A model generated the notes under the pieces. That model was given only the letters and a program-made list of their open reading frames with translations, did not search any database and was not told where the DNA came from. From positions 1,186,010-1,250,009 of the forward strand of contig CAUJNA010002890.1 in assembly GCA_963377175.1 (NCBI GenBank): a stretch of 64,000 nt of DNA. Reading direction: 5' to 3'. Source of the DNA: Effrenium voratum. Lineage: Eukaryota; Sar; Dinophyceae; Suessiales; Symbiodiniaceae. This document shows, in pieces, positions 1 to 64,000 of this stretch (positions within the stretch are counted from its first letter, which is position 1; the number at the start of each line of letters is the position of its first letter). The translations under genes were made by a program, and so were the position numbers.

Positions 1-70
1 TTTGGGGGGGGGGGTACCATATATATATATATATATATATTCAGGATATATATATATATATATATATATT
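1..70. repeat. poly-G run and two (AT)n microsatellites
   Basis: The window opens with a run of G followed by two alternating AT tracts separated by a few bases. This is simple sequence. Similar AT tracts recur at 9319-9336, 23603-23620, 30470-30540, 35831-35868 and 62998-63070, often directly beside a short inverted-repeat element. Confidence 0.9.
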
Positions 71-116
71 CACTTTTCTCTGTGGACTTGGAATTGGTAA
101 GCCTCGGGCGGCTGCT

Positions 117-600
117 TTGTTTGACCGCCCAACGCCTTTCTCTCGGGAGCGTCCGTCAGGGAGCTCTACGCGGAAGTCGTCCCGGTCTCGGGCTGAGAAA
201 TCATCTCGAATTGAATCCGAGTCGTTTCCAGGAAGTCCCGGAAGGGCAACTAGGTCCCCCGGTAGTTATTTTGGCAGAAGCGAGGCCGCTCAGTTGCGCC
301 GGCAAGAGGAGTTGCCCCATGGCCAGTTGCTCTACGGTGTCACAGACGTTACTTGGAAGGTCGACCAGGAGAGGTGGGGGTTTTGGAAGCTGTGCCTCGC
401 CTCCAAACATGTTGATGCGTCTGGTTTCCCGCGGACCACGCCGGTGGAGAGTGCAGTTGGCAGGCTGGCCAAGGAAAGCAGCGATGCGCTCACAGCGTTG
501 CTCGCGGCGACGAGCAAGTGGTATGTGACCCACGGCGTGTCCCTGCCTGATCACTTACATCACCGCCTTTTTGATGACACCTCAGCACTTTTACCCTTGG
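117..600 (+). CDS. exon-like open region, unknown product
   Basis: One plus-strand frame stays open for about 165 codons. Its first part is rich in Ser, Arg and Glu and its second part looks like an ordinary globular sequence (Trp, Leu and Lys mixed). The open frame runs through the left end of a family B element at 250-266 without a stop. No protein family was recognised. A second plus frame and a minus frame are also open here, so the coding assignment is uncertain. Splice borders were not resolved. The region is GC-richer than its surroundings, as the better-supported exons are. Confidence 0.35.
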
Positions 601-677
601 GGGAGGGTTTTTCATACTAAAATAGACAGGAAAAAGTTGGTACCAACTTATTCTATCCTCTCTACCAGAGGACCTAG
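250..677. mobile_element. family B inverted-repeat element, split by about 320 bp of exon-like DNA
   Basis: The left end (CTAGGTCCCCCGGTAGT) lies at 250-266. The rest of the element, from the TTTTACCC...GGGAGGG segment to the right end GAGGACCTAG, lies at about 587-677. Intact copies elsewhere are only about 110-120 bp long. The intervening DNA is open in frame, so this copy either received an insertion or was assembled from two partial copies around an exon. Confidence 0.6.
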
Positions 678-679
678 AG

Positions 680-2020
680 GAAGTGCCGGATATGGCGCCC
701 CTAGACCCCCAGAGGCGCCCCTTTTTTCCCCAGCTGAAAGCGTTTTGGGGGTCGATAGGCTTAGATAGTCTCCTACAGGTGGTTTAGGGGCAGCTTTGAG
801 CGGGGGTTTACCAGATTCGGTTCTGGGGTGTTCAGGGCGTGTTGGTATACTACCAGGCCTTTTGCTCCCTTTTTTGGAGGGGGTGATACCAACTACAAAA
901 CAGCAGTGCCACATCTTTGGCTTTACCGTGTCCACTGCGGGTCTGGGGGTCTAGGGGCACTCCCCCAGTTCCTGAGCTTTTTTACTTGGAACTTGTTTGG
1001 GTGTGAATCAATTTTATTTGGGGACCCTTTGCTGGACATCATTTACATAGGGATTTGTGTCCACCAGCCACTTTTGAGGGGGCTCCCTATTGGAATTCAT
1101 GGCCGTTTTGGGTGAGAAACAACAGCTCTTTTGAGATTATATTTCTTGTAACCGAGGGCTTCCCATTTTCATGATTCCCGGTGTTCCCTTTTAGCTTGAA
1201 ACCAGCTTGTACCGAGCCTAAGGCACAAGCCCAAAAAGGTGGTGTAGAGAATGTGTTCAATCATGTTTGATCAGGGGTCTCATTTTGGGGCCCACTTTTG
1301 GATGGTTTGGAAAGAAGGCCCAAAGGAACCAACTGGGGGGAGCGACTTCAGGCAACCAAATAGCAAGCTGCTCAGATCTAGGCGTTTGCATAATACGAGG
1401 TGAGCCAGAGAGAAGACGATAGGCAAGCCAAACTGACACAAAAACTAGGTCCCCCAGTAGCCCCCTTTCTCACCCCTTTTTTGGTTGGGAGGGTTCCCCT
1501 ACTAAAATTTGAATTTTTGCCACCCTTCCAACGTCAACCAAGAAGAGACGACTACTAAAAACAAGTTGATACCCTTATTCTATCCTCTCAAATCTGGAGG
1601 ACCTAGAAGAAGAAGGGAAGAGGCACCACTTTCTAAGGGAACTGGGGTTGGTTGCACGTAATTGAGTCATGTAAGCTAGGGACTCCTCCTAATTTTTTCA
1701 TGTGGATGTATGCGTGTGTGTGTGTGTGTGTGTGGTTTTGAGGGCGCGTCCTGTCAGAAGTTGGTTTAAAGGGAGAAAAAAGAGGAACAGCGAAGCCTTT
1801 TTTGGGGGGGTCCCGACTCCCAATTTGTCACGTACATGAACCAATCCCGAGAACACCGAAACATTGAAGCAACCACAAACTCGGGGAAAATGAGTGGTGT
1901 TCCATAACAATCCGAAACTGGGTATTTGATTATTTGGGTTATTGGTGGGTTGCGCCTTTTCCACTTACGAACTGTGCGACAAACATCCAAGTCACATCAG
2001 GTTGTTTCTTGAGGGGTTGA
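680..2020. other. non-coding stretch without recognisable gene
   Basis: I see no convincing exon here. It contains one family B copy (1445-1616) and a (GT)n tract at 1712-1734. The rest is T/G-rich unique sequence. Confidence 0.6.
1445..1616. mobile_element. family B inverted-repeat element
   Basis: This copy starts CTAGGTCCCCCAGTAG and ends GGAGGACCTAG, with the family's internal GGGAGGGTTCCCCTACTAAA block. It is longer than the 112-121 bp of intact copies because of extra internal sequence. Other copies lie at 7917-8028, 12418-12538, 19361-19479, 20473-20585, 24844-24952, 27844-27955 (right end lost), 28966-29192 (with a nested insertion), 29527-29638 and 33938-34054. Partial copies lie at 48316-48390 and 51450-51710. 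The terminal CTAG is followed by GT at the left and is itself a terminal AG at the right, so each copy carries potential GT-AG splice sites at its borders. Confidence 0.85.
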
Positions 2021-2021
2021 G

Positions 2022-2690
2022 ATGGACCAGCAAGTCCTGGTTGAAAGTCAGCTTCCCAGATTGGTTCATCAGATTATTGAAGAAACTATTCGCGAACCCT
2101 GCCAATTGCGTGAAACTTGGATGTTCGGCCAAGTTAGGAAGTGGATAGCCCCCCGGGTCATAGGAAGGTACACTCCACTTGGGACTTGGGAAGCGGGTTA
2201 TAATTTGGGTTGTGGACACATTAACAATGTAGTCGGACACGCAAGTACTTTCCTCAGCTTTTGCTCCCCCCGCAACAGACTAATTCTTTTAGACTTGCAG
2301 ATAGCACAATTCCTGGTAGACGTGGCATTTTCATGGGGATGCGCAAACCAACATGGGGGAGTTGTAACATCTACTTTCATCCAACTGCATAGGAATCAAC
2401 TCCCCGGACCTGCGGCCTTTGCCCCCATATCCAAACCTTTGAATGCACAACCATTCGGCAAAAATGTCGTCCATATCAGTCAACAAGAACATGAACATAG
2501 GTGTTTCACCTTTCAGCTGGTCCATTGTTTGATGAACCTGATGCAACCTCAGCTCAAAACACCAGTTCGCCTGGCGTAGAAACCATAGGTGTCCTTTTTG
2601 GTTGGTTTGCTTAGAAAATGGAGGGCCCTGGTTTAGATGGGGTTTATTCCATTTACCGGGCCATCTGTTTTTCCAAAAGGCCACCTATGG
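2022..2690. other. region open on both strands, coding status unresolved
   Basis: A plus-strand frame is open for 185 codons (2022-2579) and a minus-strand frame for 117 codons (2331-2684). Both give plausible amino-acid compositions, and neither matches a family I know. The left part (about 2115-2240) is a family C inverted-repeat element (CTTGGATGTTCGGCCAAG ...), so part of the plus frame is repeat-derived. This could be a decayed gene or chance. Confidence 0.3.
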
Positions 2691-2739
2691 TGAAACCCTT
2701 TTCACTGGAGGCCATTTTTGCGCATCTCAGCGGCAAAAA

Positions 2740-2880
2740 AAAACCGCCTCGGCCCATCCGACGTGTTGCCCGTGCGGCGTGTTCTGCCGGAGCGAGGCCC
2801 GGGCAAGTCAGCCGCTTCCGCAAGGCGAGCCAGGAGCAGCTCGGAGCGATTGAGCCCGCGGCCGGGCTGGGGATTCAACC
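2740..2880 (+). CDS. GC-rich exon-like island, unknown product
   Basis: This short GC-rich stretch has two open plus-strand frames, both rich in Arg, Ser, Ala and Pro. It is followed at 2926-3097 by a degenerate family A element. Exon borders and frame cannot be fixed. It is listed because composition rises here as it does in the better-supported exons. Confidence 0.25.
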
Positions 2881-4330
2881 TGCCGAGTCCTGGGAAAGTC
2901 AAGGTCTTCCAAAGAACACTTCCAGAGTCTCCTTCCGACCCTTTAAGCCGGGGGCTCGTGGATTTGGATTTGTCCAACATCGACCCTGGAAAACCAGGTC
3001 TTCCAAAGAACCTGAAGAGTGTCCTTCTGACAATTGAAAATGGTTACTTTGGGAAATGACCATTCATTTTTCAAGGGTCAGAAGGAGACTCCAGGAATTC
3101 TCAAAGAAGAACGGGTAGTTTGGGAGTAGGTACCCTGGGAATCAAGCCATGAAACTAACTTGCCCAAAGCGAATTGACCTTTTGACCTCTTGTTGGTTAT
3201 TTCCATGTTTAGTCAAGGTCCCAAAGGGTGATCCCTCAAGGGCAGAGCGGCGGGTTTGTTTTTGGTTTTTATTCCCCGAACTCAGACAGTTTTGTCACTC
3301 TTTTTGGGCCATAAACTTGATCGGAAATGAGGCCAGGGGTAGAGAATCTGGGCTTGATTCCATTTGACCTAACCCCCCCTTTTCCGGGTGGGGTTGCTTA
3401 CGGTGGGAGTAGTGTTACTCCGCAAGTTCCCAGGCTTGGAATCTTATTGGAAAATCCGTCTGTGTGGCAAGCAAAAGACGTCTGAGTGGCGAGCAAAAGA
3501 CATGAGCTTGTTTGGGCCAATCTATTGAGGAAATGAGATGAAGTGCGTGAGTCAAACAGAGCTGCAGATTATCATGAAACCCGGGCCCCCAAGACAACAT
3601 TCCTCTAACAACTACGGCTGTTATGGGCTCCAGGCTCACTTGCGGGTGTGTAGGTCGCCATTATTCACCATCTTTAAATGAGAAGAACATATTTCACCAT
3701 CTTTAAATGAGAAGAACATAAAGTTGAACATGTTGGACATTACCTATTTCAGGGTGGATGCCTCAGACAGATCCAATATGAGGCATGGTGATGGTCAAAC
3801 TGTGTGTTTCCAGAACAGTCGGAATCCCCTTAAAATGGACCGATTCCCTTTAGGTTGCCTCCATCGAAACCTCCAAAACAAAACGCATTCTTTTCTTGTG
3901 GAGTGCCACGCGCATGTGGGATACGCACGTCTTTTTTGACGCTGCCCCTTTGTTTCTGGTGGTTTCAAGGGAAACCACAAGGAATGCCGAGGCCTTTTTT
4001 TTTTGGCGGGGGCGCCAGGGGTTGAAACAAAAGGACGCACCCATTGTTGGTTTGACATTTTTCGTCGGTTTTCCAAACAAAGGCACCCATTCACCAGGCT
4101 AAATTTCTCGGCTTGAGGTTCTTGGAATCCAGCTGGCAGCGATCAGTGGAGGTGGTCTTTTGGAGCACGCTGGTCTTCGCAGGCCTTCGGGAGGTTGGGG
4201 GGGTGATCAATATGGGTACTGGTCAAAGTTAACCCACCAGGGGACCGCAGGTTTTAGTCCATGTTTTCATTTACCGGGGTTCCATGTTGGGTACCTATTT
4301 TTGAAGACCCACATCCATATGGGTATTGGG

Positions 4331-4430
4331 TACCTGGAGTCTCCTTCTGACCCTTGAAAAATGGTTGGTCATTACCCAAAAAAAAGGTTGGTCATGGACC
4401 TATTTTTACAGGGTCATGGAGACTCCAGGT
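4331..4430. mobile_element. family A short inverted-repeat element (representative copy)
   Basis: The ends are ACCTGGAGTCTCC and GGAGACTCCAGGT; inside are TGACCC and GGGTCA arms and a short loop with GGTTGGTCAT motifs. The two halves are close to perfect inverted repeats, so the copy can fold into one hairpin. Other copies: 6721-6812, 9224-9317, 11843-11914, 13362-13453, 17611-17701, 23202-23295, 23623-23714, 29255-29344, 31128-31217, 31453-31549, 33503-33592, 35869-35964, 37336-37433, 40546-40640, 41703-41800, 42588-42662, 42771-42869, 42947-43040, 43902-44012, 44676-44771, 47774-47867, 59115-59260, 59870-59941 and 63329-63427, plus half copies at 5368, 12228, 17937, 18655, 26896, 28098 and 36883. 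No copy has coding capacity. Confidence 0.9.
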
Positions 4431-4799
4431 ATGGGTCAAAATTAAGCCAGGATGTGGACTGCAGGCTTTCGTCCTTGGTTCCATTTACCAAGGGGTATAC
4501 CCATTTTTGGATATGCCCGGGACAAACAGGAAACGGTCCGTAAATGCCCTAGGACCAGCCCCAAACCTGGAGTGGGTGAACGCTCAGAGGGATGTTCTAA
4601 CGCATTCTGTCGGGGGGGGGGGGGGGGTTGATCAATATTCCGTTCGGCGCCCAGGTTTGAGCGTTTGTAACTTGTCCCATGTGGTTTAAATGTCATCTCT
4701 TTAGTGGCTTTCTAACCAAGGGCCATTCCATGTGAACTCCCTCAGTTTCTTCTCAAATCCCGACCTCGTGCCATGGTTAAAACTTGTCCGAGCCATTTT

Positions 4800-4965
4800 G
4801 TGAAGGCTCCAAAAGGCTGGGCGATCATTTCGGCACGTCAGGTAAGTGGATAATAACCATGGTTATATCCCGCAAAAGCCATCGTTATCAGTCGAAGTGG
4901 ATTATAACCTGGCTTACTAACCACTTACATGCGGTGCCTGATCGCCCGTTTCAGAAACATCCGTC
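4800..4965. repeat. long palindromic element, GGGC(A/G)(G/A)GGTAC family
   Basis: The segment reads into GGGCGATCATT...ACGTCAGGTAAGTGGATAA and ends with the complementary CACTTACATG...TGATCGCCC. Related foldback copies lie at 6233-6362 (ends GGGGCAGGGTAC / CCCTGCCCC), 47900-48020, 53967-54105 and 62443-62590. They share the internal GAGATAACC / GGTTATTTCCCACTTACTA arms. Confidence 0.75.
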
Positions 4966-5067
4966 GAGGTGTTTGGTTGTTTCCCTCAACTCAACTTAGC
5001 GGCCACATGAATCTGTACTGCATGCCCACAATATAACATGTTCATTCCTTGGCAGGGTGGTTCGGCG

Positions 5068-5220
5068 GTAGTGGAAACCACCTTGGAGATCCTTGGCTCA
5101 CTCTCCAGATTGACACAGATCAAAGAGAAACCACGGTTTGTAGCTGTGCCACCTGAGGTTGAAATTGGTAAAAGACTGACCCCGCCGCTGGCTTTGGTCA
5201 GCTTAGGTCCCTTCAAAGGG
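5068..5220 (+). CDS. exon-like island, unknown product
   Basis: An open plus frame of about 50 codons has a natural mix of charged and hydrophobic residues (it includes IKEKPRFVAVPPEVEIGK). The complementary minus frame is also open. No family was recognised and splice borders are not clear. Confidence 0.35.
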
Positions 5221-5499
5221 AATATTTGCCCCACTCGAAAATTTCCGCTTTTTGTTCGGGCATGTTTTGGAACCCAACGGTTTTCCAGGTTTTTGACCGG
5301 TCAAGGGTGAACGTCCTCTCAAGGACCCGCTGGACGCCTTTTGTAGTGGGACCCTTTTTCAGTTTACCTGGAGTCTCCATGACCCTTGAAAAATGGGGTC
5401 ATTCAACCGTTACATTTGGGGTCATTGGCATATTTAAAAAGGTTCACCTTGCATTTCTGGGTGCCCGAGAAACGTTGAGAGCCCCGAGCATTTTCTCAG

Positions 5500-5686
5500 A
5501 GTGCCTGAAGGCGAGTTCGTGGGCGCGCTGTACCTGCAACATCTGACTACTGCCGAGGAGCCGACAGACCAGAGCCATACACGGGTCGTACCATCGCTCG
5601 GGAAGAGAAATCGGGGCCACTTCCGTGGTGAAGGCCAAACCGATATCTTAGACGCTTTCTTGGCTAGTTCCACAGTTTGGCCATAG
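5500..5686 (+). CDS. exon-like island ending in a stop, unknown product
   Basis: An open plus frame of about 60 codons (it includes EFVGALYLQHLTTAEEPTDQ) ends at a TAG at 5684. It could be a last exon or a chance frame. It is followed by a (GT)n tract (5743-5765). No family was recognised. Confidence 0.35.
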
Positions 5687-5699
5687 TTTGGCCCAGGCA

Positions 5700-7150
5700 T
5701 GGCAAGAAGGGGTCAGTGTATTGTACCTCAGCAGGTACCGGCCAATGTGTGTGTGTGTGTGTGTGCGTGGTTCAGCGTGTGCGTGTGCATGTTCGTGTGT
5801 TTGTTTGCAAGGGTACCCTTTCGGGATTGGTTTGAAGGGAAGCCAAAAGAAAGCCAATCATTTTGAGGGTCCCCTATTTTGACACATCCATGTTCAGCTA
5901 GTTGCTCTTGATAAATTTGGTGTTGTTTGCTAATGATGCAAGGCCCATGCTCAAATTTCTGCACATGATAAAACAAACAAAACATGTTGGTTGCCAGGGT
6001 GAACGCCCTAAATATTGCAAGCAAGGGAACAAGGAAGCAGGAAGCCATCTAATTTGCCGTAATTTTCTGTGGTTTGGTGGTTGAGTAGTTTTTTTTTTCG
6101 GACATCCACTGTAAGGCCCTCTCAGTAGATCCCAGGTACCGAATAGTATGTAACCAGTCATGTTCCTTTGGGTTTTTCCTTTTGGGCGTTTCCCTTCATT
6201 ACCTACGTTTGCCAGGTAGACGGATCCGCTGCTTGAAGGGGCAGGGTACTTACTAAGTAGTTAGTCAGCTGAATTATAGCCAACTTGCCATGGTTACAAG
6301 TGTCCTAAGTGGGCTATAACCAGGCTTACTAACCACCTAATAAGTGCCCTGCCCCTTCAAGTGGGCCTGTTTTGGCGCGCGTCTCGAATCAACTCGCGCA
6401 CTTACTTGCGATCTTGCGATCCGCAGGATCTGGCCTTTCCCTTTCCGTGACTTGGAGGATTTTGCCGCGTGTGTTTGCAGTTTTTGCCATTGGAGCCATT
6501 GGCTGAAATGGGTATGGGTCAAAATCAAGCCACCATGAAGTATGGGCTGCACATTCTAGTCCTTTCCATTTACCAGTTGCTGAAAAATGGTATGGCTCAA
6601 AATCTTTCCCACAAGGAAGTATGGGCCGCACAAACTGTAGTCCGCTCTATTTACCAGGGCTTGATTTGTACCTCATTTTGGACCCATTTGCTGAAATGAA
6701 GACGTGTTAGGTTTCCCCCTACCTAGAGTCTCCATGACCCTTTAAAAATGGGGTCATTGCCTAAAATAATGGGGTCATGTACCTATTTTTAAAGGTCATG
6801 GAGACTCCAGGTTCGATCACTTGAAATCTTGCTTTTTTTCTTCCAGACGAACACATCGCAGGCTTGGAGCCCTTGTGATGCCCCTCGGGGTCAGGCAAAA
6901 TTCGTTTTGAAGACGCGCCGGTCTGTCCGACCCCCAAAACGGGAAAGGGTGCAAACATCGGGCCGACTTTGGCATCCCTTTCGACTTTTAACCAACTCAC
7001 TCGGGGTGTATCCGCATGTCTATGATAGTTAGCTTACCTCTTAAAAAAAACACAACTTTTCAACTTTTTGGGTAACATGGGCTGTATGTCTGTAAAAGAT
7101 TAACTTCCCCAGGGCTTGGAGTTTTAAGAGGTAAGTTAAGGGAGTCTTCT
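5700..7150. other. repeat-rich non-coding region
   Basis: Contains a GT/GC-rich microsatellite, the foldback element at 6233-6362, tandem family F pieces at 6505-6690 and a complete family A element at 6721-6812. No convincing exon is visible. Confidence 0.55.
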
Positions 7151-7540
7151 CTTTAACTGGAGGTTTGTCTTTGGGGGGTAAGCCCTTTGTGTTGTATTAA
7201 AACAGAAGTGGTCATTTCCCACAGCCGTGTTTTGCTTGAAACAGAACGGACTTTTCCGAAAAGGACCCGCCATTTTGATTCAAACTTTTGCAGGGGGGAG
7301 CTTGCAGCAGCCTTTTGCAAAGACCTTTGGTCTTGCTGGGGCTGTTTCGAACGGTGTCCTCCCGAATTTAGGCCACGAATCTTTGCCAGACTTCGCTTAC
7401 CTCTTAAATGTTTTGCCTTTCTTCTAGCAGTACCTTCCCATTCTGTCCACGGATCCGACCTTTTCAGGAAACCATGAACATCCAGGGAAACAGCTGTTTT
7501 CGAGGCGGAATGATGGTTGAAAAGAATGGCTGGAGTCAAA
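7150..7540. other. region open in three frames, coding status unresolved
   Basis: Two plus frames (96 and 66 codons) and one minus frame (128 codons) overlap. Each reads reasonably, none matches a known family, and I cannot pick one. It lies just upstream of the first exon proposed for the long membrane-protein gene and could hold an earlier exon of it. Confidence 0.25.
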
Positions 7541-7633
7541 CCCTAGATATGTGGGTTTCCTTCAGAACTACTTTCACCATGTGACAACTGATTCAGACGG
7601 TTTGGTCATGGAGTCACCAACTCAGTGATTCCA

Positions 7634-7896
7634 ATGGCAAAAAGTATGCTCGAAGCAACTTGTGGCGTGCGTGCTGGGTGTGAGTCTTGTCAGCAGCCTT
7701 GTCGCCGGCTGTGGATTGCAATCTTGAAAGAAAGTGAACCTCAAAGTATGGCACATGACAAACAGGACAGGCAAGGCAGGATGCCACGCACGGTGTGGGG
7801 AATTCGCTTGCTGGTAGCAGATGCTAAAATTGGAAAGATGAGCGTCTTTGAGTGCCAGATTTATTGGCACCCTTGGCTCAGACGGGCCACAACTTG
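7634..7896 (+). CDS. exon 1 (possible start) of the membrane-protein gene
   Basis: Open from an ATG at 7634 for 87 codons, with two Cys pairs near the N-terminus (CESCQQPC). The donor GT at 7897 leaves two bases (TG), which the single G starting the next exon completes to Trp. An antisense frame is also open, so the evidence is the phase match and composition. Coding may begin upstream, since the frame is open to 7625. Confidence 0.45.
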
Positions 7897-10800
7897 GTGA
7901 CAACACAGTTCTATAGCTAGGTCCCCCAGTAGTGCCCTTTTACCCTTTTTTGGGGGAGGGTTCCCCTTCTAAAATAGACTACAGAAAAAGGGGTACCCTT
8001 ATTCTAACCTCTCTACTGGAAGACCTAGTATAGGTTGTGGCCAATTTCATGGTTCCTGTAGCTGGTTTGCTAGACCCACCCCTTTTGCTTTTGGGTTCCC
8101 CACTACGAACGTGAACATGGCAAACTAAAAGTGGCAAATCCTAAAGCTGCTTCCCCCTTTCTATCAGGGTCACTGGGCAACTGAAAAGTGCTGCTCCATC
8201 AAATTGCACGCTTGTCTTTTTACTGCCCCAGAATTAGTTCCCCTTTTTACTTTTTGATCTGTTTTGGGGTTCCCTTCGTTTTCCACCAACCAGGCAAAAA
8301 GAAACATTGTTTTTTTGCTGGGGTCCTAATTCCAGCCAAGTTTACATCACGCAGGCTTTGTCGGGCACACGTCATAGGCGTCCTTTTTTGGGTTCCACTT
8401 GTTTCGATGGGTTTTATGCCCCATGTACCAGGAAAACCCATCTACTATGGCACTCGTGCTTCTTCAGGTTATTGGCTACTCCCAATATTACCCCAATTCT
8501 GCTATGTTTTTTTTACAACAAGTTGAGCCTTTAAGAGACACGCAAGGATGAGTGAAGGGCACGACTCGTGCCTCTTCTTTTGGTTGTTGGCTGAGGTTTT
8601 TGACCGCTTGCCTCTCGAACCTGGTGGCTGGTTTGCTGGTTATCGCTGTGCTCGCGCTGCTCAACCGGACCAACACCCGCGAGCAGTGCGGTGAGATCGC
8701 CGCGGACGCGGAGGCTTGGAACGTGGGTGGGTTTTTGGCTCCAAAGGAACCCGCAAAAATGGGTGGTTTCCCATTTGGGCTCACCAGTGTACTCTCAAAA
8801 AACAAGGGGACACACCACTTGGTGGCTCCCAGCCATCCCCTTAGCCTTTTAGCTTGTTAGTGTTTAGTGGCAGTTTCCGTTAAACCCACTAAAAGTTAGT
8901 CACTTTTAGCGGGGGATCTGAGGGCAGCCCAGACCAAGCGAATGGCCCTTGTAATGGAAATTAATCAACCCAAGATTATCAACAGGGGGACACTCCCTGG
9001 GTTTAGTGGGGAATCAGACCATTTTTGGAGGGGCCCCCACCCCCTGTGAATCAACCGGGGTTGATGAATAGGGGTGCTAAACGCGGTTCCTTTCATAGAA
9101 CTTCCCGATGAAACATTCTGAATGGCTGACCCGCTTAGGGGAGAATCCGTTCGATCGGTAAACAATGGTTACATGAACCAAGGTTTGTTTGAACGGTGGC
9201 AAGCCTGAAGCCCAGAAGGTTCTACCTGCAGTCTCCATGACCCTTTCAAAATAGGTCCATGACCCCATTATTTTGGTAACGACCAAGCATTCTTAAAGGG
9301 TCATGGAGACTCTAGGTATATATATATATATATATTTGCCTTCAGCTTGGATAACCTGCCCGAACCCAAGACATGTGATACTGAAGGCGGAAGATGTTTT
9401 AGCGGCGGGCCAGCGAGGCATCCTTTGTTTCAAGCAATTCCACGCAGCCGGGCCTTCTCATCTAAAAAAATAGCCAACTGAGTGACATTGAGTGGAGACA
9501 AACGGAGGAAACGACTCTTGTTGATAGACCACAAATCCTTGCTGTTCAGAGGCAGGTACCAATGGGAGAGGCCACAGCCTGTAACAGCAGTCCGGTGGTG
9601 ATGCTGCTTCGACAAGTTGGAAGTGAACAAACGCACCCTTCAACCTGCTGCAAGCTAAGTTTTTCAAAACCCTAGCCTTCATTGAACACACCGTTATTTG
9701 TAGAGCTCTTTTGTTTAAATATTTGCACAACCTTGCTAACATTTTAAACCCAAGTCAATGGGTTTTGGGCATGGTTCAGGAAGCCGGAAACCCATTGAGA
9801 AGTTGGTGGACTTGCAGTTGACCCCATATGAATCAACCCAAGCTTATGAATATATTAGGGGTGGGGGCCCTCCAGAAGTGGTCTGAATCCCACCTAAAAC
9901 CGGGGACAAGCACCCCCACCTAAATGAACTGGTTTAGCTAAAGTGGTTGCTTGAGTAATATGGGTTCCACATCATGTCGCAGGTCGACTTGAAGATGCAG
10001 CTGATGCTAGGGGTCTTGGTCACCTGTGAGATCGGCGCTGCGGTGAAGGCCATTGGTTCAGGCTCAAGGTTTATTGTTCCACGAGGAAACCTTGCTGTAG
10101 CCCGCAAATGTTATCCCCGACCAAACAGAACCCCTGGTTGATTAATAGGGGGGTGTCCCGTTTTAGTGCGGATTCATCACTTTTGGATCACCCCCTAATA
10201 ATGGGACGGGTTTCTTAATCCTGGGTCAACATTAGGAAGCTTCCATTTGTCTTTCAGAATATGTTTTTGTTCTTTCCCCGGTTGGTGTTACAGGGAATCT
10301 ATCCCTGCTGGGAAGAGTTTCACTTTTTCCAGGGGACTTAGGCAAATGGAGCTAAGTTATTCGGAGCCTGCTTGGATGTTTGATTCGCCAAGTTAGCAAG
10401 TGGACAAGGCCATCCGGGCAAGAATTTGCTATTCACAATGTTGACTCTACTATACGAGCCGCTTACTAGTGTGGCCGAGAAAAGGGCAACAGGTGTTGCT
10501 TTGGTGAAATTCCCGGAAAAGTCCCATTCAAGGCAGTACTAGGGCCCAACTCACGGGATGGTGTTTTCTGCCCAGCTGTTCAGAGAGTTTCACTCGTTTG
10601 TGTTTGGGGTCAACACTAAGACTTGCCCAAGGCGAATCGACCGGATCGAACCTTTTGGTTTCCCTGATTTGGTACCCAAGTTTAGCAAAGGTCCCATATT
10701 ATAAGGTGATCACCTTTTGTTTGCAGGTTCAACACCAAACAGGATTTCAAATGCCACGGTCAGTGGCATAGGTGCACTTTTTGGGTTGTTTTGCCTGGTT

Positions 10801-13800
10801 TACCTGGTGGTTTCATCATCTGCCAGGGCCATCTATATCCCCGAAAAGGACGCCTGTGGTCGGTGGTAGCAGAGATCCTAGGGATTTACCTCGCCCGGAT
10901 TGTCGCGTGCTGCAGCGGGTGCCGGCTTGTGCCCCAATGAATTGAATGGGGCTCCCTTCTGCTTGGTGAGGATCCGGATGCAGACTGGAGAATACATGGC
11001 AAGTCTTGGTGGGACCGTGGCCCCTTTGACGAAAGGTGAATAGACCATGTCAGACCCCTTTGCGCGACCCGGCATAGTTAAGTTCTGGGTAGACGATGCC
11101 TAGGGGACAATCTCGACACATGTGGCAAGAGCCGGCCTTTAGATGCAAGCCCCTTAGTCCCCTGGCATCTTAGGATCTATGCTGACCTCGTTGCTCCTGA
11201 GCTACATTCTGAGGTAAGGAAGGTTCTGGGATGCCTGGTAAGACTCATATTGGAAGCCTCGAGTTGCTGACAAGCACCAGGTTACTTCCATGATCGTCGT
11301 TTCAGAACATGTGTTTATTGAAGGGAGTGTTGCAAGTTAAAAACATAGTCGATAGTGTAATCACATATTTCTATTATTGTTCTTCACTATGTTCCTTCTT
11401 GGTTTCGGAGGGAATCAATTTCACTACTGGCCATAATTGTATTTTTGCAGGGGACAAACAAAAGCAAATTGAGGTGATTGTGTCTCAGTTCGTCCGGGCG
11501 GCGGGCGGTGCTCCTAAACGTCTGAAAGTCTCCATGAGAATTGAATGTGGGATCAGCTTCCTAAAAATCACATTATTGGGGCCGGCTTCTTGGATGTTCA
11601 ACCAAGGCAGGGTAGGTAGGTTAGAGCCAATGGCTATTAGGTTATACTATGGCAACTGGGGTTGGTCCTCTTACCACGGTCCTATTCTAAGTTGGTTGAA
11701 CATCCAAGAACACCACATATCAGTCCTTTGGGATGATTCCCCATTCTGTTCAACCACCGTTCTTTTCAATCACTGCCCGTTTTCCCTGAACTTCTGGAGG
11801 TTTTCTAGAAAGGATTCCTAAGAATGGTTGCAAGGTACGTCTACCTGGAGTCTCCATGACCCTTTTAAAATGGTCATGGACCTATTTTTAACGAGTCAGA
11901 AGGAGACTCCAGGTGCTTACCCTGGACCCCTTTGTTTCTGCCGAAATGACCCATAAAAACAGGTACACAGGCAGAAACAACAGGTAGTGGGAAAACAAAG
12001 TCGTATTCTGACCTCTTGGTTTTACATCATGGATGGTTTTCTCTGACCTGCATGGTAGCTAGGAGCACTGAGATCCCTTCGACAGGTTCTGTCGAACGTG
12101 CACCATACCATGGCGGCCTGGGTCTACATGCTGACTCCCGCGCCTCGGCTCAGATTCGATCGGCCCCGGGCTGGTGGGCCGATGGACCGAGTCCGATATC
12201 GCCGAAATGACCCAGAAAACAAGAAGTGCAACCTGGAGTCTGCATGACCTTTACCCCGTTTTTTTTAGGTGACCAACCATTTTTAAAGGACAGTTAACTA
12301 TCTTTTATTTCCATGCAGGTTCTTTGGGCAGAGACTTGGTACCATCGGAGACGTATTAGCCTACACAATTTGTGCTTAGCTTCCAGCCATCCTCTTAACT
12401 GATTCACTTTTTGGTTGCTAGGTCCCCCAGTAGTGCCCTTTCTCACCCCTTTGTTGGTTGGGAGGGTTCCCCTACTAAATAGACTACGGAATAAGAGTTG
12501 GTACCCTTATTCTAACAAACCTCTACTGCAGGACCTAGTGATTCCTTTTTTCTCCGCCGAAATGACCCATAAAGCCGCGGTGCAAAGGCAGTCAAAAAAG
12601 AGGATTCATTGAGGGTGCAGGGGGGGTCTCCCCTTTGAAACGCGGCAGGCGGCACCAGGCTCAACAAAGGGGCCATAGTCTTGGCCACTCCTCATATACT
12701 GGGATGTTCGTGGCCAAGATAGATTTTGTGGTTAGCCACCTGGGTTACAAAGGCCAGCTCCACCTATGCCCTGCATTGGCCCTGTGGGTCAACTACTACA
12801 ATTCAACAAAACTCAAACGAGTCGAAAACAAAGCAACAAAAAACGTTGTACGTGTCAATTCTAAGGCATGATCCCAGTTGTTTTGGAGCTATCAAATCAG
12901 CTGCGCCTTTTAAAAGTCCCTATGACCACATGCGCCGATAGAGCTTCGCTCACCACAGCTTTGGGGCTGGTCCTCACCCCAGCTCGGGCATCGGACCGTT
13001 CCTTGTTGCTTGGGTGGCAGCTTTCATGGTACTGGGGAGGTTTTCATGGAAGACCCGCCTGAAACGTTGTTCGTGGACGTGAATTCCCACCTTGATCCCC
13101 ACCAAAGCGTTCCTAATTCTAATTCAAAGTCACAGTGGTACTATTGCCTGGAAAAGAAACGGTTTAGGCTTTTGGGCGATCCACTCAGCCGCAGTGCTCC
13201 TAGTTACCACTCTTGCAGGTAACCAGGGAAAACCATCCATGGTAAAGCCAAGAGGTCAGAATACCGAAGGGTTACGTACTATAGTTGCTTGTCAGGAAGG
13301 ACTAACTTTGACAACCTAACAGATCAAAAGGGAACCATCGCCATTGAGACGAACCGTTAGAAACAGTCCATGACCCTTTAAAAATAGGTCCATGACCCCA
13401 TGATTTTAGGTAATGACCAACCATTTTTCAAGGGTCAGAAGGAGACTCTAGGTACCTGTTTGCCTACTATAGCAGGTAACAAGGGAAAACCATGGTGTAA
13501 AGCCAAGAGGTAAGAACGCTTTTTTTCCTACTCTAGCGGTAGGTGGCAGCCCTGGTACCCACTTTTCCGGGTATCGGGGACCTCGCCCTTAGCGAAGGTT
13601 GCAACCATCCTGGTGGCCAGCCGCCGCCCTAGATGTTTTCCCGGCGATGTTCCGAGAGGCGTCCAAAGGCCATGGAAGAAATGCTCCGTGCTTCAAAACT
13701 CGACCTAAGCGGACCTTTGGGTGTTCTTCACTTCTTGGCAAACAAATGTTGGTGAAGGTCGCAAAATGGGGATCGCCTTGGAAAAACTGGGCCCTTCGGG

Positions 13801-16800
13801 CAGGTGAGAATGCGCGGGGTGGTTGTGCTCAACGGAAAGCAAAAAGCAGCCACATTTCTTCTGGTCTCTCTGGTTACGAGCAAGCCAGCTCCTGAGTCAA
13901 CATGTCTCACTTGCCCAAAGCCGACCGTTTAACTTTTTGGTGTTCCTGAGTTGGCCTACTTTTGGCAAAGGTCTCCAAATACGTTTTATTTCCATGCTCT
14001 AGGGGTGGTTCTGTTGGCAGGTGAGACTGCTACCATCGGAGACATATCAGCCTACAAAATTTGTGCTGGTGGTTTAGTGGTAGTTTCCATTGAACCCACT
14101 AAAAGTTCGTCACTTTTTCCGCATCGGAAAACGGGCAGCCCTGGAAAGCGATAAAATAGATTGGACTCCCAGGTTGGTGGTTGAATGATACCCACCGGGT
14201 GGGGGGGGGGGGCGGGGGATATCCCTCACTGGAAATTTTTATAGGGGAACCCATTTCTTCCCGAGGAGATGAATGGAAGTAGGGTGTCCCCATCCTCCCC
14301 CTTAGAGGTGGGGTTGATGTTCAACATTGACCCAACATGATGTGATTTGTGCACTGCACAATGCAGACGCTAATTGCTGGGTTTCTTTCATTTCTCTTTT
14401 TCATCATCCAGAGGTGGCAGTTTCAATGGAAACCACTAGTCGATTGCAACTTTTGACGGGGAATTGCAGTGATCTATGTCTGCATATGGTGCCATCGACT
14501 TGCACCCAACTGCAGACGCTAACTGCATAAAGCTAACTTTGGCTGGCGAAAAGGGAAAAGTATACAGGCCTCCCAGTAAGCACCAGCATTGCAGCAACAT
14601 TGAAGCGGGGAATCGATAGGAGGTTTCAGTCACCACCATCAATCACCATCTGAGATTTCTTTTGGCGGATGTCTATTCCCAGACATGTCCCAGACATGTC
14701 CCTGGATGGTAGCACGGATATGTCCAACTTCTTGGGGGCACGGTTTCAAACATGTTTCTTTATTCCCAGACATGTCTTTGGATGATAGCATTGTTGTTGT
14801 CTTGAGGGCACCGGTGTCAAACAATCCTTTTTATAGCCATCCGTTTGGGGGGTGCTTTTCCATTTTCAGTTGACCACCCCCACCTGCAAGACGCGCGCTT
14901 CGCGACTTAGGCAGCAACTTCTTTGGAGTCTTGGCAGCACACCTCTTGCCGTGTCCTGCCCGACATGCCTTGAGTCAGCAAACGTTGTCTGCTGTTGGAT
15001 CAGACCTGTAACCTTCAGTACGCGTGTCGTTCCTCGATTCACAAAGCAACATAATACATAGTTGTTTTTTTGTTTTTATTGGCAAAGTGAAAGAGTACAT
15101 TTGCTGTACCCTTTGGGGATCATGCGTGTTTTTCCCACTAAGACAACCTTGTCGCGCGGAGGGTAAGGGCCACCAAGTTACAATCAGGTAGCGCAAGACC
15201 CCCCCCCCACCCCACCCAATTGTGGCCCATTCACTGCCTGGCACATCTCCAAATTAGTGCTATTTGTACCCACCGTTTGGGTATACCTGATTGTTGCTTT
15301 GTTGCTCACTAGGGCAGAGAACCAGTCGTTCCATCTGGGGAGGTTCCCTTAGGTGTCCTTTTTGTTCAGTTCAGTTCAGTTGAGAAATAAAGGGGCCTGG
15401 TAGACCTATTCCCTGCGCTTCAAAAGGCCTGTCTAAAGCAGGCCTCTGGAAAGAGGCCTTGATTTGTCAAGAGGCCTTGTTTTGTAAACCCGGAAGTATC
15501 CATGGCAAGTATCCACGCCTTTTCAAGGCCTTTGGCCCCTTGTTCCTGGCCCAAGAAACATGGTTTTACATTGGCTGCATATCGTGCGTCACCCACGATG
15601 TCGCTACATGTTGTCCTTTGTGCTCTCAATCTCTGACATCTTTACCTCGCATTGCTTTGCTCCAAGGCAGTTGTTTAAACGGACGAACTCCAGTGGAGTT
15701 GCGATTCCATGCTTTCCTTTGGAGGTGTCGGCACAGTTTCGGCGACCCTGCATTTTTCGTGGAACAAACGCCACGCTCTTGCACGAAGGCTGCAGTTGGC
15801 CCAAGCAAAAGGTTGGGTTTTGGCAGTAGCGTCATGTGGTCCTGCTGGGGTTTTTCGCATTGCGTCCACGCCTTTTTGAGGCCTTTCCACGCCTTTTTGA
15901 GGCCTTTCCACGCCTTTTTCCGGCCTTTCCACGGGTTGTCCATGCTTTGTCCACGGTCCAGCTGGTGTTCTGAATCACTTCCCTGGGCAAAATGCAGCAC
16001 AGCGTTTTGCTGACACAGGCAACAATTTGCAGATCTTGTTGTGAGTTTGGCTCCAGTTTCTCAAGCATATATCTACGAAGGGGGGCTTCAAACTAAAGAG
16101 AGTCCCAAACAAGATGGTAGGAAGGCTGCAGCTATGATTCTGCAAAGGAGAGTTTTTGGCTTCGGCTACTCCTCGAGACCCTTCAGCTGAGGCATGCGCA
16201 AATGCATGTTACACGCATTCAACAAAATGCCAAATCCCTTCGAGTAAATATATTTGCCAGAAACTGCACGAGGTGGCCACCCCCAACTTTTCAAGGCCTT
16301 TGCCCTTCCTTTTCGAGGCCTTTGCCCTTACTTTTTGAGGCCGCTGCACACCCTATTCAAGGCCTCTGGAACAAAGCAAGGCCTAGGCCTAACAAAAGGA
16401 GGCCTTGGAAGCCCAGGGTATTGGTTTAATCATCTAACAGGCCATCTATTTTTCCCAGAAAGACACCTATGGCTTTAACATAAAGGCTTCAGTTTGAAAT
16501 AGTTTTACAGACCTTTAGCCTGAGGGTACGCAGTCTCATTTGCCGACCCGCCCGCCCTTCAATCAACTTCAAACTCAACCAAACAAAATTGATTCCCAGC
16601 CCCTAAAGAATGGAATTAGGTCAGGGGGTACTTCTGGAGATCTCCATTTATGGTGAGCCATTCTCACTTTGATGGAAAATACCACATAAGTGGAGTTGGG
16701 TCCCGGAACCCCCCCCCCTCCCTTAAGGTAGGATCAAGCGAGTGGACCAAGAAAGGAGTGGACAGTGCCAATGAAATCTTAATCCAACGAAGCTTCGGCC

Positions 16801-19800
16801 AACAACAAAAAAACACGTCGGGGCAAGCACAAGTCTTTTCCCCCTGGAAGTCCACGGAAAAACCAAGAAATGCTCCATGAAAATCCACGAAAGGCCCACT
16901 CTGCTCGTAGATTCGGAGCTGGGACTTGAAGATGGCTCAGTGGATCCCAGGCGTTTCGTGGTGAGAGTATCTCAGCCTGGTGAGATAACCCACACGGAGA
17001 CGAAAAGAAACGGATCCACTGGGCAGGTTTTGGCCCCTGAAGATCAATTTCATTTGGGGAGACGTATCAGCGGGTTGTAGTTTGCTTACAAACAACTTAC
17101 TAGCTTGGAATCCGAACATCCAAGTAGTCACTAGTCCCAAAAAACCCAGGGTCGGAATCCGATCCTCAAAATGGTCCGGAAAAAGCGGGTAGCCAAGAAC
17201 CCATGGTGGGAACAGACAAGTATCCGGAAGTTGGCCAACTGTAGTTGGTGGCGTTTCTCACCGGATACTAAGCGACGTCAGGTTCTATTTGTTTTTGACG
17301 TCACCCAAGGTCTCTTTTACAAGGTATGAACTATTAAACCCACTGGTTGATGAATAGAGGGTGTGCGGGGATTCATTAGAGTGGAGGGGAACACACACGC
17401 ACACCCTATCAATAGAAGCGGTTTATTGCTCTGGGGTCAACATTAGTCACTTATTGTCACTACTGTGGATGGACGAAACCCTGCACCACCTAAGAAGCTG
17501 AAATGATGATTCCCCAGTAAATACCGACCAACAATGGTTTCAACCCTGGTTTCATTTGGTGGTGCGATTTCTGGATTTCGCAACCATCCACACGTTTTCG
17601 CCACTGTGTTCCTGGAGTCTCCATGACCCTTTAAAAATGGGTCACCCCAACAATTTGGGTACTGACCAACCATTTTTCAAGGGTCAGAAGGAGACTCTAG
17701 GCACTAGGCACCCTCTAAATTATGGTTGAAAGGGAAGCCACACGCACTGTATTTTCTAAACTCTCCCAAACTGCAGCCATTGTGCCTGGGTCTTCTCTGA
17801 AAGGATTTGATTCGGGGTTGACTTCCAACAAAGACCCTTGCGACGCGAGGAATGGAAGTCTTGCGGCAGGACGGAACGAACCCAATGCCTTCGGCTGCAA
17901 AGACGCCCTCATCGCTTCCTGAGTTGGACGTAGAATGGTTGGTCATCACCTAAAATAATGGGGTCATGGACCTATGTTTGAAGGGTCATGGAGACTCCAG
18001 GTGATTACCTCATAGGCTCCCGATGCGTTTTGGGCCCTAGGTTGTTTTCAAGGCAGAGGCGGAGGGGTCATGAGCCTTAGGGAATGACCAGCTTACTGGC
18101 AAACAAGAGTTCGGACTTGTGTTGGTTCGATTTTGATTGGAAGTGAGTGTTTGTTGGTAGCTGCCTTTTTGGTTTTGAAGTGAACAGGGGTTCCATGTTC
18201 ACACCAGGGTCCTTGTGCGAAAAGAGGTCAAAGGACAGCCTCCAAAGAAGGTACTTGTACCCTCTGGACAATATTTGGGCTGGTTGGTTTTATGTTGGCC
18301 TACGCTAGCCCAATGGCTTGATTACGTAGACCAAGTACTGTGGTGGTCATTTGCACTAATCCTTGACAATGCGTCAGTTGTTGGTGTTTGAACGGTTTAA
18401 GCCGTTCACCAGCAGCGCCGCGGCACCAGCGCCCTGTCAAGCAAAGGATGACGCTGCAGCCGAGCAATAAGCAACCAATTGGAATGATTACTCTTGTGGT
18501 CTCGACTGCCCTTTTGGACACGTGTGAAGTGGCCTCTTGGTGGGTCTTGTTTCGGCTTCCTTTGCTTCACGCGTTGTCAGGTTATAACAGATATACTCCG
18601 ACTCACCAACATTGAAGAAACGAGAGAGTCAATTTCCCGAAAACACGCGGTCAACATCCTATTTTTAAAGGGTCAGAAGGAGAATCCAGGTATCTTCGAC
18701 TGGTGGTCAAAAGTCAGCAACTCGACTGTTTTTTGCAGTCTACAGTTGGCTGAAAGCCGATGGCGCAAGTCGATCGGTTTCCTCGTCGCCATCACCTTTA
18801 CTCGGTCTAAGCTCGGTTTGGGGCAGTTTTCAGGAGGGTTTCAAAGGAGAGTTCCAGAGGGTGGCGGGGCTGTCGGGGATATCACCCGGCCTAATTTGTT
18901 GGGTTGACTTACCCTCCCACCGATAACTGGAAAACCCTGTTCCGTTTCAGAGGACCCCCTCTGTCAGGCTAAAGTACTCACTCTTCGGCTGCAATCCTGG
19001 CTGCCACGCAAGGAGCTGCTGGTTGCCGCTGGTGTGGTTGCCTCAGCAGTTCCCCAAAAAGGTAAGCCAACGCCCAGTGCCACGATTGCTTGGTTCAAGC
19101 TTTTCCTTGCTGGTTCCTAAGAAACAACCGGCGGCAAAAAGGATGCGCGCTTCTTTTCCATGGAAGTCCACTGGAGGTTTGGGACACAATGGTCACCTGG
19201 AGCCGTGCCCCATGGTTTTTGGGATCATATTCTACCACAATGAAAGGCTGCAGATGTTTGCCTCCATATTGTGTTGCCTATGTCACAGGACGTTTCACAC
19301 ACACACACAGTGCTGACACCAGTCAATGATTGAGTTGGCTAAGAACCCTCTTTGTCAAAACTAGGTCCCCCGGTAGTGCCCTTCTCTCCCCTTTTTTAGG
19401 GGAGGGTTCCCCTACTAAAGTAGACTACAGAAAGAAAGTTGGTACCCTTATTCTAACAAACCTCTACTGGAGGACCTAGTACAGGTTGTGGCCAATTTCA
19501 TGGTTCCTATAGCTGGTTTGCTAGACCCACCACTTTTGCTTTTGGGTTCCCCACTACGAACGTGAACATGGCCAACTAAAAGTGGCACCTAGAAAGGATC
19601 GAGACGCAAACTTGGTCTCCCTGGTTTGGAGACGGATGGTTTGGTTGTCTTTCGGAAGGGCACCACCTTGTTTCAGGGTATCAACCCTTTATCCAGAAAG
19701 GGGATGCTGACAAACCCCGGAACGATGATTCCCCGGCAAATGCCACCAAACAATGGTTTCAACCGTGGTTTCATGTCGTGGTGCGAATTCGATTTCGCAG

Positions 19801-22800
19801 CCCTCCCATGTGGAACTGGCCACCAACAGCCGAACGCTGAGGTGGCATCCCTCGGGGGCATGCTGGCCGTGCAAGGGCCCTTGCCTTCCATCGAGGCAGC
19901 ACCGCTCGCGACGGACCCTGTCTACTTCATGTTGCTTAAGAGGGTAGTGCCAGGGTTTTTGTTGATGCCACAAATGGGTTTCTGGACTTCAGAATTGTCT
20001 TTGTCCAGGGGGCTTAATTAAGCAAATGGAAGTTTAGGCGTTGTGTGCGGCCTTTGTTGGGGTTGGTTGAAAGGGCAAAACATGGACAATCGAAATCCAT
20101 AGCAACATGGCTTAGCATTTGGGGTTTCCTGGACCTTCCTTGTTCACCCCTTTTTCTGCAGAAATGACCTATAAGAAAGTGATACGAAGGCAGACAAAAG
20201 AAACTGGTCCTTTGGGGGTGGTGGTTTAAAGGGAAACCACATGGAAAACCAAAATCCAATTCCGGGCCCGGTCACACCTATTTTGACACACACGCACACA
20301 CACACACACACCCTTTTTGATTCGTTTTTGGACAGTAGTTTGAAGGGCGAGGGAGACATCATATTTGGCTGCGGGGTGCTTTGAAACTAGCTTAAATCAT
20401 GACCATAGCAGCAACATGATAGTTGTTTGGCCGCTCATAGTACCTTAAGGAAAAATGCATTTCGAAGGTTCTCTAGGTCCCGCAGTAGTGCACTTTTCTG
20501 CCTTTTTTTGGGGAGGGTTCTCTAACGAAATTGGACTACAGAAAAAAACGTACCCTTAGTCTTACTTCTCTACTGGAGGACCTAGTGCTAAGGGGGGGCT
20601 TTGTTTAAGCACCGTCTCCAAGGTAATTGTGGACTTCGCTTTGGGCAGAACCAATTTAGTTTCTCGGAACTCAGGGTCCCTGGATCTGTACCGCACTTTG
20701 CTGAGTTCCGTTTTGGGAAGAGACAAGTTTGGACTCCTTTTGGCCAGTCCACTCGATCGGAACTGAGTTGCGGGTGCAGGTTGAAGACATGTCAAAAGGC
20801 AGTCGTTGCGTCGAATCAAGGTGTGAGTTTGCTCTATGAGCATGATTTTTAGGGTTCAACCCCTATTCAAAGAAAGGACCCAAATTAGATGATGACAATC
20901 CTTACCCAGGGTGGTGTGATGTGGTGAAGGGAAGTAACGCCCCTCTATGACAAGCACGGCGTTTGTCCTATAACACTCAAGGGGTGTTGTTGCCCTCATT
21001 CCAAATATTTGGACCCGTACAGTGATCGATCATGTTGCACGTGGTTTAAGAGAAGTTAAAGTACCCATTGCAGTAGTCAAACGCCCTTTCGCCTGGGTTA
21101 ATTAGTAGGGATGCTCATCAACATTCATCAACCGTTTAGACGAGGGTGTAGACAGCAATATATGCAGTTCCTTGGATGATTCCATGATCCCTCTTCAAGT
21201 TTCGACCCCTCTACAAATCCGACATTGCATCAACGCAAAAGAAGCTTTGACCATGGCACATGCGGAATGTAATGGAGTTGCGTTGAAGGCAAAAGATCCT
21301 ATGGTTGTCAAAGGCCCCCGCCGCCAAAAAAAAAAACGGGGGCCCCCAAACCCAATAGAGGCTAGGGTGCAAAAGTGCCTGCGTTTGTTTCTTCTAGGTG
21401 TGCTGCTGGAAAACGGGGGGGGGGGCGCTGGCTGACAACCATGGCGAAAGAGAAGCCAGCCAAACGTGTGGAGCTCTTCTTTGCGAACGGACGGTGTGGT
21501 TGTTGCCGAGGATTCGAACGGAGTACAAGCAAACAGTACATAGCGTTTAAGGGCCCTAGGGACTACATCAAAAGGAGCCCTTTTGTCCCATGGGATTTTG
21601 GTGTTCATTTAAACCGAGCTGGAAAGGGCACTTGGATGTTTCGCCAAGTCTTAGTAAGTGGAAAGGACCACTTGGGTTATAACCCACTAAAACGTTAACT
21701 CCACACGAGGGACATATAAGTCTTATCCACAACTTCCTGTACAACTTGGCAACAGACAACCAAGTAGGGTTGGTTTAAGGGGAAAGGCAAGCATCCGTGT
21801 CTGGGATGTTGACCAAGGTATCCGTTCCCTATTGGGATAAGATGCCCCACACCCCACACCCCACCCCACCCCAAAGGACTTGTTCTCAGGGGAGAAGCTT
21901 GGCTCGAGTCCCTTGGCTTTTACAGAAATTCTGTGAGTTTCATGCCCCGAAATGGACCCGATCCTGTGGATGGTTTGGAAATCCATTTCGCACCGTTCAG
22001 AAAAATCCAACGGTGTGATTCGATTCCCCAACGGAAATACCATCCAACGTACTGGTTTCTTTTGGGCCTGGTTTCATTTATGAGTGTGAGACGCCAGGGC
22101 CCCAACTTGCAACGCTATGGTTTCAACCCTGGTTTCATTTGGTGGTGCGAAACGGATTTCGCAACCATCCACAGTAGCAACGGCTGACGAAACGGGGATG
22201 GGGGTAGCTGGCCTCTCTAGCTCCCAACAGCTCCCCCCAATCTTGGCCCACCGCACTCCAAAACTGGTTAGATTATGTTTTGTCCTTTGTCTGCCCTACT
22301 TGGGTGTTCGGCCAAGTTGCTAAGTTGGTAACCTAGGTCATAACCCACTTGCAAGTCCCCCCAAGTGGGGTACCCCTGTTATTAGTCTACCGTAATTACT
22401 TGGCTCTTCGGCGATAATGCGGATTGGGGGAGCCCAGGAGCCACTGCAAAGCGTGGCCTCGAAACGCAAATCCATTTGAGCCCTGGCCGTCCAGGGCCTG
22501 AACGCTCTGGGATGGGGCTGCCTCGCGCTAGCGCCGCACTCAGCGGTCTGTTTGAACGTGTGCATTATACATATATAGATATATACAGACTAATCATGCA
22601 TACATATATACACAAGACACGTGTACATTCTTGTGTTTTATTTTGCCACTGCTTGAAGCCAGCATACTCTAATCCAATACTAATTTGGAGCCGACTGAGG
22701 GGAACCATAGGAAGGTCATGATCCGTAGGATGGTTCTTCTTGCAGTGGCTCCCCGCGCCATGGCTCTGAATGGCTCTATTCTGACCTACTGGGATCCCTT

Positions 22801-25800
22801 GCTATGGTCTCAGGAGGTACTGGAACCCTTTTCAACCCCCCAAACAGCGCTATGAATGGCTCTATTCTAAACTAATGGGATCTCTTAGCCCTTTCAACCC
22901 CCCCAAATGTCCTAACCAGATACCAAGGCACCCGGGAGTAGCTTGTATCAGACCGCTGGAGGCTGGAGGAGCCCAAAGCAAATCGATCTTTAACCTTTGG
23001 TTTCCCTGATTTGGGTATGGGTCAAAACTAAACCACCCGGGGACCGCAGGTTTGAGTCCTTGTTTCCATTTAGGGCAACCTATTTTGGGTACATATTTTT
23101 GTCCCACAGCCACGTTTAGTAAAGGTCCCAAAAGGTGATCACCTTTTATTGCCAGGTCCTTCGGGCCCGTGAGAATTCTGGTTCGATCAAAGCCAGAAAC
23201 CACCTGGAGTCTCCTTCTGACCCTTTAAAAATGTGTCAATGACCCCAAATTGTTGGGTAATGACCCCATTTTTCAAGGGTCATGGAGACTCCAGGCACCT
23301 GTGATCTTTCACTTAGGGTGACGTTTCCAGCCCTTCCAGGCAAGCTACTATAGCAGTTGCCACGTATTCTTAGCTCTTTGTTTTAAATTTTACCCTGGAT
23401 GGTTTTCCCTGGTTAGCTGTGGCAACCGAAAGCGCTGGGTTGGACAATGGTGAAACAATGGGTCCAGAGAGGGGTCGCCGGGGATGCACACTTGTCCGGA
23501 AATATTGCACAAGGGTCCAGAGGCCGATGCCAGGCCGACTTAGTTTGAATTATGCCTGGTTGTTCAAAGGGGCTTACACAGATGTGCATACCAATTGTGT
23601 TGCGTATATATATATATATGTATACTTGGAGTCTCCATGAGACTTGAAAAAAGGTAAATGACCCACTATTTTGGTTGGTGACCCCATGTTTTGAGGGTCA
23701 TGGAGACTCCAGGTACACATTTACATCGAACCAGCAAGCCCAGCATGTTTTTCAACTTGCGACGTCTCTCCAGGTCTTTACTGTGGCGCGGTGTCTTCTG
23801 ACGCAGGGCGTCATGTGCCCCACGATTGGGCAAAGGCGAGGATCGTCGCCCCATCCTGCACCAGTTTTTGTTGTTTTCGGTACTTATGGTTCCCTAAAAA
23901 ATGGGTTATGGCACCCCCAACATTATGGTTTTTACGGGTAGTTTGAGGGTCCAGGTATGCCTTTATAGGAACCCTATTTTGGTTTGTAGTGTTTGTTTGT
24001 TGGTATTTCCACGTTTTTTGGTGGTAGTGTTGACCCCATTTTGTTCAACCCCAGTTTATTAACAGGGGGGCACTCCCTGCCTTTAGTGGGAAATCAGATC
24101 ACTTTTGAAGGGGCCCCCACACGCCGCCTATTAATAAACTGGGGTTAATATTTGGGTCAACATTACTTGTTTGTTGGCGGCACCTTGTTTTGGACCCTCC
24201 AAATTTCCCGTTAAAAATACAAAAACAAAAACGAAACACGGTATTGCAACCCAAAGTTATATGGTTGGTGAATGCCCTCTTTTTTAAGGGTAGTTTCAGG
24301 TCCCAGGCAACTTGTCCGGATGTACGTTGACCCCCTTTCAACCCAAAATGCAATGAAACAACTACCCACACTTGGATGCTTTTTAGGGGATTCCGGCACC
24401 AAAGTCAACAGCTATTTCGTGGGGATCCATTTTGACAATCCCGGGTTAGGGGTTCTTCTCACCCCCGTTTTTTATTTTATTTATTTATTTTTTTTCGGCG
24501 GAGCCGGTTCTTTTTCCCCGTCACCGCCAGGCCGGGGGCGCTGTCGGTGGCCAAGGCGGTGCTCTTGGCCGGGTGCACCGTGGGGGTGGAGCTGCCCGGA
24601 ACCCTAGGGATCGGATCCGAGCGGAATCGAAGCGGATTCGGATGAGGATTGGACGGGAATGACCTTCGGTTCAAACCAGCAAGTGGTGCGTTTTTGAAAC
24701 CCCTTGGTCCATTCAAGCTGAAATGAATGTTTGGTTTTAATTTTCCCTTGGGTTGTAAAAGGATTTTGTTATCACTACTGGAAATATGTTCTCTCTTTTT
24801 TTATGGGGTCTTAACCAAATGGAAGGATGGGATGGGTGAATGACTAGGTCCCCCAGCTAGGTGCCCTTTTCCCGTTTCTTTTTTGGTTGGGAGGGTTCCC
24901 CTACAGAAAAAAGTTGGTACGCTTATTCTAGCCTCTCTGCTGGAGGACCTAGATGAACCAACCCCTTTCATTTGCAGAGTTTTACTGGAAAGGAAAATAG
25001 GAGTATTCACTTATAATCATATTCATTTGCACAAAATCATGTTTTTATAGTTTCCCTTAAGTTGGTTTTTCTGGAAATCAGAACATGGGGGGGTGGTTAT
25101 GATCCATGGAAGTGTTGACTCACCCCTGGATTAATTGACCAGTTCATTCATAGAGGCCATTTGAGCCCTTAGGGCATTTGCGGGGCTGATTTGGGGCCCC
25201 TTTTGGCACGGTTTCACACCAGACCTTGTGACCTTGAGGGCCTTCGCTGGGGGAGGGGGGGGGAGTTCTTCATCCGAGTTCTGCATTCACTTGAATCGAT
25301 CTACACCTTGACGGTGTCCATTTCTGGTTTAGCGGAAATTCAGGGCCTTGCGCAGTTCAGGGCCGCAAAACCTGTTGTTGGGTGTTCCTTGGGAAGTTTA
25401 CAGGTCCCCCAAGTGGAGTTACTCGTGGTAAAGGGGCATTGTTCTTGAACGAATCATGCGGAAGCATTTCCACGGATGGGAACCCGTCGCAGGCGTGCGG
25501 AAGCTTTGTGGGTTGACATCTGTTTTATTTTGCGTGCATGGAAAAGCTTGGAAACAATTAGATACATGGGTGTGGCTCAAAATTGAACAGGAGGGGTTAC
25601 GCAGGTTTTGGTCCATGTTTCCACTTACCAGGGTTCCATTTTGGTACCGGATTTTTGAGCCACGGCCACATCAACACAATGCTGCGTACAACAAGCGCAG
25701 CGCATGGAAGAGCAGTTGGCAACGACAGGCCAACCAAAGCAGCCGCCGGATTTAGCGGAAGGTTTGCGGGCGTGCGGAAGCTCCGAAGGGTGGCCCCGTG

Positions 25801-28800
25801 TCCCCACGTACTCGTAGCACCAATAGCCCAATGAAGCCACACGTTGCAGCAAACGAGGGAGCCCAAACAAGCCCTTATGAAGCCCCTAACAAGGCAGTAT
25901 TTCGGGCTTATTTGGGCTCCCTTCCCCCCCCCCCAGCCCCCTCTCCCCCAGTCCCCAAGAATTAAGCACTTGCGCTCGTTGTTAGGCGACGGAAAGCCAA
26001 CTGCCGAGTCGTTGCTGACATAAGGAGGCAAGGGCTTGCTGCGCGGCCTGCTGTCGGCAAGTGGTTCTGCTGTCGCTGCTCTGCTTTCGCATTCCTTTGC
26101 GCACCTTGCGGAAGCCAAGCTTGCAACACGTTCGCCGAAAGGAAACGGAAGCAAACGCTAAAACAGAACATGTACCGCAGAAATCCGCAGAAGGAACCTT
26201 TGGACACGCATCTGCGGAAGCTTGAATACCGTTCATCATTTTTTAAAGGACCAAAATCCAAACGTTCATTTCTCACTACTCATGGAAATTCAAGATCACC
26301 CTGCACCACAGGTGTGGTTGAAAGAACATTGCTTCAAGTGAGGCTTCGAGGCGCACGCACGTTGTCACAACCTGCGCGAACTGCGCAAGGGCCTCTTGCC
26401 GATTCAGGGCAGAGCCCAAGGCAGTTCGCGCAGCCCATGAGTTGGGGCCCCTCTTGGCAGGGTTTTTAGAGCGAAACTCCGAAGATCATCAACGAGTTCT
26501 GGGTGTTTACATGGTGACTACGAAGATTTGGACGCCCTTTGGATGGTTTGCTTGCGAACAAAGAGGCGACCAACTGGCATTGGATGTCTACCACGACATG
26601 GTTGTATTCCTATTTTGTGGTTTCAAACGGCAAGCCCAAAGGAACATCGAAGCCATTCTACAAGTAAAACAAACGCACCCACATGGACCCATCTCTTAGA
26701 TGACTGGGTTCTCCCAATTGAGTGCTGCTTTGAGTCCTATCTGGCACTCTGAGGTCATTGGTTTACGAGCCGCTGGGATGCACCAAGAAAGGGCAGGAAC
26801 GATCCTCTGGGACCGGTGACTTGGACCATCGCAGAGATCGTTGCAGTGGACTTTGTGTAATGATGCGCAAAGGACGATACCGGTATTAAGAGTACCTGGA
26901 CTGGCCCGAATCAAAAGTGGGTTAATGAACCCATGATTTAGGGTAATGACCAACCATTTTTGCAGGGTCATGGAGACTCCAAATATTTCTTTTGAAGTCG
27001 AATTACCCTTGTGGGGTGGTTTTGAAGGCAAGCCAAACGGACAACCATTGTGGTCCCCTAAACATTCGACCCACCCATGTTTGTTCCCCCGCACACTTTT
27101 CATGGAGCCCGCAACTTGTGAGGTCCCCAAAAGGAGTGTCCTCTAACCATAGGGTTTGTGGTGTTGGTGTTAGGGTTGAACGACCAAGGGCAACTCTCGC
27201 AACAAGGATTCTAGGGTATCTGCGACCAGTGGATCCCAGCTACCCCTGTTGTGTTGCCATTATCCTTCGATCCACAAGGGTGGGTTTTGGCGTCTTATGC
27301 AGGCAAGTGGAGTCACGGGTTTACCCTCCCATCAATTCACCTGGAACGTGACAGGGGGGTCCCCTTCAAGGGGCAATTGTCTTCCAGGACCCTCCTGTCA
27401 GGTTCCATGTAATTGATGGGAGGGTACCATTTAGCTGATTTACCTATTGGCCTTCAGGGTTCATTTTCCCCTGTTGGTTTTAAAATCAGCTACCTGGACC
27501 CTCACACTAGTAAAAATAAAAAATTCACCCCGGGGTCCAAGGGACATTTTGAGGGTCCAGGTACGTTAAACGGGTGCCGATTCTTCCCCACTCCAATGGG
27601 CGTTGTACTTAGGTAATAGCCATGATTGCAACCCACAGACGCCTGACGTACCGACTCGATCGCCCTGCAAGTAGTTCTAGGTTGCCATCTATTCTACGAC
27701 AAAAGCACATCTATGGACTTGACGGCCCGGACGTTCCTATGGACTTAGGCAACCTTTTCGTAGGCCCAGGGCTTTCCTTCTTCAACTTGTTGCGCCGAAC
27801 AAGCTACTGCCTCCTATGGCCCGGAGGTGCATTTAAGACTCAACTAGGTCCCCCAGTGCCCTTCTCTCGCCTTTTTTCGGTGGAGGGTTCCCGTACTGGA
27901 ATAGCCTATACCGAAAAAGTTGGTACCCTTATTCTAACAAACCTCTACTGGAGCAAGTCAAGCTCCCTCTGGGGCAGCGCCCATTGCCGCTTCCGCCCCG
28001 AGGTGGCACGGCTTTTGGTCGCTCCCCTGGCTGCCTTTTCCCGGCCGAGTCTTCCAGCAAGTCACCGTGATAGGCCCGGAGCGAGAGCCAGCGACGGAGT
28101 CTCCATGCCCTTCAAAAGTGGGTCAATGACCCCAGGTGGGTGTGTCGCTTTTTTGAGGGTAGCCCCTTGTCGTTGTTTTTTTCCTCTTCGGGAATCGCAG
28201 CAAACCCGAAATCCATTTCGTGGGGTCCGCCCCAGAAAAGGACGGACCCATGTGAGGGATCGGGACCCAAAATACTTTGCCAGGACCACTTTTTTTCGGG
28301 TGGACTAGGGCTAAAACTTGGTAAAACGAAGGCGCCCCATCAAAGCGAAGCCTCCAGCGGAAAAAAAACTCCATCTTTGCAGCCTGCAACTTTGGAGATG
28401 GCTCAAGTCTTCATGGCGCCTGGACCCTCAAGTTACCCGAAAAGAAGGTGAACTCACCAACCAGAGTCTGGGGGAAATCGCCATTTTCGGAGTTTGGAGG
28501 GTGCAGGCGGTTTGTGACTTGGCTGTGCGTTGCCAAATTTGTAGGTGGATAATAGCCATGTGTGTTCCACGAACAAGGTGAACTCCACTGAACGCGGGAC
28601 TTACAAGCGGTTTTTAAACTCAGGTTACAACTTACTAACTTAGCCACGAACCTCCAAGTATGGGTTTTCAATACATGGTCGTCGTTGGGAAACATGTTTA
28701 CATTTTTTGCTTCTTGTGGTTTAGTGGTTGAAATCCCCACTTAACTCCTGGACCCTGAAAGGACCCCTTTTTTCTGCCTTTGACCCATAAAAAAAGGGGT

Positions 28801-31800
28801 ACAAAGGCAGAACTAAGGGGTACTTTGGGGGTCCAGGCTCCTAATTTTTGCTCCCCTTCCAACGTCAACCAAGACCTCGTCGATGGGTTCAGGTTTGAAA
28901 TCGGGAAATCGTATCGCAGGCATTTGTGATGCCATCATGGCCAGGAGCTCAGCCATGTCCTCCAACTAGGTGCCCTTTCTTGACTGCTATTGGGTTGGAT
29001 CTTTAGATTTTGACTTTTTGGTTGAAATCAAGGGGTTTTCCACTAAACCCCTAAAAAGTAAACTTTTTGCAGGGGGGTCAACAGCAACCAAGCTTTTGCC
29101 GTTTCCTTTTTGGTTGGCAGGGTTCCCCTACTAAAATAGACGTCCTGAAAAATCGGATACCCCTATTCTAACCTCTCTGCTGGAGGACCTAGTCCAGGTT
29201 GTGTGAAAGCTCGTGGGCCTCCTCGAAAGGTGTGTATCAACTGGTTGTGTTTCTACCTGGAGTCTCCACGACCCTTCAGAAATGGGTTAATGACCCCATT
29301 ATGTTGGGTAAACCCCATCTTTAAGGGTCATGGAGACTCCAGGTACGGTGTTTGGTTTTGTCGGTGGTGGTTGTGTGTTGTTGAAGTACATTACCTGGAC
29401 CCTCAAAACTCTCCTTAAAATGTGTTCTTGTCCCTGGTGGACAGGAGCCCCCCCCCAAAAAAGATGATTCGTCAGTCTTCCGAAATTATCCCGGATCCAA
29501 AGTCTAAGCTTTTCTTACAGAGTTGTCTAGGTCCCCCAGTAGGTGCCCTTCTACCGTTTCTTTTTTGCGGAGGGTTCCCCTACGAAAACAGACTACAGAA
29601 AAAAGTTGGCACCCCTACCTCTTTACCGATGGACCTAGTTGTCTTCTTGTCTCGAGTCGTCTCCTTGGGCAAATCAGAGTGCGACCTCGCAAAAGCAGAG
29701 TGCAGCCGATTTGTTTCATGAAGGCTTCTTTCAGAAAAGGCCTCCCTTTACAGGTAGGGTCAACCAGCCCAAAAAGGGTATTGGCCGCTAGCTCAAGGAT
29801 TTGACACTCAAAGGGGGCCTCCCGCGGGTGTCTTTCCCACCTCTGGCGGGTATCTACTCATGCTCCGTAGTTAGTGATTCACCTGGATGAACAATATAAA
29901 TAAAGAAATCATTCAACCTCCCTCTGTTCAGTGAAGTTAATGCAACTTGAAGGGTTTTACGGAGGACCAAAAAGGCATCAAAGGAACACACTCCCTGTTC
30001 AGCGAAGTTAATGCAACTTCAAGGATTTACGGAGGACCCCAAAAAATCAACCCCCCTGTTCAGTGAAGTTAATGTAACTTCAAGGATTTTCGGAGGACCG
30101 CACAAATGAGGAGTGACTCCTATTCGAGTAAGGATTTCATCAATTCTAGAGGGTTCCTCTGACCAGTAGGGTCCTCCGGCTGAATCCTAAGTTTACACTA
30201 GTGGGTTATCACCCAGGTGGCTTTCCACTGACAAACATGGCAACGAACACCCAAGGATCTGGTGCAAGGGACTCTCCAGTGCAGGACATCCTCGAGAGGT
30301 GAGAGCGGAGCGGCAATCCAGACCTATGTTTTTTCCAGAGCACCTAAGGACATTATTATGGGTATCAAAATGAGTCGGGTTGTAATATACTCGCACCACC
30401 CCGCAACAGGTATATACCCTAAATCTTACGAGCTTTAAACCGCCCCAAAGGAAACAAATGTATGAATAGATAGAACATATATTTATATATGTTTGCATGC
30501 ACGCATATATATATATATACATGTCTATGTGCATGTATACGTGTGTATAAATACATGAGTAGATACGCAACGCCATGAAATAACTAAAAACAACTAAATA
30601 TGCAAACACATTAACAACAACAATAAGAATGTTTATAAGAATGCAACACAACAGTAACTGTATCAATATATGAGCAAAACTATAAGCAACTACATCGATG
30701 GAACTGAACAGACAAATTGACTAAAGACTAAACACACAAATGCATGCACAACTAAACACATACATTGATAAGTCATTACTTTGAATACATAGATAAGACA
30801 AGATGCACAATGAAACAAAACTATGTATATACACACCCTCAAAGAAAAAGCACGACACCCGCCTGGTTCCTGGTTCGCTTTTCCCCCATTTGCCGGTGCT
30901 TCCGTCTCGAGTCTTGAGGTCATTGGACACACCCGGCTGATACAGATCACCTCCGCGGCCTTTGGCGCTCTGCTGGTGCCCTTCTACACCGTCACTGTCC
31001 TCCCAGTTGAGGCGCCTGAGACACCGTCACGCAGAAACGCGGAAAACGCGAGCGAGCGAGGGTGAGGCAACCGGTGGGTTTCGGAGTCAGCGGCAGGGTA
31101 TCACTTGGAGGTTCGGCCAGGATACCAAGGCCATCTCCATGACCCTCAAAAAATGGTGTCATTGCCCAAAATACAGGGGTCATGAACCCATGTGTAACGG
31201 GACACGGAGACTCCAGGGACTTAGAAGCGGGTTGCGACTTGGGTTACTCAGGTTACTAACAACGCACTTGGCCGATCGCCCAAGCATCCCCATTGGCAAA
31301 CCGTTTTGATCGCCCAGCCACGGAACAAATGCAGGTATCTTTTGTGGGAGGTAGCTGATTTTACATGGGGTCGCTGGATTTCCCCTAGCTCCTAGGCCGT
31401 CCTAGGCTGTTGCCTTAAGACCGTGTTAGTGGTAGATATACATCCTAAACGTACCTAGAGTCTCCTTCTGACCCTTTAAACATGGTTGGTCATTGCCTAA
31501 AATAATGGGGTCCTGGACCTATTTTTTGAGGGTCATGGAGACTCCAGGTACTCCCTCAGGGGTCACTGGATTTCCCCATCAAAAGTTGATTAAGTTGCAG
31601 GTGGTTTCCATTGAAACTGCCGAAACATCCAAGGGCCCCCTTGTTTTCGGACTTTCATTCATACCCTCCCACCAGCTAACATGGAAGTGCAAAAAGGCCA
31701 ACTAACCAAGAGGAAAGTCGTCTTTCAGGGGTCTGAATGCACAAACCCATGTTGGGAGGGTAGGGGGGGACTTGGTTTTTGGGACCCATGAAGCCAAGTA

Positions 31801-33066
31801 CGTACCCCTTGTTTTCGGATTTTTATGCATAGGGGGGACCATTTTTTGTTTGGGACCCCTGTCAGTCAGCCTCCTTGTTGCTCAGTCGCTGGACTCTCTG
31901 ACCACCATCTCGCTGGTGAACTGGCTGGGCCTCCTGTTGTGCGGGGCCTCCGCGGTGATGTACTTCAAGGTCCGGCGATCCGATCGAGTTCGATACGTTT
32001 CGGACTGCATGTGGCCATGGTTCAATACCAATGGCAACATTTTAGGATAGGTGCACCACACATTTTGGAACCTATTTTAGGCGGGGATTGGGATGTTCAC
32101 TGGGGGTACGGGGTTTTGATCCATGGCCGTGTTACTTTTTTTCGTGTTTGGATTGGCCAGTCCACGCAGGAAGTGAACTTACTTCACTCCCGAGGTCTTT
32201 GACTCGATGTTTGTTTTTGCTGTGACACGCCCTCGCTTATACGCGAGGTTCACTTTAGGTACGTGGGAAATAGTAAAGACACAGTGAGATGGTTTGTCTT
32301 GTTTGGGCCAATCCGCAAGTGAGTGGATTTGTTGTTGGGTGCTTGGGTGTTCGATTCGCCAAGTTAGAAAGTTTTTGGTAGCCTTCCAAGGTGTGATTCC
32401 CCGTTCTTTTCAACCATCGCTCTTTTCAAAAAAAGGCGGTTTCCGCCAAATAACGGATGATTTCCTGAAAAGATTCGGATCCCTCCGCAGAAATCAGATT
32501 CACAGCGGCCATCCTGCAGCTGGCGGCCGGCGGGGCAGCGGAGTCCGGGCAATGCGGCAATGCACGCGCCTGGAGTGTCATGGACTCGCCTTTCATTGCC
32601 GCCGGTGCAAGCATCTTCCGGCATCAGCGTGCTTACCCCGAAGTGTTTGTTTCTCTTTTTTTGGGTGCCGCTCCCCCGCCCAGATCTTGTAGGTTCCTGA
32701 GGGGTCTGGAGGAACCTGACGGGCGGTTATGCCCCAGATGGGCTTTCCCACAAAGTCTAACTTGGCCAGTCGAGCCTTTCCCGAGTAAGTTGCCATTGAC
32801 GCCTGGAAACGTCAGCTGGGGCTTTGGGATGTGTCTCGCTCTCTCAGCTGGGTTTAGCACGTTCAATAGGTCCCCTTGAAGCGGCTCCGCGGCCTTTGTT
32901 TTGCTCGGTGAAATGGTTTTTTCTCCTCCTTTTGGGCAAGGGGCTCCGATTCCTTGACACTCAACACAAAAGGCTTTGCCCTTTTTAGCCCATGGAAATC
33001 CACTCATCTGAGCTTCCGCAACGGTTCCTTCCGTGCTTCGGGAATCCCAGCGCCGGAGCTGCCCTG
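7634..33066 (+). CDS. long multi-exon gene, candidate multi-pass membrane protein of unknown function
   Basis: I assembled this gene from exons at 7634-7896, 8596-8722, 9983-10055, 10727-10858, 10916-11045, 11451-11527, 12086-12177, 12959-13039, 13136-13218, 18416-18580, 18951-19061, 19801-19943, 20649-20773, 24531-24585, 30919-31061, 31870-31969 and 32520-32642, with uncertain last exons up to about 33066. Each junction uses a GT or GC donor and an AG acceptor, and the codon phase carried out of one exon fits the next. At least six exons encode a hydrophobic stretch of 17-22 residues typical of membrane helices. The product would be about 600 residues. I do not recognise the family. The start could lie further upstream, exons may be missing in the large introns (13.2-18.4 kb and 24.6-30.9 kb), and the weakest joins are those at 10859-10915 and after 32643. 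It could also be two adjacent genes. Confidence 0.55.
7917..8140. repeat. family B element plus 110 bp of shared flank, duplicated at 19361-19590
   Basis: The B element (7917-8028) is followed by AGGTTGTGGCCAATTTCATG and a further stretch of about 90 bp. The same element-plus-flank occurs at 19361-19590 with few differences. The shared unit is therefore longer than the inverted-repeat element, and either a larger mobile unit or a segmental copy is present. Both lie in introns of the membrane-protein gene. Confidence 0.75.
8596..8722 (+). CDS. exon 2, transmembrane segment
   Basis: Acceptor GGCTGAG|G follows a T-rich tract, and the donor is AAC|GTGGGT. The exon encodes 42 residues starting with a clear membrane helix (NLVAGLLVIAVLALL), then a polar, acidic tail with one Cys. 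It starts in phase 2 and ends in phase 0, which fits both neighbours. Confidence 0.65.
8820..8935. repeat. family G element
   Basis: The sequence GGTGGCTCCCAGCCATCCCC leads into a block with AACCCACTAAAAGTTAGTCACTTTTAGCGGG, ending GATCTGAGGGCAGCCC. Further copies lie at 14068-14150, 33610-33715, 37455-37535, 43430-43495 and 45852-45965. The core CCACTAAAAGT...ACTTTTAG(C/T)GG is an inverted repeat. Confidence 0.8.
8960..9075. repeat. family E element
   Basis: Inverted-repeat element with core GGGGACACTCCC...TTTAGTGGGGAATCAGA and arms ending AATCAACCCAA / TTGATGAATA. Related copies lie at 9820-9925, 10128-10232, 17335-17450, 24045-24165, 51320-51445 and 55733-55858. Confidence 0.75.
9983..10055 (+). 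CDS. exon 3, hydrophobic segment
   Basis: Acceptor CATGTCGCAG|GTC and donor ATTG|GTTCAG. It encodes 24 residues with a helix-like stretch (MQLMLGVLVTCEIGAAVKA). Entry phase 0 matches exon 2, and exit leaves one base. Confidence 0.6.
10622..10726. mobile_element. family H element ending at an inferred splice acceptor
   Basis: Contains the family pattern GCGAATCGACC...CCTTTTGGTTTCCCTGATTT and GGTCCCA...GGTGATCACCTTTT, then TTTGCAG directly before exon 4. Other copies are at 3160-3245, 13913-14012, 22980-23165 (also ending in a CAG|G) and 60955-61015. At 22980-23165 a family F element sits inside it. Confidence 0.6.
10727..10858 (+). CDS. exon 4, transmembrane segment
   Basis: Acceptor TTTGCAG|G. 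The exon encodes a long hydrophobic helix (VSGIGALFGLFCLVYLVV) followed by a polar stretch with Asp, Glu and Cys. An NAT sequon precedes the helix. The entry phase completes the Gly codon begun by exon 3. The donor G|GTCGG would make the next intron only about 57 bases, which is the weak point. Confidence 0.6.
10916..11045 (+). CDS. exon 5
   Basis: Acceptor GTGCTGCAG|CG. It encodes 43 residues including CPNELNGAPFCLVRIRMQTG, and ends AAAG|GTGAAT. The phase fits exons 4 and 6. Other plus frames hit stops. The minus frame over this exon is also open, but it has no phase-compatible neighbours. Confidence 0.55.
11451..11527 (+). CDS. exon 6
   Basis: Acceptor ATTTTTGCAG|GGG after a pyrimidine-rich tract, donor CTGAAA|GTCTCC. 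It encodes 26 residues, amphipathic and basic at its end (IEVIVSQFVRAAGG then PKRLK). Phases fit both neighbours. Confidence 0.55.
11843..11914. mobile_element. family A element in the intron after exon 6
   Basis: Short copy with ends ACCTGGAGTCTCC and GGAGACTCCAGGT and a reduced loop (72 bp). Confidence 0.85.
12086..12177 (+). CDS. exon 7
   Basis: Acceptor TTCGACAG|GTT; open for 30 codons (it includes HHTMAAWVYMLTPAPRLRF). A GC donor at 12178 (GGTGG|GCC) gives the phase needed by exon 8. A GT donor at 12174 would not. Confidence 0.5.
12418..12538. mobile_element. family B element
   Basis: Complete copy with CTAGGTCCCCCAGTAGTGCC at the left and GCAGGACCTAG at the right. Intronic in the proposed membrane-protein gene. 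Confidence 0.85.
12959..13039 (+). CDS. exon 8, transmembrane segment
   Basis: Acceptor CACCACAG|C, donor GGGAG|GTTTTC. It encodes a Gly/Pro/Ser-rich loop followed by a hydrophobic helix (GPFLVAWVAAFMVLG). Phases fit exons 7 and 9. Confidence 0.55.
13136..13218 (+). CDS. exon 9, transmembrane segment
   Basis: Acceptor AAAGTCACAG|T, donor TTGCAG|GTAACC. It encodes a basic segment and a hydrophobic helix (FWAIHSAAVLLVTTLA). The single T completes a Ser codon from exon 8. Confidence 0.6.
13219..18415. other. large proposed intron with repeats and doubtful coding islands
   Basis: About 5.2 kb lie between two phase-compatible exons. It holds family A copies (13362-13453, 17611-17701, half at 17937-18002), H (13913-14012), G (14068-14150), E (17335-17450) and D (17458-17585). 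A 31-bp motif near 14030 (ACCATCGGAGACATAT...) repeats one at 12340. Open islands that could be real exons lie at 13599-13895, 14863-15058 and 16880-17080, but they have no family match or resolved borders. Confidence 0.45.
15425..16400. repeat. cluster of AGGCCT-centred repeats
   Basis: The palindrome AGGCCT recurs many times here: around 15425-15480, three near-perfect tandem copies of CCACGCCTTTTTGAGGCCTTT at 15867-15930, and again at 16290-16400 (TTTTCGAGGCCTTTGCCC and similar). Several frames stay open because the repeat has no stops, so the 184-codon plus frame (15459-16013) and 124-codon minus frame here are not good evidence of a gene. Confidence 0.7.
18416..18580 (+). CDS. exon 10, transmembrane segment
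   Basis: Acceptor CACCAGCAG|CG, donor TTGTCAG|GTTATA. It encodes 54 residues: a basic, Gln-rich stretch followed by a membrane helix and an aromatic segment (GMITLVVSTALLDTCEVASW). Phases fit exon 9 and exon 11. Confidence 0.6.
18951..19061 (+). CDS. exon 11
   Basis: Pyrimidine-rich tract and acceptor CCGTTTCAG|AG; consensus donor AAAG|GTAAGC. It encodes 37 residues (it includes LQSWLPRKELLVAAGVVASA). The AG completes a Glu codon opened by exon 10. This is the cleanest exon of the gene. Confidence 0.7.
19361..19590. repeat. family B element plus flank, second copy
   Basis: Same composite unit as 7917-8140: B element (19361-19479), then AGGTTGTGGCCAATTTCATG and the following 90 bp. Confidence 0.75.
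19717..19800. mobile_element. family D element whose end supplies an inferred splice acceptor
   Basis: Carries the family core (GATGATTCCCC...CAATGGTTTCAACC...TGGTGCGAA...GATTTCGCA) and stops at TTTCGCAG, where exon 12 begins. Full copies elsewhere continue into ACCATCCACAGTA: 17458-17585, 21955-22180 (nested pair), 34670-34795, 49030-49165 and 61040-61160. The full ends are CTGTGGATGG / CCATCCACAG. Confidence 0.65.
19801..19943 (+). CDS. exon 12
   Basis: Acceptor GATTTCGCAG|CC, donor AAGAGG|GTAGTG. It encodes 48 residues with no charged cluster (it includes EVASLGGMLAVQGPLPSIEA). The entry phase completes an Ala codon from exon 11. Confidence 0.6.
20473..20585. mobile_element. family B element
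   Basis: Complete copy (CTAGGTCCCGCAGTAGTGC ... GGAGGACCTAG) in the intron before exon 13. Confidence 0.85.
20649..20773 (+). CDS. exon 13 (candidate)
   Basis: Acceptor TTTGGGCAG|AAC, donor TGCGG|GTGCAG. It encodes 41 residues (it includes NQFSFSELRVPGSVPHFAEF). Phase 0 in and phase 2 out fit exons 12 and 14, but the intron to exon 14 is 3.7 kb and other exons could intervene. Confidence 0.45.
21172..21625 (+). CDS. coding-like region with a frame break at a poly-G run, unknown product
   Basis: One plus frame is open from about 21172 to 21433 (it includes CINAKEALTMAHAECNGVAL). Directly after a run of G at about 21415-21425, a second plus frame continues with similar quality (it includes KRVELFFANGRCGCCRGF) to about 21625, where a family C element begins. 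The two halves read as one protein if the G run changed length, by a sequencing error or a real indel. Lys- and Arg-rich with a CGCC cluster. No family was recognised. It lies within the proposed intron between exons 13 and 14, so it may be a separate exon of that gene or a decayed insert. Confidence 0.4.
21631..21720. mobile_element. family C inverted-repeat element (representative)
   Basis: Begins CTTGGATGTTTCGCCAAG and continues GTAAGTGGAAAGGACCACTTGGGTTATAACCCACTAAA. The family's other end is the reverse complement. Other copies or halves lie at 2115-2240, 10371-10466, 22300-22375, 28530-28660, 31215-31305, 32335-32370, 34080-34215, 47485-47615, 49500-49555, 55168-55260, 60449-60530 and 62925-62965. 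Confidence 0.75.
22420..22560. other. GC-rich island open on both strands
   Basis: Composition resembles an exon. The minus frame (it includes AECGASARQPHPRAFRPWTA) and a plus frame are both open. No splice sites or family allow a choice. Confidence 0.25.
23202..23295. mobile_element. family A element
   Basis: Complete copy with perfect ends. A second complete copy follows at 23623-23714, and an exon-like segment lies between them. Confidence 0.9.
23419..23600 (+). CDS. exon-like island, unknown product
   Basis: Open plus frame of about 60 codons (it includes ESAGLDNGETMGPERGRRGC), bounded by family A elements. Phase and partner exons are unknown. Confidence 0.35.
23715..23890 (+). CDS. exon-like island, unknown product
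   Basis: Open plus frame of about 55 codons (it includes QQAQHVFQLATSLQVFTVAR) starting right after the family A element that ends at 23714. The minus frame is also open. No family was recognised. Confidence 0.35.
24531..24585 (+). CDS. exon 14 (candidate), short hydrophobic segment
   Basis: Acceptor ACCGCCAG|G after a T-rich tract. It encodes a small, helix-like segment (ALSVAKAVLLAGCTVG). A GT donor at 24586 gives the phase required by exon 15. Exon length and right border are tentative. Confidence 0.45.
26372..26433. repeat. perfect 13-bp inverted repeat
   Basis: Arms CTGCGCGAACTGC (26372-26384) and its exact reverse complement (26421-26433) are separated by 36 bp. Not part of the repeat families listed. 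Confidence 0.7.
27495..27563. repeat. family I element
   Basis: Ends TACCTGGACCCTCA and GAGGGTCCAGGTA. Related copies lie at 28745-28838, 53453-53545 and 55256-55355. It is built like family A with a different terminal arm. Confidence 0.75.
28966..29192. mobile_element. family B element with nested insertion
   Basis: Left end CTAGGTGCCC and right end GGAGGACCTAG match the family. The interior carries about 110 bp containing a different foldback (CCACTAAACCCCTAAAAAGTAAACTTTTTGCAGGGG), as in family G. One element appears to have inserted into another. Confidence 0.65.
29926..30103. repeat. three tandem copies of a 65-75 bp unit
   Basis: Each copy contains CTGTTCAGTGAAGTTAATGC, AACTTCAAGGATTT and CGGAGGACC. 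Unit length varies through the spacer. Not seen elsewhere in the window. Confidence 0.85.
30440..30840. repeat. AT-rich simple-sequence tract
   Basis: Dominated by TATATA, CATACA and AACACA-like sequence. A 157-codon minus frame across it (30193-30666) is rich in Ile, Tyr and Val because of this composition and is not credited as a gene. Confidence 0.75.
30919..31061 (+). CDS. exon 15, transmembrane segment
   Basis: Acceptor TCTTGAG|GTC, donor CGAGG|GTGAGG. It encodes 47 residues: a hydrophobic helix (ITSAAFGALLVPFYTVTVL) followed by a charged tail with Glu and Arg. Phase 0 in and phase 2 out fit its neighbours. Confidence 0.6.
31128..31217. mobile_element. family A element, degenerate left end
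   Basis: Right end GGAGACTCCAGG is intact, and the left end is reduced to ATCTCCATGACCCT. It lies in the intron between exons 15 and 16. A complete copy follows at 31453-31549. Confidence 0.8.
31870..31969 (+). CDS. exon 16, transmembrane segment
   Basis: Acceptor CAGTCAG|C, donor TTCAAG|GTCCGG. It encodes 33 residues that are mostly one membrane helix (ISLVNWLGLLLCGASAVMYF). Phase fits exon 15 and exon 17. Confidence 0.6.
32520..32642 (+). CDS. exon 17
   Basis: Acceptor ATCCTGCAG|CTG, donor CCCGAA|GTGTTT. It encodes 41 residues (it includes AAGGAAESGQCGNARAWSVM). Phase 0 in and out. An earlier acceptor would add a hydrophobic stretch in the same frame (RFTAAILQ). Confidence 0.55.
32738..33066 (+). 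CDS. uncertain last exons of the membrane-protein gene
   Basis: Open segments at 32738-32784 (consensus donor GTAAGT), 32816-32869 (hydrophobic WGFGMCLALSAGFSTFN) and from 32990 are phase-compatible and would end at a TGA near 33066. The first intron would then be only 31 bases, which is implausibly short. An alternative frame from 32992 stays open for 119 codons (it includes LTPQSSIPLGRDPEAF). The true 3' structure is unresolved. Confidence 0.35.
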
Positions 33067-33502
33067 ACCCCTCAGAGCTCGATTCCTTTGGGCAGAGACC
33101 CTGAAGCTTTCAGCTGGTTGGGCACTGGTTGGTGGACCATAAAGCCCCATGTCTGCCGAAGGACTAGTGAACAAACAGGAGGTGGGATAAATCAAAATCG
33201 TCCCCTCGAAATGACTTGGGCTTGCTGGCACATCCCACAATTCAAGTGGCAGCCCCCTTTTGGATGTTGTTTGAGGGCAACACCAAAGGAACAGAACGAC
33301 AACCTGCCACTTGCACCCCACACACACACAACTTTTTGTTATTTGTTCTAGACTGTGCGTTGATGCATTACGATGCCATGGTACAGAGCTTTCCGAATTA
33401 GGGCACACCCACATCAGGTTTATGTATTTCAGCTTCATTCAGCTTCCCTCTTGGCGTTTTGGATTGGCTTTGGAGGTGGCCAGGGCGAGGTTCCCCATGT
33501 TT

Positions 33503-33592
33503 ACCTGGAGTCTCCTTGTGACCCTTAAAAGGGGTCATGACCATCATGTCGGCATTCCCCCATTTTTAAAGGGTCAGAAGGAGACTCCAGAT
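33503..33592. mobile_element. family A element
   Basis: Copy with left end ACCTGGAGTCTCC, right end GGAGACTCCAG and a short interior. Confidence 0.85.
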
Positions 33593-33795
33593 ACCATTTA
33601 AATCTTGGTGGCTCCCGCCATCCCCTTAGCCTTTTAGCTTATTATTGTTTAGTGGCAGTTTCCATTTAACCCACTAAAGGTTAAGCTTTTAGCGGGGGAT
33701 CTGAGGGCAGCCCGGAAAATGTACCCTACAATAACCACGTTTTGTTCTTCTTCTTTTTTCCGCAGCTCAACCCAAACCGCCAAGTAGCATAGGGG

Positions 33796-33937
33796 GCAGG
33801 CAGCTGCCCAGATGGGCACGGTCGGTTTGCATCGTCACTTGCCAGGCCCGCAAGAATGGCACGGAGCCAACGGAAGGCAAGTGGCCGCGGTCGATATTTT
33901 GGAGAGTTTGCTGGGCCAGGAGGGTCCCTTGCTTGGA
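33796..33937 (+). CDS. exon-like segment directly abutting a family B element
   Basis: Acceptor GGGGCAG|GCA followed by 47 open codons (it includes HGANGRQVAAVDILESLLGQ). The frame runs into CTAG|GTCC, the left border of the B element at 33938, which would be a GT donor. If the element is the intron, coding would resume at 34055. The reading fits phase 0, but the next downstream exon (34341) is not directly joined. Confidence 0.4.
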
Positions 33938-34090
33938 CTAGGTCCCCCAGTAGTGCCCTTTCTCACCCCTTTGTTGGTTGGGAGGGTTCCCCTACTAAAA
34001 TAGACTACAGAAAAAGGGGTACCCTCATTCTAACCTCTCTACTGGAGGACCTAGTAGAGTTTGCTGGGCCCGGAGGGTCCCTTGCTTGGA
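33904..34090. mobile_element. family B element flanked by a 34-bp direct duplication
   Basis: The element occupies 33938-34054. The 34 bp before it (33904-33937, ending GGGTCCCTTGCTTGGA) are repeated at 34057-34090 with one mismatch. A typical DNA transposon target duplication is 2-10 bp, so this is unusually long. Confidence 0.8.
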
Positions 34091-34340
34091 TGTTCGGGCA
34101 AGTTGGTACCTGGGTTATAGCCCGCGAATAACGATGAACTCTGCTTGGGGAGACTAGCAGAGGGTGTCAAGTTGGGGTACTAACCACTTACTGACTTGGC
34201 CGAAGATACAAGTGGTGCCTCCTATTTGAGTTTACGGATGTTATTTTTACTTTCTGGGACACCATTTGAAGGGTAAATTTGACCAGTCGACCAATTCACT
34301 CAAAATCCTTTCGCATTTGAGTTGACCTTTGGCACCTAAG

Positions 34341-34554
34341 GAACTCCCGAAAGAACCAAACCCAAACCAAACCCGGCACCTTCAGGCTGTCCAGCCCCAA
34401 ACTCCTCGAAGGGAGCTCTTGAACTCGAGCGTTGTTCCAGAAATTCGCGAGCGAGGGCTACATGAAACCCAAGGCGTCCGATTTGAATCCCCGAAAGACT
34501 CCGATCCCGAAAATTTTGGGTCGGGATTTTGGGTTGCTTCCGTTCAACTGGAGA
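34341..34554 (+). CDS. second gene, first visible exon
   Basis: Acceptor ACCTAAG|GAA, donor GAGA|GTAACG. It encodes 71 residues: a Pro/Gln/Asn-rich start, then a mixed charged segment (it includes SVVPEIRERGLHETQGVRFE). Phase 0 in, one base out, matching the next exon. Unknown function. Earlier exons were not found with confidence. Confidence 0.6.
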
Positions 34555-34669
34555 GTAACGTGCCATTCCTTCACTGCCAGTTTGTGGCAAGTTGTTTTAG
34601 GTTTTTAGGTTGCTTGGTTCTGTGAATCGTGTAGGGGGCCAAAAAGAAAGGTGGTTTTGCTACCATACT

Positions 34670-34795
34670 GTGGATGGACGAACTCCTGCGCGGCTTTGAA
34701 CCATGGGAGCACCATTGTTGGTCGGTATTTATGTTGGGGATCCGAATCATTCCAGGGTTGCTTAGGTGGTGCGAAATGGATTTCGTCCATCCACA
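34670..34795. mobile_element. family D element in the intron
   Basis: Complete copy with ends ACTGTGGATGGACGAA and TTCGTCCATCCACAGT. It occupies much of the 462-base intron between the first two exons of this gene. Confidence 0.85.
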
Positions 34796-35016
34796 GTACC
34801 TTTACTTGGATGTTCAACCAACGTCAGGTACATAGGTTCATTTCCGCGCCCCTTATACCCATGGTTTTAGCCTACTAGGCTCCTTTTCATCCATTCCATC
34901 CTTTGTTTGTCCGATTCGGGTCAAGGACACGCAGAGGCTCGGACTTTTTTTTGTTTCTCGGAGAGTTAGTCATTCTCCCATGGAAATGGTTGGAGTTTGG
35001 ATCTTTTCTTTTCCAG

Positions 35017-35202
35017 AGGGCACGGCGGTTAGGGAATGGGCCTCGATTTTCTCCTCGCGCGGAAGCCTCGCACCCTCGCACCCTCGCACCTGCGCTCGCC
35101 AGGCTATGCTTCCTTGGCGTAGTGATGGGCTGACACGGCCCGATGACACCAAAGCGAAATTTCGCGGCGGTCTTCGCGTTTCAAGCGCACTGGTTTGGGC
35201 TG
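35017..35202 (+). CDS. second gene, next-to-last exon
   Basis: Acceptor TCTTTTCCAG|AG, donor GGCTG|GTTTTT. It encodes 62 residues (it includes VREWASIFSSRGSLAPSHPR) with a repeated CACCCTCG segment. The phase joins the neighbours as Lys and Gly codons. Confidence 0.6.
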
Positions 35203-35333
35203 GTTTTTTTTGGGCTTCTCAAGGATTTGGACCCTGAGAACTGGTGGTTTCCTATTATTCTTTTTTGAGAGACCCACAAGCGGGCACCCCCAAACAACAC
35301 ACACACACACATCCCCCTTTGATGTCGATGCAG

Positions 35334-35527
35334 GTATTGTTTTGGGGCTGAGCTCCCCAAATGTAATGCGCATCCTGGGACACCTTCTATTTATTGACAA
35401 GTGCTTGATGGATCCTGGATTTGTTGTTGGGACATATTTCCATCGAGCCAAAGAGACGGGAAGGAAACGGACAATACCCATGTTCCAGCATTTGCTAAGG
35501 TGCATCCCCGCTGCTGCACGTCGATGA
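35334..35527 (+). CDS. second gene, last exon
   Basis: Acceptor GATGCAG|GT after an (AC)n and pyrimidine tract. It encodes about 64 residues (it includes VMRILGHLLFIDKCLMDPGF), ending with a basic tail and a TGA at 35525-35527. Composition is clearly protein-like, and the antisense frame is less so. No family was recognised. Confidence 0.65.
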
Positions 35528-35529
35528 AT

Positions 35530-36150
35530 CTTGCGATCGCTTAGGCCGTTTCAAGGATGCAGGCACATGTTCCGTACCATACGTACATGAGTGTATGGCA
35601 ATGTAATTACAGCAGAGATTTAAATGGGTACTTCTCAAAATTGGGGACCCGTGGTTTCCTTTTTTTATTTATTTTAATCCAAAAATGGGTCCCCTACTTT
35701 GAGACACGTCCATGTCGTGTCAGCTCAGTAATCGCTGACTGCTGGAAATCAAATCTGGTCGCTTTGTTCCGAAGGGGTGTCGTGGTATCTTCTTGATGAA
35801 TTCGCAAAAGAACCAAGCCCAAAACGGAACATATATATATATATATACATACATATTTATATATATATACCTGCAGTCTCCATGACCCTTAAACAATGGT
35901 TGGTCAGGCCCAAAAGAATGGTTGGTCATCAACCCATTTTTGATTCGGGTCATGGAGACTCCAGGAGCTACGCTTGTTCTCTTCTGTTTAAAGCTCGCGT
36001 AGGATTGGGCATGACGCCTGCCTGTCGATCATGAAATAAGTTCTGCTCCCTGTGCGTTCACAAGATTTGCCCCAAAGGCGCCCGTTCCAATCAGACAGCA
36101 GCTGAAACTCTCAAGGGGTCGATTCATGTCAGTAGAGATCACCCTTCCGC
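35530..36150. other. intergenic stretch
   Basis: Contains an AT microsatellite (35831-35868) adjoining a family A element (35869-35964). No exon was recognised. Confidence 0.5.
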
Positions 36151-36169
36151 GGCCGTTTAGTTTCGAGCT

Positions 36170-36860
36170 TCAGATGTTGTTTGGCATCCCACGAAATCGA
36201 TGCTTCGCAAAACCGACGCGCCAATCACAACTGCAACAGACCTGGCCGCAGCAAAAACAACGCAAGAAACAACAAACCTAAGGGCAAAGTGCCTCACTCC
36301 ATGGCGGCAACCTGTTTGAACATTTGAAGCGGCGCTCTTTGCGTCTGTCAAAAGTAGGATACATCTCGGATCTGTTTCTGGCCACTTGCACAAGGCCGGA
36401 AAGCTTTAAGTGAGAGTCGAGAGGTTGTCTTGCCCAAAACATTCCGAACCGGTACCTCAGATTTTTCCGGTTTTTGGTTCTTGAAGGGATGATCAACGTA
36501 TTCCGCATGTCCCGCATCAGGCTCCAAGGACTCCTTTGGGTTGGTCCTGGGGAAGTAGCAACCCTTTTTTTTCTCCCCAAGTAGCACTCAGACCCATGGG
36601 GCCGCTGTGCCGGGCGGGTGGCCTTTTTGGGCGCCTCGGAAGTTTGGTTCACCTTGGTTCGGGGGTACAGGAACCGCCTAGAGGGGAACTGAAGGTCACG
36701 TTCCACCCGATGTGCAAGTCCAAGAGATCTGGAAACGGTCAGTTTGGGATCGAAATTATTGACATGGTCATGATGTCAGTACGCGTTTGCTGCTGGATTC
36801 TTGACCCAGTGGTTCCCAGTTGCCAACTTTGCCAACTAGCCATGTGTCTTTGAGTCTCAA
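36170..36860 (+). other. exon-like islands, strand and frame unresolved
   Basis: At 36170-36300 a plus frame (it includes LRKTDAPITTATDLAAAKTT) competes with a hydrophobic minus frame. At 36600-36853 a plus frame ends in TGA (it includes RGELKVTFHPMCKSKRSGNG). A 142-codon minus frame (36278-36706) overlaps both. Plus is favoured only because all confident exons are plus. Confidence 0.3.
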
Positions 36861-37138
36861 AGGGGGGAAGCCCTTGGTTGCTACCTGGAGTCTCCTTCTG
36901 ACCCTTTAAAAATGGGTCAATGACCCCCAAATTCTGGGTAATGATATTTCCCTTTTGGAACCTCCAAAAGTGGCAGTTTCAATGGACACCAACCAGTCAA
37001 TTGCAACTTCAAATCCAGGGACTCCTGTAAAATCAACTAACACCCAATACTTCCACTTGCTTAACAATATTTGTTATTTTCTGGTTTTGAAGTGAATCGG
37101 TTTTATATATTACTGGCATATGGTCTCATTTTCCCAGG

Positions 37139-37310
37139 ACAGAAAAACGCCACTGGGAGAAAAGACGAGACCAATGGATCAGATCTGAGACACTCGCAGG
37201 TCATGTCCAGAGCAGCGCCCCTCCCTCAGTCTCGCGGCGAAACGGCTCGAAACGCGCGCTCGCGGCATTGCGCGCGGAACACGTCCCGGGTTTCGGGCTC
37301 AAGTCTCGTT
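37139..37310 (+). CDS. exon-like island, unknown product
   Basis: Acceptor TTTCCCAG|GAC followed by GC-rich sequence. The best frame reads QWIRSETLAGHVQSSAPPSV and onward, and a second plus frame is also open. It is bounded on the right by a family A element (37336-37433). Confidence 0.35.
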
Positions 37311-37335
37311 TTTTTGGTGGCTAAGCCCATCCGGT

Positions 37336-37433
37336 CCTGGAGTCTCCTTTTGACCCGTAAAAAATGGTTGGTCATTGCCCAAAAGAAATGGTTGGTCAGT
37401 AACCCATTTTGGAAGGATCATGGAGACTCCAGG
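37336..37433. mobile_element. family A element
   Basis: Complete copy (TCCTGGAGTCTCC ... GGAGACTCCAGG). Confidence 0.85.
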
Positions 37434-37884
37434 GGTGGCCTCTTTTTTGCTTTTTGGTTGGTTTAGTGGTGGGGTTTCCATCTAACCCATTGAAAGTCAA
37501 ACTTTTTGCAGGCGATCTGAGGACAGTCTGGAACGGTTTCCCGTTAACAAGTCCACAAAAAGGCACCAAAAGAGAGTGCTTTATTTTTGCGTGACGGTAA
37601 CGTTTTTGGGTGGAAAGGGAAACCACGGGTAAACGGTAAACATATAATTAGTATATATTTCGGGTTTTTTCTATTCAAAGACGCACCCAAGTACCTTCCG
37701 AAGATACATGTAGGGGCCACAAACCAAGCGTGTAGTCCTTGAGTTGTGGGAGCTGTGCTCATACGAGGCCTGTATGCTCTTTTGGAGGATAGCCGTCTAG
37801 GGCTACTTGGCCACACCCTCGACTTCGAGTGATCCAGAGGTTGCGCGGGCGTGGGTCTTGGTCTTCCACCGTAGCTTCTAAAGT

Positions 37885-39895
37885 TGACATCTGGAAGTAG
37901 TTCCTTGATGGTTCCCAGGCAGCGACTCAGGTTGTTAGCTTTGTAGTTTGCATGCTCCTTGGTGGTTCCCAGGCAGCCGGTTTGGTTGTTAGCTGTGTAG
38001 TTGGCATACGGAAGTAGTTCCTTGATGGTTCCCAGCCAGCCAAGAAAGGTTGTTAGCTTTGTAGTTGGCATACGGAAGTAGTTCCTTGGGGGTTCCCAGC
38101 CAGCCACTTAGGTTGTTAGCTTTGTAGTTGGCATACGGAAGTAGTTCCTTAGTGGTTCCCAGGGAGCCGGTTTGGTTGTTAGCTTTGTAGTTGGCATACG
38201 GAAGTAGCTCCTTGGTGGTTCCCAGGCAGCCGGCTAGGTTGTTAGCTTTGTAGTTGACATACGGAAGTAGTTCGTTCATATTCCCAGCCAGCCACTTAGG
38301 TGTTAGCTTTGTAGTTGGCATACGGAAGTAGTTCCTTGCTGGTTCCCAGGCAGCCGGTTAGGTTGTTGGCTTTGTAGTTGGCATACGGAAGTAGTTCCTT
38401 AGTGGTTCCCAGGGAGCCGGTTTGGTTGTTAGCTTTGTAGTTGGCATACGGAAGTAGTTCCTTGGTGGTTCTCAGCCAGCCACTTAGGTTTTTAGCTTTG
38501 TAGTTGGCATACGGAAGTAGCTCCTTGGTTGTTCTCAGCCAGCCACTTAGGTTGTTAGCTTTGTAGTTGGCATACGGAAGTAGTTCCTTGATGGTTTCCA
38601 GCCAGCCACTTGGGTTGTTAGCTTTGTAGGTGGCATACGGAAGTAGCTCCTTGGTGGTTCCCAGCCAGCCGGTTAGGTTGTTAGCTTTGTAGTTGGCATA
38701 CGGAAGTAGTTCCTTGGTGGTTCCCAGGCAGCCGGTTAGGTTGTTAGCTTTGTAGGTGGCATACGGAAGTAGCTCCTTGGTGGTTTCCAGCCAGCCGGTT
38801 AGGTTGTTAGCTTTGTAGTTGGCATACCGAAGTAGTTCCTTGGTGGTTCCCAGCCAGCCACTTAGGTTGTTAGCTTTGTAGTTGGCATACGGAGGTAGCT
38901 CCTTGGTTGTTCTCAGCCAGCCACTTAGGTTGTTAGCTTTGTAGTTGGCATACGGAAGTAGCTCCTTGGTGGTTCCCAGGCAGCCGGTTAGGTTGTTAGC
39001 TTTGTAGTTGGCATACGGAAGTAGTTCCTTGATGGTTCCCAGCCAGCCACTTGGGTTGTTAGCTTTGTAGGTGGCATACGGAAGTAGCTCCTTGGTGGTT
39101 CCCAGCCAGCCGGTTAGGTTGTTAGCTTTGTAGTTGGCATACGGAAGTAGTTCCTTGGTGGTTTCCAACCAGCCGGTTTGGTTGTTAGCTTTGTAGTTGG
39201 CATACGGAAGTAGCTCCTTGGTTGTTCTCAGCTAGCCACTTAGGTTGTTAGCTTTGTAGTTGACATACGGAAGTAGCTCCTTGATGGTTCCCAGGCAGCC
39301 GGTTAGGTTGTTAGCTTTGTAGTTGGCATACGGAAGTAGTTCCTTGGTGGTTCCCAGCCAGCCACTTAGGTTGTTAGCTTTGTAGGTGGCATACGGAAGT
39401 AGCTCCTTGGTGGTTCCCAGGCAGCCGGTTAGGTTGTTAGCTTTGTAGTTGGCATACGGAAGTAGTTCCTTGATGGTTTCCAGCCAGCCACTTGGGTTGT
39501 TAGCTTTGTAGTTGGCATACGGAAGTAGCTCCTTGGTTGTTCTCAGCCAGCCACTTAGGTTGTTAGTTTTGTAGTTGGCATACGGAAGTAGCTCCTTGGT
39601 GGTTCCCAGGCAGCCGGTGAGGTTGTTAGCTTTGTAGTTGGCATACGGAAGTAGTTCCTTGATGGTTTCCAGCCAGCCACTTGGGTTGTTAGCTTTGTAG
39701 GTGGCATACGGAAGTAGCTCCTTGGTGGTTCCCAGCCAGCCGGTTAGGTTGTTAGCTTTGTAGTTGGCATACGGAAGTAGTTCCTTGGTGGTTCCCAGCC
39801 AGCCACTTAGGTTGTTAGCTTTGTAGTTGGCATACGGAAGTAGCTCCTTGGTTGTTCTCAGCCAGCCACTTAGGTTGTTAGCTTTGTAGTTGACA
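37885..39895 (-). repeat. minisatellite of about 32 units of 63 bp
   Basis: On the plus strand each unit reads GGTTGTTAGCTTTGTAGTTGG, CATACGGAAGTAG(C/T)TCC, TTGGTGGTTCCCAG and (C/G)CAGCC. Because 63 is a multiple of three, one minus-strand frame is open across most units and would encode a 21-residue repeat (KELLPYANYKANN plus a variable NL(S/T)G(W/C)LGTT part). The frame is broken by a nonsense change at 39232-39234, a one-base deletion near 38300 and a truncated unit near 37950. Most differences between units change the amino acid. Convincing exons on both sides are on the plus strand, so I treat this as non-coding satellite DNA, probably intronic. Confidence 0.85.
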
Positions 39896-39900
39896 TAGAT

Positions 39901-40065
39901 CTGAAACGGACTGCTCAGCTTGCACTGACCCGTCCTCGGCTGGCAGAAAGAACTGTGCGGTTTGCCGGTGCCCTCGGCTTCGTTGGACAGCCTAGCAACA
40001 ACCTGGGGTTCAACACCAGGTGCATCGAGTGCCAAGAGATCCTCAGATGCTTTTGTTGTGCGGAG
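39901..40065 (+). CDS. exon-like segment with a Cys cluster, next to the minisatellite
   Basis: Open plus frame of about 55 codons with good codon use (it includes ERTVRFAGALGFVGQPSNNL then CIECQEILRCFCCAE). Possible acceptor CTGCTCAG|CTT, donor GCGGAG|GTGACC. The opposite strand is also open and would extend the minisatellite frame, so the strand is not certain. Unknown function. Confidence 0.45.
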
Positions 40066-40226
40066 GTGACCCCTCCCGAAATGTGGTTGAACTTGTGAGC
40101 TATTTGCCTTCACCGAACTGTACATGCTGGCATGTCTGCAACCACTATTTCGGAATGCCCTTAGCTAAAGTGACGATGTTACAGAAAGAAACATATACAT
40201 GTTCGAGTGCGTAAAACATTCACCAC

Positions 40227-40375
40227 CCCTCCCCCCCCCTTCCCTCCCCCTTCCCTCCCCCTTCCCTCCCCCTTCCCTCCCCCTTCCCTCCCACTTCCCC
40301 CCCCCTCAACCATTCCATTCAAGTTCCTTCCCCCTTCCCTCCCCCTCCCCCTCCCCCCCTCAACCCTTCCATTCA
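40227..40375. repeat. CCCTTCCCTCC-type pyrimidine repeat
   Basis: About 150 bp of C/T-only minisatellite ends just before an inferred splice acceptor and could act as a polypyrimidine tract. Confidence 0.8.
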
Positions 40376-40397
40376 AGTTCATGGGATGCTCATTCAG

Positions 40398-40542
40398 CGA
40401 GCGGCCGGAGCCGAAAGCTGAAGGTTCCAAGCCTTGGGCGAGGAGGTGAGAGTCCCAGCGAGCTGAGCCACAGCCGTTGGGGCGGTTTCTCCGGGGCTGG
40501 GGGTTGTTCAGCCCGGAGAAAAAAAGAAGAAACACGCGAGCG
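40398..40542 (+). CDS. exon, Ser/Arg-rich segment of unknown protein
   Basis: Long pyrimidine tract and acceptor GCTCATTCAG|CG, donor GAGCG|GTGCCT. The open frame of 48 codons is rich in Ser, Arg and Gly (it includes PSLGRGGESPSELSHSRWGG) and ends in a basic, acidic tail. The donor is three bases from the left end of a family A element (40546-40640), so the intron starts essentially with the element. Confidence 0.55.
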
Positions 40543-41307
40543 GTGCCTGGAGTCTCAGCCCTGACCCGAAACAAAAATGGGTCAATGACCCCAAGATTTG
40601 GCGGAATGACTTCATTTTTCAAGGGTCATGGAGACTCCATGTGGTTGATTTTGATCAGGGGGGGTTGATCAATCTGGGGTCGACATTTTGTACGTGCCGT
40701 TGGAGGGTCCGATTCGACGATGTTTGGGCCCTCAGAACTTGTCTTGTTTCCCTTCGACAGGGGTCTGGAGTTCTCCATTGGACCCGGGAAGTCTGGATTG
40801 GGGTCGTGACTCTTACGAAGTGATAACCATGGTTTGGAAAAGAAAGGAACCAACTGTTGTCCTTTGCCACATCCAAGTAGGGCTAAAAGATTCCACAGGG
40901 GTATGGTCGAAGCCCGCTTTGTAGGCTAGCCGATAAACATGTAATTACCCCAACCCAAACAAGGTGGTTCTCAAGTCTTACTGGTTGGGGAACAAGGAAC
41001 ATGTCAACTTCCGTGCTAGCCGTGTGCCCTTAAATCGCAAGTACCTGTGTTACGTGGTCGCCGCACAGGCCAAGTAAACTCTGTCCGAAGATATGTTCAC
41101 CAGAGCCGCGGGGCAAAACTTTCCCCTGAAGTAGGATCGGAATTATAACACAATTCGTACCACTTGTTTTGCAATCCCTGAAATTCCCGGGGCCGCATTT
41201 GGAACAATCATTGCGCACATGTTCATTGATTTTCTCTTTAACACATGCCCGTAGACAAGCCGCAGAAAGGACATTTATTTCCATAGGCCCCACATTGTTT
41301 GCCGTAG

Positions 41308-41432
41308 ACCGTAGAACGGGCATTTTCTGAAGTAGACCCTTGGACCATGAAGCTGTTTGGGAAGCTGAGATCGCTGATGCAACTCTCTGGAGCAGCTTCT
41401 GAGATTGTAGTGAATGTCAGCCGCGCAATTAG
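41308..41432 (+). CDS. CCCH gene, upstream exon (candidate)
   Basis: Acceptor TTTGCCGTAG|ACC, GC donor ATTAG|GCAAAC. It encodes 41 helical residues (it includes WTMKLFGKLRSLMQLSGAAS). Two minus-strand frames also read through here (for example with CPFCG and CSKCG motifs), so strand choice rests on the phase match to the next exon. Confidence 0.4.
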
Positions 41433-44394
41433 GCAAACGTGATTTGGAAGGAGTTTTGTTGCCTCGGCACCCTCTGGCAATTGAGTGTTTCTCGGTTGAT
41501 TTGTCGATATCTAGACGTAAATCCAGCAGGTTCATGAGTCAAGCATGGGAGCCGTGCATTGGCGCAGGCGTGGAGGAACACATGTAATGTAGCAAAGGCT
41601 TTCTCGTATGCTTCTGCTAGCACTTGGGGCGCCAAAACCCTCCAAATTGGAGTTGACCTCTGGCTATTGCAATGAATAACCTTCCCCAAAAATATGTGCT
41701 TTCCTAGAGTCTCCATGACCCTGAGAAAAACTGGGTCATTACCTGAAATAATGGGTCGGTCATATGAACCTATTTTTAAAGGGTCATGGAGACTCCAGGT
41801 TGTAACTAAATGTGCTTTGGAAGCTTTGCGGTTTCGCTATTGCGCTGTTGTACGAAGTTGTTTGTCAATGAACGAAGATTGTACAAACATACTGTGACAT
41901 CTTATGTATGCGTTACGCTTGAATCACACCCTTTGAGAGAGCAGCAGGGCAAGAATGCTTTTGCTCTATCTTGACGACGGTGCAGGGCTCCTTAAAAGAT
42001 ACATTTTGCACATTTGAAACATGGCTTTTGCCACCAAAATACAGGGAAACCACCATTTACAAGGCAATGTTCAGGTGTATAATGCAAGGATCCCTGTTTG
42101 ACGCAGTCCAGTGGACATCCATCAAACATGCTTAATTCAAGAATTCAATCCCGATTGGCAGAAGCCGCGAGCACGTCGTTCAAGGGGTAGATTTGGCGAT
42201 GCTTTCGGTGTTCCAAGGAAACCGAAAGGACAAAGAGCATTTTGTGGGTCCTTCTAGTTTGCCAGATACGGAAATCTGGTTCATTCATTCCGCACAGCAG
42301 CTGTACGCATATGCTTTGGATTGTAGAACTTAAGACCAAATCATGGGTTGACAGAAACAGCTTTCCTGGGTCCCAACGCCTTTCCACTTGGCATGTTGCA
42401 GGCTCAAGCGGGTGTATATTTTAGAAGGCCAAGTTCCATTGGTCTCCGCTATGGCAATGTCGAACATCTCGACTGGGACGTTTGGGCACCCGCAGCTCTG
42501 CTCCAAACCCTGCCTGTTCTTGCACTTGTGCCCGTGTCCGAACGCATCTGCATGTCACTTGGCTCGTTCCTGAAGTTTTTTCTAAGGACTCTTGAAAATT
42601 TGGTCATCACCCAAAATCTTGGGGTCGTTGACCCATTTTTTAAGGGTCATGGAGACTCTAAAACCTGTCTAATTTTGTCGGCAAAAATGGCTCTCGTTTT
42701 TTGTTTTTGTTTTTTGAATATATTCTGCGATGGGTAGCTCGATCCACATGAGGGAGTCGTTGCGGTCGGTCCTAGAGTCTCCTTCTGACCCATAAAAAAT
42801 GGGGGTCATTACCTAAAAGAATGGTTGGTCATGGACCTATTTTGAAAGGGTCAGAAGGAGGCTCTAGGTTGTACCAACGGCCATTTTTAAAGTGTGCTTT
42901 GGGGGCTATGGGGTCATATGGACTCCAGTTTTGATCATGGGCTTTGTGGAGTCTCCATGACCCTTCAAAAATGGGGTAAGGACCCCATTATTTTGTGTAA
43001 TGACCCACCTTTTCCTAAGGGTCCTCAGGGAGACTGCAGGTCCAGTGTTTTCTCGTTTTTATGGTTTTGCCGTAACGAAGGTAACTATTGCCACGCGGAG
43101 CACTCCTCGAAGTCGCGGCTGACCTTGCTGCGGCGGCAAGACCTGAGGAGCCTGGAAGAGGCAGACCGCATGGCGCTGGTGCTGCCGCATCTACGGGCCA
43201 AAGACCTTCCGGGGACAGAAGAGGCGGAAGGATTTTCGGTTTCGGTCCGCGGAAGTTTGCCCTTTGACTGTTTCTTTTTTGGTTGGGAGATTCGGTTCCC
43301 CTCATAGACTACAGAAACAAGGGTTAAGCTCTCCACTCGATTTTGGAGCCCCGGAGTTTTCGGGGTCTTGAAGTCGGCAAGCCCAAGCATCCGGTTCCTT
43401 AGCCTAGAAATGCTTTTGGTGTTGGGTGTTGCAGTTTCACCGAACTTAATCCGCTAACAGTTAGTCACTTTTAGCGGATCTGAAATCGGGCCCAGTTTTC
43501 AGAACCCCATATCATGGTTCTTGTTGGGACACATTTTACATTGTTGCTTATTGTGGTTTAGTGGTGAAAATCCCATTCCACTGAACTGCTAAAATTTGAG
43601 AATGTTTGCTCCCCAAACCGAACTTGTCAACCAAGATATGGTGACCCCATTTTGGGGTGTCCCCAATTTAATCCATATGTTTTTCCATATTTTCCCATAT
43701 TTTCCATATTTTTCCATATTTTAATCCACTTAGTCACTTTTTCCATTTTTTTTTGCGGCGGAAGTTGGAGTGGCGGGAGCTCCGGGCCTTGAAGCGGCGA
43801 TTTTTTTTCCCCGTTTTCCGGCTCCCGTGGATCGGTTTCACTCGGTTGCAACTAGTGCCCTGATTTATCCCAAAGTTTGGGGAAGGATGATTTGCCTGGA
43901 AACCTAGAGTCTTTTTTCTTTGTTATTTCTGACCCTTCAAAAATGGTTGGTCATCACCTTAAATAATAGGGGCATGGACCTATTTTCAAAGGGTCAGACG
44001 GAGACTCCAGGTGTTTCAGGAACCAGTCCTGGTTGAAATGGTGCCTAGGGGAAACATGTTTGTAGCTCAGGTTGGAATGGCGAACGTGGTTTTGTCCTGT
44101 TTGCAATTCGGGAGTTTGGAGCCAATGGTCACTGGTTGCCCGGAAAATCGGCCCTGCAAGGTTCTTGCGTTGCTTGAGCTGCACCTGGCGAGTTTGCCGC
44201 AGCCAGCGAGGCCAGCTCTAGAGCGCCAGAAGATAAACAGTCTGAATCGGAGCCTGAGCCACCTCAAGTTCAGACAGTTGGTTGATCTATGTCCCTGCAG
44301 CCAGCTCACGCACATCCAAGAGGCCATGTCGAGTCTACGCGTCCACATAGCTGTGCAAGATCCCTCCATGTTTGAAGGCTTCTTCTCGCTGTGA
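41308..44394 (+). CDS. CCCH-type zinc-finger protein, dinoflagellate-like
   Basis: Exons at 41308-41432, 42402-42553, 43081 to 43223 or 43238, and 44020-44394. Joining exons two and three through a GT-AG intron (42554-43080) gives Cys-Pro-Asn-Ala-Ser-Ala-Cys followed by Asn-Tyr-Cys-His-Ala-Glu-His, i.e. C-x5-C-x2-CH-x2-H. It is preceded by GTFGHPQLCSKPC. This matches a finger motif I recall from many dinoflagellate proteins of unknown role, presumed RNA-binding. Downstream residues (LPHLRAK region, then a Leu-rich C-terminus) are helical. The stop is TGA at 44392-44394. Three family A elements fill the finger-splitting intron, and one abuts the last exon. Exons further upstream are likely but not fixed. 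Confidence 0.65.
41450..41700. other. region open on both strands
   Basis: The minus frame (95 codons, it includes LAPQVLAEAYEKAFATLHVF) looks protein-like. A plus frame of about 45 codons also exists. It may be a decayed antisense gene or chance. Unresolved. Confidence 0.3.
42402..42553 (+). CDS. CCCH gene, exon with first half of the finger
   Basis: Acceptor ATGTTGCAG|G, donor GCAT|GTCACT. It encodes 50 residues ending in the GHP motif and four Cys of the finger (LCSKPC, CPC, SAC). Confidence 0.65.
42554..43080 (+). other. intron inside the zinc finger, largely made of family A elements
   Basis: A 527-base GT-AG intron carrying three family A copies (42588-42662, 42771-42869 and 42947-43040). 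The right border is ACGAAG|GTAAC. Together the three elements make up about half of the intron. Confidence 0.65.
43081..43238 (+). CDS. CCCH gene, exon with second half of the finger
   Basis: Begins GT AAC TAT TGC CAC, completing the finger (NYCHAEH), then a basic and Leu-rich helix (RLTLLRRQDLRSLEEADRMA). A GC donor at 43224 or a GT donor at 43239 both give the phase of the last exon. Confidence 0.65.
43902..44012. mobile_element. family A element abutting the last exon of the CCCH gene
   Basis: Left end ACCTAGAGTC carries a 15-bp T-rich insertion; right end GGAGACTCCAGGT is followed by GTTTCAG|GAA, the acceptor. Only seven bases separate element and exon. Confidence 0.8.
44020..44394 (+). 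CDS. CCCH gene, last exon
   Basis: Acceptor GTGTTTCAG|GAA. It encodes 124 residues ending at TGA. The first part has VEMVPRGNMFVAQV, and the C-terminal part is Leu-rich and amphipathic (it includes SLNRSLSHLKFRQLVDLCPC). This is one of the longest clean exons in the window. Confidence 0.65.
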   Translation, partial: EPVLVEMVPRGNMFVAQVGMANVVLSCLQFGSLEPMVTGCPENRPCKVLALLELHLASLPQPARPALERQKINSLNRSLSHLKFRQLVDLCPCSQLTHIQEAMSSLRVHIAVQDPSMFEGFFSL

Positions 44395-44439
44395 TGTGAA
44401 AACCACATGCGGTCCTGTACATGTCTACATGACCTCAAG

Positions 44440-45020
44440 CCCGCGAATCGATCTATAGAATGAGACTGGGCAAGCTATGAACTTTACGACAAAAAAACAT
44501 GAAGGCTTGGGGGATTCCTGTCAAGTGTGCCATTTCACAAATGCTCTTGGTGTCATGCCCTGAATTAAAATGTGTGAGGATAGTTTGCCCAGATGTCAAT
44601 CATAGTCTGAATATTTGCAGCTCCGAGAACCCACTGGGCCTCGGCGGTCAGGGTGTCAGCTTACTCTCAATTTGTCCTGGAGTCTCCGAGTCTGACCCTT
44701 TCCAAGGTCCATGACCAACCATTCTTTTAGGTAATGACCAACCATTTTTAAGAGGTCCTGGAGACTCTAGGAATACAAGAACGCAGATACTGGCAGGGGG
44801 CTTGCGGACAATGTGTGCCCCACCCAGCAAGTCAATCTATAGAATGAGACTGGGCAAACTCTGGCAACCGGGCGACCGAAAATCCATGAACTGTTTGAGG
44901 AATTTCGGAGTTTCTGTCAGGTGTGACATATCGCAAATACTCTTATGTCTTGGAGTCATGCCCTACTTTGAGATGTGTGAAGATTGCCCAGATGTCAAGA
45001 ATGTTCTGAGTATTTGCAGC
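44440..45020. repeat. diverged direct duplication of about 190 bp around a family A element
   Basis: Segment 44440-44625 and segment 44825-45020 share ATCTATAGAATGAGACTGGG, TGTCA(A/G)GTGTG, GTCATGCCCT and TTTGCCCAGATGTCAA-like blocks. Indels of 7 and 4 bases between the copies change frame, so neither strand keeps a shared protein. A family A element (44676-44771) lies between the copies. Confidence 0.75.
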
Positions 45021-45289
45021 TGGGCTGCCGCTGAGCATCTGCTGATGTTCCTTGAAGGTGTTTTTTTGCCTTGGGCTAAACCACTTGGACGCCTTTGCCA
45101 CAGGGGAGTCATGCCAAAAGCAGGCAAAAGGAAGGGAACTACCAAAGGGTCCCAAAGGACCAAGACAAAAGTCTTTGTTTGGGGCTGAGACAGGTCCCAC
45201 TGGGTGAAAAAGGGCTCGTCTTGAGCCCCAAGCATAGGTGCCCTTTAGGTGCCCTTTTGGGTGTTTCAATAAAAGGAGCAACAACAAGG

Positions 45290-45442
45290 CGGCCCTCAAA
45301 AGGACGAAAAACAATACGGCTCGTTCCTTTGGAGTGCGGAAACCGAAGGCAAGCAGGGCCTTTGTTACCTGATGCGACAGAAGCATATTTAGCTCATTGC
45401 TCACTCCAATTCTATGCTTCGGAACTGTTAAGAGGGGTGTGA
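45290..45442 (+). CDS. exon-like segment ending in a stop, unknown product
   Basis: Open plus frame of about 50 codons (it includes PLLPDATEAYLAHCSLQFYA) ending TGA at 45440. A 228-codon minus frame (44943-45629) overlaps it but covers the duplicated segment and simple Leu/Lys-rich sequence. Plus is preferred, weakly. Confidence 0.35.
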   Translation, partial: RPSKGRKTIRLVPLECGNRRQAGPLLPDATEAYLAHCSLQFYASELLRGV

Positions 45443-45851
45443 ACGGGAGCCAAGGCTGAATGATATCTTTGATTGATTTATAGGGGGTGTCCCATTTTTT
45501 TTGGGGGTGTCCCATTGAACAGGCGTCCTTATACTTCCCTTTTTCAGAGGCTGTTGTTTGCGTGATTGGCGTACTAGAAAATCTCAAAACGGCCAAAAGC
45601 CTCCACATTGAGCCTTGACTCTCTCTCAAAGACTGCCATTTGCTTGAGATATGTCTTTATTTTGTTTATTTTATTTTCCCTTGTTTGTTGTAAAAGGAAC
45701 TTATCACTACTGGACGTATTTTTTCCAGGGGTCTTAACCAAATGGAAGAAGAGAGAGCCACCTTTTTGTCAACTTTGGCTGCTGGTTTTTGGCGATCGCC
45801 GTGTGCCATCGGTTGCTTCTGGACTCCTGCTTGTCAGGGCATATATTTCTT

Positions 45852-45965
45852 GGTGGTTCCCAGCCATCCCCTTAGCCCTTTAGCTTTTAGTGTTTAGTGA
45901 GAGTTTCCATTTAGCCCACTAAAACTTATTTAAACATCTTAGTGGGGGATCTGAGGGCAGCCCAG
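45852..45965. repeat. family G element
   Basis: GGTGGTTCCCAGCCATCCCC leader and GATCTGAGGGCAGCCC end, as in the copy at 8820-8935. Confidence 0.8.
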
Positions 45966-46284
45966 ATTTGCCTTTGAGGCTGACATGTGGGGGCAGTAGA
46001 GAAACCTTGAATTCGTGGCATGCTGTTCTGGCTTGCGTGAAAACAAAGGAACATAGCGCAGCCAAGAGGATGCTTCTTTTTATGCGTATCGTGATCCCCG
46101 TTTTTGGGAGGCATTAGAACAACCGGTATCACATACACGCAGAGCAGAAAACGCGCCTCCCGGCGTAGGATGTCAAATGTGGTCTTTAAAATTGTGCACG
46201 AGATGGAGTCCTTCGAGGGCGTTGAAAGCTTCTTTGTGTTGCTCCGTGCAAACCGGTGTACACAGCAAGTTTGAGACGACAGAG

Positions 46285-46405
46285 CACATGGCTGTGGGTC
46301 AAAAACAGGTACCCAAAATTGAACCCTGGTAAGTGGAAACATGGACGATTTAACCTGTGGTCCATATCCTGGTGGGTTAATTTTGACCATACCCACATGT
46401 ATTGC
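46285..46405. mobile_element. family F inverted-repeat element
   Basis: Arms TGTGGGTCAAAAACAGGTACC and GGTTAATTTTGACCATACCCACA enclose GGTAAGTGGAAACATGGAC. Other copies: 4200-4330, 4430-4510, 6505-6690 (tandem pieces), 22998-23110, 25565-25670, 48885-49020, 52000-52105, 56300-56400 and 61675-61740 (half). Confidence 0.8.
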
Positions 46406-46554
46406 TTGTTCAGGGGAGGTTCTAGCAAGCGAGTTGCAGCTTGAAGGACGATATCATGTGTGCAGCGGATCCCATTTCGGAGCCCATTGGCCAGAACATT
46501 CTTTGGAGCCCAACCCCGTCCATTTGAACACGGGCGCGGCCCCGGGCCGAAGTG

Positions 46555-46651
46555 ATGGCGCCGCTGGAAGCGGACGGTTTGCGGCTGGGCCGAACAAATT
46601 TTTCGAAGCGTCCTGTGAAGCTTCGCGGCCCGGAAGCCGCCGCCCAACCAG
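46555..46651 (+). CDS. probable first exon of a gene of unknown function
   Basis: ATG at 46555 in a GC-rich block, open for 32 codons (it includes MAPLEADGLRLGRTNFSKRP), with donor CCAG|GTTGCA. The phase matches the exon at 47158. A minus frame is also open. Confidence 0.45.
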
Positions 46652-47157
46652 GTTGCAAAACCGTCCCTGCCGCCTCAAAATCGATGCGGAGAAAGGGGAA
46701 TCTTCTTGATCGTATCTTGCTGGTGCGATAGAGGGAATGAACCTAGGGATTCCCGAAAGAGGGAGACCAAATCGGGGATGGTTCTTTTCGGGGTCATTCC
46801 CTCATTCCCTGCTGAGCACCAGCAAGTCTTGTATGTGCGGATTTGGGTTGAATCATATTGAATCACGTTGAATCTGTACTCAACGAGTTCCCGAAAGAAC
46901 CAAACCCAACACCATGTTGTATGGGGTCTCAAGGGAACCTCTAAGACAAAAACCTCTAGGTTTCGGGTTTCATGGCACCCTTCTCCCTGCTGCCAATCCA
47001 TGTTTTTGTTTGTGTGAACCGTGCCTCTCTAAAACCCAGTGACGTCCAGCGGCGTCCTTGATTATGTTGTGTTTTGAACGGGGGTGTCGAACCTCTGGTT
47101 GGGCCTTGGGTGGATGGGGTCTCCGCGCCAGGATGACCACTTCACGCATGAATGCAG

Positions 47158-47320
47158 GGGCAAGATGGACCAACACGAGGCGCGGCACGTTTTCGGACGT
47201 GCAGTTCGTGCGTCACGGTGTGCGAGTCACCATCAGCGAGCTGACCTGCGAATCACACGAGTTCACCCATGAATGTCCGTTGCTGGATGCGCATATATTC
47301 TTCCGCTTGGGGATCAGAGC
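47158..47320 (+). CDS. exon, unknown product
   Basis: Acceptor GAATGCAG|GG. The open frame (it includes RRGTFSDVQFVRHGVRVTIS) has several Cys and His (CESHEFTHEC). The G left by the 46555 exon plus GG gives Gly. The right border is not fixed; GT or GC donors exist at several points. Confidence 0.5.
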
Positions 47321-47651
47321 AATTTGCTTGGATCATCATCATCATCAATAACAACAACAACACCCACAATCGCTTAATTCCCTGTCAGGATGTACTTTGA
47401 CCCATGATTGACTCGACTTCCTCGGTACATTGTTAGAAGGTACTGGGACCCTTCTGACACCACGGATGAATCGCGCTTCTGAGGGAATTGTTCGGCGAAG
47501 TTAGTAAGTGCTTGGCCACCATAACCAACTAGTACCAAGCATAACTCCACTTCGGGGGCTTAACCTAGGTTCCTAACAACTAACTTGGACGGACAACCAA
47601 GCACCAACCCGTAACCTGGCAACTCGGCAGAATCCTTCGGCCGGCGCGCAG

Positions 47652-47729
47652 GCGGTCTTTAATTTCAAGCAAAAGAACCTGCAGACGGACATGGAGATGC
47701 CTGCAGCCCAGCGAACAGCGATCGAAAGA
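47652..47729 (+). CDS. exon, unknown product
   Basis: Acceptor CGGCGCGCAG|GCG, donor GAAAGA|GTCATG. It encodes 26 residues (it includes AVFNFKQKNLQTDMEMPAAQ). Confidence 0.5.
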
Positions 47730-47773
47730 GTCATGAGTCATTAGGGTTGCGGGATCACTCGGGGGTTATCCCC

Positions 47774-47867
47774 ACCTGCAGTCTCCATGACCCTTTGAAA
47801 ATGGGCGATTGACCCTATTATTTTGGGTACTGACCCCATATTTTAAGGGTCATCCAGACTCCCTGGT
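47774..47867. mobile_element. family A element
   Basis: Complete copy with ends ACCTGCAGTCTCC and CCAGACTCCCTGGT, 44 bases after the exon. Confidence 0.85.
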
Positions 47868-48430
47868 CAGCACTTTGATTAGGAGCAGGGTCCGTCAGGG
47901 GCGATCGTAAGCCTGGTGAGATAACCCGCTGAACAGAGACAAACAAAACCATGACTTTTGTGGGGTATCTCACCATGGTTATTGCACACTTACTATTTAC
48001 AATGCCCCTTCAAGTAGGGCCCTATGGGCCTATGTGTGTGTGTGTGTGTTTTGGACCGGGACCCTCCCCAGAACGAATTTCAGGATCCTTGAATCACTCA
48101 CTCGGGTCTGTCTCAAAAATGGCCTCTCCAAATTCTGGTGGTTTTAGTTGTTTTCGTTTACTGTTTGCCTGTAAAGCCACTCCAAGAGGGGTCCCCTCAA
48201 AAAAGACCCACCCAACAGGGCTGATACCCTTCCTCCATTTGCTTCAGGATACCTGTTATATTCCCCTCTTGGTTTTAAAGGGAATTTAGCACTACTGTAC
48301 ATATGTTGCTCATTTTGTTCCACTTCTAAAATAGACCACAGGAAAAAAGTGAGTAGCCTTGTTCTAACCTCTCAAATCTGGAGGGCCTAGAAAAAAAACC
48401 CATGGAAGCCTTGGTCGTTTGTTCGCTCAG

Positions 48431-48553
48431 GTGGTTCATGGAGGCCGTCCCTGCAGTCTTTGGCGTGGAGGACTCCGATGAGCTCTCGGAGTCCTTGCGA
48501 GAAGATGCCCAGGATCGAGCGGCGAGATCCAGCGCTCCGAAAAAATTCGGGGG
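48431..48553 (+). CDS. exon, acidic segment of unknown protein
   Basis: Acceptor TTCGCTCAG|G, donor GGGG|GTGGTC. It encodes 40 residues, strongly acidic then basic (it includes VFGVEDSDELSESLREDAQD). A family B right end (48316-48390) lies just upstream. Confidence 0.55.
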
Positions 48554-49839
48554 GTGGTCCATGACGATAAGCTCACCTCTTAAAAAACACACAACTTTTC
48601 TCAACTTGTTGGGTAACAGGGGCTGGAAAGTATGGTGTCCCTCTAAATCGGGAGCCCTCAAAGTGGGTGGCTGTTGTTTGGTTCACCTGAGACTTGCCTC
48701 TTAAAAAACACAGACAACTTTTCTCAGCTTGTTGGGGTAACATGGGCTAATACGTCTGTAAAAGATGAAAACTTCCCCAGGGCTTGGAGTTTTAAGGGGT
48801 AAGGAAGGGACACCAGGGAGAATGAGTCCGAAAACAAGCAAAAGCAACCCTTGGAGAAGCAAACCCAAGTTGATCATATGGCCATGGGTCAAAATCCAAA
48901 TCATACCCCCAGAGAACATCCCAATCCCTACTAAGATAGACTACAATGGGCGGTAACTTTACCCACCACAAAATTGTACCAGGCTTTGACCCACAGGTTC
49001 TGAGCCGGGGTCCTGTTTCCCTCTGGGTCACTACTATGGGTGGACGAAATCCATTTCGCACCACCTTAGAAATATTGGAATGATTCGATTCCCCTTCAAA
49101 TACCAATTGAGAATGGTTTCTCATGGTTTCAAAGGGGTGCAGGATTTCGTCCATCCACAGTACCATGGAACCCACCATAGTAACCCACAAGAGAGAAACC
49201 CTTCTAAAGGAACATGGTCTTCCAGTATCCCTCAGTCGGGCAAGCCATGTTACTGTGTGGGAGTGTATGTTCCCAACGTTTCAAAAAGGGTCCAACTCAA
49301 AGATGACACCTGGAGCCCTGAAGAAACTTAGAAACTTGCCCAGGGGATCTTGCCTCATGTTTCGGCAAGATACCCCTTGAAGGAAAGTCACAACCAGAGA
49401 GTCCCTGATGCATCTTCTGATTTGATCAAAGGACGCTTGAAGAAGGCCACCTGGCTTGTAACCAAAGACACTGAACGGGGGGGCGCGTTTCCTGGTATCG
49501 AATTAAGCACTTGAACTAGTAAGAACTTACCAGCTTGGCGAATCGAACACCCAGGTTTTTTGGACCGTCTTCCGTTCCTGGTTTCATTCGCCAAGAAACC
49601 CGCAGTTGGGAAGCAAAGCCGCCCGCTCAGTTTTGAGCTCCCGAAATGTATGTTCGCAACTATTACAAGCTAACAAGAGCTATTAGGCCTTAGTAGCTTC
49701 TATCTTCGGGGGGCCCTCCAGGAGGGGTACATCAACGAACGCATGACTTATGGGGCACTGGAAACCACCCAACCAAAAGCTACATCAAAGGCGTTTTTTT
49801 TTCGCCTTTTTGGGGCCGGGGGGGTGACGGTGTTCCATC

Positions 49840-50010
49840 AGCAACAGCTCCTGGCCGAAGAAGTTGGTGGAACTCCCCGCGGGCGTCCCGCGGCGGGGCC
49901 CTGCGAAAGACGCAGGCCGAGCTCGTGGAGAAGATCTGCTCCACCAACGACACCGAGGACGGGTTTTAAAGGTCGAGGCGCGAGAAGGTCTCCACCAAGA
50001 ATTTCCCACT
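49840..50010 (+). CDS. GC-rich exon-like segment, unknown product
   Basis: The frame ALRKTQAELVEKICSTNDTE is convincing for about 35 codons, with acceptor GACGCAG|GCC available, then a TAA. A second segment in the same frame (RREKVSTKNFPLK) follows. Another plus frame is open across the whole stretch. Confidence 0.4.
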
Positions 50011-50289
50011 GAAAAGAGCTCATCCAAGGCCGGGGTGGTGGGATGATCAAGGGGTTTATGCAACCACTTCTGTAGTGCAAGGGAATTTTAGTTTGTATGA
50101 TCAAATTGGTCTTTGGGAAAAGCCCTTTCTGTTGTATCACAGACATGGTCATTCCCCACAGCCCTGATGAAGGTCATCTACTCGTAAGATCTCGGAAAGT
50201 TTTCACTCGGATGGCTGGTCTTTGGTGTACCCGTTTGGGACCGATGTTTTGGGAAAACAATTGCCTTCTTCACACCTACAAAAGGTCAA

Positions 50290-50440
50290 ACTGGACCTTC
50301 TGCGCTGGGTGGAGGGAGCAACCCGGGTTCAAAACAGAGGCCTTCAACAACCCGCGGACGCTTTTGGTGGTTATTTTGTGCCTCAGGGCGGACAGCATCA
50401 CCACTTTGTCTCCGTGGGTTTCTCAGGAACCCTTCCATGC
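50290..50440 (+). CDS. exon-like segment, unknown product
   Basis: Two plus frames are open; one carries a hydrophobic stretch (NPRTLLVVILCLRADSITTL) and the other is polar. Followed by a short repeat also seen near 48270, 45690 and 24760 (CCCCT...GGTTTTAAA...ATCACTGCTGGACA). Confidence 0.3.
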
Positions 50441-51089
50441 ATCTTCCATGTGATTAGGAAGATTCTTTATGTTCCCCTGATAGGTTTAAAAGAAATCTAT
50501 CACTGCTGGACACATTCCTTAGATTTTTCACGGGGCGATGAAAATTAGGGGAAACACCCTCAAACACGGCTGCTACTTGGGCATGACCCACAAATGACAA
50601 GGTTAACTCTCCCAGGGGGGCACTTATAAGCAGCTATAGCTTATGTCGCGTTTGGGTTTTTCCAATACGTCCCTAAGGGTTTCTTGGTACCTGATGCCCA
50701 AACTGGCCCGGTTTGAGCCTCTATGGCAGGGGAGATCCCTCCGGTTTGGAGGCCACAGGGAGCGTTTGGTTGGTCCAGTCAGCCCCAGCCAACAGCCCCC
50801 GAGATCCCTCCAAAACGGCCCTTTGCCCCAGCCAGATGGTGCACATGCTTGCCCAGGGTCTAAGTATACAGGCCTAGGGTTTCAAAGAGTAAGATGGTTC
50901 AAGGGCTTAGATCCAGGTCTTTAAAGGATTCAACTAACCAGAGTCGTTTCCCGGTTTTATAGGGTTTTACGGGGGTTTTATAGGTTTCCTTTGAAGGGCT
51001 TCATGGGTTTTTTGGGGTTTCATAGGGGTGAGAGGTTCTATCGGGTTTTACAGGGATATAGGTTTTGGTCTATCGGGTTTTCCGGGGCT

Positions 51090-51210
51090 TTCCCTGGGCT
51101 TCCCCAAGGACATTCGCCAGACTCTGGTCGCCTGGCTCGCGGATTGCCCGGACCCGGCAAGGCCAGGAAACTCGTTGAAACGATCGATGCCTCTGCGGAT
51201 CTTTGCTTAG
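51090..51210 (+). CDS. exon-like segment, unknown product
   Basis: Open plus frame of about 35 codons (it includes KDIRQTLVAWLADCPDPARP) ending at a TAG. It is preceded by an AT/GT-rich run of GGGTTTTATAGG-like repeats (50940-51080). Confidence 0.4.
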
Positions 51211-51449
51211 GTCCAGCGAAAGGGTGCCCAGAAACCGTTCCTTTTTGCTTCAGAATGAGCTCCCCTTTTCGCTTTTATTTTTTTTATTTTTTGGGGTTTC
51301 TTGGTTTTCCACGAACCCCGGATTAAGCAGAACCCCTGGTTGATTTTGATATGGGGAGTGTCCCCTTTTAGTGGGGATTCATCACTTCTGGAGGGAACAC
51401 CCCCTAATTCGGGATGGGTTTATTATTCCTGGGTCAACATTACCGTTTC

Positions 51450-51710
51450 TTTTTTGGGGGAGGGTTCCCCTTCTAGAATAGACAGGATAAGCTCAGGTGA
51501 TATCTCCAACAGGCGGTGCTCTTTTTAGTTCGCACCACCCCGCAGCCCTCGCAGAACCTCGTGGTGCCCTTGTGGAACCCTGGTGGAACCCTCGTGGACT
51601 CAGGGCCGCCCCGGACCACCCCGGAGCCCATCTGGTCTGAGACCCCAAAGCTTCCAGCTGTTGGGGAAAAAAGGGTACCCTTATTCTAACCTCTCTACTG
51701 GAGGACCTAG
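51450..51710. mobile_element. family B element interrupted by exon-like DNA
   Basis: The family's GGGAGGGTTCCCCTTCTAGAATAGACA block (51455-51485) and its right end GGGTACCC...GGAGGACCTAG (51670-51710) are separated by about 180 bp. The insert begins, after CTTTTTAG, with a Pro/Thr/Trp-rich open frame (it includes QNLVVPLWNPGGTLVDSGPP). This is the second copy with this arrangement. Confidence 0.6.
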
Positions 51711-51797
51711 CTTGGGTTTGCCGAAAAGGTTTTGGGTTTCTGGAGGTTGGTGGGGTGTGTTGATTAAATGTTGTTTGTTTTGTTTGTTTTGTTTTAT

Positions 51798-51846
<49 letters not shown>

Positions 51847-51865
51847 TTGTTTGTTTGTTTGTTTC
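51798..51865. repeat. (TGTC)n and (TGTT)n microsatellite
   Basis: Pure tetranucleotide repeat, about eight TGTC units followed by TGTT units. Confidence 0.95.
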
Positions 51866-52149
51866 TGACAGAGAATTTCAACTTCTCATCCCACCTCCCA
51901 TGTGTGGTGTGTACCAAGGTTTGTCTTTGCGTGGCCTTTCCCTTGAATATCAGCCACAGAAGAAGAAAAACAACACAAAAAACGGGGACCGCTGGACCAT
52001 ATGGGTGTGGGTCAAAATGGACCACAGGTTTTGGTCCATGTTGCCACTTACCAGGAGTCCATTTTGGGTTTTGGGTATATACCTATTTTTGACCCACAAC
52101 CAACCTTTCAACCCCCAACCTCACCCCACCCTCAACCAACCAGCCTCTT

Positions 52150-52460
52150 CAACCCCCAAAAAGAAAATCCCAACGCCGCCGATTCCAACCGATTCGACGC
52201 CGAGTCCCCAACCCCGACTAACCGAGCGCGAGTCGAATGCGCTCGCTCGCGCCCGCTGGCGCCTGGACGAGGATATGTTTCCATCGTTCATGCGTTTGGG
52301 CGAGTGTCCTACTTTGGGGCAGAGTCCGGTGTCCTTTCCGCATGGGATGCCTATGCAAACGTGGAGGCGTCATGAGCGGGACCCCCAAAATGAGTACACC
52401 CCGCCCCTGAAAAGGGGAGCCTCGAAAAAGGACACGCCGATGTTCAGCACCCCCTTATAA
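52150..52460 (+). CDS. last exon of a gene of unknown function
   Basis: Continuous open frame of about 100 codons with strong codon bias, ending TAA at 52458-52460. It begins Pro/Thr-rich and becomes charged and Met-rich (it includes ALARARWRLDEDMFPSFMRL and KRGASKKDTPMFSTPL). Other frames are poorer. The start is probably near a CCCAAAAAG|A acceptor. This is among the best-supported exons by composition. No family was recognised. Confidence 0.6.
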
Positions 52461-52616
52461 TCCGGGGGGTTCAGAGTTGGGCTTAGCGATCTTTTTGTTG
52501 GCTCCTGTCAGGCAGCCCTTAGTTGGTGGTTGGGGCTGGTAGTTTGAGTTGAACCCCCGGCATTTGTAGAGGGTAAATGGGAGGGAAATCATCTCGCGCC
52601 GCCTTCAAACTTCAAA

Positions 52617-53450
52617 CTACCGGGCTCCGAGCACCAAGAAGGAAGCCTTTGGTTTCTTTACTCTCGGGGTAAACCATTCAACCATATGCTTTTTATTGCT
52701 GTTCCTGGGAACGAACCAGCCAAATGGAGGAAGCACAGCAAACAAATGAACAAACAAGCACACACTCGCACACAGACAAGCAGAAAGCAAGCGAGCAAGC
52801 AAGCAAACAACCAAGCATTTCTTGGCAACTAGAGGAAACAACGGTGGGCCTCCAGTTTTGTTGGACGATGTTTTTTTGCACCGAAATAGCATATCCATAG
52901 GGTGAACCCCTCGTCTCATTTTCCCACGTCGTTCTTGCAAGAAGTTTGGATCTAACCATTTCCAAAGTGCAGCAAGTGTCAAAAAGGAGTGGGGGACTTT
53001 CCCCCAAAAGGAGCCCACTTTCCTGAAAGCTCGGAGCAAGTTCCTCGGGTTGCTTGGGCTTCTGTGTTCCTTTGAGCTGGTTTCTTGGGGCGAGCCCGAG
53101 ACCCCAAGTTTCAGCGGTGCTTTTCTCCAGCTTGAGTCTATTTTGGTAAGGGTGCAACCGTTCTCTTTGTGGTCAAAAGGAAAAGGGACAAGGACAATAA
53201 CCAATCTTGGGTCTAAAACAAGACCCGAGGTGGGCCCCTGAAAACCCTTGCCCAAATATGTTGGAGCTTTCAGGGAGGGTTCTGAAGGGTTGTTTGGGCT
53301 TATTTGTTCATGGCCACTGCCGGGGTGTGTGTGTGTGTGAGCACAACGGAAAGTCGACTGACCAAAAACACGTTTCCTTTTTTTTCCACGGCCACTCGGG
53401 GTTGGATTCCAGCACCCTTCAACAAAGCAGGGTGAGGGGTTGTGACACAA
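52617..53450 (-). CDS. long minus-strand open frame, doubtful
   Basis: Open for 277 codons from a 53448 start, the longest non-repetitive frame in the window. It spans simple sequence (GCAAGCAAACAA near 52790) that yields a Cys/Leu/Ala-rich hydrophobic stretch. It has no recognised domain. It would be the only minus-strand gene and may be chance or a decayed gene. Confidence 0.25.
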   Translation of the reverse strand: MCHNPSPCFVEGCWNPTPSGRGKKRKRVFGQSTFRCAHTHTHPGSGHEQISPNNPSEPSLKAPTYLGKGFQGPTSGLVLDPRLVIVLVPFPFDHKENGCTLTKIDSSWRKAPLKLGVSGSPQETSSKEHRSPSNPRNLLRAFRKVGSFWGKVPHSFLTLAALWKWLDPNFLQERRGKMRRGVHPMDMLFRCKKTSSNKTGGPPLFPLVAKKCLVVCLLARLLSACLCASVCLFVHLFAVLPPFGWFVPRNSNKKHMVEWFTPRVKKPKASFLVLGAR

Positions 53451-53555
53451 CTACTTGGACCCTCAAAATTATCTTAAAGATGGGTTATTGTTAGTTTTTA
53501 TCGGGTGAATTCACTTTTTCAAGGGTAGTTCGAGGGTGCAGGTACTCTAAACCAG

Positions 53556-53678
53556 CACCAGCGACGTTTTCTGGACAGCACTATGGAGATTGAACATAGG
53601 AACACCCTGTCGTGCGAGGGTGCTGGTCGGGGTGATGTGGTATTGAAGGTGCTCTGTGCGGATGTTCAAGCGGCTTAG
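53556..53678 (+). CDS. exon-like segment ending in a stop
   Basis: Acceptor AAACCAG|CAC, then 40 codons (it includes LDSTMEIEHRNTLSCEGAGR) to TAG at 53676. Preceded directly by a family I element (53453-53545). Confidence 0.45.
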   Translation, partial: HQRRFLDSTMEIEHRNTLSCEGAGRGDVVLKVLCADVQAA

Positions 53679-53699
53679 GTTATCATCATGGTTACTGGG

Positions 53700-54300
53700 G
53701 TAAGTGGGTTGGTCCCCTTATCTCAGTTGCCCAGTAGTGCCCTTTTCAACCTTTTGGGGAAGGGTTCCCCTTGGCCACTGGGCATGTGAGTTACCATGGT
53801 TGTACCCTACTTACCAAGCCTTTATCCCAGCATTGCTTCTCTAAGCTTCATCGTGGCTGGCCTGGGTTTGCCTCGCGGGACAAGCGAAACGGGCACTCGC
53901 GTGAGGGGGACAAATGATCCAGTCGCTGTTCAAAGTTAATCCTAATCCCTAGTGGGACAGCACTACTGAAAGGGGCAGGGTGCGTCAGGTCAGTGGTTAC
54001 TTTGCCTGGTTATAACCCACTGAACGGAGACTTACAACCATGCCTTTTGTGGGTTGTCTCGCCATGGTTATGTTCCACTTACTACGTTCAATGCCCCTTT
54101 AAGTACAACAAGGGAACGCCACCATTTGCCACAAGTCGCATGTGGGTGTGGGTTTATTATTATTGTCATTATTTACAGTTATTATGATTGTCTCTCATTG
54201 TGGGGGGGTCGCCGAAGAAAAACAAATAATTTGGTTTGGTTGCTTGAAAGGTTCAGTTGTTTCTTTTCGGGTGGGTGGGGGAACCCCAATTTTGAGACAA
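53700..54300. other. non-coding stretch
   Basis: Contains a partial family B copy (53725-53790) and a foldback element of the GGGCAGGGT family (53967-54105). No exon was recognised. Confidence 0.5.
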
Positions 54301-54309
54301 CCCCATGTG

Positions 54310-54392
54310 GCGCCTCGCAGACGCGACGACTTCGTGGGCCAAGCGGTTTCAAGGGCACTCAAGGCGCTCCGCTCGCGCATCGCTGCAAAGCA
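54310..54392 (+). CDS. exon-like segment, unknown product
   Basis: The frame [20 protein letters not shown] is charged and helical. It runs into the CCAACCCA minisatellite. Other frames are also open. Confidence 0.4.
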
Positions 54393-54560
54393 CCCACCAA
54401 TCCACCAACCAACCCACCAACGCACCAACCCACCAACCCACCAACCCACCAACCCACCAACCCACCCACCAACCCACCAACCCACCAACCCACCAACCCA
54501 CCAACCAACCCACCCACCAACCAACCAACCACCCAACCAACCAACCAGCCAACCAGTCCC
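54392..54560. repeat. CCAACCCA minisatellite
   Basis: About 170 bp of CCACCAACCCA-type units. All frames are open through it, producing Pro/Thr- or Gly/Trp/Val-rich artefacts on the two strands. A similar but distinct repeat (CCACCAGCCA) lies at 59517-59605. Confidence 0.95.
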
Positions 54561-54661
54561 CTGGCCAGGGCAAAGCCCCAAACCGTGGCTAGTAAAGCAA
54601 ACACCCCTTCCGGGTTTTATCCCCCTGCAAAAAACAAGTTGAACAAGGGCACCGCAACCCA

Positions 54662-54845
54662 CTGCGCTGGGTGAAGTCTTTCACCACCAAAAACCCCGCC
54701 CGCTGGCTGGGCGGCCGCATCCCCAGCATCCGCGGTTACCTGGTGTCAGGGCGGCGCATTGGGGATCTTGCTAGATATACTGTGGCTTTTGCGCTCGGCT
54801 GGTTTTGCCAGTGTTCAGTCGGGAATGTGTTGTACCTTCCATGTT
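54662..54845 (+). CDS. exon-like segment, unknown product
   Basis: The frame (it includes SFTTKNPARWLGGRIPSIRG) is open for about 60 codons to a TAA at 54843. GT sites at about 54733 could end it earlier. Clear rise in GC. Confidence 0.45.
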
Positions 54846-55984
54846 AAAAGGGGTTTCCCAAACGTGGATTGCCATTGGTCGGCTTCCTGAACTATTGGTG
54901 GTTCAGATTGGTAGTTGTTGGACACAAACAGAGACGCAGGCTCAATCTCCCAAGCCACCAATCCAAGCGACCAATCGAAACCACTCATCCAAACCACTAA
55001 TCCAAACCACCTTTGGACGCGACATGAATGTGTTTTTTGGGAAACCTACAAAAGCTCAGGCTTCTGCATTTTGCTAACCCAATGTCACCCCGAGAGGGTC
55101 CAAGTTCTTTTCGAGGACGGTTTCTCAGGGGTTTGAAGTTTAAAGGGGCAAAGTCCCTGAGGAGGTACTTGGGTGTTCAGCCAAGTTAACTATAGTTAGT
55201 TCAAATGGAGTTGCCATGCTATTTGTGGGTTACAACCCACGTGGCTATCCGCTTATGGACTCTCAAACTACCCCCCTAAAATGGGAACTCACCTCGTAAT
55301 TTTGGGGCACTACCCTCCCTTCCACTAAGACACCTGTGAGAGGGTACCTGGGAGATCACTTTTCTCTTGTAGGGACCCTCTGTGTGCCAGGTTAGTGCCA
55401 ACTTTTACAGGGAAATGTCTTCCCCAGAATTAGCTCCCCTTTTTGCTTTTTTGAGCCTTTTTTTTTTTTCTTTGTTTTCCACTAGCCAGGCAAAGAAGAG
55501 ATTTTGTTTTGCTGGGGCAAGATTTGAGGATCCGGGTACCCTCTTGCTGGTCCCAGCTTCGCAGCTTCGCTGCGCAGGTCTATTTGGCGGGCAGGAAGTG
55601 ACTGACCGGCCACCCGTCAACCCGTCTCGGGTCTCGGGTCTCGGGGGGGGGGGGTCTCGTACGCGGATTGTTGGACCTTTAAACCTGCTTTCATTTTGAG
55701 TGATTCGTACTGAGTCGACAGTAATGTGAACCCCGGATTAAGCAGGTTCCCTGGTTGATTAATAGGGGGGGTGTCCCCTTTCAGTGGGGATTCATCACTT
55801 TTGCAGGGAACACCCCGCCAAGAATGGGACGGGTTCAAAAAATCCTGGGTCAACACTACCTCTCACAAACCCGCCCTAGAGACAAACTTTTAGACCCCTT
55901 CCGCGGGTTGCCTGAAAGTACCCCCTGCTCCAAATACCCGCCTTTCAGGGTATGATAGAGTATGATGTTCACCCTTGATTTAAC

Positions 55985-56350
55985 ATGGGATCGGAATGTA
56001 CCCTGGAAAAACCACATATGTTCCATAAACTACCCTACACAAAGCGGCAGAAGCTCATGTTTTGCCAGAAAGCACCCATACAATTTGGAAAAGACACATC
56101 TTTGCCACGAAACTACCCTATACCACGGGTATTTGGAGTACTGCAACAGTTCCGACCCCGGAGGGCCCATCTGGCCGCTTCGGCTAGTATGGCCGCCTGC
56201 TGGCAGCTAGGCGGACCCGATTTCTTGGATCGCGGTCCCACATGGATGTGGTCTAGAAGACTTTCGGTTGGGTTCCACGAGTACTTGACACCGGTTGGCA
56301 TCCGGGGGGTCAAAACTGGGCAGTCAATGGAACCCAAAACTAAAACCTGA
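55985..56350 (+). CDS. open frame of 121 codons, unknown product
   Basis: The middle part (it includes AHLAASASMAACWQLGGPDF) is protein-like, and the ends look non-coding. A 155-codon minus frame overlaps. A family F element begins at 56300. Confidence 0.35.
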   Translation: MGSECTLEKPHMFHKLPYTKRQKLMFCQKAPIQFGKDTSLPRNYPIPRVFGVLQQFRPRRAHLAASASMAACWQLGGPDFLDRGPTWMWSRRLSVGFHEYLTPVGIRGVKTGQSMEPKTKT

Positions 56351-56739
56351 GGTTTTTCTTTGAATGTTTTGACCCATGCCCATTTGTTATAACTCATAAC
56401 CCTGGAATCCATTAAGTCTCTTGTTTGGCAGCATACGAACCGGAGGAATTTCTGGTTCAAGACCACAGACGTGTCACTCAACCCAGCTGAGAGGCGGGGT
56501 ATTTCATTGCAGGGTTCACCTGTTGACCCCCTTTGGGAAATTCGGGGCCCCTTTTGGCATGATATCAGGAAACCAACCACCTCAATCAGTCATGTTGTTT
56601 AAGTTGTTGGGTTCTGTGTATTTTTGGTGGGTAGGATTGGACAGGAACAGAAGGACATTGCTTCAAGAGTCTGACTACAATTGACGGTCCCTATGTTTTT
56701 GGCCAAAACGAGCAGGCAAGGGTCCCTCGGTTTCGATTT

Positions 56740-57093
56740 TTGCCGGCCTTCACAAGTGGCAGTTACAGTGGAACGCAACTGTTCGATCAGGAATCCGACG
56801 CCTGTCAGGGGGCAACGGCGAATCCTGTTTGGACGCTCCGGGGGATATTTTTCTCCGTGCTCAAAGTCGGCACGCCATCGCGCGCTCACGAAACGCGGCG
56901 TTCCTGTGAGCTCGGCGCGGAGGTTTGTCGAGCGACAGGGCCAGAATCCAGAACAAAAAGCTTGCTGCTGCAAAGTGTGGATGGTCAAGAACCTGCACCA
57001 GTCTGCATCCCACAATTCATAGGGTTTTACACATCTCAAATGGTGCAACATGTTGCCTATTCGCATGAGATCCCCTTTAAACGGATAAAGTAG
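56740..57093 (+). CDS. open frame of about 115 codons, unknown product
   Basis: The best of three overlapping frames (it includes SRAHETRRSCELGAEVCRAT) ends in TAG near 57091. Two further frames are open, and the minus strand also has 155 codons. It could be a single exon. Confidence 0.4.
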   Translation: MPAFTSGSYSGTQLFDQESDACQGATANPVWTLRGIFFSVLKVGTPSRAHETRRSCELGAEVCRATGPESRTKSLLLQSVDGQEPAPVCIPQFIGFYTSQMVQHVAYSHEIPFKRIK

Positions 57094-57099
57094 TCATGA

Positions 57100-58640
57100 G
57101 CACGGACCTCCACAGTTTGGTATCACCGACAGGGGTACCCGTGTTCCAGATGCGGCTCTGCGGCTTATCCTGCTGATTGTTCAAAGCGAGCTTAGAACAC
57201 GGGCAAATCTCATGAGCACTAGTTTGTCTCAACAAAAATAACAAAGACCTTGTTTAGATGGTTTGCAGAGGGAAACCAAGGACCATCCATTTGTTGTTGT
57301 TGTTGTTTTTTCCTATTTAGGAAAGAGCCATTGTGTGACAATATATTAGCTGGTTGGCTTTCAACTAGTTTCGGGCTGAGCAATCAAAGATTTTGCGGCT
57401 GCTAAGTCCAGATAAGTAACCAAGTCAAATCCTCTTTTTTCCCAACCAGACGAGACCATTGCTGAGTAGTTATTCCCATACAGTCCTGATGGGTATTTTG
57501 GGCCTCAAAATAGGTCCCAATCAACTCGGGTTGTGGTGCAGGGAATTCAGGGTTCTTCATACCAAGCCCCAGGACCCTTAGGGTTGTATGTTTCTCAGTA
57601 TATGATATTGTAGGATCTATGCTTTCTTGCTAGTAACACATTCCTAGAGGGGTCATTTGCAAATGCTTACGCTGTGTTGAATCATATCAGATGGCAACTT
57701 TCAGATTGACCTCGTTGGTGGCAACGGTTGTTGACCTCGCTCGGTCTGGCTCAAGGCTTATAAGACAAGCGAAGGGTGGGCTGGATATGCCTGGAGTCAG
57801 CGAGGTTGAAGCCCAACAACGGCTTTGTCAGCCCCCATAGCCTCATAGCTGTGCTCTTCTGTGTATGGGCGCTGCTTTGCATCTGACGGACCAGATGGGA
57901 GCAACCAGCCAGAGTCCCCAATAGTGAGCAAACAACTCGTCAATGGTGAGGGTCCCTTCTGCTTCGGATTTGGAAGAAAAACCACTAGGAATGCAATCGA
58001 TTCGGATTTGTTAATTTCTTCCAACATAGCCCTTTAAGAGGCCTCTTGAAGTTGCAACTTAAGGATCAATTTTGTGCACTCTACCTTACCATTTCGGCGC
58101 TCGTGCGTGATTCCGTTTTCTCTGGGTCAATGTTCGGACACCTTTTACCTCTTCCCTTGACCAGAATTATGAACAAGACCACATTTACACGCTTAATCTG
58201 GTTGGAGCCTATACATGGTTGTTGTTGGGAAATATTTTACATGTTGGCTTATTGTGATTTAGTGGGAAAATCCCACTTAGTTGCTAAAATTTAAATTATT
58301 GCTCCCCTTCCAACGTCAACCAAGTATACCTGGTTGAACGTTGACAAAGTTCCCTTTTCGGGCGGGTTGTTTTGCATAGAGGAAGCACCCGCCAAGGGCG
58401 AGCGTGTTTACCTTAAAGCTTCCTCACTCCCGTCCTGAAGCCTAGTCACTTTTGGGCTTTGGAGCTTTTTAGTTGTAAACAACTTAAGTTTGCTGATCTG
58501 GGGCTGACCCCGGCACCTCAAGAGCAAAGGAGCACTTTTTTTTGCCCAAATGAGCTTGGCCCCTTCTTTTCTGACATCCACACGGGAAGTGGCAGCTTCC
58601 TTCCAACTCAACTCGATCCCGTTTCGATCGATTGGGCAAA
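57100..58640. other. mostly non-coding region upstream of the J-domain gene
   Basis: A minus frame at 57797-58027 (it includes GWLLPSGPSDAKQRPYTEEH) reads well but is isolated. A plus frame at 58459-58728 overlaps the first exon of the J-domain gene in another frame. No promoter motif was recognised. Confidence 0.4.
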
Positions 58641-58649
58641 TCGAGCGCG

Positions 58650-58715
58650 ATGGCCGATGGCGACGACGACCTTTGGGACACTCTCAACTTGCAGCCCGGG
58701 GCCTCTGTGGACGAG
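58650..58715 (+). CDS. J-domain gene, exon 1
   Basis: ATG in context GCGCGATGG opens a run of acidic residues (MADGDDD) and helix I. It ends GACGAG|GCAGGC, a GC donor. This choice is made because it restores the exact J-domain spacing; reading on gives unrelated sequence. Confidence 0.8.
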
Positions 58716-61700
58716 GCAGGCTGGCTGAAGCGGCCGTCGTCCAGGGTACTTGGGAGTTTTGTTGTGTTTTTTTTTTTTCTCGGAGGGGAGGTAAAGTCAC
58801 TCCCTGAGCTCCAGTAGGCACTTTTGGGGAAGACCATTCTGGGTGGGGTCCAACAAATTGTAGATTCTGTTTGGCCAATCCACTCAGGAAGTGAGGAAGC
58901 CAATTTGAGCTGTTTCCGCCTCGAAACATCTCATATGCCCTGAAAGTTGCATTAGGCGTCAAAGCTACTTCTGGGCGGGTTCCCTCGCCAACGTCTAGAG
59001 GGTAACCTTTGATGTAAAGTTGATCATGTCGAACGGGTCAACTTGGGTCAGTGACAAGCTGAGAGCCCAGAGTCTCATTGAATGTCGGCTTCGAACCGAG
59101 GTGCGAGCTACATCTCTGGAGTCTCCATGACACTTTGATGGCTCAATGACCAACCATTTGGGTAGTCTCCTTCTGAGCCTCTAAAACAAGGGTATCCTGA
59201 CCAACCAATATTTTGGGCAATGACCAACCGTTTTTACAGGGTCAGAAGAAGACTCCAGGTGCGAGGGACCGTGAGAAAGCCACTTCGTGCTTCGGGCGAA
59301 CCTGGCGTGGCCAGGGCCTTTGCAGGCCCCTCGTTTCATGGTGAACCCAGAGCGCACGAGTTGACGGTGTTGGGTTATCTCTTGGACACGAAATCGGTCA
59401 GAACAAAAAGGGGGCCTTGGACCCATCTTTCTACCGTTCTAAGAATGCAGCGCAGGGTCGAAATGGGCTAAAGTGATGCTGAGAAGGCAGTAGCCCCTTT
59501 GGGCAATCAATGCAAGCATCCAACCAACCACCAGCCACCCACCAGCCACCCACCAGCCACCCACCAGCCACCCACCACCCCAACCAACCAAGCAACCAAC
59601 CAAAAAGGGGTTGACACCCTTTTATTTTCTTCTGTTTTCCTCTTTTTTTTGGTTTCCGGGCGACTTCAGCAAATTGGAGGTAACCCTCTCAAAAACTCCC
59701 ACGCCCGGCGGCTTTTCGGCTAGGTGGGCCGTGCCTTCCGGGAACTGTCCAAGGTGTACCACCCGGACAAGAACTCGGCCACCGGAGGCGGAACACGAGA
59801 GACGACGCCCAAAAAGGTGGAGGAGGTGTTGTCAGACGATCCTGAAACACTTGCTTGAGAATACTGTTTCCTGGAGTCTCCATGACCCCAAAGTTCTTGG
59901 GATAATGATCTCCGTTTTTAAGGGTCATGGAGACCCCAGGTACTTGTTTTTGTTTGTTTTTTCTTATTCTTGATTTTCCCCTGTTGGCCTTGGGCATCAA
60001 TCAGTTTCACTCTGGGGCTCGGGAACTCAAGCCAACGGAGGCCATGGAACAGACCTGTTAGGCAAAATGTGGCCTGAATAAAGGTAGGTACTCGGTTGAG
60101 GGTTTCTGTTGGTTAAAGTGTACTTCCCTAAGGGTCGTGACACCTCCACACCTCCGGACCCTCCAATGGAGAACCCCGAGGGTCTCAAGGGCCCTTGAAG
60201 GCCCAAAAACAATCGAGACCCTCAGGGTTAGATAATTTCTGAAAGGACCAACCCCAAGAAACGTAAATGAGGGGTACCTAGGGACCAAGCTGCAACTTGG
60301 TACTTTACCCTCCTTACACCCAAAAGAGGCAACCTCAAATTTCCTTGGTTTTTTTTTGGGAATGCGAGATAGCGCTCAGGATGTACTTCGGTTGGTTTGC
60401 AGGTTATGGTAGGTCGGTAGGTTGGTAAGAATGCAAGCAATTCCCTGCTTGGATGTTCGATTCACCGAGTTAGTATATGAAAAAGGCCGCCTGGGTTAGA
60501 ACCCAGTATTAACAAGGCCGACTCCGGGCATATAATTGGGTTCCGCCTTTGGCTATTGGTGGCTTTTTCCACTTTGTAACTTGGCGGAAGCAAGCAAGTA
60601 TTTTTTTGTTTCCGCTTGAAGTGTGTGTTCCTTTTTTAGGTGGGGATCTAATCTTTCCTATACCTTTCCTCTCCCTTTCCTGCGGGAACCCCCATTTGAA
60701 ATCCACGTTGCCACGTTGCTGCCGGGTTGCCATGGTTCCAGTTCCCAAGTTGAAGAGTCTTCTCTCTGTAGGGACTGTTGAACTTGGCGGGTCCCATCCG
60801 GTGCGTAGGTGGTGTTGAGTTGTTTTAGTTGGCTTTTCGTGGTTTCTCAGTTGGCTTGTTAGTGGTCTTAGTTGTCTTTTTAGTGGTAGGAGTTGGCTTT
60901 TTAGTTCTTTTGGCTGACTTTTCGTGCTTGGGCATTTCACAAGTTGAACTGTTCTCGCTTGCCCAAAAACCCGACCTTTTGACCTTTTGGTTTCCCCATG
61001 TTGAACCCTGTTAACTTCCCTCCAGCCAAAAGGGTAGCCTACCGTGGATGGACGAATCCGGGTCTCACCACTTGAAAACCATAAGAATGTTGGTTGGTAT
61101 TCACAGGGGAAGCATACTGGTGGTGCAAAAAAAGATAAGTGCAACCATCCACAGTATGTGCCGTGTGTTTCACCAACGGGTGAATTGTATAAAGCTTGCG
61201 CCTAGCTAGGATTTGGACCTCTGGAAGTGGTGGTATCCGGTTGACTTCCCTTTACAAAACACAAACTGGCGGCGGGGCCGGCGTGCCGTTCCCAAGCTGA
61301 TTCTGGCGGACTCGTAACAAGTGCCAGGGCGTCGCGGCGGGGGGGGGGGGGGGGGAAGGGAGGGCTCTTATTAAGCTTTTCCAAGGCCTATTTTGGGATC
61401 CCACTCCCTCCACTCCAGCTGCAGTGAAACAACTGCCGTGGAATAGCTAATTAATTGATCAATTGTATACGAGGTATTGTTCCATCTCTTTGTTTAACTG
61501 TAACTAAGAATTTGTGTTTCTTCTTCTTTCCCAATTACCGAATTTTGCCTCGCTCACTCCCTGAGCTCCTGGCCACTCCACTCAAAACTCGGCGCCCGGG
61601 ATCGATCCCTTCGCAGGCGAGGCTGCCTTTCGAAGGGCCCGGACACCCAGGAGTGGCGTCCGAGTCGAGAGCAGGCTGTGGCTCAAAATTAAACAGGAGG

Positions 61701-62273
61701 GGTTACGCAGGTTTTGGTCCATGTTTCCACTTACCAGGGTTGATGGGTGAAGAGAATTGGGAAACAATCCTTGGAGTTGTGTGGGTTGGCTCTGGCTGGT
61801 CTGGGTGATGACTTGATTAGTTGATTGCTCCGTTGGTGAAATGGCAGTTTTGCTGCCCAAAAAACCCCTTCATACCTGAGGATGTTGACCTAGATCCTCA
61901 GAAGATACCAATAAATTCTTCGGGCTGGTGGTTTGTGTGTGTCTTGGTTTGCTTGTTTATTACGTGGTTTGATTGCATTGTTTGGCTTGGTTTGGTCGTG
62001 GGCTTGTTTGCTTGCTCGTTTGCTTGCTCGTTTGCTTGCTCGCTTGCTCGCTCGCTTGCTTGCTTGCTTGCTTGCATGCTTGGTTGGTTGTGTATTCTCT
62101 CTATGAATCTTTCTCTGTTTCTCTCTTTCTCTCTTTCTCTCTTTCTTTTGTTTTCTTCGACTATGTCTGGTTCGTTTATTGTGTTTTCTGGTTTTCCCTC
62201 TGCCAGTCCTGCGCTCCGCACTCAGGTGCACCGGGCCTATCAGGTCCTCAGCAACGAGGCGCGGATGCGGCGA
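58650..62273 (+). CDS. J-domain (DnaJ/Hsp40-like) protein
   Basis: J-domain proteins recruit and stimulate Hsp70 chaperones. Three exons give one domain: 58650-58715 (start ATG, DDLWDTLNLQPGASVDE), 59724-59825 (VGRAFRELSKVYHPDKN, with the diagnostic His-Pro-Asp) and 62226-62273 (VHRAYQVLSNEARMRR). The joins are a GC-AG intron (58716-59723) and a GT-AG intron (59826-62225), both phase 0 with G first in the next exon. Spacing of helices I-III fits the family; the loop after HPDKN is slightly long and rich in Gly and Thr. The domain sits at the N-terminus. It needs at least one more exon, since a stop (62274-62276) follows immediately; a candidate lies at about 63186-63290. No signal peptide is seen, so a cytosolic or nuclear site is likely. 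Confidence 0.8.
59115..59260. mobile_element. nested family A elements in J-domain intron 1
   Basis: Two left halves (GAGTCTCCATGACAC and AGTCTCCTTCTGAGCC) precede one right end (GAAGACTCCAGGT), indicating insertion of one copy into another. Confidence 0.75.
59262..59471 (+). other. open island inside J-domain intron 1
   Basis: About 70 open codons (it includes RAHELTVLGYLLDTKSVRTK) ending in TAA, immediately after the family A element. The J-domain junction leaves no room for it. It is either an alternative exon, a fragment of another gene, or a chance frame. Confidence 0.35.
59724..59825 (+). CDS. J-domain gene, exon 2 with HPD motif
   Basis: Acceptor TTCGGCTAG|GTG, donor GAGGAG|GTGTTG. 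It encodes helix II, the HPD loop and the start of helix III (ending KKVEE). Confidence 0.8.
59870..59941. mobile_element. short family A element in J-domain intron 2
   Basis: 72-bp copy, CCTGGAGTCTCC ... GGAGACCCCAGGT, starting 45 bases after the donor. Confidence 0.85.
60509..61160. other. intronic repeats; 211-codon minus frame not accepted
   Basis: Includes a TTGGCTTTTTAGTGGT-type imperfect repeat (60820-60930), a family H piece (60955-61015) and a family D element (61040-61160). The minus frame across it is Lys/Gln/Ser-rich because of the repeat and has no recognised domain. Confidence 0.5.
61535..61675 (+). other. open GC-rich island inside J-domain intron 2
   Basis: The frame RSLPELLATPLKTRRPGSIP continues for about 45 codons. 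As with 59262-59471, it is exon-like but cannot be part of the J-domain mRNA as assembled. Confidence 0.3.
61985..62160. repeat. TTGC/CTCG repeat and CTTT tract before J-domain exon 3
   Basis: (TTGC)n-like units at 61985-62080, then a CTCTTT-rich tract to 62155. The pyrimidine-rich strand faces the acceptor at 62225 and may aid splicing. Confidence 0.85.
62226..62273 (+). CDS. J-domain gene, exon 3
   Basis: Acceptor GCACTCAG|GTG. It encodes the end of helix III and the basic segment after it (VHRAYQVLSNEARMRR). The right border is within a few bases of 62273; no GT is available, and GA or GC donors lie just upstream. Confidence 0.75.
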
Positions 62274-62326
62274 TGAATCGCAAGGGATGCGGTCGGATGA
62301 ATCTTGAGACATCCCCAGAGGCCTCA

Positions 62327-62378
62327 AAGGACCCCCAAAGGACCCCCAAAGGACCCCCAAAGGACCCCCAAAGGACCG
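62327..62378. repeat. five tandem AAAGGACCCCC units
   Basis: An 11-bp unit repeated about 4.7 times, just after the last J-domain exon found. Confidence 0.95.
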
Positions 62379-63185
62379 ATTCCTTATTTCTGCCTTTGAG
62401 GGGCAGGGTACGTAGTAGCCAGCGAATTTTTGTAAGAGTCATTACTGAAAGGAGCGATCGGGTACGTCAGGCAAGTGGGTAACAACCAGACGTGAGATAA
62501 CCTGAACGGAGACTTACAAACATGGCTTTTGTGGGTGATCTCACCATGGTTATTTCCCACTTACTAAGTACCCGATCGCCCCTTGGAGTAGCACCTCGCA
62601 ATGGATTTCTGCCAAATGGCAACCTAAAAACCCGAAAAGAGTCAAATCACAAACCATTTGATAGCCGTTGGGGGTTCCTGGGCTCGTTTGGGTTTCCTTT
62701 GTGCCCTTTTGGGTTTCTTCCATGAACCCGGCGTGTCTTTTTTTGAGGAACCCGTTTTGGGAAAGGACAAGCACCATTCTAGGTGTCCCCACAAAACACC
62801 AACCCAAATGGAGGTTGACGCCATGGTTTTGTCACAAGCCACTGTCCCAAGGAGTCCAACACTATTGCCTTCGTGATTTTGACGCCCGCAATGAGAGGAC
62901 GCCCCTCACCCAAAGGCTCCTTTCTTGGATGTTCAGCCAGGTTAGAACGTGGTTAGCCTTATACTTCAGGTACAAAAGCAGCTGCTTACATGGGCCCATA
63001 CATATATATATATATATATTGATGTACATTGTATTTATATTCCAATTTATGTATATATATATATATATATGTATGTGCACATGTATGTACCCCCTCCCGC
63101 TTGCTTGAGACGTCCCTTCTATGTGTTAGAGTATATCTTTTTGGAGGTGCCCAGGGACCCCCTAGGATCCGCTACCAATCCTCAC

Positions 63186-63290
63186 CCGGCGCCCCGCTCG
63201 CAGACGTATCGCGGCTTCTACGCTCGGCACTCAGCCGAGCCTCGCAGCGAGCCATTCGACGGATGCTTGGGGCTGGGACATGGCTGAAAT
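63186..63290 (+). CDS. possible next exon of the J-domain gene
   Basis: Acceptor CCGCTCGCAG|ACG followed by GC-rich sequence. One frame gives YRGFYARHSAEPRSEPFDG, which could follow the J domain. Two other frames are open. Phase is not decided because the donor of exon 3 is uncertain. Confidence 0.4.
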
Positions 63291-63328
63291 TGGTTTGGCC
63301 TTAGTCCACTAGTCACTAGACCCTTTGG

Positions 63329-63427
63329 ACCTGGAGTCTCCTTCTGACCCTTTAAGAATAGGGTAACATGACCAACCATTATTTTAGGTATGATCAACCA
63401 TTTTTAAAGGGTCATGGAGACTCTAGG
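63329..63427. mobile_element. family A element
   Basis: Complete copy (ACCTGGAGTCTCC ... GGAGACTCTAGG). Confidence 0.9.
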
Positions 63428-63569
63428 GAAACAATTTACTCTTCCATTTCAGCTACAAAAGGTTGATCACGACCTTTTGCGAAAAGTAGCTCAGTGGTGA
63501 ACACCTTCCTTTTGAGGATGTTTCAAAGGGGGGTAAGACCTTCAGAAGAGCTTCTCCTTGTTTTGGCAG

Positions 63570-63640
63570 CGAGATGTTGCTGCCTTTTGATCTCTTGCCC
63601 AAGGAGACCCACTTGAAGGAATGCGGGACGCTGGGTGCCT
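63570..63640 (+). CDS. exon-like segment before the terminal exon
   Basis: Acceptor TTTTGGCAG|C, frame EMLLPFDLLPKETHLKECG. A GC donor near 63626 would match the phase of the exon at 63754. Confidence 0.45.
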
Positions 63641-63753
63641 GCTGGGTGTGTTAAAGTCAAACCAAAGAGAAAACACACGTGAGGTTTCCCCCCATGAGAC
63701 GCAAACCCGGCTGAGAATTGGTACTTGCCGACTCAACACGTTTCTTTTTTTAG

Positions 63754-64000
63754 GGGACCTCCAAATTGGTGGTTTTCCTGTTGGTTTCCTCTGAAAGGAT
63801 CAGTTTCACTTTGGGTAATGGATGTCGAACTGAGCTTTTTGTTGGCCCTAAAAATCCTAGAGGAGGTACATCTCTTTTCAAGCGCAACTGAAGACTCCCC
63901 AAACATTCCAGGATTCAAAGATACTAAGGGGCCCTTTGCAAGGCATGTAGCCATCCTGCAGCATGCCAACTTTGATCTTCGTTGCCAAGTTAAGCGGTTA
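63754..64000 (+). CDS. partial exon running off the window, unknown product
   Basis: T-rich tract and acceptor TTTTTTTAG|G, then an open frame to the window end (82 codons). After an aromatic start it reads MDVELSFLLALKILEEVHLF and continues with a mixed, clearly protein-like sequence (it includes KGPFARHVAILQHANFDLRC). No family was recognised. It may belong to the J-domain gene or to the next one. Confidence 0.6.

Follow-up and report, generated by a model that had tools for sequence, protein, structure and literature searches.

Introners of the dinoflagellate Symbiodinium microadriaticum are described, in the parts of PMC9860276 drawn on here, as elements that have 4-bp target site duplications (TSDs) and terminal inverted repeats (TIRs), bring the 3' splice site with them and take the 5' site from the TSD. 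Transposable elements are held to drive intron gain in dinoflagellates (Roy et al. 2023, Curr Biol, as cited in PMC11453091), and the genes of dinoflagellates are said to lie in unidirectional clusters (PMC11453091). In mammals, the strand bias of intronic elements has been explained by selection, by insertion bias or by exonization (PMC1794541, PMC5717806, PMC2176070). The repeat studied here, family B, lies in a stretch of 64,000 nt from Effrenium voratum (the window), where a sequence-only reading had called its copies introner-like. That description stands as far as it concerns a mobile repeat with the TIR and 4-bp TSD architecture of introners, and is not supported where it makes the borders of the element splice sites. 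We read family B as an intron-dwelling, strand-locked MITE; the family itself is real, is present in very many copies, and follows a strand rule that is unusual.

The focal copy is a TIR miniature transposon of 117 bp on the plus strand, located exactly at 33938-34054 (nhmmer 1-120, E 2.6e-36) as had been proposed. Its repetitive nature is likewise borne out: across both strands of the window there are 20 occurrences of the opening CTAGGTCC (reverse complement GGACCTAG), compared to 1.78 +/- 1.19 in shuffles. The left TIR, CTAGGTCCCCCAGTAG (33938-33953), pairs at 15 of 16 positions with the right TIR, CTACTGGAGGACCTAG (34039-34054); just outside lie the two copies of the 4-bp TSD, TGGA (33934-33937) and TAGA (34055-34058), which agree at three of four positions. 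The element also adjoins a 35-bp direct repeat (repeat family D15), with its left copy at 33903-33937 and its right copy, 97% identical, at 34056-34090. We treat this repeat as local, because exact adjoining repeats never exceeded 5 bp when lengths of 2-12 were tested in 49 family B copies; a target duplication of 18-35 bp, an idea taken from the same repeat, was rejected on this result. Imperfect longer likenesses between the flanks were noticed by eye at 250-677 and 12418-12538. With the focal site as query (element at query 239-355), at least 39 other places in the genome matched at 87-95% identity, over most or all of the element and no more than 28 bases of flank; scoring covered 40 of 2,117 candidates, so that paralogous flanks of the site could be hidden.

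At E<=0.01, nhmmer finds eight end-to-end copies in the window, 109-162 bp long, together with eight partial ones. All eight complete copies start with CTAGGTCC and end with CCTAG, so that the CTAGGT and CCTAG termini originally reported are correct. Besides the focal one, the complete copies, all on the plus strand, lie at 1445-1606 (162 bp, with an internal insertion), 7917-8028 (flanks TATAG/TATAG), 12418-12538, 19361-19479, 20473-20585, 24844-24952 (exact TSD ATGA) and 29527-29638 (exact TSD TTGT). Partial copies, again all plus, are found at 43247-43323 and 51439-51500; as 3' parts at 597-677, 29093-29192, 48317-48390 and 51666-51710; lacking the 3' end and within a 231-aa open frame at 27844-27953; and as a weak match (E 1.2e-4) at 53729-53771. 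The 3' part at 597-677 belongs to a stretch, 250-677, in which a B-like 5' end, CTAGGTCCCCCGGTAG, and this 3' part enclose ~330 bp of unrelated DNA carrying a 205-aa open frame (3-617); it could represent either two truncated copies or one composite element of larger size. Two copies share a downstream flank (8029-8078 and 19480-19529, TAyAGGTTGTGGCCAATTTCATGGTTCC), and B therefore sits in, or has moved with, another repeat there.

The genome-wide search that the sequence-only reading had proposed was carried out on 1.156 Gb in 3,699 contigs and confirms that the family is abundant. The pattern CTAGGTCCN{60,90}GGACCTAG gave 1,460 matches compared to 19 for the reversed control; the 27-mer of the 3' end, TTCTAACCTCTCTACTGGAGGACCTAG, occurs 5,539 times with no control match, and its last 18 bases, CTCTACTGGAGGACCTAG, have 11,328 exact occurrences, again with none in the controls. 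At one locus (L013:1200-1880, contig C8) five copies form a tandem array, most of them with one and the same ~37-bp spacer: a nascent satellite built from B.

From 49 distinct copies we derived a consensus of 112 bp, to which the copies have a median identity of 94.6%. Its ends, CTAGGTCCyCCAGTAG, are the 16-bp terminal inverted repeats of a MITE and pair at 15 of 16 positions. The 49 copies come from 65 loci, 35 of which were chosen by exact ends, so that in those 35 the matched copy has its ends by construction; five copies belong to the tandem array at L013. The 4 bp just outside both CTAG ends are identical in 17 of the 49 copies, where re-paired flanks would give 0.44, and 13 further copies, the focal one among them, match at three of four positions. 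Exact repeats of other lengths are few (2 bp, six copies, 3.2 expected; 3 bp, three, 1.06; 5 bp, two, 0.10), so the duplication has the fixed length expected of a MITE, with two copies carrying 5-bp repeats instead. The flanks of the copies mostly differ, apart from the L013 array and the flank shared at 8029/19480. Since the duplication sits outside CTAG, CTAG is part of the transposon, being the end of the TIR, and not part of the target; CTAG as the target duplication is thereby ruled out. It had been supposed that removing the element as an intron would leave a single CTAG. With the TSD outside CTAG, splicing at CTAG|GT...CCTAG| would leave the 4-bp duplicate as well as CTAG, 8 nt in all, and therefore a frameshift in any coding exon. 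Neither this duplication, nor the focal 35-bp repeat, nor the placement of the 16 window copies on one strand had been mentioned before.

It is this placement that sets family B apart. While B has 16 copies on the plus strand of the window and none on the minus strand, family A, a second TIR repeat, has 12 plus, 15 minus and 3 ambiguous among 30 clusters of >=30 bits (Fisher p 1.5e-4 vs B), and 14 of 26 neighbouring A pairs agree in strand. Family A is ~97 bp long (ACCTGGAGTCTCC...GGAGACTCCAGGT) and commoner than B in the window, with 34 places on both strands, for example at 4331-4430, 6720-6812, 31452-31549 and 63329-63429. Elsewhere in the genome, 75 of 79 neighbouring B pairs are co-oriented among the first 100 of the 5,539 places listed (binomial p 5e-18), and the four strand switches in this set fall across gaps of 80-887 kb. 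The first 49 places, with strand assigned from the end motifs and C11:19271 dropped as not being a B copy, give 29 of 31 pairs on the same strand; on contig C3 all 28 B copies among the matches listed are on the plus strand, from 52 kb to 1.54 Mb (1.49 Mb).

To relate strand to transcription we used a single test gene, PRP8, which lies on the minus strand of contig C832 (loci L070-L074, 45.2 kb). It contains nine B matches, and all nine are in gene sense; family A has no match in this stretch of 45 kb. Given this and the strand runs, B would most simply be oriented by transcription; unidirectional gene clusters would then account for runs of such length, gene direction having been determined in PRP8. 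Outside the elements, pyrimidine tracts followed by AG are more frequent in B-sense than in antisense (46:21 in the window, 28:16 in 13 other loci), as are runs of 15 pyrimidines, at 125:30 and 198:10 with overlapping matches included. Splice-like motifs of other kinds have no B-sense bias in the window (GTAAG, 28 sense and 44 antisense; CTAAC, 33 and 34). For 12 HSP70 loci, taken in the sense of the gene, the pyrimidine-AG test was flat or reversed (6:8, 1:7), and the pyrimidine runs stood at 29:2.

We consider it likely that family B is an abundant non-autonomous cut-and-paste MITE, strand-locked by selection at the RNA level, whose ends are generally not splice sites. Such an element would be moved by a transposase supplied in trans, and a 4-bp staggered cut at insertion would account for the duplicated target that is seen outside CTAG. 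The copies would lie in transcribed, mostly intronic DNA, as they do in PRP8, and would be kept almost exclusively in the direction of transcription, in line with the strand runs on the listed contigs and with the gene sense of the PRP8 copies. The likeliest cause of the lock would be RNA-level selection against antisense copies: read in antisense, B would present a pyrimidine run ending in the acceptor-like TTTTTTCTGTAG, followed by the donor-like GGGTAAAA, and might thus be mis-spliced into messages (in the consensus, the antisense strand would expose TACCCTTTTTTCTGTAG with donor-like letters downstream). Sense copies would be carried silently within introns. An in-frame intron would arise only at targets that start with G, where the duplication would supply the donor and the terminal CTAG the acceptor; such cases would be a minority. 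What speaks against selection is that the removal of ~95% of antisense intronic copies would require it to be very strong.

The strictness of the lock makes an origin at insertion a serious rival, doubtful as we find it: the transposition complex would distinguish the two ends and read which way transcription or replication runs through the target. Near-identical TIRs normally lead to a random direction of insertion, and those of B are nearly identical (15/16); moreover, no transposase is in hand. On the other hand, the near-absolute runs, among neighbouring pairs as well as among the listed matches on contig C3, look like a rule and not like the residue of selection, and family A is without a lock in the same window. 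For human L1, a retrotransposon, a bias in transcribed genes at the time of insertion has also been argued, in the text of PMC5717806 consulted. On a further reading, which we would call possible and unlikely, a transposon with near-identical ends would be strand-locked to transcription throughout the genome, in introns too, either because insertion reads transcription or because sense copies act at the RNA level, for example in hairpin-assisted or nested splicing with the element's own branch-point-like TTCTAAC and AG, in a way that renders antisense copies intolerable. If this were true, B would be a reservoir of introns that are born only when the target starts with G.

PRP8 also allows the proposed splice borders to be checked directly. 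A PRP8 probe sequence resolved 33 introns; donors were restricted to GT, GC or GA and acceptors to AG, with the base after AG left free. One microexon was added by hand, and pairs with a gap of >15 residues or out of probe order were skipped; the starts of two B copies (10004 and 39298) were placed by eye past the nhmmer hit. The donors are GC in 19 introns, GA in 11 and GT in three, and 30 of the 33 acceptors (91%) read AG|G; mostly non-GT donors with AG|G acceptors fit a dinoflagellate nuclear genome. Five B copies lie in resolved introns of 441-1299 bp, at distances to donor and acceptor of 14/622, 585/57, 1154/23, 92/723 and 79/264 nt, so that in none of the five does either end coincide with a splice site, at least three of them having a degenerate or missing end; the other four B matches lie upstream of the first mapped exon. 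The distances to the nearest exon edge (14, 57, 23, 92 and 79 nt) look non-random, in a sample too small to say more. In this one gene, then, none of the five testable copies is a spliceosomal intron end to end or nearly so, as introners are. The claim that the copies sit in introns thus holds in PRP8, one gene, where they are in gene sense, while for the window its support is weak.

The base that follows the element points the same way. Genome-wide, the exact 3' end of B is followed by G in 2,118 of 11,328 cases (18.7%), and in the sampled copies in 7 of 49, compared to 30 of 33 PRP8 acceptors (Fisher p 2e-12 for 7/49 vs 30/33). No B-created intron was found in the material examined, the 33 resolved PRP8 introns included. 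The ends of B are generally not splice sites, and we read B as making introns rarely at best; splice-like terminal letters in a repeat are no evidence of splicing. As an observation on the PRP8 introns themselves, each of the 11 GA donors is followed by an exon that begins with GA, and 10 of the 19 GC donors by one that begins with GT, as if the introns bore traces of short duplicated targets; direct repeats at the intron ends are in slight excess only (mean 3.1 vs 2.7 when re-paired).

These results also bear on the view that B is an introner of the Symbiodinium microadriaticum type, inserted in exons with a GNNN target as 5' site and CTAG as 3' site, the many remaining copies being later or failed insertions. 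The architecture is that of Fig. 2B in PMC9860276 (4-bp TSD, TIR and a carried 3' site, as far as the figure goes). An insertion of the form GNNN[CTAG..CTAG]GNNN would yield exactly the G[CAT]...AG|G introns of PRP8, and exon insertions would produce a strand lock. Exact TSDs able to donate a 5' splice site (G[ACT]) do exist, in 4 of 17 cases, but this is about chance (3.2 expected with equal bases), and G after CTAG, at 18.7%, stays below 25%; there is thus no enrichment of suitable targets. None of the 33 PRP8 introns is B-made, and exon insertion alone leaves the sense-only copies within PRP8 introns unexplained. We regard this view as rather improbable. The geometry is possible for B at targets that start with G, and B may therefore seed introns occasionally.

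Searches for exons around the copies gave little. At E<=0.01 none of 100 plus-strand window ORFs had a Pfam match (100 of 150 listed, six in tandem-repeat stretches and the shortest being left out). Pfam scans of ORFs next to other B copies, 80 in sense and 80 in antisense (80 used of 110 listed per strand), revealed no exon. When 10 ORFs of both strands were run at E<=0.1, two matches appeared, neither of them informative: a disordered repeat (PT) in 54024-54671 and, below the cutoff, a Rad50 hook. Reading frames across the excised sites of 13 B copies contained no convincing exon, and a codon-usage scan trained on HSP70 exons gave little signal. The focal copy had been said to abut an open frame; this is weak, since the frame at 33793-34128, one of the 100 searched, crosses the element completely. 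Upstream of it, at 33764-33937, a pyrimidine tract and CAG are followed by an ATG (33812) that starts a frame of 42 codons ending at the focal element, a possible first exon by its look, without a Pfam match. At 37956-39897 a 63-bp unit (21 codons) is repeated ~31 times in tandem, with the minus strand open for 311 and 310 aa.

Two further gene tests could not be used for B. The 30 HSP70 loci have no B match at E<=1e-3, which makes them unusable, and a low-GC stretch of contig C1791 taken as a gene test has no B or A match. In the 17.5 kb taken from it, this contig (1.04 Mb; L066, L067) has 27-30% GC, compared to 49-52% in the window and PRP8 (49.3% for the window itself), and carries an intron-rich gene of the HSP70 family; it is a possible contaminant.

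In the original model the B copies are themselves introns with the borders CTAG|GT...CCTAG|, inserted at a CTAG target. The termini of the complete window copies agree with it, and the consensus has a branch-point-like TTCTAAC ~20 nt before the 3' end. Set against these are the 8 extra nt left after splicing, the PRP8 copies away from every splice site in a gene where GT donors number three of 33, the scarcity of G after CTAG when compared to the PRP8 acceptors, and the lack of any Pfam-supported exon in the ORFs of either strand around the copies; we consider this model very improbable. That B is an ordinary MITE without an orientation rule, the 16 of 16 in the window being due to chance or shared descent, would suit the TIRs and TSD, which are usual MITE features, and has next to no probability in view of the co-orientation of neighbours on other contigs and of copy flanks that mostly differ.

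If introners are MITEs that land with a usable target, then B, as a strand-locked MITE, shows the whole population and not the successes alone; a B-like family would allow the rate of intron-making per insertion to be measured, along with the strand rule that applies. Since an unlocked MITE lies alongside as a control, the strand lock also makes insertion polarity and RNA-level selection directly testable against each other.

Among described systems, the introners of Symbiodinium microadriaticum (Gozashti et al. 2022, PMC9860276, in the parts used here) are like B in their TIRs, 4-bp TSD, 3'-terminal AG and dinoflagellate-type genome. They are defined by matching annotated introns, as that text has it, whereas all five testable B copies lie inside larger introns; its main text does not contain the words antisense and sense. 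B may be a relative of these introners, or the same family, the likeness being one of architecture and not of sequence. The dinoflagellate introners of Roy et al. 2023 resemble B in being transposable elements, judged by the description in PMC11453091 alone. Short inverted repeats and direct repeats of 3-5 nt, as in B, are also reported for the introner elements of Amoebophrya (PMC7789003) and in the annotation of introner elements in Symbiodiniaceae and Prorocentrum (PMC11114475, PMC10666404), in the excerpts at hand; in Amoebophrya and P. cordatum these repeats are by definition at or near the intron ends (PMC7789003 and PMC10666404, same excerpts), while those of B, in PRP8, are not.

As regards strand, the titles listed in our literature search on transposon orientation included mammalian retroelement work, and none of them dealt with a strand-locked MITE, which is weak evidence of absence. 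Intronic ERVs (PMC1794541), L1 (PMC5717806) and the antisense splice sites of mouse L1 (PMC2176070) share with B a strand bias within genes, according to the passages cited; ERVs and L1 are, however, retroelements biased towards antisense (PMC1794541 and PMC5717806, in those passages), while B is a TIR element biased towards sense. Generic MITEs (non-autonomous TIR DNA transposons) match B in being short, with TIRs, a fixed-length TSD and thousands of copies; B differs from them in its near-absolute orientation relative to its neighbours and, in PRP8, to the gene.
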